From Acidobacteriaceae bacterium (GTDB lineage Bacteria > Acidobacteriota > Terriglobia > Terriglobales > Acidobacteriaceae), in contig JAOAPC010000016.1 of NCBI GenBank assembly GCA_025462735.1, forward strand, positions 151,822 through 215,821: a DNA stretch of 64,000 bases, read 5' to 3'. The notes under the pieces are model-generated. The model saw nothing but the letters and a program-made list of their open reading frames with translations. It was not told the DNA's origin and did no database searches. Position numbers and translations under genes: made by a program. Shown here in pieces: positions 1 to 64,000 of this stretch. Positions within the stretch are counted from its first letter, which is position 1, and the number at the start of each line of letters is the position of its first letter.

Positions 1-51
1 ATTGTTGGGACCGAGAGATGAAACGAGTATTGCCACGCCCAGCCCAATAAC

Positions 52-1287
52 TTATCCGTTCCATCTTTTGAACAGCAGCGCGCCATTGGTGCCACCGAAG
101 CCGAAGGAGTTGGACATGGCGTATTCGATGGGAGCTTTGCGGGGATGGTTGGGGACGAAGTCCATGCCAGCAGTATCGGGATCTTGGTTCTCAAGATTAA
201 TGGTTGGCGGGAGAATCTGATCACGCAGGGCCAGCACGGTTACTCCGGCCTCGAGCCCTCCCGCACCGCCGAGCAGATGCCCGGTCATCGACTTGGTCGA
301 GCTGACCGCGATTTTATGATCGCCAAAGAAGTTGCGGATGGCGTGGGCTTCGAGAGTATCCCCGATAGGCGTTGACGTGCCGTGGGCATTAACGTAGCCG
401 ATATCGGTCGGCTTGATTCCAGCGTCGCGCGCGGCGTTTTTCATGACGCGGAAACCGCCTTCGTGCTCTGGTGCAGGCTGCGTGATGTGGTAAGCGTCTC
501 CGCTCATGCCGTAGCCGACAACCTCCGCAATCGGCTTTGCCCCACGTGCGCGGGCATGTTCAAGCTCTTCCAGGACGAGGATTCCAGCGCCTTCGCCCAT
601 CACGAAACCGTCACGATCGCGGTCCCACGGGCGGCTGGACTTTTCCGGATCATCATTTCGCGTGGAGAGCGCGCGCATTGCGGCGAATCCTCCAACACCC
701 AAGGGAGTGATCGCAGCTTCAGAGCCGCCGGCGATCATCACATCGGCATCGCTGTGTTGAATAATACGAAATGAATCGCCGATAGAGTGCGCGCTGGTAG
801 TGCAGGCTGTCGCGGTTGCTTCGTTCGGCCCCTTCGCGCCAAAGCGCATCGAAACGTGGCCGGCCGCGAGGTTCACGATTGCCGCCGGAATAAAGAACGG
901 AGAGATCTTGCGCGGACCGCCTTCCATCAGGGCGGTGTGCTCGCGCTCGATGATGTCGAATCCGCCGATTCCCGAGCCTATGTGCACGCCAACGTTCTCT
1001 GCGTTCTCCGGCGTGACCTTCAGGCCGGACATGCACATGGCTTCTTCCGCCGCCGCCATCGCCAGGTGAATGAAGCGGCCCATCTTCTTTACTTCTTTTT
1101 TCTCGATGAAATTCAGCGGGTCGAAATTTTTGACTTCGGCCGCGATCTGGCAGGCGTGTTTGGAGGCGTCAAACTGAGTGATCCGGCCGATGCCGCTCTT
1201 GCCCGCCAGCAGGTTCCGCCAGACCTCATCAGTTTTGTTGCCGACCGCGCAGATCAGGCCGATCCCGGTCACGACAACTCGTCGCAC
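52..1287 (-). CDS. fabF: beta-ketoacyl-ACP synthase II
   Basis: This is the condensing enzyme of type II fatty acid elongation; it joins malonyl-ACP to an acyl-ACP in the cytoplasm. At 411 residues it has the normal FabF length. The active-site cysteine is visible at about residue 162 in TACTTSAHS. The two histidines sit in [11 protein letters not shown] and [13 protein letters not shown], and the glycine-rich C-terminal motif is [11 protein letters not shown]. The ATG start lies 3 nt after the stop of acpP on the same strand, so the two genes are surely co-transcribed, as in many bacteria. Identification as FabF rather than FabB rests on the overall sequence and on the acpP linkage. Confidence 0.97.
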
Positions 1288-1290
1288 CAG

Positions 1291-1536
1291 TTACTTCCCC
1301 GCTTTCGCGTGCTTGCCGATGTAATCGACGGCGTCCTGGACGGTGCGAATCTTTTCCGCGTCCTCGTCGGGGATTTCGATCTCGAAAGCTTCTTCGAACG
1401 CCATGACCAGTTCGACGGTGTCCAGCGAGTCGGCGCCAAGGTCATCCACGAACGAGGCGGTGGGGGTCACTTCGCCCTCGTCCACTCCCAGTTGTTCCAC
1501 GATAATCTGCTTAACTTTTTCATCAACCGCTGCCAT
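1291..1536 (-). CDS. acpP: acyl carrier protein
   Basis: This 81-residue acidic protein carries the growing acyl chain in fatty acid synthesis. The phosphopantetheine attachment serine is Ser37 in the motif [17 protein letters not shown]. Length, acidity and the four-helix pattern all match AcpP. An AGGAAA ribosome site precedes the ATG. It is the first gene of the acpP-fabF pair, and the downstream fabF start follows after 3 nt. Confidence 0.97.
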
Positions 1537-1659
1537 GATTTTCCTCGCTCAGAATTAAATGGGACTGCCGGGGCAAAGGGAAATCCTAATCGTTGCTGGG
1601 TTTGTGGTCAAACGGCGGCGAGATTTGCCTCATCCCGCGGTAAACTGCAGAATCTTGAC

Positions 1660-2109
1660 ATGCGGGCCGTCGTCCAACGCGTAAGCCGCGCTCAGGTGAG
1701 TGTCGGCGAAGAAGTCGTCGGGAAGATTGGGCCTAGGGTGCTGGTGCTTCTGGGAGTCGCGAAATCCGACACGCGCGCAGATGCGGAGTATTTGGCTGCA
1801 AAGATTACAGGCATGCGCATCTTCGAAGACGAAAACGGCAAGATGAATCTGTCTCTCGCAGAAACCGGCGGCTCGATTCTGGCTGTTTCTCAGTTCACTC
1901 TCTACGGCGATGTGCGGAAGGGCAAACGGCCTTCGTTTGATGAAGCTGCTCCGCCAGAACTTGGGCGCGAGCTCTACGAATATTTCACTTCGAAAATTCG
2001 CGAAGCCGGCTTCACCTGCGAAACTGGCCGCTTCCAGGCGATGATGCAGGTGGAACTGGCGAACGATGGCCCGGTCACGATCCTGCTGGATTCTTCACGC
2101 GCGTTTTGA
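1660..2109 (+). CDS. dtd: D-aminoacyl-tRNA deacylase
   Basis: DTD hydrolyses D-amino acids wrongly attached to tRNA (D-Tyr-tRNA and others), and also Gly-tRNA(Ala), as a chirality proofreader. The 149-residue product begins [16 protein letters not shown]. It contains the [17 protein letters not shown] block and the C-terminal [11 protein letters not shown] block with the Gly-Pro pair that makes the chiral selectivity filter. The reading frame is open far upstream, but the family N-terminus fixes the ATG at 1660. It is transcribed divergently from acpP-fabF. Confidence 0.95.
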
Positions 2110-2128
2110 TGAATTGGGACACTCAAGT

Positions 2129-2284
2129 CGGGAAGGGCACGACTTCAGTCGTGCCGCAAAGGCTTCAGGCGAATCACGGCGGCTTTAGCCGCTGAGGATT
2201 GCCATTTTGCGGCCTTCCCTCAGAGGCTAAAGCCAAATGTTTTAACCGAATCTAATGGCGCGAGTGGAACTCGTGCCCTTCCCG
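2129..2284. repeat. long palindromic intergenic element
   Basis: A 156-bp unit with 14-nt terminal inverted repeats (CGGGAAGGGCACGA at 2129-2142, its complement at 2271-2284). It also holds an internal perfect hairpin at 2136-2155 and a second nested pair around GGCTTTAGCC (2181-2190 and the complementary GGCTAAAGCC at 2225-2234). There is no coding potential. The structure fits a REP/MITE-type chromosomal repeat sitting between dtd and folP, both of which read towards it. Confidence 0.7.
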
Positions 2285-2372
2285 TTCCTCGCTTGGGTCC
2301 TGCTTTCGCGGTTCGGTGTGGGCGTTCCATAACCTGGTTGAGTCTGGCAAGGTCAAGTACTCAGCGGAGCTG

Positions 2373-3251
2373 CTAGTTCGCCGCCACATCCGCCAGTTTC
2401 AGCGCCTCAACGCACGCCCGCACGTCGTGAGTCCGAATGATGTGGGCGCCTTTTAACGCGAGTGCGACTTCAGCGCCCAATGTTCCGAACTGGCGATCGG
2501 TGGCCGCGGCATCGTTTTCGTTTTTCGATAGTGCGCGCCCCACGAATGATTTGCGCGATACTCCCGCAAGGAGAGGAAAACGCAGTTCTTGGAATTCGCT
2601 GAAGCGCCGCAGCAGCGGGTAGTTTTCTTCGAGCCGTTTGCCGAAGCCGAAGCCGGGATCAAGCACAATGCGGTCGCGTTTAATTCGCGCATTCACTGCT
2701 GCGTCAGACCGTTCGCGAAGTTCTCGCTTCGTCAGCAAAACTAGGTCGGGAACTGCTGGTAATGAACGCCACTCATCCGGCCGTCCGCGCGTATGCATCA
2801 GCACGACGCCGCAGTTCAGACCAGCGAGCGTTGTCTTCATGCTGGGGTCCCATTGCAATCCTGAAACGTCGTTGACGATTTCTGCTCCGGCTTCGACCGC
2901 CGTCCTGGCGACCTGTGCTTTGTAGGTGTCCACGGAAATGATCGCCGAAGCGCGTTCTTTCTTAACACCGGCAATCACCGGCAGCACCCGGCGCAATTCT
3001 TCTTGTGCCGAAACTGCGGGGTTTTCTGCGCCGACTCTGGCTTCCGGCCGCGTCGATTCACCTCCGACGTCGATCATGTCTGCGCCTTCGTCTAGCAACT
3101 TCAACGCGTGCGCTATCGCCGCTTCCGGCGTCAGATGCAGGCCACCATCAGAGAACGAATCTGGCGTCACGTTCACAATTCCCATGACCAAGGTTCGCTT
3201 CCCCAACTCTACGGAGCGATCGCCGAGATTCCATGTGAACACGGGACGCAT
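2373..3251 (-). CDS. folP: dihydropteroate synthase
   Basis: DHPS condenses 6-hydroxymethyl-dihydropterin pyrophosphate with p-aminobenzoate in folate synthesis and is the sulfonamide target. The 292-residue TIM-barrel protein shows the two signature motifs: IVNVTPDSFSDGG near residue 26, and DVGGESTRPEA near residue 61. Later family blocks are IVNDVSG, DPGFGFGK and GVSRKSFVG. The gene is monocistronic here; the stretch before its ATG holds a GC-rich hairpin repeat. Length is typical and no key residue is missing. Confidence 0.96.
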   Translation of the reverse strand: MRPVFTWNLGDRSVELGKRTLVMGIVNVTPDSFSDGGLHLTPEAAIAHALKLLDEGADMIDVGGESTRPEARVGAENPAVSAQEELRRVLPVIAGVKKERASAIISVDTYKAQVARTAVEAGAEIVNDVSGLQWDPSMKTTLAGLNCGVVLMHTRGRPDEWRSLPAVPDLVLLTKRELRERSDAAVNARIKRDRIVLDPGFGFGKRLEENYPLLRRFSEFQELRFPLLAGVSRKSFVGRALSKNENDAAATDRQFGTLGAEVALALKGAHIIRTHDVRACVEALKLADVAAN

Positions 3252-3294
3252 GTTCCAATTCTCTCACTGAAGCACATGGCCGCAGATTGTCTCG

Positions 3295-3313
3295 TACGGG
3301 CGAGGACGCCCGT
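3295..3313. repeat. GC-rich hairpin repeat (ACGGGCG type)
   Basis: Perfect 7-bp inverted repeat ACGGGCG/CGCCCGT around AGGAC, followed by CCCTCC. It is related to the hairpins at 45405-45426 and 56661-56682, so it is a dispersed chromosomal repeat rather than a gene-specific terminator; no T-run follows. Confidence 0.6.
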
Positions 3314-3435
3314 CCCTCCAAAATGCCAGCAGATTTTCCAGGGCGAGGGTACTCCTGCTGCCAAAATATCAGCCGAGTAGCACAAACCCACGCCACAGTT
3401 CGACATCATACCCAGTGGTAAAATCAGCTTTGTAG

Positions 3436-5016
3436 ATGCAACTTCGTCGACTTCTCCGACTCGTCACCTATGCCGCGCTGGCGTGCATTTTCTTCACGCA
3501 GGCGGCGGTCGCGACCCCACACAAACCCCGCATCTCGCTGAAGAAGCAAGTGGAAACCATACTGGCGCAGCCTGACCTGGCGCGCGGGTTTTGGGGAATT
3601 GAGATAGCCTCCGCAACCTCCGGCAAGGTCCTTTATTCGTTCAATTCCACTAAGCTGTTCACTCCAGCTTCCAATACCAAGCTGTTCACCACGGCCGCGG
3701 CGCTCGCACTGATCGGCCCCGACTACAAATTTCGCACTACGGTTGAGACTAATGGCTCGCTGGACAAGTACGGACGCCTCACCGGCGACTTGATCCTGGT
3801 GGGCCGCGGAGATCCCACCCTTTCCGGCCGCGAACTCCCGTACAACACGCGCACGCAACGTGATGCCGACCCGGTACGGGTCCTCGAACAATTAGCAGAT
3901 GAACTCGCGCAGAAGGGCGTGAAATATGTCGATGGAGATCTGATCGCGGACGACTCCTACTTTGCCTTTGAGCGCTATGGCGACGGCTGGAGCCAGGATG
4001 ATCTGGTGTGGGCCGACGGCGCTCCAGTTTCTGCGCTCACTATTAATGACAATGTCGTCTTCGTGAACATTCTGCCCGGCGCTCGTCCCGGCGACAAGGC
4101 CTTCGTCAGCATCATGCCTTTTGCCGATTACTACACGATCGACAATCGCCTGATGACCACGCCGGCGGGCGGCGTGCGCAGAATTTATATCAATCGCGAG
4201 CCTGGAGCGACCCAGTTGACTCTTTGGGGCACGATGCCCATCGATGACACCGGAGCCAATGAGGGCCTGGCAATTGATGATCCTGCGGAATTTGCCGCAA
4301 CGCTCTTCCGCCACCTCCTCGAAGTGCGCGGGGTGGCAGTCTACGGAAAGCAACGCACCCGTCATACGGAGCTTGCAAACTTATCGACATTCACCGCTAC
4401 GGTGACGGCATCGAGCGGGGGCGGTGGCGATCACTCGCTCACTAGCCCCGCCGGCCCGTTGGTTCTGGCTGAGTATCAATCGGGGCCGCTTTCCCAGGAT
4501 ATTGAGGTTGTTAATAAAGTCAGCCAGAACCTTCACGCCGAGATCCTGTTGCGATTACTAGGCCGCGAAAAAGGCACTGCGGGCACGGTGCAGGCTGGGC
4601 TCGAAGTCCTGCGCGGCTTTTTGAACAACGCCGGAATTTCCAGCGACGAGTACGACTTTCATGACGGATCGGGATTGTCGCGGCAAAATCTGGTCACACC
4701 ACATGCGATTGTTCAACTCCTGCAATATGCCGCCGGGCAGCCGTGGGGGAAGGAATTCCGCGAGTCGCTTCCGGCCGCCGGACTGGATGGCTCGCTTGCC
4801 GACCGTTTCAAAGACCTTAATCCAGGCATAAAAATCTACGGAAAAACCGGATCATTGGGCGGAGTGAAGAGCCTTTCTGGATATGCGGTGACGCCCAAGG
4901 GCGAGCAGATCGTATTTTCGATCGTCTCCAACAACCTCAGTATCCCGGGTAAACGCGTTACCGACGTGATTGATAGTGTGGTGGAAGCCGCGGTGAACCA
5001 CTCTGCGAAGAAGTAG
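3436..5016 (+). CDS. dacB: D-alanyl-D-alanine carboxypeptidase/endopeptidase (PBP4 type, family S13)
   Basis: A periplasmic penicillin-binding protein that trims or cuts peptidoglycan peptide bridges. The first ~27 residues form a Sec signal peptide (hydrophobic AALACIFFTQAAVA). The three active-site motifs are all present: SxxK as SNTK at residues 79-82, the SxN-type motif in DGSGLSRQN, and KTG at about residue 470 in YGKTGSLGG. At 526 residues it matches the PBP4 class, which has a long insert between the first two motifs. It stands alone between folP and a PPOX gene. A short GC hairpin with a T-run follows at 5013-5032. Confidence 0.94.
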   Translation: MQLRRLLRLVTYAALACIFFTQAAVATPHKPRISLKKQVETILAQPDLARGFWGIEIASATSGKVLYSFNSTKLFTPASNTKLFTTAAALALIGPDYKFRTTVETNGSLDKYGRLTGDLILVGRGDPTLSGRELPYNTRTQRDADPVRVLEQLADELAQKGVKYVDGDLIADDSYFAFERYGDGWSQDDLVWADGAPVSALTINDNVVFVNILPGARPGDKAFVSIMPFADYYTIDNRLMTTPAGGVRRIYINREPGATQLTLWGTMPIDDTGANEGLAIDDPAEFAATLFRHLLEVRGVAVYGKQRTRHTELANLSTFTATVTASSGGGGDHSLTSPAGPLVLAEYQSGPLSQDIEVVNKVSQNLHAEILLRLLGREKGTAGTVQAGLEVLRGFLNNAGISSDEYDFHDGSGLSRQNLVTPHAIVQLLQYAAGQPWGKEFRESLPAAGLDGSLADRFKDLNPGIKIYGKTGSLGGVKSLSGYAVTPKGEQIVFSIVSNNLSIPGKRVTDVIDSVVEAAVNHSAKK

Positions 5017-5032
5017 CCGCGCGGCTTTTTTG
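5013..5032 (+). terminator. weak intrinsic terminator after dacB
   Basis: Short palindrome AGCCGCGCGGCT directly after the stop codon, followed by TTTTTT. The stem is only 5-6 bp, so efficiency is uncertain. Confidence 0.4.
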
Positions 5033-5128
5033 AAAACTTTTATAACTCTGCAGCAAAACTGGTAGCCTGCTCGCGCCTCATTGCCACCGTCTATAATGCG
5101 CTCTTGGGGTTCTAGCAAGGAGGAACTC

Positions 5129-5527
5129 ATGTCGCAGTCCATCCCTGAGAAGTACCGTGACCTTTTCACCAAACGCGCCTTCGGCAGCCTGGCAACGCTC
5201 ATGCCGGATGGCAGCCCGCAAGTCACTCCGGTTTGGGTTGACCTCGATGGCGACCTGGTGGTCGTCAATACCGCGAAGGGACGTCAAAAAGACAAGAACA
5301 TGCGTCGCGATCCGCGTGTGGCGATAGCCATCATCGATCCTGACAACCCGTACCGTTATATTGAAATCCGGGGGCGCGTGGCCGAAATCGTCGAGCAGGG
5401 CGCCGACGCGCATATCGACAAAATGGCAAAAAAGTATTTAGGAGTGGACAAATATCCTTACCGCCAAGCAAGCGAAACGCGGGTCATGTTTAAAATCAAG
5501 CCCGAACACACGAACACGATGGGATGA
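5129..5527 (+). CDS. PPOX-class (pyridoxamine 5'-phosphate oxidase-like) flavin/F420-dependent protein
   Basis: The 132-residue split-barrel protein resembles the short PPOX family annotated as probable F420-dependent enzymes. Visible family blocks are GSLATLMPDGSPQVTPVWVD, NTAKGRQKDKNMRRDPRVAI and YIEIRGRV. Such proteins bind FMN, F420 or haem, and the substrate cannot be told from sequence. The ATG at 5129 is chosen because a near-perfect AAGGAGG Shine-Dalgarno lies at 5117-5123; an in-frame upstream start at 5081 has no such support. Confidence 0.88.
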   Translation: MSQSIPEKYRDLFTKRAFGSLATLMPDGSPQVTPVWVDLDGDLVVVNTAKGRQKDKNMRRDPRVAIAIIDPDNPYRYIEIRGRVAEIVEQGADAHIDKMAKKYLGVDKYPYRQASETRVMFKIKPEHTNTMG

Positions 5528-5628
5528 GGCGTTGCTCTCTCGCTAGTAGTTCCTAACAACTGAAGCTTCAACCGCAAAGACGCCTGGAAGATGTTCGCCT
5601 TGCGATCTGGGTGTACCCGGCGCTGAAA

Positions 5629-6924
5629 ATGACATTTTCATTACTCGAGTCATCGCAATTGACCCCAAAGACGAATACGAAACCCTTCGACCTCGAGTGG
5701 GTCCGTTCGCAATTTCCATCGCTGTCACGCGAGGTAAACGGGCGCCAAGCTGCGTTTCTGGATGGCCCCGGTGGGACCCAGGTCCCGCAGCGAGTTATTG
5801 ACGCGATTTCGGATTATCTTCGCGGCAGTAACGCCAATACTTGTGGCGCCTACGCCACTAGCCGAGAGACCGATCACGCGATTGCCGCAGCCCGTTCCGC
5901 GATGGCGGATTTCCTCGGCTGCGCTGCCGATGAGATTGTCTTCGGCCCGAACATGACCACGCTGACCTTCGCCATCAGTCGCGCTATCGGGCGGGAACTA
6001 AAGGCGGGCGACGAAATTCTGCTGACGCATCTCGATCACGATGCCAACATCTCTCCCTGGCGCGCGCTGGAAGAGCGCGGGGTTAAGATCCAGTTCGCGG
6101 ACATTCACGAAAAAGATTGCACGCTCAACCTGGATGATCTGGCGAGCAAGATTACTTCCCGGACGAAAATCGTCGCGGTTGGATACGCATCGAATGCGGT
6201 CGGCACAATCAATGATGTGAAAACCGTCGTTCGTCTCGCCCATGAAGCCGGCGCGATGGCCTACATTGATGCGGTTCATTACGCTCCGCATGGACCCATC
6301 GATGTTCGTGAGTTGGACTGCGATTTTCTGGCCTGCTCTACATACAAATTTTTCGGTCCCCACATGGGCGTGCTTTACGGCAAACGAGAGCACCTGGCGC
6401 GCCTTAAGCCTTACAAGTTGCGCGCCAACACTAATGCGGTCCCCCAACGATGGGAATGGGGCACGCTCAACCACGAATGCATTGCGGGAATTACCGCGTG
6501 CGTGGAATATCTGGCTGAGTTGGGCAGACAAAGCGGACCCGTCGCGGGCGGAAGGCGTGAGGCATTGCACGCCGCTTATCGCGCGATTCAGGCGCATGAG
6601 CGCAAACTGATGGATCGCATGCTTCGCGGTCTTAGCGAAATTCCCGGGTTGCGGCTTTATGGAATCAGCGACCCGGCGCGGCTGGAATCACGCTGCCCCA
6701 CATTCGCGGTCCGCATTGAGGGCCACAGTCCACTGGAACTCGCCACCAAACTCGGCGACCAGGGAATCTTCACCTGGGATGGCAACTACTACGCCATCAA
6801 CTTGACCGAACGCCTCGGTGTGGAACAAAGCGGCGGCTTTCTGCGAATCGGACTAGTGCACTACAACACCGAGCAGGAAGTGGATAGAGTAGTGGGTGGA
6901 CTACGCTCCTCAACATTGCGATGA
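5629..6924 (+). CDS. cysteine desulfurase-like PLP enzyme (class V aminotransferase, SufS subfamily)
   Basis: A fold-type I PLP enzyme of about 431 residues. It matches the group annotated as cysteine desulfurase-like, SufS subfamily. Blocks seen are LDGPGGTQVPQRVIDA near the N-terminus, the cofactor-binding DAVHYAPHGPIDVRELD, and the Schiff-base lysine in CSTYKFFGPHMG. The usual mobile-loop cysteine is not evident, so sulfur transfer to Fe-S assembly is not certain; no suf or isc genes are nearby. The start could be ATG 5629 or GTG 5611; neither has a good ribosome site. Confidence 0.85.
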   Translation: MTFSLLESSQLTPKTNTKPFDLEWVRSQFPSLSREVNGRQAAFLDGPGGTQVPQRVIDAISDYLRGSNANTCGAYATSRETDHAIAAARSAMADFLGCAADEIVFGPNMTTLTFAISRAIGRELKAGDEILLTHLDHDANISPWRALEERGVKIQFADIHEKDCTLNLDDLASKITSRTKIVAVGYASNAVGTINDVKTVVRLAHEAGAMAYIDAVHYAPHGPIDVRELDCDFLACSTYKFFGPHMGVLYGKREHLARLKPYKLRANTNAVPQRWEWGTLNHECIAGITACVEYLAELGRQSGPVAGGRREALHAAYRAIQAHERKLMDRMLRGLSEIPGLRLYGISDPARLESRCPTFAVRIEGHSPLELATKLGDQGIFTWDGNYYAINLTERLGVEQSGGFLRIGLVHYNTEQEVDRVVGGLRSSTLR

Positions 6925-6986
6925 TTTTACTCGGATAAATGGGTTGCGTAGCGCGAATCCGAGGATTTTGCAGGCCAGCCCCACTT

Positions 6987-7454
6987 TTATTCTCCGAACT
7001 TCCATCGCCAGAACTTCCACCACGGTGTTTTGTTGGACGTACCCGCCGGGAATATCGACACGACCTTAAGTAACTTAGTTCGATGAACTGGCTTATTGGT
7101 CTTCTCCGACGTTATAAATTCGTCGGCGCCAGCGAACACAGCACACGCGATATGCACGGCGTCGATTCCATGAATGCCTGTCTTGCATGCTTCTTCCAGC
7201 GCATATTCCAAAAGGGCTTCGCTTGTAGGTATCGACCTAGCGGCGGTCGTAAAAAATAAATTGTAAAATGCGACCTCTGCGGCTCGCTTGTGAAAAGTGG
7301 CCTTGGGTAGGACTTCCAGGCGGACGTAATCGCTAGTAACGTATTCCCGGCTTGAATCGGCCAGAAAGGGGAGGGCTAGGGCTGCAACATTGCGCTTTCC
7401 CTGTGCCGCGCAGATGAGGACGCCTGAATCGATGTACGTAAGCGTCGCTGGCAA
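6987..7454 (-). CDS. PIN-domain nuclease, VapC-like toxin
   Basis: A 155-residue PIN-fold protein, the family of Mg-dependent RNases that act as VapC toxins. The acidic active-site residues can be placed: Asp9 in YIDSGVLI, the Glu in YVRLEVLPK, the Asp in GIHGIDAVHIA, and a last polar cluster in FITSEKTNK. It is the last gene of a three-gene operon; its start lies 2 nt after the stop of the small upstream gene. Toxin function is inferred from family and context. The operon also contains a proteasome-like hydrolase, which is unusual for a VapBC pair. Confidence 0.82.
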   Translation of the reverse strand: MPATLTYIDSGVLICAAQGKRNVAALALPFLADSSREYVTSDYVRLEVLPKATFHKRAAEVAFYNLFFTTAARSIPTSEALLEYALEEACKTGIHGIDAVHIACAVFAGADEFITSEKTNKPVHRTKLLKVVSIFPAGTSNKTPWWKFWRWKFGE

Positions 7455-7456
7455 AA

Positions 7457-7741
7457 CTAACGTTTACCCCTCATCTCATCTATCTCTTTCGTCAACTGTT
7501 CTGCAGTCTTCAATCGAACACCAGATTCTTCTATCTGGCGACGCAGGGACATTAGATTCTCCTTTGTCTCTTCGGTAACAAGCAAAGGAGCGTAAACGAT
7601 CCCAGAAACTTCCGTCGTTGTTGGATACATAGGACCGTTCGAAAAATTTTCTGCTGCTATGGGCACGCTCTCAACCGCGTACATCTTGTCGGTTGAATTA
7701 AGTAATTCGGTGATTTTCCCTTCATTTATCGATAAAAACAT
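7457..7741 (-). CDS. small protein, probable antitoxin partner of the PIN protein
   Basis: A 94-residue protein with no family I can name. The first 65 residues look beta-rich. The C-terminal 30 residues are a charged helix (SLRRQIEESGVRLKTAEQL, ending EMRGKR), the kind of tail by which antitoxins often wrap a toxin. Its start overlaps the last 20 nt of the Ntn-hydrolase gene and its stop is 2 nt from the PIN start, so all three should be translated together. The antitoxin role is inference from position and size. Confidence 0.65.
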   Translation of the reverse strand: MFLSINEGKITELLNSTDKMYAVESVPIAAENFSNGPMYPTTTEVSGIVYAPLLVTEETKENLMSLRRQIEESGVRLKTAEQLTKEIDEMRGKR

Positions 7742-8615
7742 GGATTGGCTCCTTGTTCAATGGTTGGTCGTAATAGTGTTTCCTACTAATCCACTTAAAA
7801 TTCTCGTGCTTCGTAATTGCGGCTATCTCAATAGGACCGCCAACAATATTTGGTCCTGGCGAGAAACGGGAGAACATGATTGCCGAATGTACCAAAAACC
7901 GAGCTAGATCGATAACGTCTTGAATCGGCATTGGAGCGAAAACTAGATTTGCCTGCATTCGCGCAGTCAACACTGGTCCGAGCTGGCTTGCGAGAACCGC
8001 TGGATTCTGTGGCGGCTGAGTCACGGATGCTAGATGCTGAAAGAGTGATGGGCTGAAACCAACAATCATGCGCTGTAGCACCTCAGTTGCACCGCCCCAG
8101 CTCAGTCCCACTTCATGATCTTGTCTCAATTTTTTTGGTGGCTGAGGAACACCTTTCTTTATTTCCACTGACCATGATTCGCCCAAAGGGCCAGGTTTAG
8201 AATAACCGCCCAAAAGGAATCCCATATTTGTATTCAGCTTTGCGGCCTGCTCCAATTTGTCGCACTCTTCTCCTAGGAACTTCGCCAGCCCCTTTGCGAC
8301 TCCCTCCATTGTGTATTCATCCGCATTAAATCCCATTTCCTTCGGAGTGTCAGTCAGCTTCTTTCGAAGATCCTTTATGAGCGTGCCAATCGAAGCGTTT
8401 CCGATATTGCCGCTTCCGAAGGTAATGCAACCAATGGGTTGACCCTTGACGAGGTTGAAGATTTTGTTTGCGTTGTCATATACGTTTCCGACAACAGCAC
8501 CCTGCTGTCCCGGCGGGAGCACAACACCCGGCGGGACAGGCATCGTCAAAGTGGATGCGCTATCTGCCGCCAGCACCAGACCGTCATGAACGCCGATCAG
8601 GACCGCTATACTCAC
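7722..8615 (-). CDS. proteasome-like Ntn hydrolase
   Basis: A 297-residue protein whose N-terminus reads like a proteasome beta subunit: VHDGLVLAADSAST, then NANKIFNLV. Once the initiator Met is removed, residue 1 is Ser, a possible N-terminal nucleophile. Asp falls exactly at position 17, and the KI lysine equivalent to Lys33 is present after a ~17-residue Pro/Gly-rich insert. The start is a GTG at 8615 with GGAG upstream. The C-terminal ~100 residues are extra compared with HslV or Anbu. It leads a translationally coupled operon with the antitoxin-like and PIN genes. Fold assignment is fairly secure; activity and substrate are unknown. Confidence 0.72.
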   Translation of the reverse strand: MSIAVLIGVHDGLVLAADSASTLTMPVPPGVVLPPGQQGAVVGNVYDNANKIFNLVKGQPIGCITFGSGNIGNASIGTLIKDLRKKLTDTPKEMGFNADEYTMEGVAKGLAKFLGEECDKLEQAAKLNTNMGFLLGGYSKPGPLGESWSVEIKKGVPQPPKKLRQDHEVGLSWGGATEVLQRMIVGFSPSLFQHLASVTQPPQNPAVLASQLGPVLTARMQANLVFAPMPIQDVIDLARFLVHSAIMFSRFSPGPNIVGGPIEIAAITKHENFKWISRKHYYDQPLNKEPIHVFIDK

Positions 8616-8852
8616 TGATAATTATCTCCGCAGCGAACTTCCCTTCAAATTCTAGAGAAGACGCCAGCATCTGGGCGCAATGCGAAGCACTCTCGAATAT
8701 GGTACATGCACCGGTACGAAGAGGAAAGCAATCGGAAGGGATAGCAGCCAAAGTCACCTTATCGCCGATAAAAAGCCCTATAAAACCTGCAAAGTAAGGA
8801 AGTTCCAAAGTGAAACTGGGACAAGCCTTGATTGCTCATTCAGTGGTTTAGA

Positions 8853-9110
8853 TTATTTCGGCGCTACGCCGTCCGGATGTTTCAACTGGATTTCCGCGCA
8901 GTTCGGTCGATATTTTATAGTCACTACGCGGCACTGCGGCGGCTCCTTGGAACCATCGCAGTCCTGGAGCACCAAGGGCGCAGTCAGGCAATTTGCCCTG
9001 ACCACAGTGCGAAAACCTGAAGCCTTGAATGACGCTGCTGGCTGCCGTACCGCGCAACCCGTCGATACCAATACAGCCAGAATGGCTGTTGCACACTTGT
9101 AACTCATCAT
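8853..9110 (-). CDS. small lipoprotein
   Basis: An 85-residue secreted protein with a type II signal peptide: short charged start, hydrophobic ATAILAVLV, then the lipobox STGC with the lipidated cysteine near residue 19. The mature part has four more cysteines but no recognisable domain. An AGAGGA ribosome site precedes the ATG. It is downstream of the prophage tail genes on the same strand, where an outer-membrane spanin would be plausible, but it lacks the proline-rich character of Rz1, so that is only a guess. Confidence 0.6.
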   Translation of the reverse strand: MMSYKCATAILAVLVSTGCAVRQPAASFKASGFRTVVRANCLTAPLVLQDCDGSKEPPQCRVVTIKYRPNCAEIQLKHPDGVAPK

Positions 9111-9234
9111 GAATTCCTCTTCAGAGTTGCTCTCTTAGGTTGAACATCGGATAGGGAGTCCAGTTCTTCATGCTCTCGGCTGTGCAAACCACGCACGAAG
9201 GTCTCGGTGATGCGGCAGCGCGTCGCCGTCGAGT

Positions 9235-9543
9235 TTACTTCCACCAGCGGTCGTGCAGCGCGATCAATACGCTGATCGCCGTCGTCATCCCTGCATTCAC
9301 TAGACGGTCATAAACTCCGCGCCGCACGTCATTGCGCTCCAGCGTATTGACCCGATTTTCTATAACGCTCATACGGCCCGGCTGTCCGCTTCCAAGTAGG
9401 GTTTCCATTTTTACTTCCAGGCGCGCGAGTTTTTCCAGCACTTCGCACTGGAAGTCGTTGTCGGTGACGCGCACCACCAGCGGATGCTTGGTGGGCTCGT
9501 GTTTGCGAGCAGTCTCTTCGACGTCTTGGGTTCGATTGGACAT
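9235..9543 (-). CDS. small coiled-coil protein with C-terminal hydrophobic segment
   Basis: A 102-residue protein. The middle (about residues 35-75) is a heptad-like helix around EKLARLEVKMETLL and VIENRVNTLERND. The C-terminus is a short hydrophobic stretch (AGMTTAISVLIALHD). This coiled-coil plus terminal hydrophobic layout is seen in XhlA/holin-like phage proteins. It lies directly after the tail gene, where lysis genes often are. A lysis role is possible but not shown; no endolysin gene accompanies it. Confidence 0.55.
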   Translation of the reverse strand: MSNRTQDVEETARKHEPTKHPLVVRVTDNDFQCEVLEKLARLEVKMETLLGSGQPGRMSVIENRVNTLERNDVRRGVYDRLVNAGMTTAISVLIALHDRWWK

Positions 9544-9629
9544 AATTAAAACAGCGGGAAACAGCTATCGGCTCTCAGCTCTTCAGCTTTCAGCCAACAC
9601 AACGCGGCACGTACATCAAAGCGAAGCGC

Positions 9630-11999
9630 TCAATACGGAAAATCCACATGTAGCGCGGCAGATTGGCGTGAGTACTTTGGCGGCACTGAGCCATCAAACT
9701 GACGCAAGAAATAGTTCTGCACTTTTGACAGTCGCGGAAGCGTGAAGATTTGCGTCGTGAAGCGTCCGGCAAGGTTTTCGTCGTTGTAGGGGCCCCAGCC
9801 GCTGTCACTCCATCGGACCTCAAATCCGCCCGCGCTAAGCGCTGGAATGCCAGTGTCGATGCTGACGGTTGTCGAAGCCACTTGCGTGACCTGCGCCGCA
9901 GTGAGGTTAGGTAACACCGTAGTACCTACTTGCGCGTTCGTGATCGGAGTGATGGTAAGCGGGGTGGTTACCTTGGCAGCTTCCAGTTCAAACGACAGAG
10001 TCTTAGCCGCATCGTCGGCAAACTGAATTTTGTACAGACTGTGGTCCCCGGCGAGATCTGTGAATGCGATCTCCACCTCACGCACGATAGCTTGAAAACT
10101 TGCCGCGCATGAGGGAACGTTCACGTTGAGAGCATCACCAGGGAAAATATCTTGCGCAGCGCCGGGAAGAAAATCGCTCCAAGCTTCGTACTTGCCCGTC
10201 CAGCCTGCGGTCGCGCCATCCGACAAAAGGGCCAGCGCTGCATTTTCACAATCGACGCTGGTACGAGGCGGTGGCGACTTCACATGCCGCACCAGGCCGC
10301 GCACGCCATTATCGATTCCGCGCGGCTGGGCGGTGATGCTGGTTGGGTTCGTGACCCGCGCCATGGATCTTCCGGCGGTCAATAACAACGAGTCGCTTCC
10401 ATATTGACCACGAAAATGCACTTCAATCTGTTCATTGAGAGCGGGGACATACTGAGTAAAGAAATCGAGAGTTGTGCCGGAGACAACGTTGCACTCGCAT
10501 CCTGAAGAGAGCGGGCCGACAAGCCGCGTGGTATAAGGCTGTCCCGGAAGAGCGGTGCGCACTTCGACGTCGACCGCCTGAATAAGCCGCGTGAAGGCTA
10601 TTGCGCAATACAGGCTGCGAGAGTTCACCAACGCGTAAGTGCAAAATGACGGGGCGCCGGAGGTGACGCCGTCATACAGCACAAGGGCGGGCGCAACCAG
10701 AGTGGCGGGATTAGTTGGATCAACGTCGTGCACTTCAAGCACCAGGCGGACATTTGCGCTTACCAGTGCTCCACCGACGCCGTTGCCCGCCGGATTCGCC
10801 GCGCAATGAAAAATCTGCTGCTGACGGTAAATTTCCTGGGAGTAGATTCGCGTGCTAAGGACGTAATGATGACCGGTAACCGTGGCCAGTGCGGTTCCAA
10901 CGGGGGTCCCGTTAATTAGAGCCTGTATCTGCGACACAGATCCTGCGGGCGTGATTTGAAATCCAGCCAGGCAATTCGCGGCCGAAATAGTGCCCAGGTA
11001 AAGACCGCCGAGAATCCCGGATGAAAGTGCCGAGGTGAAGACTACATCGCCATGCTCCACAACCCAGGAGCCACCAAGCTCTATTTTCTCCCCGAAGGTC
11101 ACTGTGGTTGCGCCGTCAGCGCCGGTCCCGCCGGCAATCTGCAGTTTCCCGCCGCTGACGACGATTGCGGCACTCGGACTGGCGACATTCCAGCGGGTCG
11201 GGTCGAGCGTGGCGGCCGTGTACTCCTCATCGAAGATAGTCCTGCTGCGCTTGGTGAACGGAGGCTGCGAAAGATAAAAGCGCGTCGTCAGGCCGTTACC
11301 GACGAAATAATCACGGACGTAAGCCTTCGGCTCGAGATCGCCAATCACGGTCACGTCGTTAGCGATGGCGTTCCCTGGATGAAGAGTGAGACCTTCCGGA
11401 GAAAAGCTGGGATCCGACTCGTTAAGCGTGTACGAGGCGGAGCCAATCGGGGCGAATATCAGCGTTCCATTGACAACCCGGTAGCTGGCGCGGGCCGCGA
11501 CGGAAATATCTGCAGCGTGCTGGGACCATGACTCCTGCGGGTCGGGCACATAATAAGGAAGCGTATCCAGATTCTGCGCAGCGCCAGTGTCAAGGGCTCC
11601 GGGGATCGCATCCTGGGTCACCTGCCGGAGCGCGTCACCCGCGCTCCGGGCCACGAAAGGGCTTCGGGTGGAGAGACGCTTTTCATCGAGCAACATTTCA
11701 TCGCTTTGCGCGACAAAGTTGTAGCGGTACATCGCACCGCGCTCACCTCAACCCAGATACTCGTATTCCGGCTCGGTCTTTATATATCCCGTGAAAACGT
11801 CTTGGCCATTGGTGCGTCCCAGCGTGACGCGCGCGCCGCGATTCGGCACAATGAAATTCGGGCCTACAGAAATCAAACTGAACTGTAATAGCGAAGCCTC
11901 ATTCAGCTTGCGCGTGACCCGCGGAGTGCGAGCAGCGTCGATGTCGGCGGTGTAATCCCGCGGGCCAGCGCCATCGAGATTGTCAATTTGCAGTTTCAT
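9630..11999 (-). pseudogene. phage tail hub/tip protein, interrupted by an in-frame TGA
   Basis: Two open frames on the minus strand lie in the same reading frame: 83 codons (11999-11748) and 700 codons (11732-9630). A single TGA at 11748-11750 and five sense codons separate them. Read through, they give one protein of about 789 residues. Its N-terminal strand-rich part resembles phage baseplate/tail hub proteins (GPNFIVPNRGARVTLGR, FTGYIKTEPEYEYLG). It continues into a long domain with a concanavalin-like region and, near the end, a fibronectin-like segment (TTVSIDTGIPALSAGGFEVRW). The natural stop is also TGA. A Trp-to-TGA change is the simplest reading; the downstream part has its own ATG and could still be made. 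Confidence 0.72.
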
Positions 12000-12078
12000 A
12001 TCAGTTAAGAGAATCGCTCCCCAGAGCTGGTTGCGCCAAACACACGCGATGTTTCTATTTGCGGAACAATGACCGGCG

Positions 12079-13092
12079 TCAGTACAGGGCGGCTGTGGCA
12101 GCTGGAAAGTAACTGCGATAGCACACAGCTATCTGGCCGTCGTTCTCATCGGTATGCGGCAGCGCAATAAATGCCGCGTGCAGGGCCACAGCGGCAATTG
12201 GTTTAGCAATCTCGATCGCCTGTTCGCGCTGCCATGGCGTCGGAACGCTGCTTGTAGTTGGGTGAACCGTTGTCGCCGGACTCAAACGCGGATAATGAAA
12301 GCATATTCTTCCACCCGACTCATCGCCCGCAACAAACAACGCGGACCACTCCTGAAAGAATGCGCCTCCCTCGCGGTCCACGAACGCTACAACCGTTTGC
12401 AAGCCCGCACCCGCCGGGGGCGCACCGCCCAGGAGAGGTTGCGCCAGTATTAAAGAAGTCGCGGTGACCTGCGCAACCCTACCGAGGTTAAAAGTCACAC
12501 GACGAATATAATCCGCGTCTTGATTCACGTCGGTGGGATTGTTAACGTATGCGGCCGAAATTCCAGTGCCGACATAGCCCGTCTGTTGTTGGTAATCCGC
12601 GTCGACGGCGATAATGTCGCCTACGGAAAATGAATTTACTGATCCGACGCCCACGATTATTTCGGCTGCGCTGGAACCCGGCAGCACAGCAATCGGCGTC
12701 AGAGGGTTTCCGCCGGAAGGCTGTGCTTCCGCATTAGGATCCGTAGCGAGGACATTCATGTGCTCGGAGCCGCCCGCTAGCGCCATCTGCAACTTTCCCC
12801 ATTCGCGAAAGTCGAAATCAATTCGCGCGTCAAGCGTGCCGCGAAATTGCGCGGCAGCAGCGCCTCGGACGCCTGCGCGTAACGGTTCATTCGGCGTAAG
12901 GCTGACGCGCTGGAAATTGTCGATCCAGCCCAGGTTGATCCAGGGAGCGGGTGGGGAGTCGAGCGGAAACGCTCCATACTTTCCGGGATCGAAAATTGCC
13001 GGGACCCCGGAGACGCGATTGACCGGCGCAAAGTAAGCGCGCACACGTAGGCCCACCGGCACCATGGCGCCGCGAACTGCGAAGCTGCTCAT
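12079..13092 (-). CDS. phage major tail tube-like protein
   Basis: A 337-residue structural protein of the prophage. The N-terminus VPVGLRVRAYFAPVNR and the following strand-rich sequence (NFQRVSLTPNEPLRAG, then GTLDARIDFDFREWGKLQ) resemble tail tube proteins of siphovirus-like elements. Position agrees: after the connector/terminator genes and before the tail hub. No tape-measure gene or tail-assembly chaperone lies between it and the hub; the gap is only 79 nt. The assignment rests mostly on gene order. Confidence 0.6.
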   Translation of the reverse strand: MSSFAVRGAMVPVGLRVRAYFAPVNRVSGVPAIFDPGKYGAFPLDSPPAPWINLGWIDNFQRVSLTPNEPLRAGVRGAAAAQFRGTLDARIDFDFREWGKLQMALAGGSEHMNVLATDPNAEAQPSGGNPLTPIAVLPGSSAAEIIVGVGSVNSFSVGDIIAVDADYQQQTGYVGTGISAAYVNNPTDVNQDADYIRRVTFNLGRVAQVTATSLILAQPLLGGAPPAGAGLQTVVAFVDREGGAFFQEWSALFVAGDESGGRICFHYPRLSPATTVHPTTSSVPTPWQREQAIEIAKPIAAVALHAAFIALPHTDENDGQIAVCYRSYFPAATAALY

Positions 13093-13171
13093 AATGAAGT
13101 CACCCGATTAGTATTCGTATTAAGCACTCAGCCCGACGCACGCTTCCGCCTAAAATGACGGCCTTCGCCCT

Positions 13172-13199
13172 GCTGAATGCTGAGTGCTAAGTGCTGGGG
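13172..13199. repeat. heptamer tandem repeat (GCTGANT type)
   Basis: Four units with an exact 7-nt period, GCTGAAT GCTGAGT GCTAAGT GCTGGGG, directly after the stop of the 176-residue tail-terminator-like gene. The same degenerate heptamer occurs at many other intergenic sites in the window. Confidence 0.75.
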
Positions 13200-13200
13200 G

Positions 13201-13731
13201 TTAGAAACTCACTTCAGAAAAGAAGAAAACTTTCAGGTTCGACGTTCGTTCCAGCCGAATTCCAGCCGTGCCGCGCGGCAGAGCTTCGGTTCGCGGAGCT
13301 TCGCTGCCCACAACTTTTCCAAGTTGAGGCGTGCTCCACACAATGCTGGTACCTAGCCCGGCGGCAGGCGTTTGCGTATAGTCGCGCTTGGGCGTGGTTG
13401 CAGGCTGACAGATTCTGATGAGCTCGGTATCGAGGGCGGCCAGTGTGCGTCCGCGATCGACTCCCGATTCCGCAGTGCCAAAGGTGTGATAAGAAATCAG
13501 GCACTCCAGCGAAAAGATTGCCCGGTCGCCGGTCTGCTGCGGCACAGGTTGCGCCGCTCCCCACTCGATGTAAAACGCGTCGGGCAGTGGCTTAATCGGA
13601 ATCACAGCTTCATTTTCAGCGACGACAACTGCCGGCCGGGTGACTCCATTCAAAGTAATCATGCGTGATGGATTTAGCGCTGCCAGCCGGTCACGCAGCG
13701 TGATGTAAAAAGTGTCTTTGGTGAATTGCAT
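13201..13731 (-). CDS. phage tail terminator/completion-like protein
   Basis: A 176-residue protein starting MQFTKDTFYITLRDRLAALN. Proteins of this size and place, between head-tail connectors and the tail tube, usually cap or finish the tail. The sequence has the mixed alpha/beta pattern with a strand-rich centre (RAIFSLECLISYHTFG) expected of that group. I cannot confirm the family by motif, so the call depends on synteny. Heptamer repeats flank it on both sides, which is not normal for a compact phage genome. Confidence 0.5.
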   Translation of the reverse strand: MQFTKDTFYITLRDRLAALNPSRMITLNGVTRPAVVVAENEAVIPIKPLPDAFYIEWGAAQPVPQQTGDRAIFSLECLISYHTFGTAESGVDRGRTLAALDTELIRICQPATTPKRDYTQTPAAGLGTSIVWSTPQLGKVVGSEAPRTEALPRGTAGIRLERTSNLKVFFFSEVSF

Positions 13732-13736
13732 GAGCT

Positions 13737-13871
13737 AGCTTTCAGCCGTCAGCTATCAGCCATCAGCTAACGGCACAAACCTTTACGCGGTAATCGGACG
13801 CAACAAGATTTCTACAGAATCAAAAACAGACGTAATTTCGTAGAAAGCTGAGAGCTGATAGCTGACGGCTG
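13737..13871. repeat. heptamer repeat pair in a prophage spacer
   Basis: The 143-nt spacer holds two arrays: AGCTTTC AGCCGTC AGCTATC AGCCATC AGCTAAC at 13737-13771, and AGCTGA-type units at 13844-13871 in the opposite sense. Together they could fold into a long imperfect hairpin. No gene is seen here. Confidence 0.75.
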
Positions 13872-13874
13872 CTC

Positions 13875-14276
13875 TTACTCCACTCCCACCAGCCGGTACA
13901 AATAAGCCGTTCCCGCGAAGTATTCCGTGTTCGCACTCTCGATGTGGAAGAGATCGCTCTGATACTGAATTCCCAGAGCCAGATCGAACAATGCTTCAGC
14001 GGTATCTGCTCCTTCGTCATCAACCGCATTCGCCACGGCCGAAGCGGAGATCAGAAATTCCAGGCGCACTCGCGGTCCGGTATTGGGCGCCGGAAGGGTG
14101 CGCACCACGACTGGCGAAATGGTCACCGTCTGCACGCCGGGATCGGTTAGCCCCAACTGCGTGCTGTCACTTCCTGTTTGAGTTGGCATCGGAAGTACGA
14201 GCCCGACTTCGTCTCCACCGAGCGCGCGCAGCAAAGCATCGGCGGCCCGCATAACTGCAGTTCCTGCGATCGCCAT
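13875..14276 (-). CDS. phage head-tail joining protein (HK97 gp10-like position)
   Basis: A 133-residue protein with a helical N-terminus (TAVMRAADALLRALGG) and a beta-rich body (RVRLEFLISASAVANAV). Its start lies 4 nt after the stop of the 208-residue connector gene, so the two are co-translated. Order and size fit a head-closure or neck protein. No diagnostic motif is visible. Confidence 0.5.
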   Translation of the reverse strand: MAIAGTAVMRAADALLRALGGDEVGLVLPMPTQTGSDSTQLGLTDPGVQTVTISPVVVRTLPAPNTGPRVRLEFLISASAVANAVDDEGADTAEALFDLALGIQYQSDLFHIESANTEYFAGTAYLYRLVGVE

Positions 14277-14279
14277 GGA

Positions 14280-14906
14280 TCATCTCGTTTTCTGCGCCAC
14301 AAAGGGCGCGAGCATTGAACGCACGGTAGCATCGAGCAAATCCGGCGCGAAGTAATCCATGCGGAAACGGTCCATGCGGCCAGTCTTCACATTCACGGCC
14401 GGAGTCGCCTGGGCATTGCGGACCACCTGCGCGCAGGCGTATTTAACCGCGTCAGGAATCGTGGCGTATCCCGCCGTGTAGATCATGTCCACCTCGCTGA
14501 ACCACAGGCCGACGAGGTTCAACGGCAGCGTGAGTTCGCCGGTAGCTGGATCGAAGTCGACCGACGCCGGGTCGATGTTGCTCCAGGTTCCTGGCATTCC
14601 AAACATGAGCGCCACATCGAGTCGTAGGTCATCGAACGGCCATTTTCCCCGGCGTGGAACCGTATATCGCCCACGGCCGGAGATAATAGGCGAAGTGGAG
14701 GGCCCTAACGGGACAAGTGGAAGATATGTGAGGTGAATAGTATTGCGATCGGGCATCATGCGGATGCGTTCTTCATATTGCGCAATCGCCAGCGTCGCGC
14801 GCCGGCAATGGGCGTCAATAAGCGACGACGCAGCCCCCACCAGCGACGGCTCAGTCGTCGTGTCCAGTCCGTAGAGTTGGTATTCGGTTGGAGAGAGATA
14901 GTTCAC
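14280..14906 (-). CDS. phage head-tail connector protein (gp6-like)
   Basis: A 208-residue protein beginning MNYLSPTEYQLYGLD. It has the helical pattern of head-tail adaptor proteins: a short N-terminal helix pair (SSLIDAHCRRATLAIAQYEE), a beta insert, then a helix starting PDAVKYACAQVVRNAQ. It is the first gene after the major capsid gene, as expected for the adaptor. It is co-translated with the next small gene. Confidence 0.6.
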   Translation of the reverse strand: MNYLSPTEYQLYGLDTTTEPSLVGAASSLIDAHCRRATLAIAQYEERIRMMPDRNTIHLTYLPLVPLGPSTSPIISGRGRYTVPRRGKWPFDDLRLDVALMFGMPGTWSNIDPASVDFDPATGELTLPLNLVGLWFSEVDMIYTAGYATIPDAVKYACAQVVRNAQATPAVNVKTGRMDRFRMDYFAPDLLDATVRSMLAPFVAQKTR

Positions 14907-15020
14907 GAAATCGGCTCCTTGCGTGTAGCTGTTTGCTGTTAATTTGATAAACCTTCGTCAGCCGTCAGCTGTCGGTCATCAGCTTGTAAGCTGTGGTCAA
15001 TGTGTGCGAATCGAAAAAAA

Positions 15021-15109
15021 TGTCATTCCGAATCGCTTTTAGCGATGAAGAACCTGCTTTGCGAAGGCGATAAGCAGATCCTTCAGGAATAAATTCCTTC
15101 GGAATGACA
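15021..15109. repeat. TGTCATTCCGA-type palindromic element
   Basis: An 89-bp element with terminal inverted repeats TGTCATTCCGAA/TTCGGAATGACA. It lies in the 254-nt spacer between the connector and capsid genes; the spacer has no gene. Shorter or longer copies are at 16224-16312 and 16832-16859. Confidence 0.75.
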
Positions 15110-15160
15110 TCCCGCGTGAACGGGTGCGGCCAATGGTCGAACCGAAAGCGACGGTAGTCC

Positions 15161-16132
15161 TTACCGATCGACCTTCACTTCGTAATGCGCGTAGGAAGCA
15201 CCCTTCACCACCACGCCCCCGAACTTCACCACCACGTTTTGCGCAGCCAGAGTACTTGGCAAGCCGAGCTGGAAAACGCGAGGATTCGGATCGGTGAGCC
15301 AGTGGTACTCGATCATGTCCTCACTAACGATGTAAGCCGGCAGCACCGCAGTGCCGCTGCCGGGAGTTCCGGTGTAACCGAGCGCCCACTCGGGGATCAG
15401 TGGCAAGTCGCCGGCCTGAGTGCTGAGCGCCTTCACGCGGAAGCCGCCGGTGATTTCAACCGTGTTGAGAACGACGTTGAATGCCGTCTTCATTTCGCGG
15501 TCGATCAGATCGAGCAGCACCGGATTCGCATAGATGGCAGTTGGCCTCACTGCGTAGCTGGAGTTCGAGACCATCTGCGCCACCGTGGACTTCAGCCCGT
15601 CGACGATGCTCGCCGAGGTCCCAATGGTTGTGGTATTGCCACCAGCTTCGATCTGGCCTATCGCGCCGAAATATTGCAGCGTGGTCGGCGTAGATAGCGA
15701 AGTATCGGTACCATTCCAGAGCGAGACGTCATGCGTGCGCATGATGCCGTCGATGGCATCCGCGAGATCTTTTGCCTGCAGATACGCGAACTGGCTCTGC
15801 TGACTGCCGACCTCGAGGTCGAAAAGGTTGTAGTTGATCTGTGAGACCAGCGCCTTCAATGGCACGCTGCGCTCCGCCCGGTTTGGGGCCTGCACTGTCG
15901 GGGCGATGTTGCGCGGATCGACAAATGCCTGTGCTGCAGTTGGCTGAGGAATTGCCAGTTCCTCGAAGAACCGCGATGGGTGCCCGGTTGCAGGCACCTG
16001 CTTAATACGCTGTCCGAAAGCGCCGCGCCGACGTACGATGTCGGTAATTTCTGTGAGATAGCGGTTAACTTCAATCGCACCCGGCCCAAGGAAATCGGCA
16101 GCTGCGTGCAGGTCAATAAATTGTGCGTTCAT
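15161..16132 (-). CDS. phage major capsid protein (HK97 fold)
   Basis: A 323-residue capsid protein. It shows the head-protein pattern: an N-terminal helical arm (IEVNRYLTEITDIVRRRG), a spine helix region (LAYLQ-like FAYLQAKDLADAIDGIMR), and the A-domain with RPTAIYANPVLLDLIDREM. A C-terminal strand block is VVVKFGGVVVKGASYAHYEVK. It is preceded by scaffold and protease genes and followed by the connectors, the canonical order. No long delta domain is present, in keeping with a separate scaffold gene. Confidence 0.8.
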   Translation of the reverse strand: MNAQFIDLHAAADFLGPGAIEVNRYLTEITDIVRRRGAFGQRIKQVPATGHPSRFFEELAIPQPTAAQAFVDPRNIAPTVQAPNRAERSVPLKALVSQINYNLFDLEVGSQQSQFAYLQAKDLADAIDGIMRTHDVSLWNGTDTSLSTPTTLQYFGAIGQIEAGGNTTTIGTSASIVDGLKSTVAQMVSNSSYAVRPTAIYANPVLLDLIDREMKTAFNVVLNTVEITGGFRVKALSTQAGDLPLIPEWALGYTGTPGSGTAVLPAYIVSEDMIEYHWLTDPNPRVFQLGLPSTLAAQNVVVKFGGVVVKGASYAHYEVKVDR

Positions 16133-16223
16133 GTTTTCTCCTGAAGAAAGAATGTGTGCTTCGATCAGATTTTCTGTGCCAGAACAACGTCAGCCGCAAG
16201 CCACCAGCAAACCATTTGACATC

Positions 16224-16312
16224 TGTCATTCCGAGGACCTTCAGGTCCGAGGAACCTGCTTTGTTGTTTGAGAGCAGCAGATTCCTCACCGCTAAAGCGG
16301 TTCGGAATGACA
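16224..16312. repeat. TGTCATTCCGA-type palindromic element
   Basis: An 89-bp copy with termini TGTCATTCCGA/TCGGAATGACA and an internal hairpin (CCGCTAAAGCGG). It fills most of the spacer between capsid and scaffold genes. Confidence 0.75.
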
Positions 16313-16346
16313 GCGTCTGAGAGTTTCTTGATAGCTCATAGCTGTC

Positions 16347-16769
16347 CTACTCGATCATTCCGGCGCGTGCCATTTCCGCTTTCACCGCAATGCGCTGTTC
16401 GACACTGAGGGTTTGCAGAGTTTTGTCGAGAGCGCCGGCTTCGAGCTTGTCTCCGAGTTCGGCATTATTTTTCGAGAGCAGCGCGGAGACAAATGGCGAC
16501 AGAGTTTTGCGAGTTAGCCGCGCGGCCTGTGCCTTGAGGTCCGAATTTACCTTCTCGAGTTCAGCTACGCGGTGCTCAAGTTCGCGCGAGCCTCCCGCGT
16601 TCACTTCCACTCCGCGTTCTTCGACCGCGGCCACAATGCGATCGACTTTTGCGTTCAGCGTTTCCTGTTGTGCGTCTAGTTTTCCCAGAACGCGGTCCAA
16701 AGTTTCAGCCGCGTTCGCCAGGCGATCGGCGGCAGCGGCCAGTTGATTAAGGGTTTCGTTGTGTTCCAT
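16347..16769 (-). CDS. phage scaffold-like coiled-coil protein
   Basis: A 140-residue, highly charged, almost fully helical protein. A long coiled coil spans about residues 5-90 (LNQLAAAADRLANAAETLD, then ELEHRVAELEKVNSDLKAQ). A compact helical C-terminus (VEQRIAVKAEMARAG) could bind capsid protein. It lies between the prohead protease and the capsid gene, the place of the scaffolding protein. The role is inferred from shape and order. Confidence 0.62.
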   Translation of the reverse strand: MEHNETLNQLAAAADRLANAAETLDRVLGKLDAQQETLNAKVDRIVAAVEERGVEVNAGGSRELEHRVAELEKVNSDLKAQAARLTRKTLSPFVSALLSKNNAELGDKLEAGALDKTLQTLSVEQRIAVKAEMARAGMIE

Positions 16770-16831
16770 GAGTTCTCCTTTTTAGCGATCAGCTGTCAGC
16801 CTCAGCTGTCAGGGGAGACACCCTTTCCACT

Positions 16832-16859
16832 TGTCATTCCGAGGACCTTCGGAATGACA
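16832..16859. repeat. minimal TGTCATTCCGA palindrome with heptamer array alongside
   Basis: The two 11-12 nt ends of the larger element lie almost back to back here, like an internally deleted copy. A five-unit GCTGANN heptamer array follows at 16877-16908. All of this is in the spacer between scaffold and protease genes. Confidence 0.7.
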
Positions 16860-16908
16860 GATGAAATGGGGTGTGCTGATGGCTGATGGCTGACGGCTGA
16901 AAGCTGAT

Positions 16909-17445
16909 TTATTCCAACTCGATCCACGTATCCCGATATGCGGCTTTGTCGCGGCGAAGAATCGCGGCTCCGGTGAAGGTCACATGCGTCAGCGTCCAAA
17001 TTTTTGCGCGAACATCGGCGACGCTGGCATCTGCGATTTCGTACGACATCCCGAGAGGGTTCTGTGGCCGACTGCGTGCTGAGCCGCTCGCGTGAATAAT
17101 TCCCGACTCGATCTGCTGCACAATCTCCGGAAAATCTTTGGCGAAGAGATATCCGCTAAGTTCAAGCTCTTTGCCGGCGATTTCCGCGCGCGTGATGACG
17201 CCAACTTTGCATCGCGCATCGTGGCGATCGAAGCTTGGGGAGAAGTCGAGTGCCATGCCAAGCAACGACGGCAGCGCTCGTTCGGCGGCGGTACGAGTCA
17301 GAATCACGCGATGGCCGCGCGACCCGGCCGGCGGCTTATCTGAAGGAGTGTCCACCAGCGTCAACACACCGCGGAACGGTTCCCGGTTCGGATGCCCGTG
17401 AACTGCGGGCATGGCAATCGCCATAGATGCAAGTTGGAAATTCAT
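16909..17445 (-). CDS. phage prohead protease-like protein
   Basis: A 178-residue protein with the layout of the herpes-assemblin-like prohead proteases (U9/U35 type). A beta-rich N-terminal half includes FRGVLTLVDTPSDKPPAG and HRVILTRTAAERALPSLLG. A His sits in SFDRHDARCKVGV, a strand block is LELSGYLFAKDFPEIVQQ, and a Ser-rich block is IIHASGSARSR. Such enzymes mature the capsid shell. ATG 17445 is used because upstream codons to 17673 cross repeat DNA. Catalytic residues are proposed, not proven. Confidence 0.62.
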   Translation of the reverse strand: MNFQLASMAIAMPAVHGHPNREPFRGVLTLVDTPSDKPPAGSRGHRVILTRTAAERALPSLLGMALDFSPSFDRHDARCKVGVITRAEIAGKELELSGYLFAKDFPEIVQQIESGIIHASGSARSRPQNPLGMSYEIADASVADVRAKIWTLTHVTFTGAAILRRDKAAYRDTWIELE

Positions 17446-17487
17446 AGGTAGGTATCGCTCCTGGCCTTTCTGGCTTTCTTGTAACTG

Positions 17488-17703
17488 TGTCATCCTGAGC
17501 GGAACAGAATCATTCGCGCGCGAATGATTCTGTGGGGTCGAAGGACCCCGCGTTCTTTGTATTGGCGGAAGTTGCGACGGGCGTTCAACCTGTGACCTCC
17601 TAAGAATGCCCCGCCGGCTGCAGACCGACACCAAGCATTCCAGAGGTCCTTCGACTCCGGGACTGGTCTGCATCGCAGACCAGTCCCTTCGCTCAGGATG
17701 ACA
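17488..17703. repeat. TGTCATCCTGAG-type long palindromic element
   Basis: A 216-bp element with ends TGTCATCCTGAGCG and its complement. It contains a perfect 28-bp palindrome at 17505-17532 and a perfect 11-bp-arm hairpin at 17661-17685. It fills the 304-nt spacer between portal and protease genes, with a heptamer array (17719-17745) beside it. Confidence 0.78.
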
Positions 17704-17749
17704 GGGATGTTTGGGGCTGATGGCTGATGGCTGAAGGGTGAGAGCTTAT

Positions 17750-19000
17750 CTACAACGGCACCAGCCCGCGCATTCGCCGGACTTCGTTCACCGTAAGCAC
17801 GCCGGATTGCAGCAGGATTTGCTGTATCTGCGCCTCTTCCATGGCGTCTCCGGGACCGTCCACATCGGTGAAGACAAACTCAAGATCGTCCCAGCCGAGC
17901 TTTTTGCAGATTGCGTCGCGCGTGAGATATTCGGCAAACAACCGCGCGGTCGGCACGATTGCCTGGCGAAAAGCCTGGTCATTCATCTCTGCTGCGGTCG
18001 AGCGGTTCACATCGCGCTCGAGACCAAGCGATTGCGGCGGCAAATCAAAGGCATCGGCAATAATGCGCATCAAGAATTCCTGCCACTGCAATCGCAGGTC
18101 GGCGTCTGTGCCTCCGCCGAAACGTAGCACTTCAGGTTTGTTTTCGACTGATAGTATCGGGACCCGACCTGTTCCCTCGATCTCATCCTGCCACCACCGA
18201 ATGAGCCGCTCGTGCTGCTCGGGCGTCGTGTTCTGCAACCACAGTGCATATTCGACCACCGAGTTTGACGCCAGCCTTCCGGCATAACGGTGCGCGCCAA
18301 GAAATGAGTTGATCGACTCGAACGCAACTTCCAAACGCCCGAGTCCAAAAGGCGTAAACGTGCGCGGGTTGAGGCGCATGTAGATCAGCTCGTCGTCGCT
18401 TAAAAGAATGTTGGCATTCGGGCCAGCTTTCGACGTGACCTGTTCGTAGCGGATCGAACTCGGCAATCCGTCCCAGTCCGCGCGCATGTTAATCGTGGAT
18501 CCGTCGACCGGCCACAAAGCCAGTGGAGCATTGGCATCATCTGTGGCTTCGACTTCGATTGCACCAAAGCCGCCGACAATGACGTCTTCGAGCACCTGCT
18601 CTGCTAGGGAGCGAAACGAATCATCAGGATTGGGCGAAGCTAAGTTGCGCGTAAGAATGAGAACACGCGTTTCAGCATCCGGTGATTGAGGCGTGCCAGG
18701 CTTTGACTGGACCCGCCAACGCATTCCGGCGATGTGGTCTTTTATTGTGTTGATCGCCCGCCGCGCCACTGGTATTTCCGAAAAGCGCCGCAGGTTCATC
18801 GGCGTGGGCCTGGGCATGGTCTGCGCCCGCGGCCCGTAAGTGTTGAGTATCGATGGGAGCGGCACCGTTCGGCGCTTGCCTTGCAGCATCCCGGTGGAGG
18901 CGCCTCCGGCGAAAATGCTTCCGTTCTGCGTCAGTCGGTTGACGAAAGACACTCCCGCAATCCGGCGCATTGCGCCGCGTAGCGTATTTGTGATGTTCAT
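17750..19000 (-). CDS. phage portal protein
   Basis: A 416-residue portal, the dodecameric DNA gate of the head. Family features include the N-terminal RRFSEIPVARRAINTIKDHIAG block, the wing/stem strand SSIRYEQVTSK with LSDDELIYMRLNPR, and the long stem helices. The C-terminal crown segment is QSLGLERDVNRSTAAEMNDQ, typical of HK97/SPP1-like portals. The length is normal. It follows the HipA-like/DUF3037 pair rather than TerL directly, which is an insertion into the usual order. Confidence 0.85.
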   Translation of the reverse strand: MNITNTLRGAMRRIAGVSFVNRLTQNGSIFAGGASTGMLQGKRRTVPLPSILNTYGPRAQTMPRPTPMNLRRFSEIPVARRAINTIKDHIAGMRWRVQSKPGTPQSPDAETRVLILTRNLASPNPDDSFRSLAEQVLEDVIVGGFGAIEVEATDDANAPLALWPVDGSTINMRADWDGLPSSIRYEQVTSKAGPNANILLSDDELIYMRLNPRTFTPFGLGRLEVAFESINSFLGAHRYAGRLASNSVVEYALWLQNTTPEQHERLIRWWQDEIEGTGRVPILSVENKPEVLRFGGGTDADLRLQWQEFLMRIIADAFDLPPQSLGLERDVNRSTAAEMNDQAFRQAIVPTARLFAEYLTRDAICKKLGWDDLEFVFTDVDGPGDAMEEAQIQQILLQSGVLTVNEVRRMRGLVPL

Positions 19001-19072
19001 GGGGATTTAAGACCTTCAGCAGCTAGGTATTAGAAAATCTGCTATCTGTAACTTGTGTCGATCTTCGTAGAG

Positions 19073-19888
19073 TTAGGGCCTTACTGCGACCCTGATTCCG
19101 TCCGCGATCTGCGGCATTGTTGCTGCAGGCGCCACGATGATTCCGTTTTCCTGCATCATGTCCAGCGCGAAATTCACTTCGTCTAGGCCGCGATCCACAT
19201 CGTCATCCACCACGGCAGTTAGCCAAGCCTTCACGCCTTTCTTTGTCTGCATGCTGGCCGCGATCTGCGGAAAGCGTGCTGCCAAAATCATCCCCTGGTC
19301 GACCCTTTGCGCAAGCGAAACCGCATGAAGAAACTTGAACCCGTCATCCGCCGCATAGCCGAAGTCAAGTTTCAGAGGATCACCCGGCCTGGTGTATTCG
19401 GACACCGCAATGTTTGTCTGCATTAATGCCAGTACGCCTGCCTTTTGCAGTTCGTCTCGCATCACGCTAAGTATGCGCTGTCGCCCGCTGATCTCTCGCT
19501 TCTCCGTTCCGGCCGGAGTTTCCAAATAAATCGTGTTGAGCCGCTCCATCTCCAGCGCCGGAGATTCAGTAAGGCAGACCTGCAATTGTTCAAATCGAAT
19601 CACATTCGACCAGGAATCTGCCAGTCTTTTCAGCAAGTCCGCACGCCGCTGCGGATCTTGCAAATCCTGCCGAATCTCACGCTCGATGGCCTGCACTTCT
19701 TCAACGTCGGCCAGCGGATCGAAGCAGTGCAACCGCCTCCAGTTCCGGATAAAACGTACATCTGCAAATTCACCCGAGCCGCCTGCAGATGGCGCAATCG
19801 CCACCACGCCGAGATTGATGCTCTCGCCTTTGGTAGCGTCTCCGGCGTATCGCAGCAGGAAGAACTCAAGTTGTTGTAAGACAGCCAT
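19073..19888 (-). CDS. DUF3037 family protein, partner of HipA-like kinase
   Basis: A 271-residue protein. The start FFLLRYAGDATKGESINLGVVAI and the following VRFIRNWRRLHCFDP match my memory of the DUF3037 family, which has no known biochemical role. DUF3037 genes are often next to HipA-like kinases; here the kinase gene ends 3 nt before this start, so they form an operon. It lies inside the prophage head module, between TerL and portal, although it is not a virion gene type. A conflict or toxin-antitoxin-like role is inference. Confidence 0.72.
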   Translation of the reverse strand: MAVLQQLEFFLLRYAGDATKGESINLGVVAIAPSAGGSGEFADVRFIRNWRRLHCFDPLADVEEVQAIEREIRQDLQDPQRRADLLKRLADSWSNVIRFEQLQVCLTESPALEMERLNTIYLETPAGTEKREISGRQRILSVMRDELQKAGVLALMQTNIAVSEYTRPGDPLKLDFGYAADDGFKFLHAVSLAQRVDQGMILAARFPQIAASMQTKKGVKAWLTAVVDDDVDRGLDEVNFALDMMQENGIIVAPAATMPQIADGIRVAVRP

Positions 19889-19891
19889 CAG

Positions 19892-20695
19892 CTAGTTCTC
19901 TACCCACTCCGGAAACGGGCTCCTCGGCGACATCCGGAAGCAGGTGATTAATTCCCGTACCCGTGCCCTTCGGGTGAGCAGTTCCTGTCCTAAGCTTTCC
20001 AGCGCGGCCCAGTCGCTCGCGTACCACTCGGGTGGAATTTCTCCCGCCTGTGACCAAATTTCGCTTTCGCACATTGTCTCTATCCGCGACAGCCAAGGCT
20101 CGAATGACTCCCAGCTCTTCACCCGGGCATATGCTTCGTTACGCGCGAACACCCCGCGCAACGGATAATCCGGAAAAGTCCATTCGCCCGCGTTGAAGCA
20201 GAAACCTTGATCGATAAAGGTCGCAGTGTATTTGCGTTCACGGCCTTTGCGCCAGAATGCCGCCTGACGTCCATTGGCGTTACCAGTCCATTTGTCGAGC
20301 GCCAACATGCCGGCGAATGCATCGAGATTTCGCACGCGATCGAACAGCTCAACCGGTAGCCAATCGTAAACCCGGCCTTCCACCGGATTTACCACGTATC
20401 GAGACCCGAACTGCAACCCTGGGGCGCACGCGATCACATTTCCCGCAAGCTGAATATTCAACTCGGGCGAATGCTTAATCAGCCAATCATTCACTTCGAC
20501 AACTTCTGTCGTCGGAACCGGCAAGCCGACCCGCTCCGCCAGCCGGGTTGCCAGAAGTTCATTGGCCAGAACCCGCAAATGCTGCGGGTTATTACGAAAC
20601 TTCACTACATAAAAATGACCGTCGGAGCAGCGCATCAAGTGGCTTTGCGCGCCGCCCCGCATCCTGCGAACGTGTTGGACCGCATCCACTGGCAA
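19892..20695 (-). CDS. HipA-like kinase (HipA_2 type)
   Basis: A 267-residue protein related to the kinase core of HipA but without the usual N-terminal subdomain. Visible kinase parts are a glycine-containing loop RRMRGGAQSHLM, an ATP-lysine in YVVKF, a catalytic-loop-like LDKWTGNANGRQ, and a DFG-like metal motif FIDQGFCFN. HipA enzymes phosphorylate aminoacyl-tRNA synthetases and arrest growth; the target here is unknown. It is coupled to a DUF3037 gene and inserted between TerL and portal. A TGTCATCCTGAG-type repeat end lies just upstream. Confidence 0.75.
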   Translation of the reverse strand: MPVDAVQHVRRMRGGAQSHLMRCSDGHFYVVKFRNNPQHLRVLANELLATRLAERVGLPVPTTEVVEVNDWLIKHSPELNIQLAGNVIACAPGLQFGSRYVVNPVEGRVYDWLPVELFDRVRNLDAFAGMLALDKWTGNANGRQAAFWRKGRERKYTATFIDQGFCFNAGEWTFPDYPLRGVFARNEAYARVKSWESFEPWLSRIETMCESEIWSQAGEIPPEWYASDWAALESLGQELLTRRARVRELITCFRMSPRSPFPEWVEN

Positions 20696-20713
20696 TGTTC
20701 GCTGTCAATCTCG

Positions 20714-20771
20714 TCCTTCGACTGCATGCGCGGACTCGCAAGCGAGTCCACGTACTTCGCTCAGGATGACA
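20714..20771. repeat. partial TGTCATCCTGAG-type element
   Basis: One end (TTCGCTCAGGATGACA) and an internal GGACTCGC/GCGAGTCC hairpin of the element family seen at 17488-17703. It lies in the spacer upstream of the HipA-like gene, after the TerL stop. Confidence 0.65.
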
Positions 20772-20860
20772 GGCAAGAGATGCTAGCTCACAGCGCGGCA
20801 TGAGCGATGTGACGAATGAACATTCGCAGCTGTGGATTTCTACTCCGATGCGTGACGCCG

Positions 20861-22372
20861 CTATTTGGATCCTGCCACAGCCTGCCGCCCCGCCAGCGCA
20901 ATCGCCATGGCCATCACGCAGTCATCATGGCTTCCCGAACTGTTTCCGGACCCGCCATCAGCCCGGCGGATAAACGTCCTGAATTCTGCAAGCAGTCGTT
21001 CGCTCTGAAACAGCTGCGGCTTAACCGACAAAATTGCGGCCAGGTTTTCGATCATGGCTGGCTTTGTTACCGCCGACGTCAGCCAGCCGTCCTGGCCACC
21101 ATGGCGAAATACGTTCTGATATCCCGCCGCCCTCAGGTTCGCCAGCACGCCGTGTCCGTGATTATTTCGTTCAACCACGAGCAGCGCATGGTTATACATT
21201 CCGCCCAAGTCAATCAACTTCATCGCCAGCTCGCGCGGAGAATAATGTCCGTGCAACTCCGCGCACTGCATCGCTGTTTGCCGGTCGATGACCTCCGCGC
21301 ACGCGTAATCGCCTTCGGTGCCGCCTCCTGCAGGATCGACTCCGATAATGTATTGCCGCTCGCCTCGAGGCTGAAACCAGATGGTCAGCCGCGCATTGTC
21401 GCGCACAGTGGTTGGCCGAGACTGCGCGTCCAGTGCCCGATCGATTGCCTCCAACTCAAACACACATTCGCCCGAAGCGAGGAAACAGGAAACCGGGTCT
21501 TCGGCATACTCCTGCGTAGCCAAGCCTCGCATTTGCGCACGATTTGTCCGACGCCAGGCGATCTGCGCATCCGTCAGCCCAGCCCTTCGGACCAGGTCTT
21601 CTTCTTCCGGAGTTAATCGCAGAACATTGCTCAATCCTTTTTTGTCACGATATTCATCGTCATACCACCACGGGAAAAAGTGCCTTGTGTATCCCGTTTC
21701 ATTCGCGTGCTGCCACTCTTCATAGAAGAGTCCGACCGCCCCGTTCGGGGTGGATTCCAAAACGATGTCTCCATCGGCCGGTACGGCTGCGCGCAACGAA
21801 GCCAGCGCTTCCGCCGGATCACGCAGCCAGCGGGCGACCTCCGAGCAATGCAAATTGTGGATAGTCAGCCCGCGGCCGGCATTGACGTCCCCAGCAGTGG
21901 CTACTCGGTACTCGCTGTCGAGCCGCGGAAACACCATCTGGCGGACGTTGGCGCGTGAGCGGATGAGCGCGCCGCGTTTCATCGCTTCGGGCAGGTTCTC
22001 CCAGAAGCGATGGACGATCTTGAAAATTTCCTCTGCCGATTCCTGATCGTGGGCTACCAGCACCGTCATCGTGCCCGGCCGCGTAATGGTCTGGATAAAG
22101 AATCGCGCCGCGATATAGGTCGTGATTCCCATCTGCCGCGCCTTCAGCACGATATTGCGATGAGTGCAGGTCTGCGAAAATTCCCGCTGTACGCGATTCG
22201 GGCTCAGCCGCACCAGCCCGCGCTTTTTACTGCGCACTCGCAGGAAAATCGACATCAGAGAGTCGCGCACGCTTTCGCATCCCGCGAAACCTGCAGCTCT
22301 CAGCCGCTCCACCGGGATCTTCGCTTCCAGCAAAATCCCCAACCGCTGCAACAGAGCAACGTCGTCGGTCAA
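20861..22372 (-). CDS. terL: phage terminase large subunit
   Basis: A 503-residue DNA-packaging motor. The ATPase part has the adenine-side block PNRVQREFSQ, a Walker A-like KARQMGITT near residue 78, and the coupling motif ESTPNGAVG. The C-terminal RNase H-like nuclease has the three acidic motifs: GVDPAGGGTEGDYA, LLVVERNNHG and SHDDCVMAMAIAL. No residue loss is seen, so packaging could still work. It follows the three large secreted proteins and precedes the HipA-like/DUF3037 insert. Confidence 0.93.
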   Translation of the reverse strand: MTDDVALLQRLGILLEAKIPVERLRAAGFAGCESVRDSLMSIFLRVRSKKRGLVRLSPNRVQREFSQTCTHRNIVLKARQMGITTYIAARFFIQTITRPGTMTVLVAHDQESAEEIFKIVHRFWENLPEAMKRGALIRSRANVRQMVFPRLDSEYRVATAGDVNAGRGLTIHNLHCSEVARWLRDPAEALASLRAAVPADGDIVLESTPNGAVGLFYEEWQHANETGYTRHFFPWWYDDEYRDKKGLSNVLRLTPEEEDLVRRAGLTDAQIAWRRTNRAQMRGLATQEYAEDPVSCFLASGECVFELEAIDRALDAQSRPTTVRDNARLTIWFQPRGERQYIIGVDPAGGGTEGDYACAEVIDRQTAMQCAELHGHYSPRELAMKLIDLGGMYNHALLVVERNNHGHGVLANLRAAGYQNVFRHGGQDGWLTSAVTKPAMIENLAAILSVKPQLFQSERLLAEFRTFIRRADGGSGNSSGSHDDCVMAMAIALAGRQAVAGSK

Positions 22373-22421
22373 AGGCTCGGCCCAAAGTCAAAGAGCACGG
22401 AATATTGTTGCTTTCGTCTCA

Positions 22422-25208
22422 TTAAGGTGTTCGTATTCCACCTCGCACCGTGCTTTCTACATTGTTAATGTTCACCACATCAGCCCCGAGATCAGTGCCA
22501 TCGCTGGCCTGGTCAGCCTGCCCAGCAGCGAAGGGACTAACTCTGGTGCATCCGGCAACCGGATTACCCACGCCCTTGCACAAACGGTAGTCGCCACCAT
22601 TCGCACTGTTGTAGTTCGCGAAGGCCACTAAACTGCCTGCAGCCTGCCAAATGGGAGAACTCCGGAATACAGTCGGCGAGGCCGTGTTGTCCAGAAAGAG
22701 CAGGTGGTGAAGCGCGTACGGCGCGACGCAGGGCACCAGCGCATTGGCTTCGCTGTTATTGCTTCCAGTGCCGCTGGCTGCGTTGCAGTCGTTCACGTCA
22801 CCGAAGGAATTGGTAAACGTAGAAGAACCAGCAGCCGCGAAAATGCTGTCTTGAAGCGTAAGGCCGATCAACTTGTACTGCACAAGATTGTTAGTGATCG
22901 AAAACGCATTCGTGCTTTGTCCCACGAACGTGATATGGCGAAACGAGACGTTGTCCACTAGCGGGGTTGCCGGCGAAGTCCAGGAAAGCATCGTGGTTCC
23001 TGACGTGCCTGAATACCGAATATCACTCATAGTCTTCAAAAATCCGTGCGACCAGCGCTGGTAATTGATGTCGTCGCCGAGCACATGGCTCACCGTGACG
23101 CGGTGCATCCCCATAGCACTGTGAAGAGCCGCAACCACGAAGCCCGAGGCGAAATGCTGGAATTTGTCATAGCGGATGGTGATGTCGCTGATATTTTCCG
23201 GGCCATAACCGACATTGTTTCCCGCGCCGTCGAGTACTTGGTTGGCTTGGTTTCCCACCTGCATGAGGAGCATGGTCCCGTCCTGTCCCCCGCCATTACC
23301 CTGTGAGCCCCAGGCGTTTTCTGCATAGCTGTTCTCTAAAAGGATCCGCTTGCCGCACTTCAACTCCCAGCCGTTCTTTGAGGTATTGGCCTTCAAGTCG
23401 AATCCCACGATGGGAGCGGAGTTAGAGACGCTGATGGCGCTTGATCCACTGACACTGTCTTCTGCTGCCGTGGAGGTGACCGAATGGCTGCCGACAGCGG
23501 CCGGCGAACAATACAATCCCTGCGAATCGACCGTGCCTACCGTTGAATTTCCGCCCGCTACTCCATCCACTGACCACGTGATCGTGGCCGGGGAGTAATT
23601 CGCCACTGCGTTGAAGATCGCGCAAAACTGACGTTTGTTTCCGTACGTGTCCGAGTATGAAGGCTGCATTTGCAAATCCGACGCTGCAGGTCCGACCGCA
23701 ATGAGATGTGCAGGATTCGAGCCGACAATCGTCACAGTCGAAGTTGCCGTTAGCATGCGATTATTTCCCAAGCTTGCCAGACGGCCGTCTATGGTCTGAT
23801 AGCTGAGAGTGAGTGTGACGGTTCCTCCGGTCGGAATGGCAGAAGGCGCAGTGTAAGAAAAAATTCTCTGGTTTTGCACCGTATGAATGCCGCTGCCCGT
23901 GGCGACTCCATCCTGAGTGGTGACCGTCCCGCAAGCTCCCGGTGATCCGCAGGATGCTGTCATTGTGGCGCCCGATCCAACCGCCCGGTTAATGCCTTGC
24001 CGGCTGTCGTTCAGTTCCACATCTTGCAGTTGGAAGGATTGGTTGACTGCGAGCTGGAAGCTCGACGGCGTTAATGTAAGCTCCTGATCGTTGGCCGGTC
24101 CGTAACTGACGCCTTCGATGGTCTCGCTGGCGTTGAGCGTGGCTCCAATCTGCGTGTCCCACAGTGGGTTCTTGTACAGCCACTGCTGCGAGAACCAGAC
24201 GTCGTGCGGAATTCCATCGTAGCCGGTCGCAGGACTGATCGGTTCTGTAAATGCGCCACAGAATATCGAGGACATGGTTGAAGCGGCAACGAAATTATTA
24301 GCGAATTTTCCAAAACCGACGTTGGTGTAGTTGTGTCCTGTTCCCCAGCCGTAGCCGTGAGCGTCCCCACCCCCTCCTGCGTAGGTCAAGGTGATGTCGT
24401 AGATATAGCTCTCGATGACCGCCACCCATCTTGCCCCGCCACCCTTGATGCCCAGGGCGGTTTGCCGCTGCGCATCGCCGTGCACGACGCAGCGATCGAA
24501 GATGATGTTCGTCGGCTGCAGGTTCAGGCAGGTCATGTCGGCAGCTGTGCAGGTTGAGTTATCGCCCAGGTTGATCAGTGCAAAAGTCAGGTCGAAATTG
24601 TTGTCGCGCGTGATCTCTATTCCGATGAAGCGCACAAATCCGCTTAACACCTGCAAGCTGCCGCTGCCCCCGGCGCCGTTGAAGATAATCTGCGGAATGT
24701 GCCGCGCAGGAGCAAGACAGTTGTAGGACGGGTAACCCGCCAGGGCCCACGATGCCAGGCCCATGTAGCACGGGGTTATGCGAATGCCTTCCATGGGAAG
24801 ACTCGCAGTCACTGCTGCCGTCTTTACCGTTATCCAGTTGCTGGCATTGCACGGCCCATTGTGCACGCCGTCTTTTGCAGGGACGGTCAGGCCGGTACCT
24901 GTGGCGGGGTAGATTCCGTTTTCCTGAATCGTCAACGTCTGACCGCACTGAATATCATTCAGCGCTTGTTGTAACTGAGTGTTGTTGTAAGTACAGCCCG
25001 ATGCGCAAATCGTGAGCGTCGCTCCCGGACTGGGCGTAGCCGCAATTGCGGTGTTCCAGTTCAAGAGCGATGCATCCGGAAGCATTGCATTCGTGAAACC
25101 GGCAACGCCCGGGGTTACCATCGGCCCTTGGGACCTGAAGCCGCCCGACCAGGCGGACTGACCCCACGCGGTTGCAACCGCGAGAAGTAACAGCAAAATG
25201 GATTTCAT
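22422..25208 (-). CDS. secreted beta-helix protein with Ig-like segments (prophage cargo)
   Basis: A 928-residue secreted protein. Translation is taken from ATG 25208, which begins a clean Sec signal (MKSILLLLLAVATAWGQ); the 35 codons upstream look non-coding. The mature part has a right-handed beta-helix-like stretch (residues ~70-290 and again ~640-860, with many short IIFD/VAVIES-type strands). In between lie Ig-like bacterial repeats (SAIPTGGTVTLTLSYQTIDG). Beta-helices of this kind occur in polysaccharide-binding or -cutting tail proteins. No catalytic motif is clear. It lies between TerL and another secreted beta-helix gene. Confidence 0.68.
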   Translation of the reverse strand: MKSILLLLLAVATAWGQSAWSGGFRSQGPMVTPGVAGFTNAMLPDASLLNWNTAIAATPSPGATLTICASGCTYNNTQLQQALNDIQCGQTLTIQENGIYPATGTGLTVPAKDGVHNGPCNASNWITVKTAAVTASLPMEGIRITPCYMGLASWALAGYPSYNCLAPARHIPQIIFNGAGGSGSLQVLSGFVRFIGIEITRDNNFDLTFALINLGDNSTCTAADMTCLNLQPTNIIFDRCVVHGDAQRQTALGIKGGGARWVAVIESYIYDITLTYAGGGGDAHGYGWGTGHNYTNVGFGKFANNFVAASTMSSIFCGAFTEPISPATGYDGIPHDVWFSQQWLYKNPLWDTQIGATLNASETIEGVSYGPANDQELTLTPSSFQLAVNQSFQLQDVELNDSRQGINRAVGSGATMTASCGSPGACGTVTTQDGVATGSGIHTVQNQRIFSYTAPSAIPTGGTVTLTLSYQTIDGRLASLGNNRMLTATSTVTIVGSNPAHLIAVGPAASDLQMQPSYSDTYGNKRQFCAIFNAVANYSPATITWSVDGVAGGNSTVGTVDSQGLYCSPAAVGSHSVTSTAAEDSVSGSSAISVSNSAPIVGFDLKANTSKNGWELKCGKRILLENSYAENAWGSQGNGGGQDGTMLLMQVGNQANQVLDGAGNNVGYGPENISDITIRYDKFQHFASGFVVAALHSAMGMHRVTVSHVLGDDINYQRWSHGFLKTMSDIRYSGTSGTTMLSWTSPATPLVDNVSFRHITFVGQSTNAFSITNNLVQYKLIGLTLQDSIFAAAGSSTFTNSFGDVNDCNAASGTGSNNSEANALVPCVAPYALHHLLFLDNTASPTVFRSSPIWQAAGSLVAFANYNSANGGDYRLCKGVGNPVAGCTRVSPFAAGQADQASDGTDLGADVVNINNVESTVRGGIRTP

Positions 25209-25258
25209 ATGTTTTGTAGGTAGACGAATAAAGAAATATCGGATTACGCAGCTCTGGC

Positions 25259-27499
25259 CTATTTCGCTTTCCCTGGCGTCTCGCCAACAAGGGTGAATGC
25301 ACCCATCTCCCACGAACTGCCGAATGTAGTTTGGTCATCGCCCATCAAGTCGAGTTTGAACTCAGCTGTGAGTGCCGCGCCCGCGTTCACCACCGGCGAT
25401 GCCGCCGTGGGGCGCACATCTAGCGGAGGTCCGGTCACCGAATCTGCGTAATAAGTAGTGCCCGGATTCTGTTGTGCTCCGATCAAGTAATTCACCAGCT
25501 GAGTGTTCGTCATCAATGTCGCGCCCGATTGTTTCAGCGCGTCAATCATTACGCCAACTTGGTGCGCGGGAAGTTCGTTCACGTGCCAAAAGATGCCGAT
25601 CGGCACTCCCCACACCGCAGACTTAAAGACAAGTGCCAGAAGCTTGCCCGTGAGTTGAGCATCGGTCAGGTTTTGGAAATTCGGCGCAATGCCCTGGCTC
25701 AAAATGTTCTGCACGTTGATCCCGCTGGCCATTAAGGTCGCCGCATTGGGAGAAGGCTGCATTACGCCGGAACCTCGCGATCCCGCATATCCAGCTGCGA
25801 CGGCAATGCTCTCCGTTGATGTGTCTTCATAACTTCCGGGATACACATACACCCGGTTTGCCGGAAGGCCCGTCAGATTAGCGCTCATCCAGGCCATGGC
25901 CCAGTTGATCTCGTCAGTCATAAGGCGGGGCTTGTCCATCTGTAACGTGTAAGGCACGCTCAGAATGTCCTGTGAGGTGATGTCGGCAAGGTCTTCGCTT
26001 TTCACAGCGCTCTTCATGTCGGGATCAGCGCTTACCGAAAACACCCCGCGCTGGTTCAGGGTGTACAAGATTCCGCCCAGCGTATCGAGGCCGGTGGGGA
26101 CAATATCCGTTCCTGAGGAACTCAAGTCCCAGTTGACTTGCGCTGCTGGATCTCCGGGCGCGGTAATCACCAACTGCTTATTGGCGATGGATAAAGTGAC
26201 GCTGCTCGCGGCCGTACCCGTGTACTGCAGCGTGAATGCGTTCGGAAAGACAAAGTACTGGTGTGAAACCGAATGTGCGTTGAGGTCCCAGCCCGCATTG
26301 ATCCACGACTGGAACGTGGGAACCAGTTGTTGCGAAAGCGGATATCCGGTGACCACCGCGATGCTCAGCGGGAAGTTTTTCTGCTGAAACATCGGCAGCA
26401 ACGCCTGAATGTATTGGTGCGACCCATCGACCAGCCCGGGGTCGTCATAAGTCAGCGTGATCCGCGGCGGATATTGCATAAATCCGCGCACGTTCGGCGG
26501 CGTATCTGCCGGAAGGTTATTTCCTCCGTTGATTGGCCCAGGCGTTCCCGTGACATCAGTCGAGATTCCTGTCGCAAGATTGTTCGCGTAGAAATGACAG
26601 TAACTATAAGTCACAGCAGCGGTGTTATCCATCAAACCGTAAGTGCGATTGGCATAGGCGCGGCAGTTCTTGAGCTCGATCGCTGTTGGCGTGCCATCGA
26701 AGCGGTAGCCAACGTAATTGCGGTGCGCATCCGTGTTGTAAAGGTGAATGTCTCCGGGCGTACCCGTAGGATGAACATAGAACCCTAAAGGCACCGTCGC
26801 ATTCGGCACCTGACTGTCAGCGAGAATGTTCGCCAGCCATATGTGATCGCTCGCGCCTTGCACCTGGACTCCATACCCGTCGTACCAATGAAGCTTGATG
26901 TGCTGGATTTCGATGTAACTAACGTTGTTGATATTGATAAGTGATTGGCCGCTCAGAATGACCGGAGTAACTGACTTATACGCAGTAACAGGATTCCCTG
27001 CGCCGGAGTACACGTAGAGGATCTGATTCACTGCGTCGTAATACCAGTCTCGATTGTGGGCGAGAGCAGCCTGGGACACTTGCGAATTTCCCCAAATACT
27101 TCCGAACCGCACGAAGTTTAATTGCGAAATCGCCTGCGCGGCTGTAAGCGCGATCTGCCAGATATTTCCCGAGGTGTTCGTCCACTGCGCACTGGTTGTC
27201 ATGTATCGGCCAGTAAACTCCGGCGGACGTCCGTTGCCGTATGCGTCGAACTTAATCAAATTACCGGCGGTACCACTCGAGGGCGGAGTGAGCCACTCGT
27301 TCCACACTCCGTCGCGTTTGAACAGGATCACGTCGCCAGGCTGAAACGTCGAAATCCCGACTTTGAGCAGCGTGCGCCACGGCGTCTGCGGAGAGAGCCC
27401 ATTGTTGGCATTCGAGCCAGCGGGATCCACGTAGTACGTCGTGGCGCTCGCGCCTGCGCAGAGAAACGCGATCGCGAGTAATGTTCGAAGATGTTTCAC
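25259..27499 (-). CDS. secreted beta-helix protein with NodB-like polysaccharide deacetylase domain
   Basis: A 746-residue secreted protein. An 18-20 residue signal peptide is followed by the start of a parallel beta-helix (TYYVDPAGSNANNGLSP, a pattern common in pectate-lyase-like proteins). From about residue 340 a NodB-like deacetylase domain begins: ITLTYDDPGLVDG carries the Asp pair and NAHSVSHQYF carries the metal-binding HxxxH. Family members remove N- or O-acetyl groups from glycans. In a phage element it may act on host surface polysaccharide, although the signal peptide argues for export by the host instead. Confidence 0.72.
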   Translation of the reverse strand: MKHLRTLLAIAFLCAGASATTYYVDPAGSNANNGLSPQTPWRTLLKVGISTFQPGDVILFKRDGVWNEWLTPPSSGTAGNLIKFDAYGNGRPPEFTGRYMTTSAQWTNTSGNIWQIALTAAQAISQLNFVRFGSIWGNSQVSQAALAHNRDWYYDAVNQILYVYSGAGNPVTAYKSVTPVILSGQSLININNVSYIEIQHIKLHWYDGYGVQVQGASDHIWLANILADSQVPNATVPLGFYVHPTGTPGDIHLYNTDAHRNYVGYRFDGTPTAIELKNCRAYANRTYGLMDNTAAVTYSYCHFYANNLATGISTDVTGTPGPINGGNNLPADTPPNVRGFMQYPPRITLTYDDPGLVDGSHQYIQALLPMFQQKNFPLSIAVVTGYPLSQQLVPTFQSWINAGWDLNAHSVSHQYFVFPNAFTLQYTGTAASSVTLSIANKQLVITAPGDPAAQVNWDLSSSGTDIVPTGLDTLGGILYTLNQRGVFSVSADPDMKSAVKSEDLADITSQDILSVPYTLQMDKPRLMTDEINWAMAWMSANLTGLPANRVYVYPGSYEDTSTESIAVAAGYAGSRGSGVMQPSPNAATLMASGINVQNILSQGIAPNFQNLTDAQLTGKLLALVFKSAVWGVPIGIFWHVNELPAHQVGVMIDALKQSGATLMTNTQLVNYLIGAQQNPGTTYYADSVTGPPLDVRPTAASPVVNAGAALTAEFKLDLMGDDQTTFGSSWEMGAFTLVGETPGKAK

Positions 27500-27562
27500 A
27501 GTTCTCCTGATGAGTTGAGTCGGACTTCCGCTGGAAGTGCGAAGTCCTTTCCCTAAAGATTG

Positions 27563-27590
27563 TTGGCTGATGACTGAGAGCTGAAGGCTG
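27563..27590. repeat. heptamer repeat between secreted-protein genes
   Basis: GGCTGATGACTGAGAGCTGA-type units with a 7-nt period, in the 94-nt spacer between the 746- and 1591-residue genes. Confidence 0.65.
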
Positions 27591-27593
27591 TTT

Positions 27594-30500
27594 CTATCTC
27601 ACGACGATAGCCGGTACTGTTGCTCCCCAAGACCATGAATCTGACGGAGGCGTAAAAGATGTCAGTGAACCGCCTGCGGTGATACCAGCGGTTCCGGCAT
27701 TCTGAAACGTGACCGAAGCACCGCTCCCGTCGCCGGAAAGAACGGCTGCGTTCGCAGGGCAGCTAGTAGTAAATGCGACGTAGTATTTGCCCGGCTGTAG
27801 CGTGGTGCTGCCTCCGCCCGACCAAGTAATAGTGTGTGCGCCGCTGCTGCCGAAGGTCTGATTTGCTGTGGACCCAAGATGCAGTTTTATATTGCCGGTT
27901 GTATCAGCGATGCCAATGTCGTAGTTACAAGAGCCGCTGGTATTGGTGTCCCCCGTGCTCACGTTGTAAGTGACTTGAGCAGTTGTCACCGGCCAGGTGA
28001 GCACCACGCCCCACAGCTTCACCAGGTTCGCACTCGTGCTGAACGCCGAACTGCCGCCGCCGCGATAAACCGTAATCCACGGTATCGAATAAGGCCCTGC
28101 ATTCACGCCCGAGTCACCCAATCCCGCGCTGCCATTCGCCTTCGGATAATTCCCCGACGTCATCCCGGAGCCGGCTGCATAGCCTTGCGCCTGCACGTAG
28201 GCTGTGGTCGCGATCTTCGTTGAGTTATCTGACGCCGAAGTTGTCGGCGCGGTCGGAGTTCCCGTAAATGCCGGGGAGGCCAGTGGCGCCGCACCTGTAA
28301 CTTGACTCACGGTGTAATCGCCAGATGCGGCGACCACTGCTCCAATTCGTCCAAAAGCAGAGCTGACTGCTCCACTGGCTGCCAGGACTTCAGGTCCGAG
28401 CAGAGTTGTGTAACTCCCGGCCGCAGCATTTGTCGAAAGCACGCGTCCGAGCACTTGCCCCGAAGATGGATAAGCCGATCCCGAGTCGTGACAATCGCCC
28501 GCATTAGTCGAGCTGATCTGCACGTAATCGCCGGCGGTCGTTGGTCCGTCAAAACTGCAACTTGCATAGCCGCGATACGCGATGACTGCGTTGCCACTGG
28601 TCCCCAATCCCCCACTAACGACGCCCATTGCGCTGGAAACGTCAGTCGTCGCAAGCTTGACCGCGCAAGAAGGATTGGCCCCATTCAGTTTGGCCAGAAA
28701 ATTCAGGCTGGTACCGGTCGTTGAGTCGTTGCAAATCTCAAAGGTCTGGGCCCCGGTGGTGCTCATATCAAATGATGTTGCCGCGTATACCGTCTTCGGC
28801 CGCAGGGTCGCGCTCCCGACGTTGTAGGAGTTGTCAGTGAAAGGCTTGAGGGCCGATGCAGTGTCGATGGCCCAGCGAATGTTGGAGCCGATCCAGAACC
28901 CAATTCCGCGCTGGCTTCCAGTTCCAGCATTTTCGTTTTTTAGGACGAAGTAGCTGTCACCCTGGTCCCAGGAAAGCCCGGTGCGCTCCCAGTTACTGGC
29001 ATCGCTCCAGGTACCATATACACGAAACGCCTGCGGGCTCGTCCCGTTTACCTGTTCCAGAGTATTTGACGGATTGGTGCCGTTCGAATCCTGGTTAAAC
29101 ACATTGGTCAAACCTAGCTGCACCGCCTGCCCGCTGTTATCGATCACCTTGGGACAATGGCACGTCGAATCGAACCAGAAGATTCCATAATTCGGAATTC
29201 CAGTGGGCGCTGTCGTCTCCGCAAGCTGGATCTGGTCAGCGGTGCTGCAATTTGCATTTCCATTGGCTTGGATCCCAGTAGCAAAGCTTCCCGTACATTG
29301 CGTCGGAGTTTGCGCTAGCGCGACGGCGGTGGCAATGTTTCCGCTGGTATCGAGTTTGGCGACTTCGAGCAGCGCGCCGCCATTCTCTGAAACTTGCAGC
29401 TTGCCGTTGCTGCCGAAACCAATCAGCGACTGCCCACTGGGAGCAACATTCAAAGTACCGAAGCGGCCCTGCAGGCTCCACGGACCGCTTCCGGTGGAGA
29501 CGAACGAACTCGCCTGCACGCTTCCTGTTACCGTCAGGGCAGAGTCCATCTGCACATTGGTTTTGAATTCCTTCAGATTGCTGCTGAGACGCTCCAGCCA
29601 GTTCGTGCCGTCGCCCACGTTTCCGATGTAATTCGAAATCGACTTAGGGGCCCCGAAGCTGATCCCGATATTCGCCGGATTTCCATCGCCACGGTCATAA
29701 CCGACAAAAGCGTCGTTCGGGTCATTTGTAGGACGATTATTTTGGCTGGCAATGGTCTTCTGAAAGTTCGAATCTGAAAGCGTAATGATGTGACTCGGCC
29801 CCGACCCGAGTGTGGGAAAACTCAAGCGGCCTTTTAGGTTTAGCGTTCCGTTCGCATCCTGGTTCGGCTTGGCCGCAAGCAGCAACGCACCTTGCTGATA
29901 AAAAATGCTCGGTGCCATTGCGGTATAGCAACTCAGCCAAATTGGTGTCCATTGAGTCATGGCGTCGCAATTCGTCGCGATTACCGATGGCTCCCCGGTT
30001 CCCGCAACTGCGACTATGCTGCTAGGCGCATTTTGCAGCCACGCGCGCGCTCCGCTGAGTACGCTATTCGAGTCCGAAGCCGCCCCCAAGATCAGGTTTC
30101 CTGGCCAGAAGGTCAGCAACGGATAATAGGCCGGAATCGCTACCGTGTAGCTTTGCAATGCTGCCTGGGTATCGGTAAACGTGCATACGCCATTAGCGCA
30201 GGCAGAAGATCGAACCACGCCGGTCGCGACTGCGAAATTACCAGCTCCAAAAGGCGCCTGCTCCAGCCCGGCGATGGTTACGCGAAGTAGATCGAAGGTC
30301 GTCGCTCCGGCAATGTCCGCGGTGGTGACCGTTATGTTTCCGCTCCCGCTGGTTAACGCGCGTCCTGCATATAAAGGATTACTGGCGCCGTATGTCGCAT
30401 GGTGCGCCACAATGTAGTAGCGGTAGTCTGTGGTCCCGGTGTTTGCGAAAAGCGGCACCACTCCCGAAGGACCTTCTCCGCCCGAAATTTTTACCGTGTT

Positions 30501-32369
30501 TCCCTGAATGATTGCGCCTGCCTGTCCGATATTTCCCGCGGGATTGGTGCAGGTTCCTGCTTCTTCATAGAGATTCGCGATATCGAGGCCACCAAACCCA
30601 CCCCGTCGTGTACCGCCCCGCACTCCGTATTGCGCGTACCCCTGAATTACGCTGTCGGAAATTCGCAGCGAGTTGCCGCTTTCCCAGTCAACGCCGTTTC
30701 CGCCGCATTGCAACGAAATATTCAGATTTTTCAACCATCCCACCGCCGAGAAAACATTGAATGGTCCCGGGGCATACACCGCTGGCGCACAGACCGTACT
30801 GTCACAACGAAGGCCTTGCCCCAGCGTCGTGTCAAGGCCGTCGAGCAGGAAGGCTTGATCGTCATCGACCTGCACTATCGAGCCGAATGTCCCTCCCGAA
30901 AGCGGAAGCCGGGTCGCCACATTGAATAACCGAGTTTTTTGCGCGTTGACTTCAATGAAGGGAGCTACTCCAGCTGCTATCGTCGGCCGTCCACGCGGAT
31001 TCACCAGCGTGATATCTGAATAGGAATTTGAGTTGACAGCGTCGCCCACAAAAATGCAGGTGTCGATCATCCAGCACTCAATGATCGATCCGCTGAAGTC
31101 CACCGTGATGTTCGAAGCTCGAATTGAAACCCGGGCATAGGCTTTGAGTTCGCCCGGTGGCACAATCACTTTGCCAGACTGCGACGTCCCCACTGGGTTA
31201 CTGGGGGTGAAACGGGCTGCAATAAGAGCTTCCTGCAATCCGCCGGAAGCGCTTCCAACCACATAACCTGCTGGATGCGCACTTGTCGTTGTGAACTGCA
31301 ACGTCCCAGCCAGGCCATTTCCAGCGCAACTGCCGCCTGTCACTAATGCTGCTTCGGCGGTTCCGGTTCCTGAGATGTAGACGTAATACTGTGGCTCGGT
31401 TCCGGTCACGCCCGCCGGGCATTGCGTCAGATTTACTATTTGCGCCCCGGCCGTGCTCAGATTGTTGACTGGGTTTTGGCTCCAGGCGAAGTCCGTCGCA
31501 TACTTGATGGCCAACATTCCCGGAGTCAATCCCGAGCCGCTGCCAGTACCGCATCCGCCCCACGTAGAATCACCGTGCAGGCACACGCCGTTGTTGGCGC
31601 TCCCGGTTCCCAACTCCCCGGTTGGAACTCGGCCACCCACCAGATCTGCTTTCGACGCCGCAGTCAAATCAACGTAGTGCTTATCAGCGGCCTGTTGCGG
31701 CGCACTCGGATCCGCGGGCAGCGTGAGCGGCCCGGTCATGGTGTCTCCAGACTTGTGCACAAAACTTCCACTGCCAGAATTCGTTATTGCGAAATCCACA
31801 TAGGCCTTGTTCACAGCTTGACTCGATTGCGATGGCGCCGGCAGGATCGGAGGAACAATAAATTGTTTCGCGCCTGTGACGGTTTCAGTTCCGCTCAGGT
31901 GCACAACTGTAGCCAGTTGCGCGTTCACATATTGCTGAGTTGCGGCCTGGGTCAGCGGCGTTCCGGTTCCTGCCAAAGTTCGAACCTGAGAAATTGTTTC
32001 GGGTGAAGTCGTGCCAATTGACCAGTTCTCGGTTTTCACTGTTCCGTCAGTGAGCTGGTAAGTCACTGTGTAAATCGTGCCCGCGGGTGTGGCGCCAACA
32101 TTTGGCGCCAGTTGAGCGGTAAAGCTGCCATTTGGGCCTAGCGTCACGTTCTTGTTTCCCGCTGCCACGGTCGCGCCAGTGGCGGCGGTAAACGCTGGCC
32201 ATGAAACAAGCAGGGTCCCAGCAGCGTAAGATCCATCGGCTCTATACACCGTGTCGGTGACTGTAGTGAGAGCTGGCGATTGAGCGGCGCCTCGCGTCAG
32301 CAGCGCCAAGACTACACAACAGAGCTGCAAACAAAAAAGCCGCCATCTAGGGCGGCTTGCGTGCAACAT
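27594..32369 (-). CDS. giant secreted tail-fibre-like protein
   Basis: A 1591-residue protein. An N-terminal Sec signal (LQLCCVVLALLTRGAAQ) precedes a small beta domain. Then come classic tail-fibre repeats: KAYVDFAI, HKSGDTMTGPLTL, KHYVDLTAA, and near the C-terminus NSTKIATTAYVQAQGYA. The centre (about 380-700) looks like a pectate-lyase-type beta-helix (ASNITVDFSGSIIE). Tail fibres are normally cytoplasmic assembly parts, so the signal peptide is odd. It is the largest gene of the element and is read with the two other secreted genes ahead of terL. Receptor or polysaccharide binding is the likely role. Confidence 0.72.
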   Translation of the reverse strand: MLHASRPRWRLFCLQLCCVVLALLTRGAAQSPALTTVTDTVYRADGSYAAGTLLVSWPAFTAATGATVAAGNKNVTLGPNGSFTAQLAPNVGATPAGTIYTVTYQLTDGTVKTENWSIGTTSPETISQVRTLAGTGTPLTQAATQQYVNAQLATVVHLSGTETVTGAKQFIVPPILPAPSQSSQAVNKAYVDFAITNSGSGSFVHKSGDTMTGPLTLPADPSAPQQAADKHYVDLTAASKADLVGGRVPTGELGTGSANNGVCLHGDSTWGGCGTGSGSGLTPGMLAIKYATDFAWSQNPVNNLSTAGAQIVNLTQCPAGVTGTEPQYYVYISGTGTAEAALVTGGSCAGNGLAGTLQFTTTSAHPAGYVVGSASGGLQEALIAARFTPSNPVGTSQSGKVIVPPGELKAYARVSIRASNITVDFSGSIIECWMIDTCIFVGDAVNSNSYSDITLVNPRGRPTIAAGVAPFIEVNAQKTRLFNVATRLPLSGGTFGSIVQVDDDQAFLLDGLDTTLGQGLRCDSTVCAPAVYAPGPFNVFSAVGWLKNLNISLQCGGNGVDWESGNSLRISDSVIQGYAQYGVRGGTRRGGFGGLDIANLYEEAGTCTNPAGNIGQAGAIIQGNTVKISGGEGPSGVVPLFANTGTTDYRYYIVAHHATYGASNPLYAGRALTSGSGNITVTTADIAGATTFDLLRVTIAGLEQAPFGAGNFAVATGVVRSSACANGVCTFTDTQAALQSYTVAIPAYYPLLTFWPGNLILGAASDSNSVLSGARAWLQNAPSSIVAVAGTGEPSVIATNCDAMTQWTPIWLSCYTAMAPSIFYQQGALLLAAKPNQDANGTLNLKGRLSFPTLGSGPSHIITLSDSNFQKTIASQNNRPTNDPNDAFVGYDRGDGNPANIGISFGAPKSISNYIGNVGDGTNWLERLSSNLKEFKTNVQMDSALTVTGSVQASSFVSTGSGPWSLQGRFGTLNVAPSGQSLIGFGSNGKLQVSENGGALLEVAKLDTSGNIATAVALAQTPTQCTGSFATGIQANGNANCSTADQIQLAETTAPTGIPNYGIFWFDSTCHCPKVIDNSGQAVQLGLTNVFNQDSNGTNPSNTLEQVNGTSPQAFRVYGTWSDASNWERTGLSWDQGDSYFVLKNENAGTGSQRGIGFWIGSNIRWAIDTASALKPFTDNSYNVGSATLRPKTVYAATSFDMSTTGAQTFEICNDSTTGTSLNFLAKLNGANPSCAVKLATTDVSSAMGVVSGGLGTSGNAVIAYRGYASCSFDGPTTAGDYVQISSTNAGDCHDSGSAYPSSGQVLGRVLSTNAAAGSYTTLLGPEVLAASGAVSSAFGRIGAVVAASGDYTVSQVTGAAPLASPAFTGTPTAPTTSASDNSTKIATTAYVQAQGYAAGSGMTSGNYPKANGSAGLGDSGVNAGPYSIPWITVYRGGGSSAFSTSANLVKLWGVVLTWPVTTAQVTYNVSTGDTNTSGSCNYDIGIADTTGNIKLHLGSTANQTFGSSGAHTITWSGGGSTTLQPGKYYVAFTTSCPANAAVLSGDGSGASVTFQNAGTAGITAGGSLTSFTPPSDSWSWGATVPAIVVR

Positions 32370-32405
32370 AATTCCTCCGGGTCGGGGATAACTGAGAAAC
32401 AGCCT

Positions 32406-32984
32406 CTAGTCTCCACTCCTGACTTGCTGCTGCAGGAAATTCTCCACGCTGTTGACGTACACGTCCGCGAAGTCCACCACCGGACGCCGCGAAGAAATGG
32501 TCTCCATAGCGCTCGCTTGTTCCCAACCTATCGAGCACAACACCGCCAACGTCATCATCGGAGCGCGATGAACTCCGGCCGCGCAGTGGATGAACAACTT
32601 GTTGTGCGGCTGTTCCAGAATCTCTGCCGCAAACTCGACTCCTCGCTCGAACAGCTCCGGAGGTTTGGGCTGAAAATCATCGTCGGTAGCATTCCACAAT
32701 ACCTGGATTCCATGGGGCTCCGCCAACGGCGTATCGTCAAACTCGATCTGCATATCGATGATGTGGGTGATACCCATGCGCGCTGCTTCCGCCATATTCT
32801 CAGGGTTCCAGATTCCGCCACCTAGCCCGATCCGGTCCGTAATCCACGTGATGTCCATTCCCAAGTTCCGTACTCTCCTGCTCGCGAAATCGATCTGAAC
32901 AGCTTTGGACGCCGGAACTCCAGCTTGGCGTTGCAGCGCTTCCACAAAGCGCGATTCTGCACGCCCCCAGTTGATCTTTTTCAT
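32406..32984 (-). CDS. dual-specificity protein phosphatase
   Basis: A 192-residue cysteine-based phosphatase. The catalytic P-loop HCAAGVHRAP (HCx5R) lies near residue 138. A general-acid Asp is available in the loop WNATDDDFQP. A lead segment ITDRIGLGGGIWNPENM matches the start of many DSP folds. Its ATG overlaps the stop of the upstream 106-residue gene (ATGA), so they are co-translated. Phosphatases are rare in phage late operons; it may counter a host kinase, but the substrate is unknown. Confidence 0.82.
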   Translation of the reverse strand: MKKINWGRAESRFVEALQRQAGVPASKAVQIDFASRRVRNLGMDITWITDRIGLGGGIWNPENMAEAARMGITHIIDMQIEFDDTPLAEPHGIQVLWNATDDDFQPKPPELFERGVEFAAEILEQPHNKLFIHCAAGVHRAPMMTLAVLCSIGWEQASAMETISSRRPVVDFADVYVNSVENFLQQQVRSGD

Positions 32985-33301
32985 TCTAAGGGATGGCGAT
33001 CTGTGATTTCTGTTTCGCCGCCAGATACTTGTTTACCAGGCTGAATATTAGGCAAACCCAGTTGATCGAGTAATAATCGCGCTAGCGATTCCTGGACCGG
33101 AGATTCTTCCTGAGCGGTAGCCGGATAGAGTCCAACCATCTCGAAAAGAAACTTCATGGCCTGATATTGGCCTTCTTCTCGCACCGCATCGATCGCTTGC
33201 TGCACCATGGGAACCGCGTGCCGAGCCACCAATTCGCTGATTTTACGGCGCACCACCGAAAGTTCTTCGGTAGGGCCGGCTTTTGCAGTGCGGGTTCCCA
33301 T
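32981..33301 (-). CDS. small conserved-type phage protein, terminase small subunit candidate
   Basis: A 106-residue helical protein (MGTRTAKAGPTEELSV). ATG 33301 is used because codons up to 33412 would run through a terminator hairpin, and GAGG precedes this start. The centre (RRKISELVARHAVPMVQQ, then QYQAMKFLFEMVGLYP) is helical. It is the first gene after the late-operon terminator and two late genes upstream of the fibres, a place where TerS can occur; no HTH is obvious, so the TerS idea is weak. Confidence 0.55.
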   Translation of the reverse strand: MGTRTAKAGPTEELSVVRRKISELVARHAVPMVQQAIDAVREEGQYQAMKFLFEMVGLYPATAQEESPVQESLARLLLDQLGLPNIQPGKQVSGGETEITDRHPLE

Positions 33302-33325
33302 GGTGCGCCTCGAGTAGTAAAAAAG

Positions 33326-33355
33326 AAAAAGAGCGCGACAAGCGCGCTCTTTTTT
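33326..33355 (-). terminator. terminator between late-regulator gene and late operon
   Basis: Hairpin GAGCGCG-ACAAG-CGCGCTC extended by an A5/T5 pair and a T-run on both strands. It lies only 24 nt ahead of the first late gene (start 33301) and after the stop of the sigma-like regulator (33426). This is an arrangement expected of an antitermination-controlled late operon. Confidence 0.75.
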
Positions 33356-33366
33356 CTTGCTCTCTA

Positions 33367-33389
33367 TTTTCAGAATAGCATTCTGAAAA
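33367..33389. promoter_or_regulatory. perfect 10-bp-arm palindrome, operator-like
   Basis: TTTTCAGAAT-AGC-ATTCTGAAAA is a perfect inverted repeat with a 3-nt centre. It is placed just ahead of the late-operon terminator. The size and symmetry suit a dimeric DNA-binding protein; which one is unknown. Confidence 0.55.
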
Positions 33390-33425
33390 GGAAATTGTGC
33401 CACACTTTGCATATTTATATTCGGC

Positions 33426-34082
33426 TTATTTACAAGCGCTTGCCGAGAATTGGGCTCTCGGACCCCCTTGACAAGAATTTTCCACAGATCGCCTCGGTGG
33501 CAGTCGATTCAGCAGACCTCCTTCAAGAAACAGTTCGCTGATCCGATCCACCGCTTCCGGAAACCCGCGGCACACGGTCCTCCTGGCGCAATGCAGCACT
33601 TCTGCGGCCTCATCTTGCGAATAATCCTGAAAGATAATTACCGCCACAAGATCTTTGCCGAAGGCATCCAGCTGATGCAGAGCACGCTCCACGTCATGAA
33701 CGAAGATTACAGCGTCCTCAAAACTAGACATGCGGTATGAGGTCACTTTGGAGCGAAAAAGTTCCCGCCCCAAAAGCGACGGCAGCCTTCCGACCTCCAC
33801 CGATATTCGAAGATAACGCCTGAGCAGCGCGATGGTGCGCTCTCGATAAAGCCACAGGTCAGGATCGCCGCCCAATTCCACCGGGCTGCCCGGGCTGTCT
33901 GCCTTATCGCCTCGAGAATTATCACTGGAAATAAAGTTAAGTGAGCTCTCTTCTCTAGCCGAGGGATGTGCCTGTTCTCCGGTCCACGGCGCAATCAGCC
34001 GCAACTCATTGGAGCATTCAAGTGCCCCAGATTCCTGTCGGTTTTCGAGATCACAATTGTCAATAGGGAGTTCCGCACTCAT
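33426..34082 (-). CDS. sigma-70 region 4-like phage late regulator
   Basis: A 218-residue protein. The first ~75 residues look disordered. Residues ~80-190 are helical and end in an HTH that reads like sigma region 4 (FQDYSQDEAAEVLHCARRTVCRGF). This is the layout of ArpU/sigma-like late transcription regulators of prophages. The start overlaps the preceding zinc-ribbon gene (ATGA), and the gene is followed by a palindrome, a terminator and the late operon. Control of late genes is therefore a reasonable inference. Confidence 0.62.
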   Translation of the reverse strand: MSAELPIDNCDLENRQESGALECSNELRLIAPWTGEQAHPSAREESSLNFISSDNSRGDKADSPGSPVELGGDPDLWLYRERTIALLRRYLRISVEVGRLPSLLGRELFRSKVTSYRMSSFEDAVIFVHDVERALHQLDAFGKDLVAVIIFQDYSQDEAAEVLHCARRTVCRGFPEAVDRISELFLEGGLLNRLPPRRSVENSCQGGPRAQFSASACK

Positions 34083-34315
34083 GCGTTACCCCCTTCGCCC
34101 CAGAATGTACCGTTAATTTTCAGCTCGTAGTCCGGGGCCGGAGATGCTGCGTTATGGTGCTGCAGGAATCGTGGATCCCGAGCCAGCCCGGCCAATATTA
34201 TTGAGCACGGCGGGCAAAATACGAGCTCAGAACCTATTAGCCGCAGCCAGAGTGCGCCACAGCGCTCGCAATATTTGAGTTCCATTTGAATTGCATTGCT
34301 GTCGAGCAGTTCCAT
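34079..34315 (-). CDS. small zinc-ribbon protein
   Basis: A 78-residue protein with CERCGAL and CPPC, a CxxC-x16-CxxC zinc-ribbon-like pair, and an acidic C-terminal half. A strong AGGAGG site lies before the ATG. It is co-translated with the late regulator (4-nt overlap). Function unknown; small zinc ribbons in this position may contact RNA polymerase or DNA. Confidence 0.62.
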   Translation of the reverse strand: MELLDSNAIQMELKYCERCGALWLRLIGSELVFCPPCSIILAGLARDPRFLQHHNAASPAPDYELKINGTFWGEGGNA

Positions 34316-34343
34316 AAATCGCCTCCTAGCGATAATCGAGACA

Positions 34344-34383
34344 AAAAAAAGGCCCTGTACCGGATTTGCCGGTTACAGGGCCC
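34344..34383 (-). terminator. intrinsic terminator after the 68-residue early gene
   Basis: Stem GGCCCTGTACCGG/CCGGTTACAGGGCC with one bulge and a 5-nt loop; the plus-strand A8 at 34344-34351 is the U-tract on the minus strand. It ends the early transcript from the promoter at 34696-34723. Confidence 0.8.
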
Positions 34384-34443
34384 GTTTCTCTTACGACGAC
34401 CTGTTTGGATTATTCAGTTATAAGTCTGCGATGAAGCCAAGCT

Positions 34444-34650
34444 TCAGGTTGCGGAATGATGCCGGAAATAACCCTCCTCATAACCCGATTTGAGCACCTG
34501 TCCGTTCTGGATGATCACGCTTACTTTGCCGTTAAAGTGAATGTCGGAAAGCAAACGCTGCATCGCGGCTGAAAGGACTTCGGCAGCGCGGATCTTGCGG
34601 CGAAATTCAACGAACCCAGTTTCTTCCGTTCCTCGCGATACCTCAGACAT
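34444..34650 (-). CDS. small early protein, DUF2292-like
   Basis: A 68-residue protein. The C-terminal half, LLSDIHFNGKVSVIIQNGQVL, resembles the small DUF2292 proteins (a helix, then the strand pattern GxVxIxxQxGxV). Function unknown. It is divergent from the repressor gene, with a ribosome site AAGG and a promoter TTGACT-N16-TATAGC at 34696-34723, and is closed by a strong terminator. Its position is that of a phage early gene controlled by the repressor. Confidence 0.55.
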   Translation of the reverse strand: MSEVSRGTEETGFVEFRRKIRAAEVLSAAMQRLLSDIHFNGKVSVIIQNGQVLKSGYEEGYFRHHSAT

Positions 34651-34695
34651 GTGCGCCTTCTTTTCTCCCTCGAACAGTTATATCGGTTTGCTGAT

Positions 34696-34723
34696 GCTAT
34701 AGCTGTGAGTTTTCGCGAGTCAA
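34696..34723 (-). promoter_or_regulatory. early promoter of prophage (TTGACT-N16-TATAGC)
   Basis: On the minus strand, -35 TTGACT (34723-34718) and -10 TATAGC (34701-34696) with a 16-nt spacer, about 46 nt upstream of the 68-residue gene. The -10 region overlaps GCTATAGC, a palindromic octamer whose half GCTAT recurs in the repressor promoter, so both may be controlled by the same protein. Confidence 0.55.
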
Positions 34724-34889
34724 GGCAAACTGCCAAAACACCGGGATTTACTTGTGTGGATGGGACTTGCGTTGACCATTGCGCTCTGCCGTCGCGGACG
34801 GCGGCGCATTTTGGTTGTGGATATTGGTGGAAAACTTCAGGCTCCAGATCTCGTCCTCATACTTATTAGCTGATAATCACGTAGAGATA

Positions 34890-34919
34890 ATAGCCACCCG
34901 CTATAGGGGGTGCTATACT
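34890..34919 (+). promoter_or_regulatory. leaderless repressor promoter with overlapping inverted repeat
   Basis: TAGCCA (34891-34896), N17, extended -10 TGC-TATACT (34914-34919). The expected start of transcription is about 34926, the A of the repressor ATG, so the mRNA would be leaderless; no Shine-Dalgarno is present. An inverted repeat ATAGCCACCC/GGGTGCTAT (34890-34899, 34908-34916) covers the promoter and could be the operator. Confidence 0.55.
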
Positions 34920-34925
34920 TCGCCC

Positions 34926-35639
34926 ATGAAATTCAAGAGCCTGCAAGAAAACCTGCGTAAGGCCCTGTGGGAGCGGATTGATGAAGGCGAACTGACTGGT
35001 CTGCGGCTGGCTACACAGACCGGCTTCCGCCAGGCACACATCTCGAATTTCTTGAACCGCAAGCGCAGCCTTAGCCTGGAGGGCATGGACCGCGTCTTGA
35101 GTGTGCAGCACCTCTCGGTCCTCGATCTGCTTGATCCGGCTGAAGTCAATAAGCGCGCAACCATCGCCCCGCCCAGCGATGATGCATTCGAGAACATTTT
35201 CGTGGTTGATGCCGGGATTGCCGCTAGCGAGCCGCTCATCATGAGCATGAACGTACGTGAGATCCAGAAATTCAAACGCAGCTTCCTCCGCAGGCTGCGT
35301 CCCGACATGCACGGTAAGAGGGCTGATTGGGAACGATTCGTGGCCATTAAGATCGCAGCCGACGGAATGAGTATGTATCCACGGCTATTCCCCGGGGCCA
35401 CCGTGCTGATCGACCGCCATTACAATTCCTTGCAGCCGTACCGCAAGGGCGAGCTGAATATGTACGCCGTGCGCACGAAGGAATCCTGCATCGTCCGTTA
35501 TGTGGAGTTGGCGGGAAGGAATATTATCCTGAGGCCGCATAACCAGGCCCATGCCGTCGAAGTGCTGACTATGGGAGAAGATGAAGGCCTGCCGGATTAC
35601 CTGGTGGGCCGGGTCTGCTACATGGGAATTGAAACCTGA
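34926..35639 (+). CDS. prophage repressor, XRE HTH plus S24/LexA-like domain
   Basis: A 237-residue cI/LexA-type protein. The N-terminal HTH is LRLATQTGFRQAHISNFLNR (residues ~20-40). A possible Ala-Gly cleavage site lies in VVDAGIAASE. The C-terminal S24-like fold has the serine in DGMSMYP. The position of the catalytic lysine (VKR/VKK in LexA-like proteins) reads SCIVRYVEL, that is Arg, so self-cleavage may be lost. The ATG 34926 gives the family N-terminus; transcription appears leaderless, as for lambda cI. It is divergent from the early genes and marks the right edge of the element. Confidence 0.82.
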   Translation: MKFKSLQENLRKALWERIDEGELTGLRLATQTGFRQAHISNFLNRKRSLSLEGMDRVLSVQHLSVLDLLDPAEVNKRATIAPPSDDAFENIFVVDAGIAASEPLIMSMNVREIQKFKRSFLRRLRPDMHGKRADWERFVAIKIAADGMSMYPRLFPGATVLIDRHYNSLQPYRKGELNMYAVRTKESCIVRYVELAGRNIILRPHNQAHAVEVLTMGEDEGLPDYLVGRVCYMGIET

Positions 35640-35839
35640 CCGGAATCAGTCCCAAAACCGCTCCAACCCGGTTGTACACCCTCCTCTGGTAACCCTTAGT
35701 AACCATACGAATTAGATTGGCCAGCCGTACAATGACCATGTCCGAATGGCCGTCCCAGGCTTGCCCCAGCGAACTGCCGGCAATTGGTCATCTGTTCCGA
35801 CTGGGGCGGGAGACGCACGGAACTGGAGTCGGTAATCTT

Positions 35840-38800
35840 ATGGCGTTTGGTTTCGGTTTCAACAAACAGAAAGTTCTCAGCGCTGCGGAGAAATTCGTCC
35901 AGCAAGGGAAGTTACAGAACGCCATCTCCGAGTACGAAAAAGTCCTCAAAGCCGATCCCAAAGACCTGACCGTAATGAATACGATCGGGGACCTCTATTC
36001 TCGCAGCGGCGAGCACGAGAAAGCTGCAACGAGCTTCAAAAACGTTGGCGATGCATACGCTGGCCAGGGCTTCACGGTCAAAGCCATCGCCATGTACAAG
36101 AAGTTAAGCAAGCTGAAACCCTCCACTGAATGTGTGTTGCGGCTTGCGGAACTCTATACTCAGCAAGGTCTTTTCAACGACGCTCGCGCCCAATACCTGC
36201 AGGTTGCGGAAGATTTTCTCAAATCTGGGCAAGTCGAGCAGGCAATCAGAATCTTCCAGAAGACTTTGGAAATGGATCCGGACAATGTTCCCATGCGGGT
36301 CCGCCTCGCCGAAGCCTATGTACGTATGGGCAAGAAAGAAGATGCCTGGCAGCTTCTTACCGCCGCGGCTGAAGCCCTGCGTTCGAAGGGACAACTAGCG
36401 GCGGCTGACGAACTTCTGAAGCGCATGTTGAAGCTCGATCCGGAGAATAGCTACGCTCTGGTGCTTCGTGGGCGCGCAGCCGCCGAAAAGGGAGACTTCA
36501 ATGCCACGATTCAGAGTCTGAGTAAAGTCCCTGACTTGGACAACAATCCTGAGGGGCTGCGGGCTCTATGTCAGGCTTATCTCCACACTAACCGGATTGA
36601 CGACGCGGTTACCCTCGCGGCCAAGCTGGCAAATGTTCACGATGATGTATCGGCGATATTCGAATGCGGCACGGCGATGGCAGAGCAACAACGCCCCCGC
36701 GATGCTGTGCAACTCTACGAGGAATTCGCAGACCGGTTACTGCGGACCGATTCTGCCAAGTTGTTCGAGTCCCTGCGAGCGCTGCTTCATTACGTGCAGG
36801 ACGATCCAGAAACGCTCGAAAAAGTGCTTGCGATATTCCAAAAAGGCGGCGACAACAGCCAACTTACAGACATTTACGAACTGCTGGCGCACGGCTACGT
36901 TCAATCAGGCAATCTCGCAAAAGGCCGCGAGTACTACCTGAAGTTGACGGAACTGGAACCTGCGAACCAGATTCACGCGAACAACTTGCAGCAGGTAACT
37001 GACCAGCTGGGGTCGGCCGACGCTGCCCATCCAATCACTCCCGAAGAAGGCGCAGGCATGATGGAGGAGCTCGAAGCCAATGCTCCGTTTATCGAGCAAC
37101 GTCATGACGACGAGGCAACGATGGCGGTGAAGGCTGCTCTGACGGATGCCGAGCTGTTCGTCTCCTACAACATGCCGGCTAAAGCGCTGGATCCGCTTAT
37201 TGCCGTGTTACCCAAAGCGCCGCGCGACTTGCGCCTCAATCAGCGGCTCGCGGCGCTGCACACGCAGGCTGGACGTTTTGCCGAGGCCGCCGTCTGCTGC
37301 CGCACACTGGAGAGCATTTATCACGACGCAGGTTATGCCGACGAGGCCTCGCGGTACTGTGATCTGGCCGTGAAATACGAGCAGCGCGTCAACCCAGCGG
37401 GCAGAAAGTCCCATGAAGGCGCGGTCTTATCTGGTAAGACTGCAGCGGCTGTCGTTCAGGAATTTGAAATCGCGGCTCCCGCGCCTGAGCCTTTTACTGA
37501 AACCGCGCACGAACAGACTGCTGGGCAGCCTGCGGCCCACGATGCCAATACAGCATCGTCGCATGCCGGACTTTTTTTCCAAGAGCCAACGCCGTCCGTC
37601 CAAGCGAAAGCAGCGCAGGAATTTTCGATCCCGCTTGCGCCAGAGCCTACGGCTGACACGGACGCCGCGGGAGACTGGGAACAAGACTTTTCCATTGAAA
37701 CGCCGCAACCCGCCGGCGAGTCGGCTTCTGCTACCTCGGATGCTGGATATGAAATCTCCGCGGCAACCACGTCCGAAGTTCCGCCCAATTTAGACGAATC
37801 GATCGAAGAAGTCCGCTTTTACATCGGCCAAGGCATGACCGAGCAGGCCGAGCAAGTTCTCGCGAAATTGGAAGCCATCGCGCCGGGCGCGCCTGAGCTG
37901 GCGATCTTGCGGCGCGGGATCGACTCCGCTAAGCAGATGGCCGGCTCTCCGGCAATGGATCAAGCCGTTTCCCTTGACGAACCGGAGATCGACGAATCGG
38001 AAGGCGCTGAAGCAGCGCAAGCTCACGTGCAAGAGACCGTTCAACCGGCATCCGTCTCCCACGTCACGCCGCAACCATGGCCCAGCGCGCGACCCGCGTT
38101 AGACGATATCGCTTCCGAGATCGACCTGTCACTCGACACGGACGTCGATGATGCACCTGCGCACCCTGAGCCGATAACGCCACCTGTTCCTCCGCAAGCA
38201 ACTAAGAAGTTCAGCCCGGGGACGCTAGACGAATTCGTTGCCGATCTTGAAGCTTCGTTGGGAAATGATTTCATCGCGGAGCCGCCCGCACCCAGTCCTT
38301 CTCCGGTTGCTGCCTCTCTAGCGGATCATGCACCCAAACCGGTCGTCGCAGTTCCGGCGCCAAAAGTTGCAGCTCACAGCGAGCCCGTGGCCCGAGCTGC
38401 TGCTGCTTCAGTTAGTCCAGCGGCTCCGCTTCCGCCGGCGCCGCATACTTCGGCGACGCCGCAAAGATTCGACGCAGCATCGAGCGTCGATTTGTCAAGG
38501 ATGTTTGGCGAACTCAAGCAGGAACTTGAACATGACGCCGCAACTGCCGAGGAAGACCCGGAAACGCATTACAACCTTGGCGTCGCATTCCGTGAAATGG
38601 GCCTGCTTGACGAAGCGATTGGCGAATTGCAGAAGGTCTGCCAATTCGTGGACCGGGGTCACACCTTCCCGAACATCATGCAGGCCTACACTTGGCTGGC
38701 ACAGTGCTTCCTTGAAAAAGGCCTGCCCGAAGTAGCGGTCCGCTGGTACGAGAAAGCGTTAAAGCTGCCCGGCCTGGACCAGGAAACTCGCACTGCACTC

Positions 38801-38932
38801 CATTACGAACTTGCATCCTCGCTGGAAAGTGCAGGAAACAATTCTGCCGCTCTCAGCAATTTCCTCGAAGTCTACAGCAGCAACATCGACTACCGCGATG
38901 TCGGCGAGCGGATCAAGGCCCTCAGGACGTAA
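35840..38932 (+). CDS. large TPR-repeat protein
   Basis: About 1030 residues. An N-terminal array of TPRs begins at FVQQGKLQNAISEYEKVL and runs to about residue 420. More TPR-like helices follow to ~570, then a long Pro/Ala/Glu-rich flexible segment (about 570-900) with one helical island (PNLDESIEEVRFYIGQGM). A C-terminal TPR pair is THYNLGVAFREMGLLDEAIG. There is no signal peptide, so it is probably a cytoplasmic scaffold. ATG 35840 (MAFGFGFNKQ) is preferred; an earlier in-frame start at 35717 gives non-family sequence. Function unknown. Confidence 0.82.
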   Translation: MAFGFGFNKQKVLSAAEKFVQQGKLQNAISEYEKVLKADPKDLTVMNTIGDLYSRSGEHEKAATSFKNVGDAYAGQGFTVKAIAMYKKLSKLKPSTECVLRLAELYTQQGLFNDARAQYLQVAEDFLKSGQVEQAIRIFQKTLEMDPDNVPMRVRLAEAYVRMGKKEDAWQLLTAAAEALRSKGQLAAADELLKRMLKLDPENSYALVLRGRAAAEKGDFNATIQSLSKVPDLDNNPEGLRALCQAYLHTNRIDDAVTLAAKLANVHDDVSAIFECGTAMAEQQRPRDAVQLYEEFADRLLRTDSAKLFESLRALLHYVQDDPETLEKVLAIFQKGGDNSQLTDIYELLAHGYVQSGNLAKGREYYLKLTELEPANQIHANNLQQVTDQLGSADAAHPITPEEGAGMMEELEANAPFIEQRHDDEATMAVKAALTDAELFVSYNMPAKALDPLIAVLPKAPRDLRLNQRLAALHTQAGRFAEAAVCCRTLESIYHDAGYADEASRYCDLAVKYEQRVNPAGRKSHEGAVLSGKTAAAVVQEFEIAAPAPEPFTETAHEQTAGQPAAHDANTASSHAGLFFQEPTPSVQAKAAQEFSIPLAPEPTADTDAAGDWEQDFSIETPQPAGESASATSDAGYEISAATTSEVPPNLDESIEEVRFYIGQGMTEQAEQVLAKLEAIAPGAPELAILRRGIDSAKQMAGSPAMDQAVSLDEPEIDESEGAEAAQAHVQETVQPASVSHVTPQPWPSARPALDDIASEIDLSLDTDVDDAPAHPEPITPPVPPQATKKFSPGTLDEFVADLEASLGNDFIAEPPAPSPSPVAASLADHAPKPVVAVPAPKVAAHSEPVARAAAASVSPAAPLPPAPHTSATPQRFDAASSVDLSRMFGELKQELEHDAATAEEDPETHYNLGVAFREMGLLDEAIGELQKVCQFVDRGHTFPNIMQAYTWLAQCFLEKGLPEVAVRWYEKALKLPGLDQETRTALHYELASSLESAGNNSAALSNFLEVYSSNIDYRDVGERIKALRT

Positions 38933-38991
38933 AATACCCAGATGGGTTTCAAGCGAATTGCATTACACCGGCCTGGTCACGGGAGTGCGGA

Positions 38992-39354
38992 TTGAGCTCG
39001 GAGCCAACTATCCCGCCTTCGACTACATCGCCAGAGGCGCCCCGAATTTCCGGAGCTTCCCTAACCCAGTCTGCCGGACGGACTACACCCATAAAGGCCA
39101 AAAGCTTCGAACTATGGCTTTTGCGGATTCGCTCTCTGCTGCTGGTAACGGTTTGTGCCACATTTGGGGTGCTGCTGATTATCCTTCCGTGGACCCCTAG
39201 ATGGACCGACAATCCACTTCTGTTGTCTTCGCCGAATCTGCGCGACTTCGTTTCCAGTGGGTTTATGCGCGGCCTGGCCAGCGGGTTGGGTGTTTTGGAT
39301 CTCTGGTTGGGATTCTGGGAGGCCATCCATTATCATGAGACCCCTCGACAGTGA
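38992..39354 (+). CDS. small membrane protein of unknown function
   Basis: A 120-residue protein starting at TTG 38992, with GGGAG upstream. A disordered Pro/Ser/Thr-rich first 35 residues are followed by a clear transmembrane helix (LLLVTVCATFGVLLIILPW) and a second weaker hydrophobic stretch (GLASGLGVLDLWLGFWEAI). It sits between the TPR gene and the LOG gene, all on the plus strand and closely spaced, so they may form one transcript. Confidence 0.65.
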   Translation: MSSEPTIPPSTTSPEAPRISGASLTQSAGRTTPIKAKSFELWLLRIRSLLLVTVCATFGVLLIILPWTPRWTDNPLLLSSPNLRDFVSSGFMRGLASGLGVLDLWLGFWEAIHYHETPRQ

Positions 39355-39463
39355 TTAGTTTCAGCGGTCGGAGGATTACCCCCTTCCAACGCAGGGGAAC
39401 TTGTTTTTCTTTGATCTGGCCACTAACCGCAAATTACTAGCCCCTTGCAAGATGAAGGAACTG

Positions 39464-40327
39464 ATGAGCAACCCTCCTGAAAAGATCTCGCCCCTGGCAT
39501 ATGAGAACCCGGACTTCCTGAATAGTCCTGATGGCCGCGTTCTCCGCATTATGTCCGAGTACGTAGAACCGCTGGCACGCTTCCGCCGGGAGCAAATCCA
39601 GGACACCGTAGTGTTCTTTGGCTCTGCCCGTTTTCACAGCCTGGAGGATGCACGAAGGGCGCTGGAAGAAGCAGGTTCGTCTGCCGAAGAGACAGCGCAA
39701 AAAATGATCCGCGCCAGAATGGAAATGGCGCGGTACTACGAAGATGCCCGCCGCATGGCATTTTTGCTGAGCGAATGGGCCAGCCATATTCCTGCCCGTA
39801 GGCGCCGGTTTGTAGTTACTACCGGCGGAGGTCCTGGAATCATGGAGGCAGCAAACCGGGGCGCAAGAGAAGCTGGCGCCAAGACAATTGGCCTCAACAT
39901 CCGGCTGCCGTTTGAGCAATCCTCGAACCCCTACATCACTCCCTCGCTGAATTTGGAGTTCCATTATTTCTTCATGCGCAAATTCTGGTTTGCCTATCTG
40001 GCCAAGGCGCTCGTTATTTTCCCCGGCGGATTTGGGACCCTGGATGAGCTGTTTGAAATTCTGACTCTGGCGCAAACTCAAAAACTCGCCAAGAAAATTC
40101 TCGTAGTAATCTATGGGCGCGAATATTGGGACAAGCTCATCAACTTCCAAACCATGGTTGACGCCGGGGCGATCTCGGCAAAGGACCTGGAACTTTTCAA
40201 GGTGGTGGACACACCAGAGGAAGGCTTCGAATATCTTCGCGAAGGCCTGACCAAATATCATCTAGGCCCAGAACGTCCCAAGCGCGTGGGCGAAGCGGTG
40301 CCCGAAATCGCGAAAACCAACCCGTGA
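39464..40327 (+). CDS. LOG family (lysine decarboxylase-like) nucleotide-binding protein
   Basis: About 287 residues. It shows the two motifs of the LOG/TIGR00730 family: GGGPGIMEAANRGA and the phosphate-binding PGGFGTLDELFEI. Members hydrolyse nucleoside 5'-monophosphates to base and ribose 5-phosphate; true lysine decarboxylase activity is not expected. The start is uncertain: ATG 39464 has AAGGA upstream, while TTG 39401 and ATG 39452 are in frame. The length is greater than for plant LOG because of a helical N-terminal extension. Confidence 0.88.
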   Translation: MSNPPEKISPLAYENPDFLNSPDGRVLRIMSEYVEPLARFRREQIQDTVVFFGSARFHSLEDARRALEEAGSSAEETAQKMIRARMEMARYYEDARRMAFLLSEWASHIPARRRRFVVTTGGGPGIMEAANRGAREAGAKTIGLNIRLPFEQSSNPYITPSLNLEFHYFFMRKFWFAYLAKALVIFPGGFGTLDELFEILTLAQTQKLAKKILVVIYGREYWDKLINFQTMVDAGAISAKDLELFKVVDTPEEGFEYLREGLTKYHLGPERPKRVGEAVPEIAKTNP

Positions 40328-40331
40328 AAGG

Positions 40332-40422
40332 CAGTTGCGAGTGGTCAGTGGCGAGTGAGCGATAGAGATTGCCAAGCAAACCACTTACAACTAACCACTG
40401 GCCACTATTCACTGACCACCGA
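40332..40422. repeat. heptamer repeats (AGTGGTC type) before thiE
   Basis: Two arrays with 7-nt period in opposite sense: AGTGGTC AGTGGCG AGTGAGC near 40340, and ACTAACC ACTGGCC ACTATTC ACTGACC near 40390-40417. They fall inside the apparent 5' extension of thiE. Confidence 0.65.
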
Positions 40423-40426
40423 TTCC

Positions 40427-41065
40427 TTGCTTCTCTACTACATCACCGACCGAACGCAGCTCCCTGGGATCGAATCCGAACGCTTCGACCGTTTGCTGAA
40501 AAAGATTGCGGAAGCAGCAGACGCCGGCGTGGATTACGTGCAACTGCGGGAAAAGGACCTTCCCGCGCGGCAACTGGAATCGCTGTCACGAGAAGCTGCG
40601 CAGTTGATCCACCAGTCAGGGAGTAAAACCCGCATCATGATCAACTCTCGAACTGACGTCGCCATCGCGGCGCAAGCTGATGGCGTTCATCTCACTTCGA
40701 ATGACATTTCGCCTGTTGACGTCCGGAACATTTGGCGCGCAGCGCACGGGCAAGATGAGCCGGTTATCGTCATTGGAGTTTCATGCCACACCGAAGCGGA
40801 GGTCGTCGAAGCCAAACGCGCAGCAGCCGATTTTGTCGTATTCGGCCCAGTGTTTGAGAAGAGAGCCTCGGAATTATCGCCGGTGGGAATAGACCAGCTT
40901 CAAAAAGTTTGCCAGCACAAAATTCCAGTTATCGCTCTCGGAAGCGTAACTCCGGAAAATGCGCGTTCATCCATCGAAGCTGGAGCAAGCGGGGTCGCCG
41001 GAATCAGACTCTTTCAGGAAGGTGACGTGTCCACAATGGTCGTGAAGCTTCGAAACTTAACTTGA
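40427..41065 (+). CDS. thiE: thiamine-phosphate synthase
   Basis: ThiE couples HMP-pyrophosphate and thiazole phosphate to thiamine phosphate. The TIM-barrel signature blocks are present: YYITDRTQLPG at the start, DYVQLREKDLPARQL, IMINSRTDVAIAAQADGVHL, GVSCHTEAEV, DFVVFGPVFEKRA and the C-terminal phosphate-binding GASGVAGIRLF. A longer frame begins at GTG 40355, but its first 24 codons come from heptamer repeat DNA. I therefore prefer TTG 40427, about 212 residues. No other thi genes are in the window. Confidence 0.9.
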   Translation: MLLYYITDRTQLPGIESERFDRLLKKIAEAADAGVDYVQLREKDLPARQLESLSREAAQLIHQSGSKTRIMINSRTDVAIAAQADGVHLTSNDISPVDVRNIWRAAHGQDEPVIVIGVSCHTEAEVVEAKRAAADFVVFGPVFEKRASELSPVGIDQLQKVCQHKIPVIALGSVTPENARSSIEAGASGVAGIRLFQEGDVSTMVVKLRNLT

Positions 41066-41110
41066 TCATTGCTCTCAATGGTAAGTCAGGACTTGACAGG
41101 CCAGCGCGCC

Positions 41111-41506
41111 TTACCGTCGCGACGCAAGCATTCCGAGAATCTCCTGCAATCCATGGCGAATGCGTTTCAAGTCGGCTGCTGACTGGACGGGAAACGGTAG
41201 CGGAACCTGGTTTTTCTCAGTTTTGATTTCAGAACGAAGTTGCTGGCGCGCGCCCGCAATGGTGAACCCTTCTTCATAGAGCAGCTTCTTGATGCGAAGC
41301 ACCGCGTCAACATCTTTCCGGCGATACATCCGCTGTCCCGTGCTGCTCTTGATGGGCTTGAGCTGAGGAAACTCGGTTTCCCAGAAACGAAGAACGTATG
41401 CCGGAAGGCGGCACAGGCGGGAAACCTCTCCGATGCGAAAGTAAAGCTTGTCGGGAACGATGATATCAGTTGATCGGTTTGGCTTAGCCTTCAGCTTGGT
41501 ACTCAT
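41111..41506 (-). CDS. MerR-family transcriptional regulator
   Basis: 131 residues with a winged-helix MerR DNA-binding domain: LYFRIGEVSRLCRLPAYVLR, then FWETEFPQLKPIKSSTGQR and YRRKDVDAVLRIKKLLYEEG. The C-terminal half is a short helix rather than a ligand- or metal-binding domain; no cysteine pair is seen, so metal sensing is unlikely. It is monocistronic, and its targets are unknown. Confidence 0.88.
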   Translation of the reverse strand: MSTKLKAKPNRSTDIIVPDKLYFRIGEVSRLCRLPAYVLRFWETEFPQLKPIKSSTGQRMYRRKDVDAVLRIKKLLYEEGFTIAGARQQLRSEIKTEKNQVPLPFPVQSAADLKRIRHGLQEILGMLASRR

Positions 41507-41603
41507 GGGATCCGCCGGGCGGCAGGTCGTGACTTCAGAAGACGCGCCGCTACTGCGTTTCTAGCACGATCCGTGGCGCTCGACAACTACTACTTGGCCC
41601 TGA

Positions 41604-41640
41604 AACAAAAAACCTCTCGAGGATTTTCGTCGAGAGGTTT
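41604..41640 (-). terminator. strong intrinsic terminator of the Lys/Ala peptide transcript
   Basis: Stem AAACCTCTCGA/TCGAGAGGTTT with a 9-nt loop; the plus-strand A-rich run 41604-41612 supplies the minus-strand U-tract. A second hairpin CGTGAGA/TCTCACG lies just ahead at 41652-41668. Confidence 0.85.
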
Positions 41641-41671
41641 ACAAACTCTTTCGTGAGATTTTCTCACGTAC

Positions 41672-41713
41672 TTAGTGTTTCTTCTTTTTTGCTGCCTTTT
41701 TCTTTGCTGGCAT
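41672..41713 (-). CDS. 13-residue Lys/Ala-rich peptide MPAKKKAAKKKKH
   Basis: A tiny gene below usual ORF cut-offs. AGGAGGG lies 5 nt before the ATG at 41713 (a second ATG directly upstream at 41716 is too close to it). The product is almost only Lys and Ala, and the stop is TAA. It has its own promoter (41792-41820) and a terminator after it. Such a basic peptide could bind nucleic acid, or the ~180-nt transcript may matter more than the peptide. Translation is unproven. Confidence 0.6.
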   Translation of the reverse strand: MPAKKKAAKKKKH

Positions 41714-41791
41714 CATTACCCTCCTGAACGATTTTCCCTCGTTACCGAACGGTCTCTGCCGACAAACTACTATCAGCAGCACTGATTTCAG

Positions 41792-41820
41792 ATATTGCGG
41801 TGTATCACTCCTGTTGTCAA
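41792..41820 (-). promoter_or_regulatory. promoter of the small basic peptide gene
   Basis: Minus strand TTGACA (41820-41815), 17-nt spacer, CAATAT (41797-41792). The -35 lies inside the 13-bp palindrome CTGTTGTCAACAG at 41811-41823, a possible operator. Confidence 0.55.
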
Positions 41821-41829
41821 CAGTTTTCT

Positions 41830-42000
41830 TGCATTTTGAGTGAGTATTAGAAGGGAACGTCGCGCGATCGAATTATCATTCGTAAGAACGCCGCCACAAG
41901 GTTAGAAGGATTCACACTGATTTTTCTTTGTGGTGAAGGTTTGTCGTGAATCTGTGTCGTGCGTATGACGACCAGGGAAATCTGTGGCGAGAAATTCTTT
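41830..42000. other. gene-free stretch upstream of the peptide promoter
   Basis: Between the peptide promoter and the response-regulator stop I see only AT-richer intergenic DNA. It holds no ORF, hairpin terminator or repeat of note. Confidence 0.5.
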
Positions 42001-42672
42001 TTATGCGCCGGCTGGCATCTTCACGATTTTTTTCTGGATGGCGTAGGTCACCAGTTGCGCTTTGTTGTGGATGTTGAGTTTTCGCATCAGGTTGAACTTG
42101 TGCGCCTCAACAGTTTTGACGCTTAGCCCGAGAATGCCTGCGATCTGCCGCACGGAGTTTCCCTCAGCAAGCATCTTGATCACCTCGCGTTCGCGCGGAG
42201 TCAGCGTCGAGCCGCGCGCCATTCCCGTGGTGGAGCGCGATCGAAAATCGTCAACCAGTTTTCCCAGGACCTGCGGGCTTAAGTACTTCCTGCCAGCGTT
42301 GACATCACGCACCGCGCCGATCAGTCGCGGCGCAGGCGCATCTTTCAGAATGTACCCGGAGGCTCCGGCATCCAAACACTGGAGCAAGTACTCTTCATCC
42401 TCATACATAGTGAGGAAGATGACGCGTCTTCCCGGCAGCTCTCGCGTGATCCGGCGCGAAGCCTCAAAGCTTGAAAGTCCTGGCATTCCGATATCCAGCA
42501 GGACGACGTCGGGCTTGAGTGCCTGCGCCTGCTCGATTGCTTCCGATCCGTCCCGCGCCTCTCCTACAACCTGAAGATCAGGCTCGCTCTCGAGGACCCG
42601 GCGCAGTCCCTCGCGGAACAGTGTGTGATCGTCAACAATCAGGCATCGGATGGGCATAGATTGAACCGTCAA
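42001..42672 (-). CDS. NarL/FixJ-family response regulator
   Basis: A 223-residue two-component regulator. The receiver domain has the acidic pair in IVDDHTLFREGL, the phospho-acceptor Asp in PDVVLLDIGMPG, the Thr in FLTMYEDEEY and the Lys in YILKDAP. The C-terminal LuxR-type HTH is LTPREREVIKMLAEGNSVRQ followed by SVKTVEAHKFNLMRKL. The TTG start overlaps the kinase stop; ATG 42657 is an alternative. It is the partner of the kinase directly upstream. Confidence 0.93.
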   Translation of the reverse strand: MTVQSMPIRCLIVDDHTLFREGLRRVLESEPDLQVVGEARDGSEAIEQAQALKPDVVLLDIGMPGLSSFEASRRITRELPGRRVIFLTMYEDEEYLLQCLDAGASGYILKDAPAPRLIGAVRDVNAGRKYLSPQVLGKLVDDFRSRSTTGMARGSTLTPREREVIKMLAEGNSVRQIAGILGLSVKTVEAHKFNLMRKLNIHNKAQLVTYAIQKKIVKMPAGA

Positions 42673-43430
42673 CTGGCCTTTGCTGTTGAAACGCGGCGAA
42701 CAGACCGGGAAGTGCTTCCGGCGTCTCGTCTGGGGGTTTGGTCCGCGATCCAGGGCAAAACAATGCGAATCTGAGTTCCCCGGCCACGCCGCGAGTTAAT
42801 GGTCATTGAGCCGCCAAGTGCTACAGTGCGCTCGCGCATTCCGGTCAGGCCGAATCCTCTTTCATGAGGACTGCGCGTCAATAAGCCAGTCCCGTCGTCT
42901 TCTATTTCGAGGACAACTTTGTCGGTCGTGATCTGGAGCCTCACGGCAAAGTTTCGCGCCTGCGAGTGTTTGGAAATGTTCTGCAGCGCTTCCTGGGCCG
43001 ACCGGTAAAGTGCCACCTCGATGTCATGGTCCATGGGAGGGATTTTGCCCGGCAGCTCGACGCGAGCTTTCATCCCTGTCTGGGTGGCAAGCAGTTGGGC
43101 ATGCCGGCGAATGGCAGCGACGAGCCCCAATTCTTCTAAAACGCGCGGAGAAAGCCTTGCGATGATGCGTCGCAAACCTTCGATGGTGCGGTCAAGAACG
43201 TCGATTGACTCCTGGACTCTGGCTGCCTGTTCTGGATTCTCAGCGTCGCCGGCCAGCATCTCAAGTTGAAACCGCAAGACCATGAGTGTTTGCCCGGTCT
43301 CGTCGTGCAACTCCCGGCTAATGCGGCGGCGTTCTTCTTCTTCCCCCTTCAATAGATGACGCGAAAGCTCAGCGGCATCTGAATCTGCTATATCAGCGAC
43401 TTGCCGCCTTGGCGGAGCCTTAGGGGACAC
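42669..43430 (-). CDS. NarX/DegS-type sensor histidine kinase lacking a sensor domain
   Basis: A 253-residue cytoplasmic HisKA_3 kinase. The phospho-acceptor His is in SRELHDETGQTLMVL. The HATPase has the N-box region ALYRSAQEALQNISKHS, the G1 block EIEDDGTGL and the G2 block GFGLTGMRERT. There is no transmembrane segment, PAS, GAF or HAMP domain, so the signal must be cytoplasmic or come from a partner protein. The GTG start has GAGGTG upstream. The stop overlaps the regulator start by 4 nt. Confidence 0.92.
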   Translation of the reverse strand: MSPKAPPRRQVADIADSDAAELSRHLLKGEEEERRRISRELHDETGQTLMVLRFQLEMLAGDAENPEQAARVQESIDVLDRTIEGLRRIIARLSPRVLEELGLVAAIRRHAQLLATQTGMKARVELPGKIPPMDHDIEVALYRSAQEALQNISKHSQARNFAVRLQITTDKVVLEIEDDGTGLLTRSPHERGFGLTGMRERTVALGGSMTINSRRGRGTQIRIVLPWIADQTPRRDAGSTSRSVRRVSTAKAS

Positions 43431-43648
43431 GAATTCACCTCAAGAACTGGGAAACCTGGGAACACAACGTGATCGCCGTGAAAACGAAGTGGAAACCTGG
43501 TTGGAGATTCCTATTGCGTCTCATTGTACTCAGTACTCACCGTCGACCGCGGAATACGCGTAGCCAAAGCTTGGATGAACAACCGGAGTTGCGGGTTTGC
43601 TCGAAGCGTAAGGTACAGTACATTCTTCATCGGATACAATCCGAGTAG

Positions 43649-44821
43649 ATGCTGAAATTTTTCACGGCTGGGGAGTCTCACGGGGAGGCGCTCGTCGGCT
43701 TTCTTTCCGGCATCCCTGCCGGACTCGAGGTCTCGCGGGAATTTGTAGACCGCGAGCTATGGCGCAGGCAGCAAGGTTACGGCCGTGGCGGCAGGATGAA
43801 AATCGAGCGCGACACCGCCCACATCCTCTCCGGGGTCCGTCACGGCAAGACGATCGGTTCGCCAATTTCTGTGCTTTTGGAGAATCGTGACTGGAAAAAT
43901 TGGCAGCAACAGCTCCCGGTTGAAACAGGAGAGCCAAGCCTGCACAAGCGGGTAGCGTCTCCGCGGCCCGGACACGCTGATCTTGCGGGCGCGCTGAAGT
44001 ATAACTTTCCCGAAGCACGATATGTGTTGGAGCGTGCTTCAGCACGCGAATCCGCGGCGCGCGTGGCCCTCGGGGCGATGGCAAAATTGTTTCTGCGAGA
44101 GTTGGGTATTGAAGTGTTAAGCCATGCGGTTGCCGTAGGAGCAGCCAACGTCGAGCACGAGGTCCCTTGGGACAAGATCAAAGCAAGTTGCAGCCGAGAA
44201 GAGGTGTTGCTGAATTGCGCCGATCCCGATGCCGAGCAGCGTATGAAAGCTGAGGTCGATAAAGTTTTGCGGACCGGCGACTCCGTAGGCGGCGTGTTCG
44301 AAGTTGTCGCGCACGCGGTGCCGCCGGGGCTTGGCACATACGCTCAGTGGGACGAACGGCTCGACGCACAGTTAGCCTCAGCAGTTATGTCACTGCAAGC
44401 CGTCAAAGCAGTTGAAATCGGCGCCGGCGTCACGTCGGCATACGCCCCCGGTTCGGCAGTTCATGACGAGATTGGATACGACACCAACTCTGGATTTACC
44501 GGATTCACCCGCACGCGTAACAATGCCGGGGGCATCGAAGGAGGAGTTTCCAATGGCCAGGAAATTCGCGTGCGAGGCTACCTCAAACCGATTTCAACCT
44601 TGCGGCGTCCATTACAATCGGTTGACTTCGCCAGCCGCGAGCCGGTAAAAGCTGCCTACGAACGTTCCGATGTTTGCGTGGTGCCGGCTGCCGGAGTAGC
44701 TGGAGAAGCAATGGTGGCTCTGACTTTGGCGCGCTGCGCGCTGGAGAAATTCGGCGGCGACTCGATGACCGAAACATCGCGCAACTTTCGTGGATATTTA
44801 GAACAATTGAAAAATTACTGA
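43649..44821 (+). CDS. aroC: chorismate synthase
   Basis: AroC turns EPSP into chorismate, the last shikimate step, with reduced FMN as cofactor. The 390-residue protein has the family blocks FFTAGESHGEALVGFLSGIPAG at the start, RPGHADLAGALKY and ASARESAARVALGA. The FMN site shows as GGIEGGVSNGQEI. Length is normal. It is followed after 34 nt by def on the same strand. Confidence 0.97.
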   Translation: MLKFFTAGESHGEALVGFLSGIPAGLEVSREFVDRELWRRQQGYGRGGRMKIERDTAHILSGVRHGKTIGSPISVLLENRDWKNWQQQLPVETGEPSLHKRVASPRPGHADLAGALKYNFPEARYVLERASARESAARVALGAMAKLFLRELGIEVLSHAVAVGAANVEHEVPWDKIKASCSREEVLLNCADPDAEQRMKAEVDKVLRTGDSVGGVFEVVAHAVPPGLGTYAQWDERLDAQLASAVMSLQAVKAVEIGAGVTSAYAPGSAVHDEIGYDTNSGFTGFTRTRNNAGGIEGGVSNGQEIRVRGYLKPISTLRRPLQSVDFASREPVKAAYERSDVCVVPAAGVAGEAMVALTLARCALEKFGGDSMTETSRNFRGYLEQLKNY

Positions 44822-44855
44822 TCGCCAATGGCTGATCGCTGACGCCGACTACCAC

Positions 44856-45368
44856 ATGATCTATCCCATCGTGAAGTATGGAAATCCTGTCCTGGAAAAA
44901 CCTGCCGCGCCAGTGACCGAGTTCGACGACGAGCTAAAAAAGCTGGTCGAAGATATGTTTGAGTCCATGTACGAAGCCAAAGGCGTGGGCCTGGCGGCGC
45001 CGCAGATTGGTATTTCGAAAAGGCTCGCTGTCATTGACGTCACCTTCAAGGAAAACCCCAGAGAGAAACTGGTGCTTGCGAACCCGGAGATCGTTCATAC
45101 CGAGGGGAAACAAACTCAAAGCGAGGGATGCCTGAGCATTCCCGATTTTCGCGAAAACGTGACCCGCGCGAACAAAGTCACCGTCCGCGCCCAGGACGTC
45201 GACGGCAAGTGGTATGAGAAGACTGGCGAGGAATTGCTGGCTCGCGCCTTCCTGCATGAGACCGATCATCTGAACGGCAAGCTGTATCTCAGCCACTTGA
45301 GCGCGCTCAAACGTGACCTGATCAAAAGAAAGATACGCAAACTTGTAAAGGCTGGCGAATGGACGTGA
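44856..45368 (+). CDS. def: peptide deformylase
   Basis: Removes the formyl group from new protein N-termini. The three motifs are intact in the 170-residue product: GVGLAAPQIG (residues ~46-55), EGCLSIPDF with the metal cysteine, and the HExxH-like metal site as HETDH (FLHETDHLNGK). The ATG lies close after aroC. Confidence 0.97.
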   Translation: MIYPIVKYGNPVLEKPAAPVTEFDDELKKLVEDMFESMYEAKGVGLAAPQIGISKRLAVIDVTFKENPREKLVLANPEIVHTEGKQTQSEGCLSIPDFRENVTRANKVTVRAQDVDGKWYEKTGEELLARAFLHETDHLNGKLYLSHLSALKRDLIKRKIRKLVKAGEWT

Positions 45369-45404
45369 GGAACTCTTCAGCGTTGCTAAATGATGTTCAT
45401 GGAG

Positions 45405-45426
45405 CTACGGGCGTCCCCGCCCGTAG
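45405..45426. repeat. GC-rich hairpin repeat
   Basis: Perfect 9-bp arms CTACGGGCG/CGCCCGTAG around TCCC, between def and waaA. It belongs to the same family as 3295-3313 and 56661-56682. Confidence 0.65.
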
Positions 45427-45459
45427 AATGCTAGCCACCATTAGAATGGCTCTGGCCAA

Positions 45460-46749
45460 ATGTATCTCCTTTACAGCGCACTGCTCGCCGCAGCTCTACT
45501 GCTTGGCAGCCCCTACTGGATATTCGAGATGCTTCGTCACGGTAAGTATCGTCGTGGGCTAAGCGAGCGCCTCGGAATCGTGCCGCAAAGAATTCGTTTC
45601 GAAGGCACGCGATCCATCTGGGTGCACGCGGTTTCTGTCGGAGAAGTTCTAGCTGTGAGTGAACTGGTGCTGCGGCTTCGAGCCGAATATCCAGAGCACC
45701 GCATCCTGGTCTCCACTACGACTGATACCGGCCAGAAGTTGGCCGCAGCCCGCTTTGGCGCAGAGAATGTCTTCTATTTTCCTTTTGATTTCAAATTCTG
45801 GGTCACGCGCTATTTCCGGGCGTTGCGTCCCGAACTGATCGTCGTTGCCGAAACCGAATTCTGGCTGAATCTACTGCGTGTAGCTCGCGAATCGGATGCG
45901 CACGTCGCGATCGTCAATGCAAGAATCTCAGACCGTTCGCTTCCTGGCTATCGGCGATGGCGGCCCCTCCTCTCTCGCGTACTGAGCAGCATCGATCTGT
46001 TTCTGGCGCAAACGCCGGAGGATGCCCGGCGGCTGGCTGAAATCGGCGCTCCCAAGGATCGCGTCTTTGTTGGAGGCAATCTCAAGTTTGATGTTCCCGC
46101 TTCATCCAGTCCCAAAATTGTGAGTCAATTGCGGTCGGCCCTGGAGTCGTCTGGCCCGGTGCTGGTCTGCGGCAGCACCGTTGAGGGAGAGGAGTCTCTT
46201 CTCCTGGAAGCTTTCAGGACGGTGCTCGCCGAGCATCCTTCGGCCGTGATGCTACTGGCTCCGCGGCACCCAGAGCGCTTCCCGCAAGTGGCCGATCAGC
46301 TTCAGCAATCGAAACTTAAATTCTGGAAGCGCTCAACCTGGACGGGCGAGCCGCTGTCCGGCGGCCTCCTGCTGATCGATTCCATCGGAGAGCTAGCGAG
46401 CCTCTACAGCCTTGCCGATGTCGCTTTCGTCGGTGGCAGCCTTGTGCCTCGTGGCGGGCACAGCATTCTTGAACCGGCGCAACACGGCGTACCCATTCTC
46501 GTCGGCCCGCACACGGAAAACTTCCGCGACATCGTGGAGTTATTTCGAAGTCAAGATGCGGTCCGCATCGTTCACCCCTCTGATCTAGACCATGTGATGG
46601 TGGGTTTGCTTAAGAACGACGCCGACCGTCGCGCCCTCGGTCGCCGCGCATTTGAAACATTGCAGTCGCAGCGTGGTGCTACTCAGTTCACAATGGAGAA
46701 GCTGCGAACATTGCTCAAATCCGGCGTACGCGAGGCGCACCCCGCGTGA
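45460..46749 (+). CDS. waaA: 3-deoxy-D-manno-octulosonic acid (Kdo) transferase
   Basis: WaaA/KdtA adds Kdo from CMP-Kdo to lipid A precursor at the inner face of the cytoplasmic membrane. The 429-residue GT30 enzyme starts with a membrane-anchoring helix (LYSALLAAALLLGSPYW). It carries the family blocks GTRSIWVHAVSVGEV, STTTDTGQKLA, VAETEFWLNLLR, and in the C-terminal half FVGGSLVPRGGHSILEPA. The Glu in SVGEV is the likely catalytic base. The stop overlaps the GTG start of lpxK (GTGA), the first of several overlaps in this envelope operon. Confidence 0.95.
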   Translation: MYLLYSALLAAALLLGSPYWIFEMLRHGKYRRGLSERLGIVPQRIRFEGTRSIWVHAVSVGEVLAVSELVLRLRAEYPEHRILVSTTTDTGQKLAAARFGAENVFYFPFDFKFWVTRYFRALRPELIVVAETEFWLNLLRVARESDAHVAIVNARISDRSLPGYRRWRPLLSRVLSSIDLFLAQTPEDARRLAEIGAPKDRVFVGGNLKFDVPASSSPKIVSQLRSALESSGPVLVCGSTVEGEESLLLEAFRTVLAEHPSAVMLLAPRHPERFPQVADQLQQSKLKFWKRSTWTGEPLSGGLLLIDSIGELASLYSLADVAFVGGSLVPRGGHSILEPAQHGVPILVGPHTENFRDIVELFRSQDAVRIVHPSDLDHVMVGLLKNDADRRALGRRAFETLQSQRGATQFTMEKLRTLLKSGVREAHPA

Positions 46750-47687
46750 ACGCGCTCAGCTCTCTATATGAGATCGCAACAGCAACTCGCAATCATTTCT
46801 ATGACAGCGGCACTTTTAAATCTCGCAAGCTGACGCGCCCGGTAATCAGCGTTGGCAATATTTCCGTTGGTGGTTCGGGAAAAACCCCGTTCGTAATTCT
46901 GCTTGGAGAACTGCTCAAGCAACGCGGGATAGCATTCGACGTCCTGTCACGCGGCTATGGCCGCGAAACCCATGGAGTTCTGGCTGTCGATCCGGCTGGC
47001 TCGGCACGAGATTTCGGAGACGAGCCTCTCCTGATAGCGAGGCGGCTCGGATGCCCTGTGGTAGTCGGGGAAAGCCGCTACAAGGCCGGAATGTTTGCGG
47101 AGAGAAATTACGATTCGGCAATTCACATTCTCGACGACGGTTTTCAGCACCGTAAACTCGCTCGCGACCTTGACATCGTCCTGCTCTCGGCTGAAGATTT
47201 GCGCGATCAGCTTCTGCCGGCAGGCCGTTTGCGCGAACCGGTCTCGTCAGTTCGCCGCGCGGACGCCCTCGTCCTGACGGAGGAAATCGACCCCGCTCAG
47301 CTGCCTCCGGAAAAATTCGCGTGGCACGTGCGTCGCAGTCTTGCGATTGCGGCAGCCCCAAGAAGTCCGGTTGCCTTCTGCGGTATCGCCCGTCCCCAGA
47401 AGTTTATTGAGCAATTGCGAGCTGCAGACATTCAGCCGGTTGCGGAGAAGTTTTACCGCGACCACCATCGGTACTCTCAAAGCGATGTCCTCGATTTAAA
47501 GAAGTTGAGAAACCGTTGCGGCGCCGGTGGTTTCATCACTACAGAGAAAGACCTAATTAACCTTGGCCCATATGTTGCCGAACTCGCACCAATCACCGTC
47601 GCTCGTGTTGAAATGGAACTGGTCAACTCCCCTCACGTTCTGGATACCATTCTGCGCGTGATCACGGAACGCAGGGCCAAGGCGTGA
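46746..47687 (+). CDS. lpxK: tetraacyldisaccharide 4'-kinase
   Basis: LpxK phosphorylates the lipid A disaccharide. The 313-residue protein has an atypical P-loop VGNISVGGSGKTPFVI near residue 40, the block ILDDGFQHRKLARDLDIVLL, and the C-terminal FITTEKDLINL segment. Presence of lpxK and waaA shows that the organism makes Kdo-lipid A and is a diderm. The GTG start overlaps the waaA stop by 4 nt. Confidence 0.95.
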   Translation: MNALSSLYEIATATRNHFYDSGTFKSRKLTRPVISVGNISVGGSGKTPFVILLGELLKQRGIAFDVLSRGYGRETHGVLAVDPAGSARDFGDEPLLIARRLGCPVVVGESRYKAGMFAERNYDSAIHILDDGFQHRKLARDLDIVLLSAEDLRDQLLPAGRLREPVSSVRRADALVLTEEIDPAQLPPEKFAWHVRRSLAIAAAPRSPVAFCGIARPQKFIEQLRAADIQPVAEKFYRDHHRYSQSDVLDLKKLRNRCGAGGFITTEKDLINLGPYVAELAPITVARVEMELVNSPHVLDTILRVITERRAKA

Positions 47688-47696
47688 GAAAATCCA

Positions 47697-47815
47697 GCAG
47701 TGGTCTCAGTGACAGTTAGCAGTGTGGACCTGATACTGATAAATGTGAGACATATCGAAGACGAGCAATCATTACCACTGACCACTGCCGACCGACCATT
47801 GACTACTGATCTCCA
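47697..47815. repeat. heptamer repeats between lpxK and rfaE1
   Basis: AGTGGTCTCAGTGACAGT-type units at the left and ACCACTG ACCACTG CCGACCG ACCATTG ACTACTG at 47775-47809. This is the same 7-nt periodic repeat class as elsewhere, in opposite senses at the two ends. Confidence 0.65.
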
Positions 47816-48889
47816 ATGACCCGCACTCCAAAACCCGCCGACCGTCTGCGCAAAATCATCCAATCGTTCCCACGCATTACTGTCACCGTGCTCGGCGATA
47901 TGGTTGCCGATGAGTTCGTCTTCGGCGAGATTTCGCGCGTCTCCCGTGAAGCCCCGGTGCTCATTCTGCGCCATCGTGAGCGCACAGTAGTTCCCGGCGG
48001 CGGCGCCAACGCGGTGAATAATCTCGCCGAACTCGGCGTCAACGTTCTTCCGGTCGGCATCGTCGGAAACGACGAGCCCGGCCGCCTGCTCCTCCGCAGT
48101 TTTCGGCACAAACACATTCCGGTTACTGGGATTTTCAAACACAAGAGCCTCGCTACAGTGACTAAAACCAGAATTCTCGCGGGAATGCCGCACACCTGGC
48201 GCCAGCAGGTTGTGCGCATCGATCGAGAGCCGGACGCCGAGCCCGATCGGCACATGGCGCGCGAACTGGCTCTTGCAACGCGGGAATATCTGCGTGCCTC
48301 TGACGCCTTGCTGGTTTCGGATTATGGCTATGGCGCCGCCACTCCACAAATCTTGAATGCCGCGCGTGAGAGACGTCGCACGCCTCGGCCTTCGAGTCCA
48401 TCAAAGCCGGGGGGAATTTACGATTCGATTCCGACTGTCCTCGATTCCCGCCATCGCATGCTGGAGTTTTCGGGAATCACCGCTGCCACTCCAAACGAGG
48501 CCGAAGTCGAGGAGGCGTTAGCAACCAAAATCGGCCAGGATTGGAGCCGTCTCTGTTCTGCCGGATCCGACATCATCACGCGCATGAACCTGAATTCTCT
48601 GCTCATCACTCGCGGTCGCGACGGCATGGTCGCGTTTTCTGGGAAACACAAGCCTGTAGATATTCCGATCTTCGGCGGCGATCAGGTATCCGACGTTACC
48701 GGCGCCGGAGATACTGTGATCGCCACATTCACCGCGGCCCTGGCGGCTGGCGCAAACACAGAAGAAGCGGCACACTTGGCGAATTACGCGGGTGGAATTG
48801 TGGTAATGAAGCGTGGCACGGCGACAGTTTCACAACAAGAACTGCTGGAGGCGCTGGAAAAGTCGCCGCCGCAAACGAGAGCTCACTAG
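47816..48889 (+). CDS. rfaE1: D-glycero-beta-D-manno-heptose 7-phosphate kinase
   Basis: A 357-residue PfkB-family kinase of LPS heptose synthesis, equivalent to the N-terminal half of HldE. Blocks seen are the N-terminal TVTVLGDMVADEFVFGEISR, the PfkB glycine motif VVPGGGANAVNNLAELG and the ATP/catalytic DVTGAGDTVIATF. A Pro/Arg-rich insert (RRRTPRPSSPSKPGG) near residue 190 is unusual. The adenylyltransferase half is a separate gene 90 nt downstream. Heptamer repeats lie just upstream. Confidence 0.92.
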   Translation: MTRTPKPADRLRKIIQSFPRITVTVLGDMVADEFVFGEISRVSREAPVLILRHRERTVVPGGGANAVNNLAELGVNVLPVGIVGNDEPGRLLLRSFRHKHIPVTGIFKHKSLATVTKTRILAGMPHTWRQQVVRIDREPDAEPDRHMARELALATREYLRASDALLVSDYGYGAATPQILNAARERRRTPRPSSPSKPGGIYDSIPTVLDSRHRMLEFSGITAATPNEAEVEEALATKIGQDWSRLCSAGSDIITRMNLNSLLITRGRDGMVAFSGKHKPVDIPIFGGDQVSDVTGAGDTVIATFTAALAAGANTEEAAHLANYAGGIVVMKRGTATVSQQELLEALEKSPPQTRAH

Positions 48890-48979
48890 TTTTTCCGGCG
48901 GGGTCACTTTTTATTCCTCCCGCAGTCGGAAGCTGTTGATCGTAGCGGATGCGCCGAACGACAAGGAAACAAAATCAAA

Positions 48980-49465
48980 TTGAGCGATAACAAGATTCTC
49001 AGTCGCGAGGAGTTGAAGCGCCAAACAGAAGCGTGGCGCACGCGCGGAGAAAAGATTACGCTCGCCAACGGCTGCTTCGATCTGCTTCATGTTGGACACA
49101 TCCGGTATCTTCGTGCGGCCAAGAAGCTCGGCGGGCATTTGGTAGTTGCAATCAACTCTGACGAATCGGTCCGCGCGCTCAAAGGTGAAGGGCGGCCGCT
49201 GATGCCGGCGGAAGAACGCGCCGAGATCCTCGCGGCACTGTCCGATGTGGACGCCGTCCTTATTTTTCCCGAGCGCGATGTGCGAGCCTTGGTTCGTGAG
49301 ATCCGCCCTGACGTTCAGGCCAAGGGCACTGACTACACAGCTGAGAACGTGCCTGAGCGAGAAACCGTGGTCGAATGTGGCGGGCGGGTCGAGATCGTTG
49401 GCGATCCAAAGGACCACTCCGCTACGGAAATCATTCGCAAACGTTTGGAGCAGCGCCGCTCGTGA
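48980..49465 (+). CDS. rfaE2: D-glycero-beta-D-manno-heptose 1-phosphate adenylyltransferase
   Basis: A 161-residue nucleotidyltransferase that makes ADP-heptose. It has LANGCFDLLHVGHIRYLRAA with the HxGH motif (HVGH), and the later LMPAEERAEILAALSDVD and ATEIIRKRL (ISSTxIR-like) blocks. The start is TTG 48980 with AAGGAAA upstream. The stop overlaps the GTG of the heptosyltransferase gene (GTGA). Confidence 0.94.
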   Translation: MSDNKILSREELKRQTEAWRTRGEKITLANGCFDLLHVGHIRYLRAAKKLGGHLVVAINSDESVRALKGEGRPLMPAEERAEILAALSDVDAVLIFPERDVRALVREIRPDVQAKGTDYTAENVPERETVVECGGRVEIVGDPKDHSATEIIRKRLEQRRS

Positions 49466-50544
49466 GCTCCGGAATTACCACGACTTCCCCACCGGAGAGT
49501 GTTTTGGTTGTGCGGCTGGGCGCAATGGGCGACGTCATCCACACGCTCGCGGCTGTCAGTGGTTTACGCAGCGCCTTTCCGACCATGCGCGTCGGATGGG
49601 TGATCGAGAACCGTTGGTCGGAGCTGTTATGTGCGAGGAACACGCCACTTTTCGGACAGCGCAGCCCACAACGGCCAGTTACCGATTTCGTGCACATTGT
49701 TGATACGAAGCGCTGGCGCAAGTCACTCTTCTCGCGAGGGACCCGTCGCCAGTTTGGTGACGCTCTCCGCGAAGTGCGAGATCAACATTACGAAGTGGCC
49801 GCCGATTTTCAAGGTGCATTAAAGTCGGCATTTCTTGCCCGATCCGCGAAAGCAACGGCCGTCGTAGGCTTTGCGCATCCGCGAGAGTTCCCCGCCAGCG
49901 TCTTCTATAAACATCGATTGAATGCCCGGGCCGCCCACGTAATCGATCAATATCATTCGCTGGCAGAGTCCGTCGCCGGAAGACCACTGCCCCAGTGTGA
50001 AACCATGCTTCCGCGGGACGAAGAAGCCGAAGCTTGCATCGCAACAAAAATTTCAGGACTGGGTAAAGATTTGGTGGTCATCAATCCCGGAGCCGGGTGG
50101 GGATCAAAACAGTGGCCGCCGGATCGCTATGGCGAAGTTGCGCGTGGGGTTGCGCTTTGCGGCTTGACTCCGCTCATCAACTTCGGTCCGGGCGAGGAAG
50201 AGCTTGCCCTTAGAGTTCAGGAAGCAAGTAACGGCGTCTCACAGCCGGTCTCATGTTCCATCGCTGAACTTATCGCGCTCACCCGTCGCACGCGCTTGTT
50301 TATCGGCGGTGATACCGGACCGCTGCATCTCGCCGCGGCATTGCGGGTCCCCGTAGTCGCAATTTTCGGTCCAACGGATCCCGCCCGCAACGGGCCCTAT
50401 GGGACCAAGACCGTAGTTCTGCGCAACCCCGCGAGCAAAACTTCTTTGTCGCACACCAGTGCTCCCGACCCGGGCTTGCTCAAGATTTCTGCCGAAGAAG
50501 TGGTTACCGCCGCACGTCAATTGCTGAGGAGCGCGAGTGCCTAG
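49462..50544 (+). CDS. glycosyltransferase family 9, heptosyltransferase-like
   Basis: A 360-residue GT9 enzyme that probably transfers heptose to the LPS inner core. The first block VLVVRLGAMGDVIHTLAAV is the family start, with the Asp general base in GDV. The C-terminal donor-binding part has NPGAGWGSKQWPPDRYGE and FIGGDTGPLHLAAAL. Whether it is WaaC- or WaaF-like cannot be decided here. GTG 49462 is chosen because it overlaps the rfaE2 stop; the codons before it belong to rfaE2 DNA read out of frame. Confidence 0.9.
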   Translation: MSSGITTTSPPESVLVVRLGAMGDVIHTLAAVSGLRSAFPTMRVGWVIENRWSELLCARNTPLFGQRSPQRPVTDFVHIVDTKRWRKSLFSRGTRRQFGDALREVRDQHYEVAADFQGALKSAFLARSAKATAVVGFAHPREFPASVFYKHRLNARAAHVIDQYHSLAESVAGRPLPQCETMLPRDEEAEACIATKISGLGKDLVVINPGAGWGSKQWPPDRYGEVARGVALCGLTPLINFGPGEEELALRVQEASNGVSQPVSCSIAELIALTRRTRLFIGGDTGPLHLAAALRVPVVAIFGPTDPARNGPYGTKTVVLRNPASKTSLSHTSAPDPGLLKISAEEVVTAARQLLRSASA

Positions 50545-51088
50545 CTGGAACACGATCGCCCGCCGCATTCGCGTGCCGCTTGGGTTCGCGTTCGCTGCAG
50601 CCTACATTTGGCTGGCGCACCCCACAATTCTCTCGATCGCGATCGGAAGCGGCATCGCGCTCGCAGGACTCTGCATTCGCGCGTTCGCCTCGGGCCACGT
50701 AGAGAAAAACGAAATCCTCGCCACCACCGGGCCTTACGCCTACACTCGCAATCCGCTTTATTTAGGATCATTAGTATTGGCCGCCGGCTTCCTGATCGCA
50801 GCAAGAAGTTGGTGGCTCCCGCTGATCGCCACCGTAATGTTATTCGCCATTTATTTCCCGGTGATCCGTTCGGAAGAGGCATTTCTGCGCTCACGTTTTC
50901 CGGAATTCGACGATTACGCTTCCCAAGTCCCGCGACTAGTTCCGCGCTTGCGTCCTTATGGAAATCCAAGCCGACCAAATTCGTTCTCCTGGCATCTTTA
51001 CTGGAAGCACCGCGAGTACGACGCGGCCCTCGGCGCAGGCTTGATGATTGCTGCCTTGATAGCAAAGTCCGTTTGGTTACCAAAATGA
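50537..51088 (+). CDS. isoprenylcysteine carboxyl methyltransferase-like membrane protein
   Basis: A 183-residue integral membrane protein with four to five hydrophobic helices (FAFAAAYIWLAHPTILSI, IGSGIALAGLCIRAFAS, LVLAAGFLIAARSWWLPLIA). The ICMT/PEMT signature TTGPYAYTRNPLYLGSL precedes a C-terminal RSEEAFLRSRFPEFDDY block. Such enzymes methylate lipids or small lipophilic acceptors; the substrate here is unknown. The gene overlaps the GT9 gene by 8 nt and the next gene by 4 nt. Confidence 0.85.
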   Translation: MPSWNTIARRIRVPLGFAFAAAYIWLAHPTILSIAIGSGIALAGLCIRAFASGHVEKNEILATTGPYAYTRNPLYLGSLVLAAGFLIAARSWWLPLIATVMLFAIYFPVIRSEEAFLRSRFPEFDDYASQVPRLVPRLRPYGNPSRPNSFSWHLYWKHREYDAALGAGLMIAALIAKSVWLPK

Positions 51089-51912
51089 TCTGTCGCTCGA
51101 TAGTAACGAGACCAGCCCTTCTCAGCCTGGCAATCATGATTGCTATTCCTCTGTGTAGAGCGCAACGCAACGCTTCAACCACCTCCGTGAGTGCTGTGCC
51201 TGCCTCACGGATCGTTCCTCCGTCACCATCATTTCATTTTCCGGAAAACGCAACCTTCGTGTACTCGGTTGAGTGGCACACGCTCAACGCTGGGACTGCA
51301 ACCGTCATCATGCAGAAATCGAGTTCCGCCGAGCATCTGCGCGCAGTGGCCAACACCTCCGGCGTGGTCAACAAACTTTACGCCGTTCGCGACACTTTCG
51401 ACGCCGACATCGAGCCAGGCACATTCTGCACTCAGCAGATTTCGAAACACAGCGAAGAAGGATCCAGGCGGATCGAGAGAAAGGTCCGCTTCAATTATCA
51501 GATTGCAAAAAGCCACATGGATGAAAACGATCTCAAGACCGGAAACAAGAGACAGGCAGACTTCGACATTCCGCCCTGCGTTACTGACGTTGTCAGCGGA
51601 TTTTTCTACGCCAGTTCGCTGAACCTTGCCCTAGGTTCATCACAAATGTTTCCGGTCAGCGACGGCGGCAAGACCACTGACGTGAGAATCGAAGTCGAGG
51701 GCCACAACCGGATCAAAGTTCCGTTTGGCGAATTTGACGCTGTGCGGGTTAAAGCCGAACCAGTCTCCGGTCCGCTGAAAGATAAAGGCATGCTCTGGGT
51801 TTGGTTTTCCGACGATGCCCGGCACATCCCGCTGCAAATAAAATCCAAGCTGGGATTTGCAACATTGTTGTTCCAATTAAAGCGCTTGGATTTGGGGAAC
51901 ACCGGCAAGTAG
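51085..51912 (+). CDS. secreted DUF3108 protein
   Basis: A 275-residue exported protein with a hydrophobic signal (PALLSLAIMIAIPLCRAQ) and a DUF3108-like beta-rich body. The latter begins FPENATFVYSVEWHTLNAGT and ends HIPLQIKSKLGFATLLFQL. The fold is expected to be lipocalin-like or beta-barrel and periplasmic. It terminates the waaA-to-DUF3108 envelope run, its ATG overlapping the methyltransferase stop. The role in envelope biogenesis is inferred from the operon. Confidence 0.83.
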   Translation: MICRSIVTRPALLSLAIMIAIPLCRAQRNASTTSVSAVPASRIVPPSPSFHFPENATFVYSVEWHTLNAGTATVIMQKSSSAEHLRAVANTSGVVNKLYAVRDTFDADIEPGTFCTQQISKHSEEGSRRIERKVRFNYQIAKSHMDENDLKTGNKRQADFDIPPCVTDVVSGFFYASSLNLALGSSQMFPVSDGGKTTDVRIEVEGHNRIKVPFGEFDAVRVKAEPVSGPLKDKGMLWVWFSDDARHIPLQIKSKLGFATLLFQLKRLDLGNTGK

Positions 51913-51934
51913 AACCAGCCGCACTCGAATCCGA

Positions 51935-53569
51935 TTAGCGGCCGCTACTCGCAGCCGCCCGCGCCTCGATCACCTGACGCGCATGTTTCAACTCTGTGCG
52001 CTCGGATGTGGCGCCGTCGCAATTCTTCACCAGTTGTGAGTAGTAGTCATTCGCTTTGTCGTGCTTGCCAGCTTGCTCTGCCGCTTGCGCTGCTCCGTAA
52101 AGCGCGTCGAACCGGCCCGGATTAGTCTTCAGCGTGGTCTCGTACTCGGCGAGCGCTTCTTCGGGATGTTTGCTTTCGAGCAGCATGTCGCCGAGCATCT
52201 CGTGCGCCGGAATGCCCTGGCTGGCCTCAGCCTCGCCTTCCTCTTTATCAGCAATTGTGCGCAGGAACCGCACCGCTTCGTCATGGTGACCTTGTGCGTG
52301 CGCGAGCCACGCCCTCGCTTCCGTCAGTTCATCACTCACGCCCTCGTACTCACCCTGATCTTTCTTCCGGTGGGCTCCGAGTTTTTTCTGCATGCTCTCA
52401 AGCTGGGCAATTTCCTTTCCGGCCTGCTCCAGGCTTCCACCCCGCGCTGCCCCAATCGCCCTAGCCGTGTACGTCACTGACTGGTCGAAATCGCTCGCGC
52501 CGGAAACCACAGTGAGCTGTGCCGCCTGGCTCCAGTGACGCAGTTCAAGCTCATAGGAAGCAGGGAATGTCGAAAGCGCGAACATCCGCGGATCAAATCC
52601 CATGCCATACATGTCGTGCATCGCGGGCATCGCCCGCACTTCGTCGATGATCTTTTGAGCATCCGCCTCGCGTCCGGTTTGCAGGTACGCGTACACCAGG
52701 AAATCCATCGCGTGGAACTGGTGGCCCTCGCCGCCCATGTGCTCCGCCGCTTCCTTTTGCGTCGCCGCTATGGAGCGAACGTTGGAATCGATATCGTCCT
52801 GCCACAATCCCAGCCGCGCAAAAATATGTGCAGGCATATGCAGCGCATGCGGCGCTGCCGGAGCGACCTGCGCGTATCTGCGTGCCGCAGGCAGGCCTTG
52901 CTGTGCCATATCCGGCTTGTCGTAGGTATGAATCAGATAATGCGCGACGCCGGGATGGTTCGGCTCCTCGGAAAATAACTTTTCCAGCACCGCTGCCGCC
53001 TGCTTGCGATTGGCGTTGCTCTTGTCGTGCTCAGGCTCGGCTGCCAGCAGGCTCAGCGCGTAAAATGCCGCCGCTTCATGATCGTCAGCGTTCCGTCGGT
53101 AAACTTTCTCCATTGCCTGCGAATACGCCTTAACCCGCTTCTGATAGGGCCTTCCCGGATGCGCATAAAACGTGCTCAATGCAGCGATATAGTCTTTCTC
53201 GCGAGGGGTCGCGTGCAGAGACCTCGCCGTCTTGAGTTCCGCGCCGCCGCGTTCCAAAGTCGGCTTGTCAGGATGGTTCCAGAGCTGGTGCCATAGGCTC
53301 ATGGCGACGCCCCAGTGCGCAATCGCGCATTGCGGATCCTGTTTTTCGATCTGCGCGAACTGCTTCTCCGCCTCTTCGTACCAGAACGAGTGCAGCATGG
53401 CCACGCCACGCTCAACTGACTTCTGCACCGACGCCAAACATGAGGACGGAAAGTGCACTGTCCCAAGCTGCGCCTCGGTCAATTCTTCGTGATGATGGCT
53501 TTCATCATCGGCGGCCGCAATTGCACAGCTACACACCGAAAACGCCAGCAAGAGCGCACAAATTCTCAT
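51935..53569 (-). CDS. secreted TPR-repeat protein
   Basis: A 544-residue exported protein with signal peptide RICALLLAFSVCSCAIAAAD. Sel1/TPR-like helical repeats run through the mature part (FWYEEAEKQFAQIEKQDPQC, HALHMPAHIFARLGLW, HPEEALAEYETTLKTNPG). The layout with HMPAHIFARLG in the middle recurs in a group of uncharacterised secreted TPR proteins. It converges with the envelope operon. Function unknown. Confidence 0.8.
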   Translation of the reverse strand: MRICALLLAFSVCSCAIAAADDESHHHEELTEAQLGTVHFPSSCLASVQKSVERGVAMLHSFWYEEAEKQFAQIEKQDPQCAIAHWGVAMSLWHQLWNHPDKPTLERGGAELKTARSLHATPREKDYIAALSTFYAHPGRPYQKRVKAYSQAMEKVYRRNADDHEAAAFYALSLLAAEPEHDKSNANRKQAAAVLEKLFSEEPNHPGVAHYLIHTYDKPDMAQQGLPAARRYAQVAPAAPHALHMPAHIFARLGLWQDDIDSNVRSIAATQKEAAEHMGGEGHQFHAMDFLVYAYLQTGREADAQKIIDEVRAMPAMHDMYGMGFDPRMFALSTFPASYELELRHWSQAAQLTVVSGASDFDQSVTYTARAIGAARGGSLEQAGKEIAQLESMQKKLGAHRKKDQGEYEGVSDELTEARAWLAHAQGHHDEAVRFLRTIADKEEGEAEASQGIPAHEMLGDMLLESKHPEEALAEYETTLKTNPGRFDALYGAAQAAEQAGKHDKANDYYSQLVKNCDGATSERTELKHARQVIEARAAASSGR

Positions 53570-53759
53570 GGGATCACCACCGGAAGTTTATTCCCAGGGC
53601 AAATGGGAGTCAAAGTTCGCCCTTCGTGTCCGCAATACTGGATGTGATGCGTCGAATCTAGCCCGTGAGTTGGGCTTAGGCTGAGTTCCGGCATAAGTTC
53701 CTGGCCTGAAACTTACGAATCAGCATTGCACTCCGCCGGGCTGAGCATCCAAAAGGCCT

Positions 53760-54635
53760 ATGCAGGTTTTCAAACGCTTGTTTGTACTCACAATTCTTGC
53801 CGGTTTTGGAGTCGGCTGTGGAGCCGGAGCTGCAAACCACGGTACGCCCCCACCGGTTTCCACCCGTGTGTTTCTCGTGGTCGAGGAGAACCACAGCTTC
53901 TCCGAGGTGATCGGCAATTCCGCCATGCCTTACCTGAACGGGCTTGCTAATAAATACGCATTGGGCACGCAATACTTCGCCGACGCGCGTCCTTCGATCC
54001 CGAACTATTTCATGCTGACCGCAGGCCAGTTTGAGACCCTCGACAACGGCTTCTCAGGAACCGTTGCCGATGACAATGTGGTTCGCGAACTTGTGAAGGC
54101 CGGCAAGACGTGGCGCAGCTACGCCGAGAGTCTACCGAAGACGGGTTATACCGGCGGAGACGTTTATCCTTACTTCAAACATCACAACCCTTTTGCCTAT
54201 TTTTCCGACGTAATCGGCACCGCCCAGGTCAACAACGTAGTTCCGTTTTCGCAATTTTCTTCCGGTCTGGCCAGCAACAGTCTGCCCGACTTCTCATTCA
54301 TCGTTCCGAACGTCTTGAATGATGCTCACGACGGAAGCCTCTCAGCGGCCGATCAGTGGCTCAGCACCAACATCGATCCTTTGATCAAGAGCAGTGCTTT
54401 TCAGTCTGGAGGATTTCTCATTATTCTTTTCGACGAAGGTGACCTTAGCGATTTGTCCCACATTGGCGGCCATGTACCGTTCGTGATCGTCGGGCCCAAG
54501 GTGAAAAGCGCTTACCGCAGCTCGACCTTCTACCAGCACCAGTCCACCTTGCGCTTGGTGCTCTCGACTCTCGGGATCAATTCATTCCCCGGCGCAGCGG
54601 CCGCAGCCCCCGACATGGGCGAATTCTTCAAATAG
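53760..54635 (+). CDS. phosphoesterase-family lipoprotein (phospholipase C/acid phosphatase-like)
   Basis: A 291-residue protein of the PF04185-type phosphoesterase family. It has a lipoprotein signal (LAGFGVGCGAG, lipid-accepting Cys near residue 20). The catalytic start block VFLVVEENHSFSEVIG contains the Glu-Asn-His metal/nucleophile region. Further blocks are RPSIPNYFMLTAGQ, IILFDEGDLSD and HIGGHVPFVIVGP. It is shorter than classic phospholipases C and closer to bacterial AcpA-like acid phosphatases. Substrate unknown. Confidence 0.84.
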   Translation: MQVFKRLFVLTILAGFGVGCGAGAANHGTPPPVSTRVFLVVEENHSFSEVIGNSAMPYLNGLANKYALGTQYFADARPSIPNYFMLTAGQFETLDNGFSGTVADDNVVRELVKAGKTWRSYAESLPKTGYTGGDVYPYFKHHNPFAYFSDVIGTAQVNNVVPFSQFSSGLASNSLPDFSFIVPNVLNDAHDGSLSAADQWLSTNIDPLIKSSAFQSGGFLIILFDEGDLSDLSHIGGHVPFVIVGPKVKSAYRSSTFYQHQSTLRLVLSTLGINSFPGAAAAAPDMGEFFK

Positions 54636-54957
54636 GACCGCAATTTTGGATATTAACTGCGGCGTCTATGCTCCAAGCCCCTGAAACTAAAAGCCCCTGT
54701 TTACCATCTAATTGTTAACGGCGAGGGACAAAGGGAAGAGCGTGGGCACCTGGGCCCGAACGGCGCGGCAAAACGAAAAAATAAAGTCCCAGGCGCTAAG
54801 CTGCTTTTCGCAGCTGCTTTCTGCTAAAATTTCAGGGTTTGTGCCGGCGTCCAGCTCGCCATTGCGCGTCCCACCGTTAACTAAAACACATCTCACTTTC
54901 GTCCGATAGGAATAACACGACTTCCAACCCGGACGAGGACGAAGAGGACAATCCGTC
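54636..54957. other. rpoD upstream region without gene
   Basis: A 322-nt gap between the phosphoesterase and rpoD. A GCTGCTTTTCGCAGC-type hairpin (near 54800-54816) and an AT-richer stretch are present, so rpoD promoters probably lie here, but I cannot assign -35/-10 boxes with confidence. No ORF worth calling. Confidence 0.4.
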
Positions 54958-56646
<1,689 letters not shown>

Positions 56647-56660
56647 CACTGTCCACGTAG

Positions 56661-56682
56661 GGGCGGACGCCCTCGTCCGCCC
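56661..56682. repeat. GC-rich hairpin repeat after rpoD
   Basis: Perfect 9-bp arms GGGCGGACG/CGTCCGCCC around CCCT; third member of the hairpin family in this window, just ahead of the rpoD terminator. Confidence 0.6.
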
Positions 56683-56709
56683 TGATTGCAGAATTCAAAT
56701 TGCAGAATT

Positions 56710-56736
56710 AAGGGCGCGAGAAATCGCGCCCTTTTT
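56710..56736 (+). terminator. rpoD intrinsic terminator
   Basis: AAGGGCGCGA-GAAA-TCGCGCCCTT followed by a T-run; a perfect 10-bp stem with a GNRA-like loop, 64 nt after the rpoD stop. Confidence 0.85.
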
Positions 56737-56754
56737 GGTCGTCAGGGAGCAGGC

Positions 56755-57150
56755 TCAGTTTACTTTCATCTTCGCGAAGTCGCGGTAAACTCGCTCTAAC
56801 TCTTCCACCCAGCACCTGTCTGGGTCAGACACATCCCTTCGTAGATGTTTTGCTAGAGCGAAAAATCCCTTGCCGGGTCTGTTGTCACCTCCCGCATGGA
56901 CCACGAGTACCGTGATCATGCCTCTACCGGCGAGATCGGCTTCCCAAGAAAGTTGTCCCAAGAAATGCCGAAAGTCGTCGCCGTGGGGATCAAACCGAAC
57001 GGAGCGTATCCGACGTGCCAAATCTCCATAGGTAATGGTGCTTTCAGCCTCGGCAGTATGCGCGAGGATTTCTCGGGCTTCTTCCTTTGCGGTCTCCCAA
57101 TTTACCGCGGCATGGCCGAAAGTGCTGTCAAGCAAGTTCTCCGTAATCAC
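56755..57150 (-). CDS. conserved-type protein of unknown function, island partner gene
   Basis: A 131-residue protein. The segment STITYGDLARRIRSVRF, then ITVLVVHAGGDNRPGKGFFA, recalls a small family with the pattern ITYxELAxxI...VVxxxxxxPGxGFxxLA that I have seen near mobile or restriction-type genes. Its activity is unknown. The start is GTG 57150 with GAAGGAG upstream, 51 nt after the stop of the zinc-ribbon/NDT-like gene, so the pair is an operon. It faces rpoD, from which it is shielded by a terminator. Confidence 0.62.
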   Translation of the reverse strand: MITENLLDSTFGHAAVNWETAKEEAREILAHTAEAESTITYGDLARRIRSVRFDPHGDDFRHFLGQLSWEADLAGRGMITVLVVHAGGDNRPGKGFFALAKHLRRDVSDPDRCWVEELERVYRDFAKMKVN

Positions 57151-57201
57151 GGCTGTTCTCCTTCTCCCACTGACGAATCTATCCCTCGGTATGCCATCTT
57201 T

Positions 57202-58215
57202 TCAACCCTTAGCTGTTCGAGCGGAAGCCTTCAGCGTACCCTCGCCTTCTTGCGCAACGATCCGATGAGTAAGGGCTGCTCTAGCCTTATCCAAATCGTC
57301 GTAAAAAATGTGATTGAACTGGCGAGTGTCGAAATGAAGGTTATCCTTGTCAGACTCGTGGCACATAAAGATCACGTGCCGTCCAAGACCCTGCGCAAAT
57401 CCCGCCTCAAAGTAAACGCCATTGCGCTGTAGCGTGAAATCGGCAACGAGAAATCGGCATCGCCGAATTTGCGCGATAATCTCATCATCAATCCGATTGC
57501 TGTGCTCATACTTATCCACTCTGACAGCCATGTATCCCGCATCCCCAATCCCTGGCTCCATTACGTTTTGCCAAACGGCGTCCTGACCAAGCTGAAAAGA
57601 CATCGCGACAAATCCAATTTGCGAGTTCTTTCCTGACGCCTGAATTTGCTGAAGACGCTCGTAAGCTTTCCATGTCGGTTGTGCCGGAATATGGGGGTTT
57701 CCCGCGTTGTCGCCCTCAATGTATTCCATATGCGCCAGTTGCCGGAGTATAAAAAGAGCAGTCTCCGGCTGCTTTGCCGTGAGCAAGGGCCAATCGTCCT
57801 CGTACCTAAACGTCGAGCGTTGCCCGACAATCGGGCACATTTCGCAGATTAACTTCAGCGCGGCATCGAATTGGTCAAGCACATCTAGCTCCGTCACAGA
57901 CGAGACCAGCTTGTCTATATTCTTAAGTTCTATGGCAAATCCGATCTCTTCTTTCCACTGACTGGCTGGCAAGCGCCTGAGCGCTGCCGAGAGAAGGTGC
58001 CCCTTGTTTCTACGCTTGACCTCATCATTCGCTTCTTGAGTGATCCGGAGATTCGTGCAAGCCGGACACCAACCTTGAAAAATCTTGTGTTGTCCGTCCA
58101 ACGATCCTGCCCCAAAGCTGGCATTCTGACCGCCACACAGGGGACAACGGCTCGAGTTCAAAGGCGTGAAATTGGCGCCGTCCTCGGGGAATAGTTTCGT
58201 CTTATCGCTCGACAT
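57202..58215 (-). CDS. zinc-ribbon protein with nucleoside 2-deoxyribosyltransferase-like C-terminal domain
   Basis: A 337-residue protein. The N-terminus has a zinc ribbon (CPLCGGQ ... CPACTN) and a helical middle. The last ~130 residues read as the NDT/TIR-like Rossmann domain common in bacterial conflict systems: IGFVAMSFQLGQDAVWQNVM, YMAVRVDKYEHSNRIDDEII, CRFLVADFTLQRNGVYFEAG and FAQGLGRHVIFM. The conserved Asp and Glu residues of that domain (VADFT, YFEAG) are present. ATG 58215 is chosen since codons further up cross an inverted repeat. A nucleotide-cleaving defence effector is a plausible but unproven role. Confidence 0.72.
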   Translation of the reverse strand: MSSDKTKLFPEDGANFTPLNSSRCPLCGGQNASFGAGSLDGQHKIFQGWCPACTNLRITQEANDEVKRRNKGHLLSAALRRLPASQWKEEIGFAIELKNIDKLVSSVTELDVLDQFDAALKLICEMCPIVGQRSTFRYEDDWPLLTAKQPETALFILRQLAHMEYIEGDNAGNPHIPAQPTWKAYERLQQIQASGKNSQIGFVAMSFQLGQDAVWQNVMEPGIGDAGYMAVRVDKYEHSNRIDDEIIAQIRRCRFLVADFTLQRNGVYFEAGFAQGLGRHVIFMCHESDKDNLHFDTRQFNHIFYDDLDKARAALTHRIVAQEGEGTLKASARTAKG

Positions 58216-58373
58216 AAACGGGATTGTAACCTGAGCGTGCGCACCACACTCGCTCTTCTTCCCGAATCGGCACTCGTTCAAGAATATTTCCGCGCAGGAG
58301 GTCCGAACCCATTTGCGCCTAATACAATCAACTCCGCGCAGACAGCGTCTGGAGGGTGTTGCCAGTGGGTACT

Positions 58374-58514
58374 GGACAATGTCTGTCACACATTCGAGTG
58401 GCTTTTCAGCCACTAGGGTTCGACTGCCCTCGCCCTCCTTGGTCACTCGAATAGAGCAAAGATTCTTGACAGAGCAGTCGCAGCGATTATCATCGAACTT
58501 GACAGACATTGTCC
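58374..58514. repeat. 141-bp inverted-repeat element
   Basis: Perfect 15-nt terminal inverted repeats GGACAATGTCTGTCA and TGACAGACATTGTCC at 58374-58388 and 58500-58514, with a nested pair ATTCGAGTG/CACTCGAAT (58392-58400, 58444-58452). Size and structure suit a MITE or a regulatory cruciform; no ORF of value lies inside. Confidence 0.65.
58466..58493 (+). promoter_or_regulatory. promoter TTGACA-N16-TATCAT
   Basis: Consensus -35 (58466-58471) and near-consensus -10 (58488-58493), inside the inverted-repeat element. It points to the terminator at 58522 and the secreted cupin-like gene at 58624, so it could drive that gene through an attenuator, or a ~60-nt RNA. Confidence 0.55.
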
Positions 58515-58521
58515 GGAACGC

Positions 58522-58556
58522 AAGCCCTGAGCCCGCGCTCGGGGCTTTTGCTTTTA
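58522..58556 (+). terminator. intrinsic terminator without a preceding plus-strand gene
   Basis: Imperfect stem AAGCCCTGAGC/GCTCGGGGCTT followed by TTTTGCTTTT, only ~25 nt after the predicted start of the 58466 promoter. The island genes read on the other strand, so no obvious gene needs it. Confidence 0.6.
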
Positions 58557-58623
58557 CGGGCACCGAGAATGCTCCAACTAAAGTAACGTTTCCCGAAGAC
58601 AACCACTAGACGAGAATACGGGC

Positions 58624-59334
58624 ATGAAATTGCACTTTGTTGGCGTTCTCTGGTTGCTTGCAATCGGGCCGTACCTGGTTCCTCTTAGCGCTCAAACCGC
58701 AGGCTGCCTTGATGCCGCGGATGAATCTCACCATCAATTGTTCTATGAAAACGAGGACGCGCGGGTACTATTGCTCGAACTTCCGCGCATCGCGAGTACG
58801 CAGCCACACTGCCACGCGCATCCGTATCTTTACATTGTGACCGGCGAGAGCAAGAGTTCGACTACCCCCGAAGGGAAAGCGACATTCAGTCACGACTGGA
58901 ACGGGCCCGAGGCTCGGTTTGTATATCGTCCGGTGAAGCAGGTCATCCGGAACGAGTCGATGATCGCGTTTCGAGAAGTTATTGTGGAGACACTGCACAG
59001 CGTGCACTACGATCCGCTCGAAGTTTCGTACGACACGGACTTGTTCCCTGGAGACCTCGGTTCGGCAAAGCCGACCTGGACGGTCTCATTCACGCGGGGT
59101 GATCTGACCGCGTTCAAGACGCAGCTCGCGCCAGGCGATAATGCGACTTTCGGAAGCCCCAATCACGTGCTCATAGCTGTGACGGATGTGAAACTCCAGC
59201 GAACCAGCGCAGAAACAGCGCCTCAGGAACTTGAGCTCAATGCTCAGGAAGTGCACATGCTCTCCGGCGGCTCTCAATTCAAGCTGACCAATGCTGGGTC
59301 GCACTCGGCAACTTTCATCCTGATTGAATTCTGA
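58624..59334 (+). CDS. secreted cupin-like protein
   Basis: A 236-residue exported protein (signal FVGVLWLLAIGPYLVPLSAQ). It contains two cupin-like half-barrels: the first around RVLLLELPRIASTQPHCHAH with HCHAHPYLYIVTGE as metal-binding-like histidines, the second around KTQLAPGDNATFGSPNHVLIA. It lacks the full metal set in the second half. Function unknown. Its promoter region is unusual (see the repeat and terminator entries). Confidence 0.72.
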   Translation: MKLHFVGVLWLLAIGPYLVPLSAQTAGCLDAADESHHQLFYENEDARVLLLELPRIASTQPHCHAHPYLYIVTGESKSSTTPEGKATFSHDWNGPEARFVYRPVKQVIRNESMIAFREVIVETLHSVHYDPLEVSYDTDLFPGDLGSAKPTWTVSFTRGDLTAFKTQLAPGDNATFGSPNHVLIAVTDVKLQRTSAETAPQELELNAQEVHMLSGGSQFKLTNAGSHSATFILIEF

Positions 59335-59674
59335 TAACGACTTTTACTCGATCGTGTGCTCACCCACATTGTCGATCTTGAATCTTGTTACCTCTGTACT
59401 GGCCCTTTGTGCAAAGGTGCTGAGGCCTCCCGAAAGACGCGTATCCGACAGCCCAAGTCCTCAACCCCAAACGCGTACTCCCGCATATATCCCCGGAAAC
59501 CCCAGTGTTGACGCGGCTTTTGACGGAACTCCGCAATTTCTCCACGGGGCCAATACCTCTGATTACAGCAATCCTTCACGCTCTCAACTCGAATTACGAA
59601 AGCGCATGGACATGGGACATCTTCTTGCTTTCCATGCTGGATGAGATGGTGAGTGCGTCCTAGAAAGTGCAGGG
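59335..59674. other. gene-free stretch between the cupin and helical-protein genes
   Basis: A 340-nt gap. Short open frames exist on both strands, but none has a ribosome site or family-like sequence; no repeat or terminator is evident. It may hold the promoter of the next gene. Confidence 0.4.
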
Positions 59675-60052
59675 ATGGCAAACGACGACTACCTCGACGA
59701 TGTCCATGTGCGCATGTTGCGCGTGACTGAAGATTTGCGCGCGATTCAACATGAACTCAATTGCGCCGCCATGCAAGCGCCGAATGATCCGGAATTGATG
59801 GAGAGTCTGGCAGGGCTACCGGAAATCGAATCGCTCGAAGTGCTCAAGTCGGCACTCGACCAGATGCGCCACTTTTTGTGGTTCTATGTCCAGGTAATGA
59901 CGACCGGATCTGAGCCGGAAGAGAATGCCCGGCCAGCTGGCAAAAAACTGCGGAGCGCGCAAGCCGAGTCGCTGCTAGAAAAGTACAACTCGCTCAGCGA
60001 AGCCGTTCTGCTGCGTCACTTCGTCAACGCCAAGAACCGCAAACCAAACTAG
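59675..60052 (+). CDS. small helical protein of unknown function
   Basis: A 125-residue, mostly helical protein. Segments such as RVTEDLRAIQHELNCAAMQ and SLEVLKSALDQMRHFLWFY suggest a four-helix bundle. A basic tail ends NAKNRKPN. No domain is recognised. It converges with the SIS-domain gene, whose stop lies 10 nt away. Confidence 0.62.
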   Translation: MANDDYLDDVHVRMLRVTEDLRAIQHELNCAAMQAPNDPELMESLAGLPEIESLEVLKSALDQMRHFLWFYVQVMTTGSEPEENARPAGKKLRSAQAESLLEKYNSLSEAVLLRHFVNAKNRKPN

Positions 60053-60062
60053 CCCGTTATTC

Positions 60063-61193
60063 CTACTCCAACGTTACTGACTTCACCAGGTTCCTGGGAC
60101 GGTCCACATCCAGCCCCTTTCGCACCGCCATGTAATACGCAAACAGCTGCAGCGGCACAATCTCAAGAATTGGCGAGAGCAACTCGGGCGTATGCGGAAC
60201 GAATATCGTGTGGTCCACCAGGTTGGGGAGTTCCGTGTCGCCTTCAGTGGCAATCGCAATTACCGGCGCCGACTGTTGTTTGAAGCTGCGAATGTTGGCG
60301 ACGTTCTTCTCATAACGCACTATCGATCCGGCATCGTTGCGGTCGCAGGTAGCGATAATCACGATTGGCAAACTTTCATCGATCATGGCGATCGGGCCGT
60401 GCTTGGTTTCTCCGGTTGGATAGCCTTCCGCATGAATGTACGAAACTTCTTTCAGCTTCAATGCACCATCCATCGCGACCGGATAATGGATTGCCCGTCC
60501 GCAAAAAAGAAAGCTTTCGAACTTGTGGAAGCGGTCGGCCAGCTGCTGGCATTGCGCCGCTTGCTCGAGAACTGTTTCCGTCTTCTTCGGGAGAGCTAGA
60601 AGTTCTGCGATCCACTTTCGCCGTTCGCTTTCCGAAAGCGCCCCGCGAACTTGCGCCAGATACGCCGCGAAAAGAAACAGCACCGCCATCTGTGCGGTAA
60701 AAGCCTTGGTCGACGCGATGCTGATCTCCGGTCCGGCATGAGTGTAGAGAACGCCATCCGCCTCGCGCGCGATGGTCGAGCCCACAACGTTTGAGATTGC
60801 GATAGTCCGCGAGCCTTTCTTCTGCGCCTCGCGCTGGGCGGCGGTGGTGTCAGCAGTTTCGCCGGATTGCGTGATCACAATCGTGATCTCGCCGCGGCTG
60901 ATCATTGGATTGCGGTATTCGAATTCGCTGGCGTAATCCACATCCACTGGAAGATGCACCAGCTCCTGAAACATGAACTGCCCGGCAATGCCCGCGTGGC
61001 GACTGGTCCCCGAGGCTACGATATTGACGCGACGTATCGAGCGCAGTTCTTCGGTGCCAATTCGCACTTCTTCCGCGAGCCGCACCTCTGCCGTTTCGCG
61101 CGATACCCGTGGAGCAATCGTCTCTTCAAGCGCCTTAGGCTGCTCGAAGATTTCCTTGAGCATGTAATGAGGAAATCCGCCTTTGTCTGGCAT
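60063..61193 (-). CDS. SIS-domain amino sugar phosphate deaminase/isomerase, GlmS-like without glutaminase
   Basis: A 376-residue protein matching only the isomerase half of GlmS: two SIS domains with RVNIVASGTSRHAGIAGQFM, TQSGETADTTAAQREAQ, and ASTKAFTAQMAVL. The end DVDRPRNLVKSVTLE is the classic GlmS C-terminus. The N-terminal Cys-1 glutaminase domain is absent. With nagA directly upstream in the same operon (16-nt gap), the likely job is glucosamine-6-phosphate deamination in GlcNAc breakdown, as a non-NagB deaminase. This is inference; a biosynthetic role cannot be excluded. Confidence 0.88.
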   Translation of the reverse strand: MPDKGGFPHYMLKEIFEQPKALEETIAPRVSRETAEVRLAEEVRIGTEELRSIRRVNIVASGTSRHAGIAGQFMFQELVHLPVDVDYASEFEYRNPMISRGEITIVITQSGETADTTAAQREAQKKGSRTIAISNVVGSTIAREADGVLYTHAGPEISIASTKAFTAQMAVLFLFAAYLAQVRGALSESERRKWIAELLALPKKTETVLEQAAQCQQLADRFHKFESFLFCGRAIHYPVAMDGALKLKEVSYIHAEGYPTGETKHGPIAMIDESLPIVIIATCDRNDAGSIVRYEKNVANIRSFKQQSAPVIAIATEGDTELPNLVDHTIFVPHTPELLSPILEIVPLQLFAYYMAVRKGLDVDRPRNLVKSVTLE

Positions 61194-61209
61194 TGCTGTC
61201 CTTCCTTAC

Positions 61210-62367
61210 CTACTGAACTACCACGCCTTTCACAACAGTGGCTCGGACCTCTCCGCTCGGCGTCAGCACCACAAAATCCGCGTCGGCTCCGGGTTCGATG
61301 GTCCCCTTCTTCGGCATACCGACGACTTTCGCTGGATTCGCGGTCGCGGCCTGCACCGCTTGCTGCAAATCCAATCCCGCAAATTTCATTACGTTCCGTA
61401 CCGCGCGATCCATGGTCAGCGCGCTGCCCGCGAGGTTACCATCGCGCAGGCACCTGCCATCTTTTAGTTCCACTTCCAGCGTTCCCAGTTGATAACGGCC
61501 ATCAGGCATGCCAGTCGCAGAGATGGCGTCAGTGATCAAGACAAAATTCTCAATACCTTTGGCCCGGAATAGAAGATCGATAACGGTCGGATCGACATGA
61601 ATTCCATCGGCAATCACGTCCGCGCTGACGTGTTGGTTGGTCAGCACCTCGCCCAGTATCCCCGGCTTCCGATGATCAAGCGGCCGCATGGCATTGAACG
61701 TGTGCGTCGCATGTCGAGCGCCGGCACTGACTCCACGACGACTTTGTTCGAGATCCGCATCAGAATGCCCGAGGCTGACGCAGACCTCTCTCCTGCTGGC
61801 TTCGGCGATCACTTCTTCGGCGCCATCCAACTCCGGAGCAATCGTCATTATGCGTACATGTCCGCGCGCCGCCTGCCAGAGCTTGTCAAAAACTCCAACA
61901 CTGGGAGGAATCAAATCGCCCGGCGGATGAACGCCGCGTCTCACATGACTGAGAAAAGGACCCTCTAAGTGAATGCCCAGGGGGCGCGCCCGGCCCGAAC
62001 TGTTCTTCTCCGCATTCTCGATCGCTCCCGCCAACCGCTCTAGAGCAGTTAGGGTCACGTCCAGAGACGCGGTCACCGTAGTTGGGAAATAACTTGTGAC
62101 CCCGTGCCGCGCCAGAAATGTTTCCATTTCCTTCATTTCGCCGGCAGTGCCACGCATTACGTCGCACCCGAGACCTCCATGCATGTGGACGTCAAAAAAT
62201 CCGGGAACGATGGCGCACTCGCCAAATTTAGTGACAGGCTGATTCCGTGCGGCTTCCGACTCATTGCGCGAAGCAACAGTCGCGATGGCGCCGTTCTCAA
62301 CCGACACTACCGCGTTGTCAATCCTCCGAAGAGGCGTGTAGAGAACCTTGGAGGTGAAGACGGTCAT
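61210..62367 (-). CDS. nagA: N-acetylglucosamine-6-phosphate deacetylase
   Basis: A 385-residue amidohydrolase that removes acetate from GlcNAc-6-P. It has the metal-binding HxH in FFDVHMHGGLG, the Glu ligand in LGIHLEGPFL, the histidines in CVSLGHSDADLEQ and HATHTFNAMRPL, and the catalytic Asp in FVLITDAISATGM. The normal length and all ligands suggest activity. It is the first gene of a nagA-SIS operon; the product is handed to the SIS enzyme. Confidence 0.94.
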   Translation of the reverse strand: MTVFTSKVLYTPLRRIDNAVVSVENGAIATVASRNESEAARNQPVTKFGECAIVPGFFDVHMHGGLGCDVMRGTAGEMKEMETFLARHGVTSYFPTTVTASLDVTLTALERLAGAIENAEKNSSGRARPLGIHLEGPFLSHVRRGVHPPGDLIPPSVGVFDKLWQAARGHVRIMTIAPELDGAEEVIAEASRREVCVSLGHSDADLEQSRRGVSAGARHATHTFNAMRPLDHRKPGILGEVLTNQHVSADVIADGIHVDPTVIDLLFRAKGIENFVLITDAISATGMPDGRYQLGTLEVELKDGRCLRDGNLAGSALTMDRAVRNVMKFAGLDLQQAVQAATANPAKVVGMPKKGTIEPGADADFVVLTPSGEVRATVVKGVVVQ

Positions 62368-62702
62368 TCGGTGAATGCTGTCGCGAGCTTAGCAAGTATA
62401 GCAACACACATGCCGCCAGCCGTGATCATGCGATCTCCACCGATATAGAGCAGCGGAACGCAACCAGGCGAATCGTTTGGGCTCAGCGGGCGGCAGAAAT
62501 GGACCCCAGTAATCGATTTCGGAGCTTACGCGGGCGCATGGGAAGGTTAAGACGTGGACGCAATTAATCCAGCGCTGATCAGACCTTCTTGGCTCACTTC
62601 ATTCCGTGCCGCAGAACAGATGCCACTAGGCCGCAGAACCAGCGATGTATAATTTGGAGGTTGTTTCTCTCGCTCTGTGCCGCCTTGCGGCACGGACCAT
62701 GT
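62368..62702. other. gene-free stretch between nagA and tRNA-Pro
   Basis: Contains the tRNA promoter -10 (TATAAT, 62648-62653) and a leader hairpin GTGCCGC-CTT-GCGGCAC near 62678-62695. An open frame antisense to the tRNA is the well-known spurious type and is not called. Confidence 0.5.
62648..62653 (+). promoter_or_regulatory. tRNA-Pro promoter -10 box
   Basis: Perfect TATAAT about 50 nt before the mature tRNA 5' end; the -35 region is not convincing. Confidence 0.5.
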
Positions 62703-62779
<77 letters not shown>

Positions 62780-62794
62780 ATTACCTCAATCCCG

Positions 62795-62995
62795 TCATTG
62801 AATTAGCGAGCTTCCCTTTCCCCAATTTTCGGGCACTTGAGTCAACTTGGGTCGATTAAGCAATTGCTCGACTTTTTCGACCGCTTTCCGAGCGTCCGCC
62901 GGGATCGAACGCAAGTAAACTTCGCGGGTAATCTCTGAATGAAGAGTGCCCGAGAAGAGCTTGCGGTACCTTCCCGGCACAGCTCATGTATCAAG
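62795..62995 (-). pseudogene. tyrosine recombinase (integrase) C-terminal remnant, frameshifted
   Basis: On the minus strand one frame reads KVPQALLGHSS, the conserved LLGHSS block before the catalytic tyrosine. The adjoining +1 frame continues SEITREVYLRSIPADARKAV, a typical integrase C-terminus with the nucleophile Tyr in REVYL. A frameshift lies between, and upstream there are stops, so only the end of the gene survives. It begins 16 nt from the 3' end of tRNA-Pro, the normal site for an element integrated there. Confidence 0.72.
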
Positions 62996-63183
62996 AGCTG
63001 GCGGATATGGCATGTGATCGGATTACTACAGCAATCACTCGAAGGACAATCGAATCTCTTCAGCCGAAGCGGTCCCTCAGATCACGCTTAATTTAGCTCT
63101 CCATTTCACTGCTGAGACAACGGCGGAGGTAAGTACCTTCATCGTAGGGCGCGTGCTTCGGCACATCTGGAGGAAAAAATGTT

Positions 63184-63744
63184 ATGACCAGAATGGCAGT
63201 GCTGCTTGTCTTTCTCGGTTTGCCAATGGGTATGGTTTTCGCCCAATCTGAAACTGCGGCTGAACTCGCAACCCAAAATGTTGGGCCGGTCAACAAGGTA
63301 CTCACGACTTCTGCCTGGACGCCTCTGTTGGCTGCCGACTTTAAAAAACCCGTGAAAAAGGACTTATCTATTGCGGTGTCGCTTGAATGTGGGCTTTTCA
63401 CTGGAACCGACGTCGACGCGTTTGCCGACGCAACTGTGCTTGTGCGCGTCTTCCTGGACGACAATTTGACCGCTCCTGGTATCTTGCGCTACTGCATGAA
63501 GACCAACGGTCTCGTTCCACCTTTTAACGGGCTGGTCACTTGTACATCAAGTTCACTTAGCAGTTGCGGATTTTCGAGTGCCGATTTAGCCGAGATTGCA
63601 CGGAACCTCCGTAGCCATCACTTCTTCCTCTTGATAAATATTCCAAAGGGCATTCAGCACTTCAGAGTGGAAGGCAGCGTCGAGGCGGGGCCGACAGCCG
63701 GGCCCGCATTCGGGGTAATCGGCAAATGGAAGCCACGGTTGTGA
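63184..63744 (+). CDS. secreted protein of unknown function
   Basis: A 186-residue exported protein (signal AVLLVFLGLPMGMVFAQ) with strong GGAGG upstream of ATG 63184. The mature part is beta-rich with a pair of cysteines (CGLFTG and RYCMKT, also CTSSSLSSCGF). No family is recognised. It lies just beyond the tRNA/integrase remnant, so it may belong to a remnant island. Confidence 0.62.
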   Translation: MTRMAVLLVFLGLPMGMVFAQSETAAELATQNVGPVNKVLTTSAWTPLLAADFKKPVKKDLSIAVSLECGLFTGTDVDAFADATVLVRVFLDDNLTAPGILRYCMKTNGLVPPFNGLVTCTSSSLSSCGFSSADLAEIARNLRSHHFFLLINIPKGIQHFRVEGSVEAGPTAGPAFGVIGKWKPRL

Positions 63745-63950
63745 ATCTGAAGGACGAAACTGAGTAGGGGCGTTTTGGCTTGGGCGACAATAATCGGGCA
63801 ACAAACAGAATCCATCCTCATTACACTCATTGACCCCGATTTTGGCGAACAAAAAGCGCACGCTCGTGTAATGGCCTGGTTACATTAGTCTCCCCACAAT
63901 ATTGCAAAAAGTCCGCATGATTGGGATCATTCCGCGATCTACCTAGAGAG

Positions 63951-64000
63951 ATGAAGATCAAGTCCGTAAGATTGGGACTCGTGCTTTGTGGCGGATGGTT
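63951..64000 (+). CDS. start of a secreted protein gene (cut by window end)
   Basis: ATG 63951 with AGAGAG upstream opens MKIKSVRLGLVLCGGW, a likely signal peptide. Only 16 codons are inside the window, so nothing more can be said. Confidence 0.4.
   Translation, partial: MKIKSVRLGLVLCGGW

Follow-up and report, generated by a model that had tools for sequence, protein, structure and literature searches.

The question raised by this locus is what a proteasome-like protease does in a gene unit that ends in a nuclease of toxin type. In the window, by which we mean the whole 64,000-nucleotide stretch of DNA that was analysed, three genes follow each other on the minus strand from 8615 down to 6987. 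The first, delimited by reading of the open reading frames (ORFs), encodes a predicted proteasome-like Ntn hydrolase of 297 aa with a GTG start (7722..8615). The second, delimited by ORF reading and homology, is a middle gene of 94 aa (7457..7741) with a variable front and a tail of toxin-binding type, and the third, assigned by PF01850, encodes a PIN-domain nuclease, a VapC-type toxin, of 155 aa with a TTG start (6987..7454). The middle gene starts inside the protease gene, with an overlap of 20 nt (7722-7741), and 2 nt (7455-7456) separate it from the PIN gene. The tight coupling of the three genes had been pointed out in an earlier note on this DNA, and the ORFs were found exactly so. The three-gene unit is thus a real feature.

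The protease

Structure prediction and structure comparison gave the first protein the fold of a proteasome beta-subunit, which bears out its earlier description as a proteasome-type Ntn hydrolase; a family absent from the VIA-align list of structural matches is not thereby excluded. The active-site features that had been noted, Ser instead of Thr as residue 1, Asp17, a retained lysine and an insert of about 17 residues, could all be read in the sequence. The predicted nucleophile is Ser2 (Ser1 once Met is removed, codon 8610-8612), followed by Asp18 (residue 17 without Met, codon 8562-8564) and Lys51 (residue 50 without Met, codon 8463-8465), which comes 17 residues later than Lys33, while Gly67 was paired by eye with Gly47 of the proteasome family. 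In the model, the insert of about 17 residues lies before the lysine, and extra helices are found at 191-220.

The protein is not easily recognised by its sequence. No Pfam family matched at E up to 10, the PF00227 cut-off not being reached, and searches of NCBIfam and PADLOC gave no match; in PHROGs it matches phrog_5990 (E 2.7e-17), whose function is not known. When the PDB was searched with the single sequence no meaningful match was obtained, as compared to meaningful matches with a profile of the protease. The only gene of the same genome that PF00227 matches is another, ordinary one (G000, contig C11:427129-427638), which may be HslV; the window protein is therefore a further homologue beside it.

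Among the 104 rows of the protease tree, the Ser/Thr nucleophile, Asp, Lys and Gly are present in 100, 99, 102 and 102, respectively. In the 35 rows that are linked to a toxin the corresponding numbers are 34, 33, 35 and 35, which speaks for the protease being an enzyme and not a holder. This bears on the alternative that the protein, or a ring of it, mainly binds and stabilises a hybrid antitoxin, and that the toxin is freed when the complex is disturbed, catalysis being secondary or serving only to clear free partner. The closest mechanistic precedent is of this kind, since in TAC, as described in PMC5105189, the antitoxin depends on a third protein, and the low confidence of the model over the front of the middle protein is what a disordered chain would give. 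A mere holder would however not need the Ser/Thr, Asp and Lys that are kept, and we regard this explanation as unlikely, though worth keeping in mind.

Toxins downstream of the protease

Relatives of the protease are many, 1541 proteins at E<=1e-3 with the window protein as query and 3117 with a phage relative as query, two sets that probably overlap and of which the best 120 each were listed. According to the record titles they are also found in archaea, Bacillota, Actinomycetota, Pseudomonadota, Chloroflexota and others, as well as in viral contigs. Within Acidobacteriota a match was found in 9 of 297 genomes, in the same family in 4 of 150, and with a broader profile in 14 of 396 genomes of the phylum, partial matches included in all three counts. 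Such sporadic occurrence is as expected of a mobile gene.

To look at the neighbourhood, 201 loci with a protease match were dereplicated at 90% identity to 162, of which 154 had at least 600 nt downstream; these consist of 113 loci with short (<380 aa) and 41 with long proteases. Around the short group, same-strand ORFs of 75 to 260 aa numbered 173 downstream (97 loci) and 144 upstream (86 loci). Pfam at 1e-3 recognised 30 toxin matches among the downstream ORFs (PIN 18, PemK 6, ParE 3, ParE-like 1 and Fic 2), and beside these one Unstab_antitox match, whereas among the upstream ORFs no toxin was recognised in the families listed, 25 of 26 in all. The difference has a Fisher p of 4e-9 when kinship is ignored, 16 of the 20 PIN rows in the tree being a single acidobacterial clade. 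We conclude that a non-random coupling of protease and toxin is supported. In the long, phage-type subgroup a phmmer search that started from 18 typed proteins recognised no toxin in any of the 41 loci; the same search matched 34 of 111 short-group loci, but as the queries were drawn from that set we rely on the Pfam counts instead.

The third gene of the window itself is a PIN domain over the cut-off (PF01850, E 2.6e-6), and its Asp9, Glu47 and Asp98 are invariant in all ten aligned sequences. By tblastn, the PIN gene was found behind the protease in 15 further loci (L004-L014, L016, L017, L019 and L083). Both the PIN RNase call and the gene order put forward for the window were confirmed. 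The window's middle protein was found by tblastn in only the closer seven of these loci, but reading of the frames shows, in each of the 15, a middle gene that ends in a tail of this kind. No relatives of the PIN protein in viral contigs were confirmed.

Other toxins take the same third place. These are PemK/MazF in L018 (1e-19), L030 (1.4e-25), L124, L190 and L086 (cut by the contig end), ParE/RelE in L043 (6.8e-8), L022 (5.7e-12), L029 and L121, Fic/Doc in L077 (1.8e-13) and L119 (8.4e-13), and other PIN types in L023, L033 and L093. L050 and L054 are RelE-like by eye only and were counted as RelE on the tree, although Pfam assigns L050 to none of the toxin families. In all 35 toxin-linked rows the protease and the toxin are separated by a small ORF; the automatic rule for finding the partner chose a wrong frame or none in some loci (L009, L010, L012, L014, L019, L026 and L029), where the frames were read directly.

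Mapped on the tree, 69 rows have no toxin, 20 have PIN, 7 MazF, 6 RelE/ParE (2 by eye) and 2 Fic. The toxin state requires 16 changes, gains and losses together, where the minimum possible is 4, and the starred branches alone force four changes for PIN, three for MazF, two for RelE and two for Fic; the tree was made by a quick method and 42 of its 101 inner branches are weak. With shuffled labels 33.1 changes were needed on average, and since the observed number is smaller, the toxins are also inherited. The earlier note would have counted homologues without a link to PIN genes against its reading, and this objection applies by half: the link holds as a non-random one to toxins, but not as one to PIN alone, given the 69 toxin-free rows and the 15 of 35 linked rows that carry MazF, ParE/RelE or Fic. 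PIN is one plug-in among several, and the toxin link holds despite the relatives with other toxins.

The middle protein

The description of the middle gene as antitoxin-like stands as regards homology of the tail, but no match to it passed any cut-off. Against Pfam, NCBIfam, PADLOC and PHROGs it gave weak sub-threshold matches only, the one in PADLOC being to Cas8a (E 0.023). No DNA-binding or dimerising front domain came above the Pfam cut-off, weak sub-threshold matches apart, whether the gene scanned was that of the window or, individually, its counterparts in toxin-linked loci.

What is conserved among the middle proteins of the acidobacterial PIN-bearing units is the C-terminal tail, with a pattern of approximately RRxIxxSGxxLxxxExLxxEIxExxG. 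In the window the tail comprises residues 57-94 (7460..7573, minus strand), as delimited by homology and by the model, in which it forms two predicted helices (57-72 and 80-92). The front part, residues 1-56 (7574..7741, minus strand), is the putative partner region for the protease, to judge from the predicted model and the comparison of L015 and L016 below. The model of the 94-aa protein has a mean pLDDT of only 66.5, and its front shows one short predicted helix (7-16) and is otherwise of low confidence, with pLDDT under 50 for residues 26-48.

Several comparisons connect such tails to ordinary antitoxins. A profile of the middle family finds the protein P0294 (E 1.5e-6), whose source names it as the antitoxin in a stability system of toxin-antitoxin type. 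The front of P0294 is similar to Phd/YefM (PF02604, E 0.0048), although the 17.1 bits do not reach the cut-off of 29.8. In its tail, P0294 shares 74% identity over 42 aa with L017, whose tail in turn aligns with that of the window; against plasmids P0294 gave weak matches only (best E 0.4). The last 34 residues of the L093 middle protein matched 208 plasmid records, and 24 of the 25 plasmid rows listed are annotated as prevent-host-death antitoxin, 21 of these also as VapC. Between the VapC of L093 and the stand-alone one in L230 the identity is 58%, and the alignment of the L230 antitoxin with the L093 partner is restricted to the tail (63% of 30 aa). In the same way, the L190 MazF is 54% identical to the stand-alone one in L220, and the antitoxins align only over the last 25 aa (60%). 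The genomes of L230 and L220 (G139 and G120) are outside the nine with a protease match. The opposite situation is found in L015, the sister of the PIN-bearing L016, which has no PIN match and a partner without the tail; the two partners align over the front 60 residues, with 43% identity.

From these tail-only and front-only alignments, toxin and tail appear to move as a mobile cassette, the front domain of the antitoxin being replaced by the partner region of the protease. The middle protein is a hybrid, which its 94-aa model fits, and the comparison shows, on the level of sequence, how toxin-antitoxin cassettes come under another controller.

The tail families tied to ordinary antitoxins by sequence are three, this PIN type, VapC and MazF, and do not include the ParE/RelE and Fic tails. 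The tails of L190 and of the MazF-linked L030 had no match in plasmids, and the L190 tail matches 6 of 199 genomes of its own phylum, with a MazF-like gene adjoining in five of the six (by eye). A stand-alone relative of the window's PIN (45% identity) is found at L204:1495-2144 behind an AF2212-like antitoxin (PF01954, 1.8e-9), in a genome (G005) that is also outside the nine; BLASTP gave no alignment between this antitoxin and the window's middle protein, and the likeness of the tails is by eye only.

In three further loci a likeness was seen by eye. At L205:102-1902 a PIN gene related to that of the window follows a 466-aa macro-domain protein (PF01661, 6.3e-27), the end of which resembles the same antitoxin tail, as if another front domain were set on it. 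L206 has a tail likeness to the window's middle protein. At L191:711-968 the MazF gene is followed by a second small protein that is similar to the partner in its front part, which looks like a duplication of the partner.

Toxin-antitoxin genes move often, and it could be argued that ordinary cassettes have simply landed behind an unrelated phage accessory gene with which they have no functional link, as might also be thought from the 69 relatives without a recognised toxin. Landing of that kind does not agree with the lack of recognised toxins among the 144 upstream ORFs, nor with the front half of the small protein, which differs from that of the stand-alone antitoxin in both cases tested. 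Short gene overlaps are moreover kept in the close acidobacterial set, and the toxin state has changed repeatedly on the tree. We consider hitch-hiking improbable.

The core pair

A small same-strand ORF whose start lies between -75 and +60 nt from the stop codon of the protease was found at 78 of 103 short-group loci, as compared to 236 of 556 other genes, and at 38 of 41 long-group loci, as compared to 85 of 231. Whether or not a toxin is present, the protease stays together with the small partner encoded downstream of it. These two are the core of the unit and likely the ancestral pair; the adjacency is shown by the counts, and a physical pairing of the two products is presumed. The toxin-free rows and all 41 long relatives, none with a recognised toxin, imply that the protease has a job without a toxin.

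A motif common to all small partners was not found, but six of eight aligned partners are alike, by eye only, around a stretch [ST]x[DEN]W. It is conceivable that the enzyme cuts and rejoins its partner, or trims it once for maturation, instead of destroying it. Connectase, a proteasome homologue, does not act as a protease but joins proteins as a specific ligase (PMC8665760), and the partners are short; against such a role speaks the lack of a common recognition motif, and we find it hardly probable.

In two protease loci without a known toxin (L015:7127-7297 and L112:7055-7231) the third gene encodes a protein of 56-58 aa that looks like one membrane helix, 40% identical between the two over 52 aa, and the partner has a different tail. 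Pfam gave no family for the membrane-helix protein. Relatives were found in two genomes of its own phylum at E about 2e-8, four of 199 at E<=0.01, and in one cyanobacterial plasmid. It may be a further plug-in effector.

The prophage

The unit lies next to a prophage, whose structural genes (9235..22372, minus strand) end just upstream of it. PHROGs gave matches for three of the eight proteins scanned there, a head-tail adaptor (14280-14906), a portal (17750-19000) and a large terminase (20861-22372), all on the minus strand; with ten proteins scanned overall, a tail fibre (27594-32369) was also found, on the same strand as the unit. The G+C content over the unit (6001-10000 of the window) is 52-53%, as compared to 56% and 58% in the next 2-kb bins, which is in line with a foreign origin; like dips are seen at 34001-36000 and 40001-42000.

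Near other protease loci examined, no proteins of this prophage were found (tblastn, 1e-6), and the unit is thus not seen tied to this phage. Phage lysis genes (one lysozyme, two holins and one amidase) immediately precede a few of the relatives, and a few are near the end of a viral contig. A distant relative (23% identity) was also observed in phage LESphi2 (L243, OQ594955.1 40815-41837), annotated 'proteasome subunit beta'; the tail-fibre genes around it are on the other strand, on which it has no company, as might be expected of cargo.

The position on a prophage, together with the lysis genes near a few relatives, suggests that the unit would benefit the prophage, for example by excluding other phages. 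The same positions, at the end of structural genes and near lysis genes or contig ends, could be expected if the unit only stabilised the prophage, so that loss of the locus would let the remaining toxin hit the daughter cells, with no role in defence. As this would leave the many toxin-free versions unexplained, we hold addiction alone to be very unlikely.

Proposed mechanism

We propose that a protease with a predicted proteasome fold and an N-terminal serine governs the PIN toxin by acting on the small hybrid protein with its tail of ordinary antitoxin type, a reading to which we give about an even chance. It builds on the predicted fold, the catalytic residues, the gene order, the swapping of toxins and the homology of the tails, and would extend from these to cleavage, its trigger, the direction of control and the benefit to the prophage. 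In the resting state the toxin would be covered by the tail of the hybrid, whose front part would be bound to the protease. On a trigger, which might be a second phage, the protease would cut the hybrid, and the toxin, having lost its cover, would be released as an active RNase. The middle protein is here the presumed substrate; the protease could instead shield, hold or ligate it. The suggestions of the earlier note, that the protease may destroy the antitoxin or be the sensor of a defence unit, are likewise presumptions. Since the gene order is the same where relatives of the protease are found with one of three further types of toxin, it is likely the protease that controls when a toxin is held back and when it is freed.

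The locus may further represent a new class of tripartite conflict systems, in which a proteasome-family protease would be the universal front end for cassettes of toxin and antitoxin tail (PIN, MazF, ParE/RelE, Fic and perhaps small membrane proteins). The front domain of the antitoxin would have been replaced by the partner of the protease, and release of the toxin put under a dedicated, phage-borne protease and not the housekeeping Lon or Clp. For this wider reading we put the chance somewhat below even; if true, a large branch of the proteasome family that is so far an orphan would have its first function. The toxin link offers a testable role for one large proteasome-like branch, with growth arrest and RNA cleavage as read-outs.

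Comparison with known systems

The unit matched none of the anti-phage models of PADLOC 2.0.0, nor did the protease or the PIN protein. Among the open-access papers searched, none was found that joins proteasome homologues with toxin-antitoxin genes. In PMC10152622 the two terms occur in two references, and the word proteasome is absent from the retrieved parts of a network study of type II systems (PMC10440598) and of DefensePredictor (PMC13092281). It is in this sense new that an orphan branch of the proteasome family is linked in genomes to toxins that can be exchanged, and the mechanism that we propose for the link is plausible.

Among the 22 new proteasome-like families reported by Fuchs, Alva and Lupas (2021) are PMI-1 to PMI-6, which have multiple insertions, and some occur in phages (PMC8665760). 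As far as described there, these families share with the window's protease the beta-type fold, Thr/Ser1, Asp17, Lys33, Gly47, and the spread over bacteria, archaea and phages; insertions between S3/S4 and near H3/H4 may be a further likeness, to judge from the insert and the extra helices of the model. The window's family is probably their PMI group, likened by description and not by clustering with PMI sequences. The retrieved parts of that paper state that no genomic contexts pointing to function were found, in contrast to the context of toxin and antitoxin tail found here. Another relative, Anbu (5NYW, 5LOX), is 15% identical to the window's protease, and to our knowledge its operon partners are not toxins.

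With VapBC (Phd-VapC) and MazEF-type pairs the unit shares the toxins and the C-terminal tails of the antitoxins, but the usual antitoxin front was not found, and the unit begins with a protease gene. As a type II toxin-antitoxin system it has a known toxin family, PIN, and by sequence likeness an antitoxin-type tail. A proteasome acting on toxin-antitoxin proteins has been considered for the Pup-proteasome of M. tuberculosis, which differs in being the general cellular proteasome, with no linked genes; the review of toxin-antitoxin systems in that species, in its retrieved parts, reports no evidence for a role in activation (PMC3968373).

The nearest mechanisms are TAC and the protease-gated nucleases (Tuck et al., PMC12799240), neither of which, as described in these sources, has a proteasome-type enzyme. 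TAC is likewise tripartite, with a third protein that controls the antitoxin through a short appended sequence, a control that can be transferred between toxin-antitoxin systems, but the third protein is a SecB-like chaperone and the addiction sequence is at the C-terminus of the antitoxin, as compared to a predicted hydrolase and an N-terminal addition here (PMC5105189). In Hachiman, AVAST and the canu pairs a protease is also coupled to a nuclease effector in prokaryotic conflict systems, but there a trypsin-like or caspase protease cuts a pro-nuclease of metallo-beta-lactamase type, without an antitoxin intermediary and without the proteasome fold, where the window has a predicted Ntn fold and PIN (PMC12799240). 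Should the hybrid indeed be cut by the protease, enzymes of proteasome type would have to be added to the proteases by which effectors are gated in conflicts of prokaryotes.
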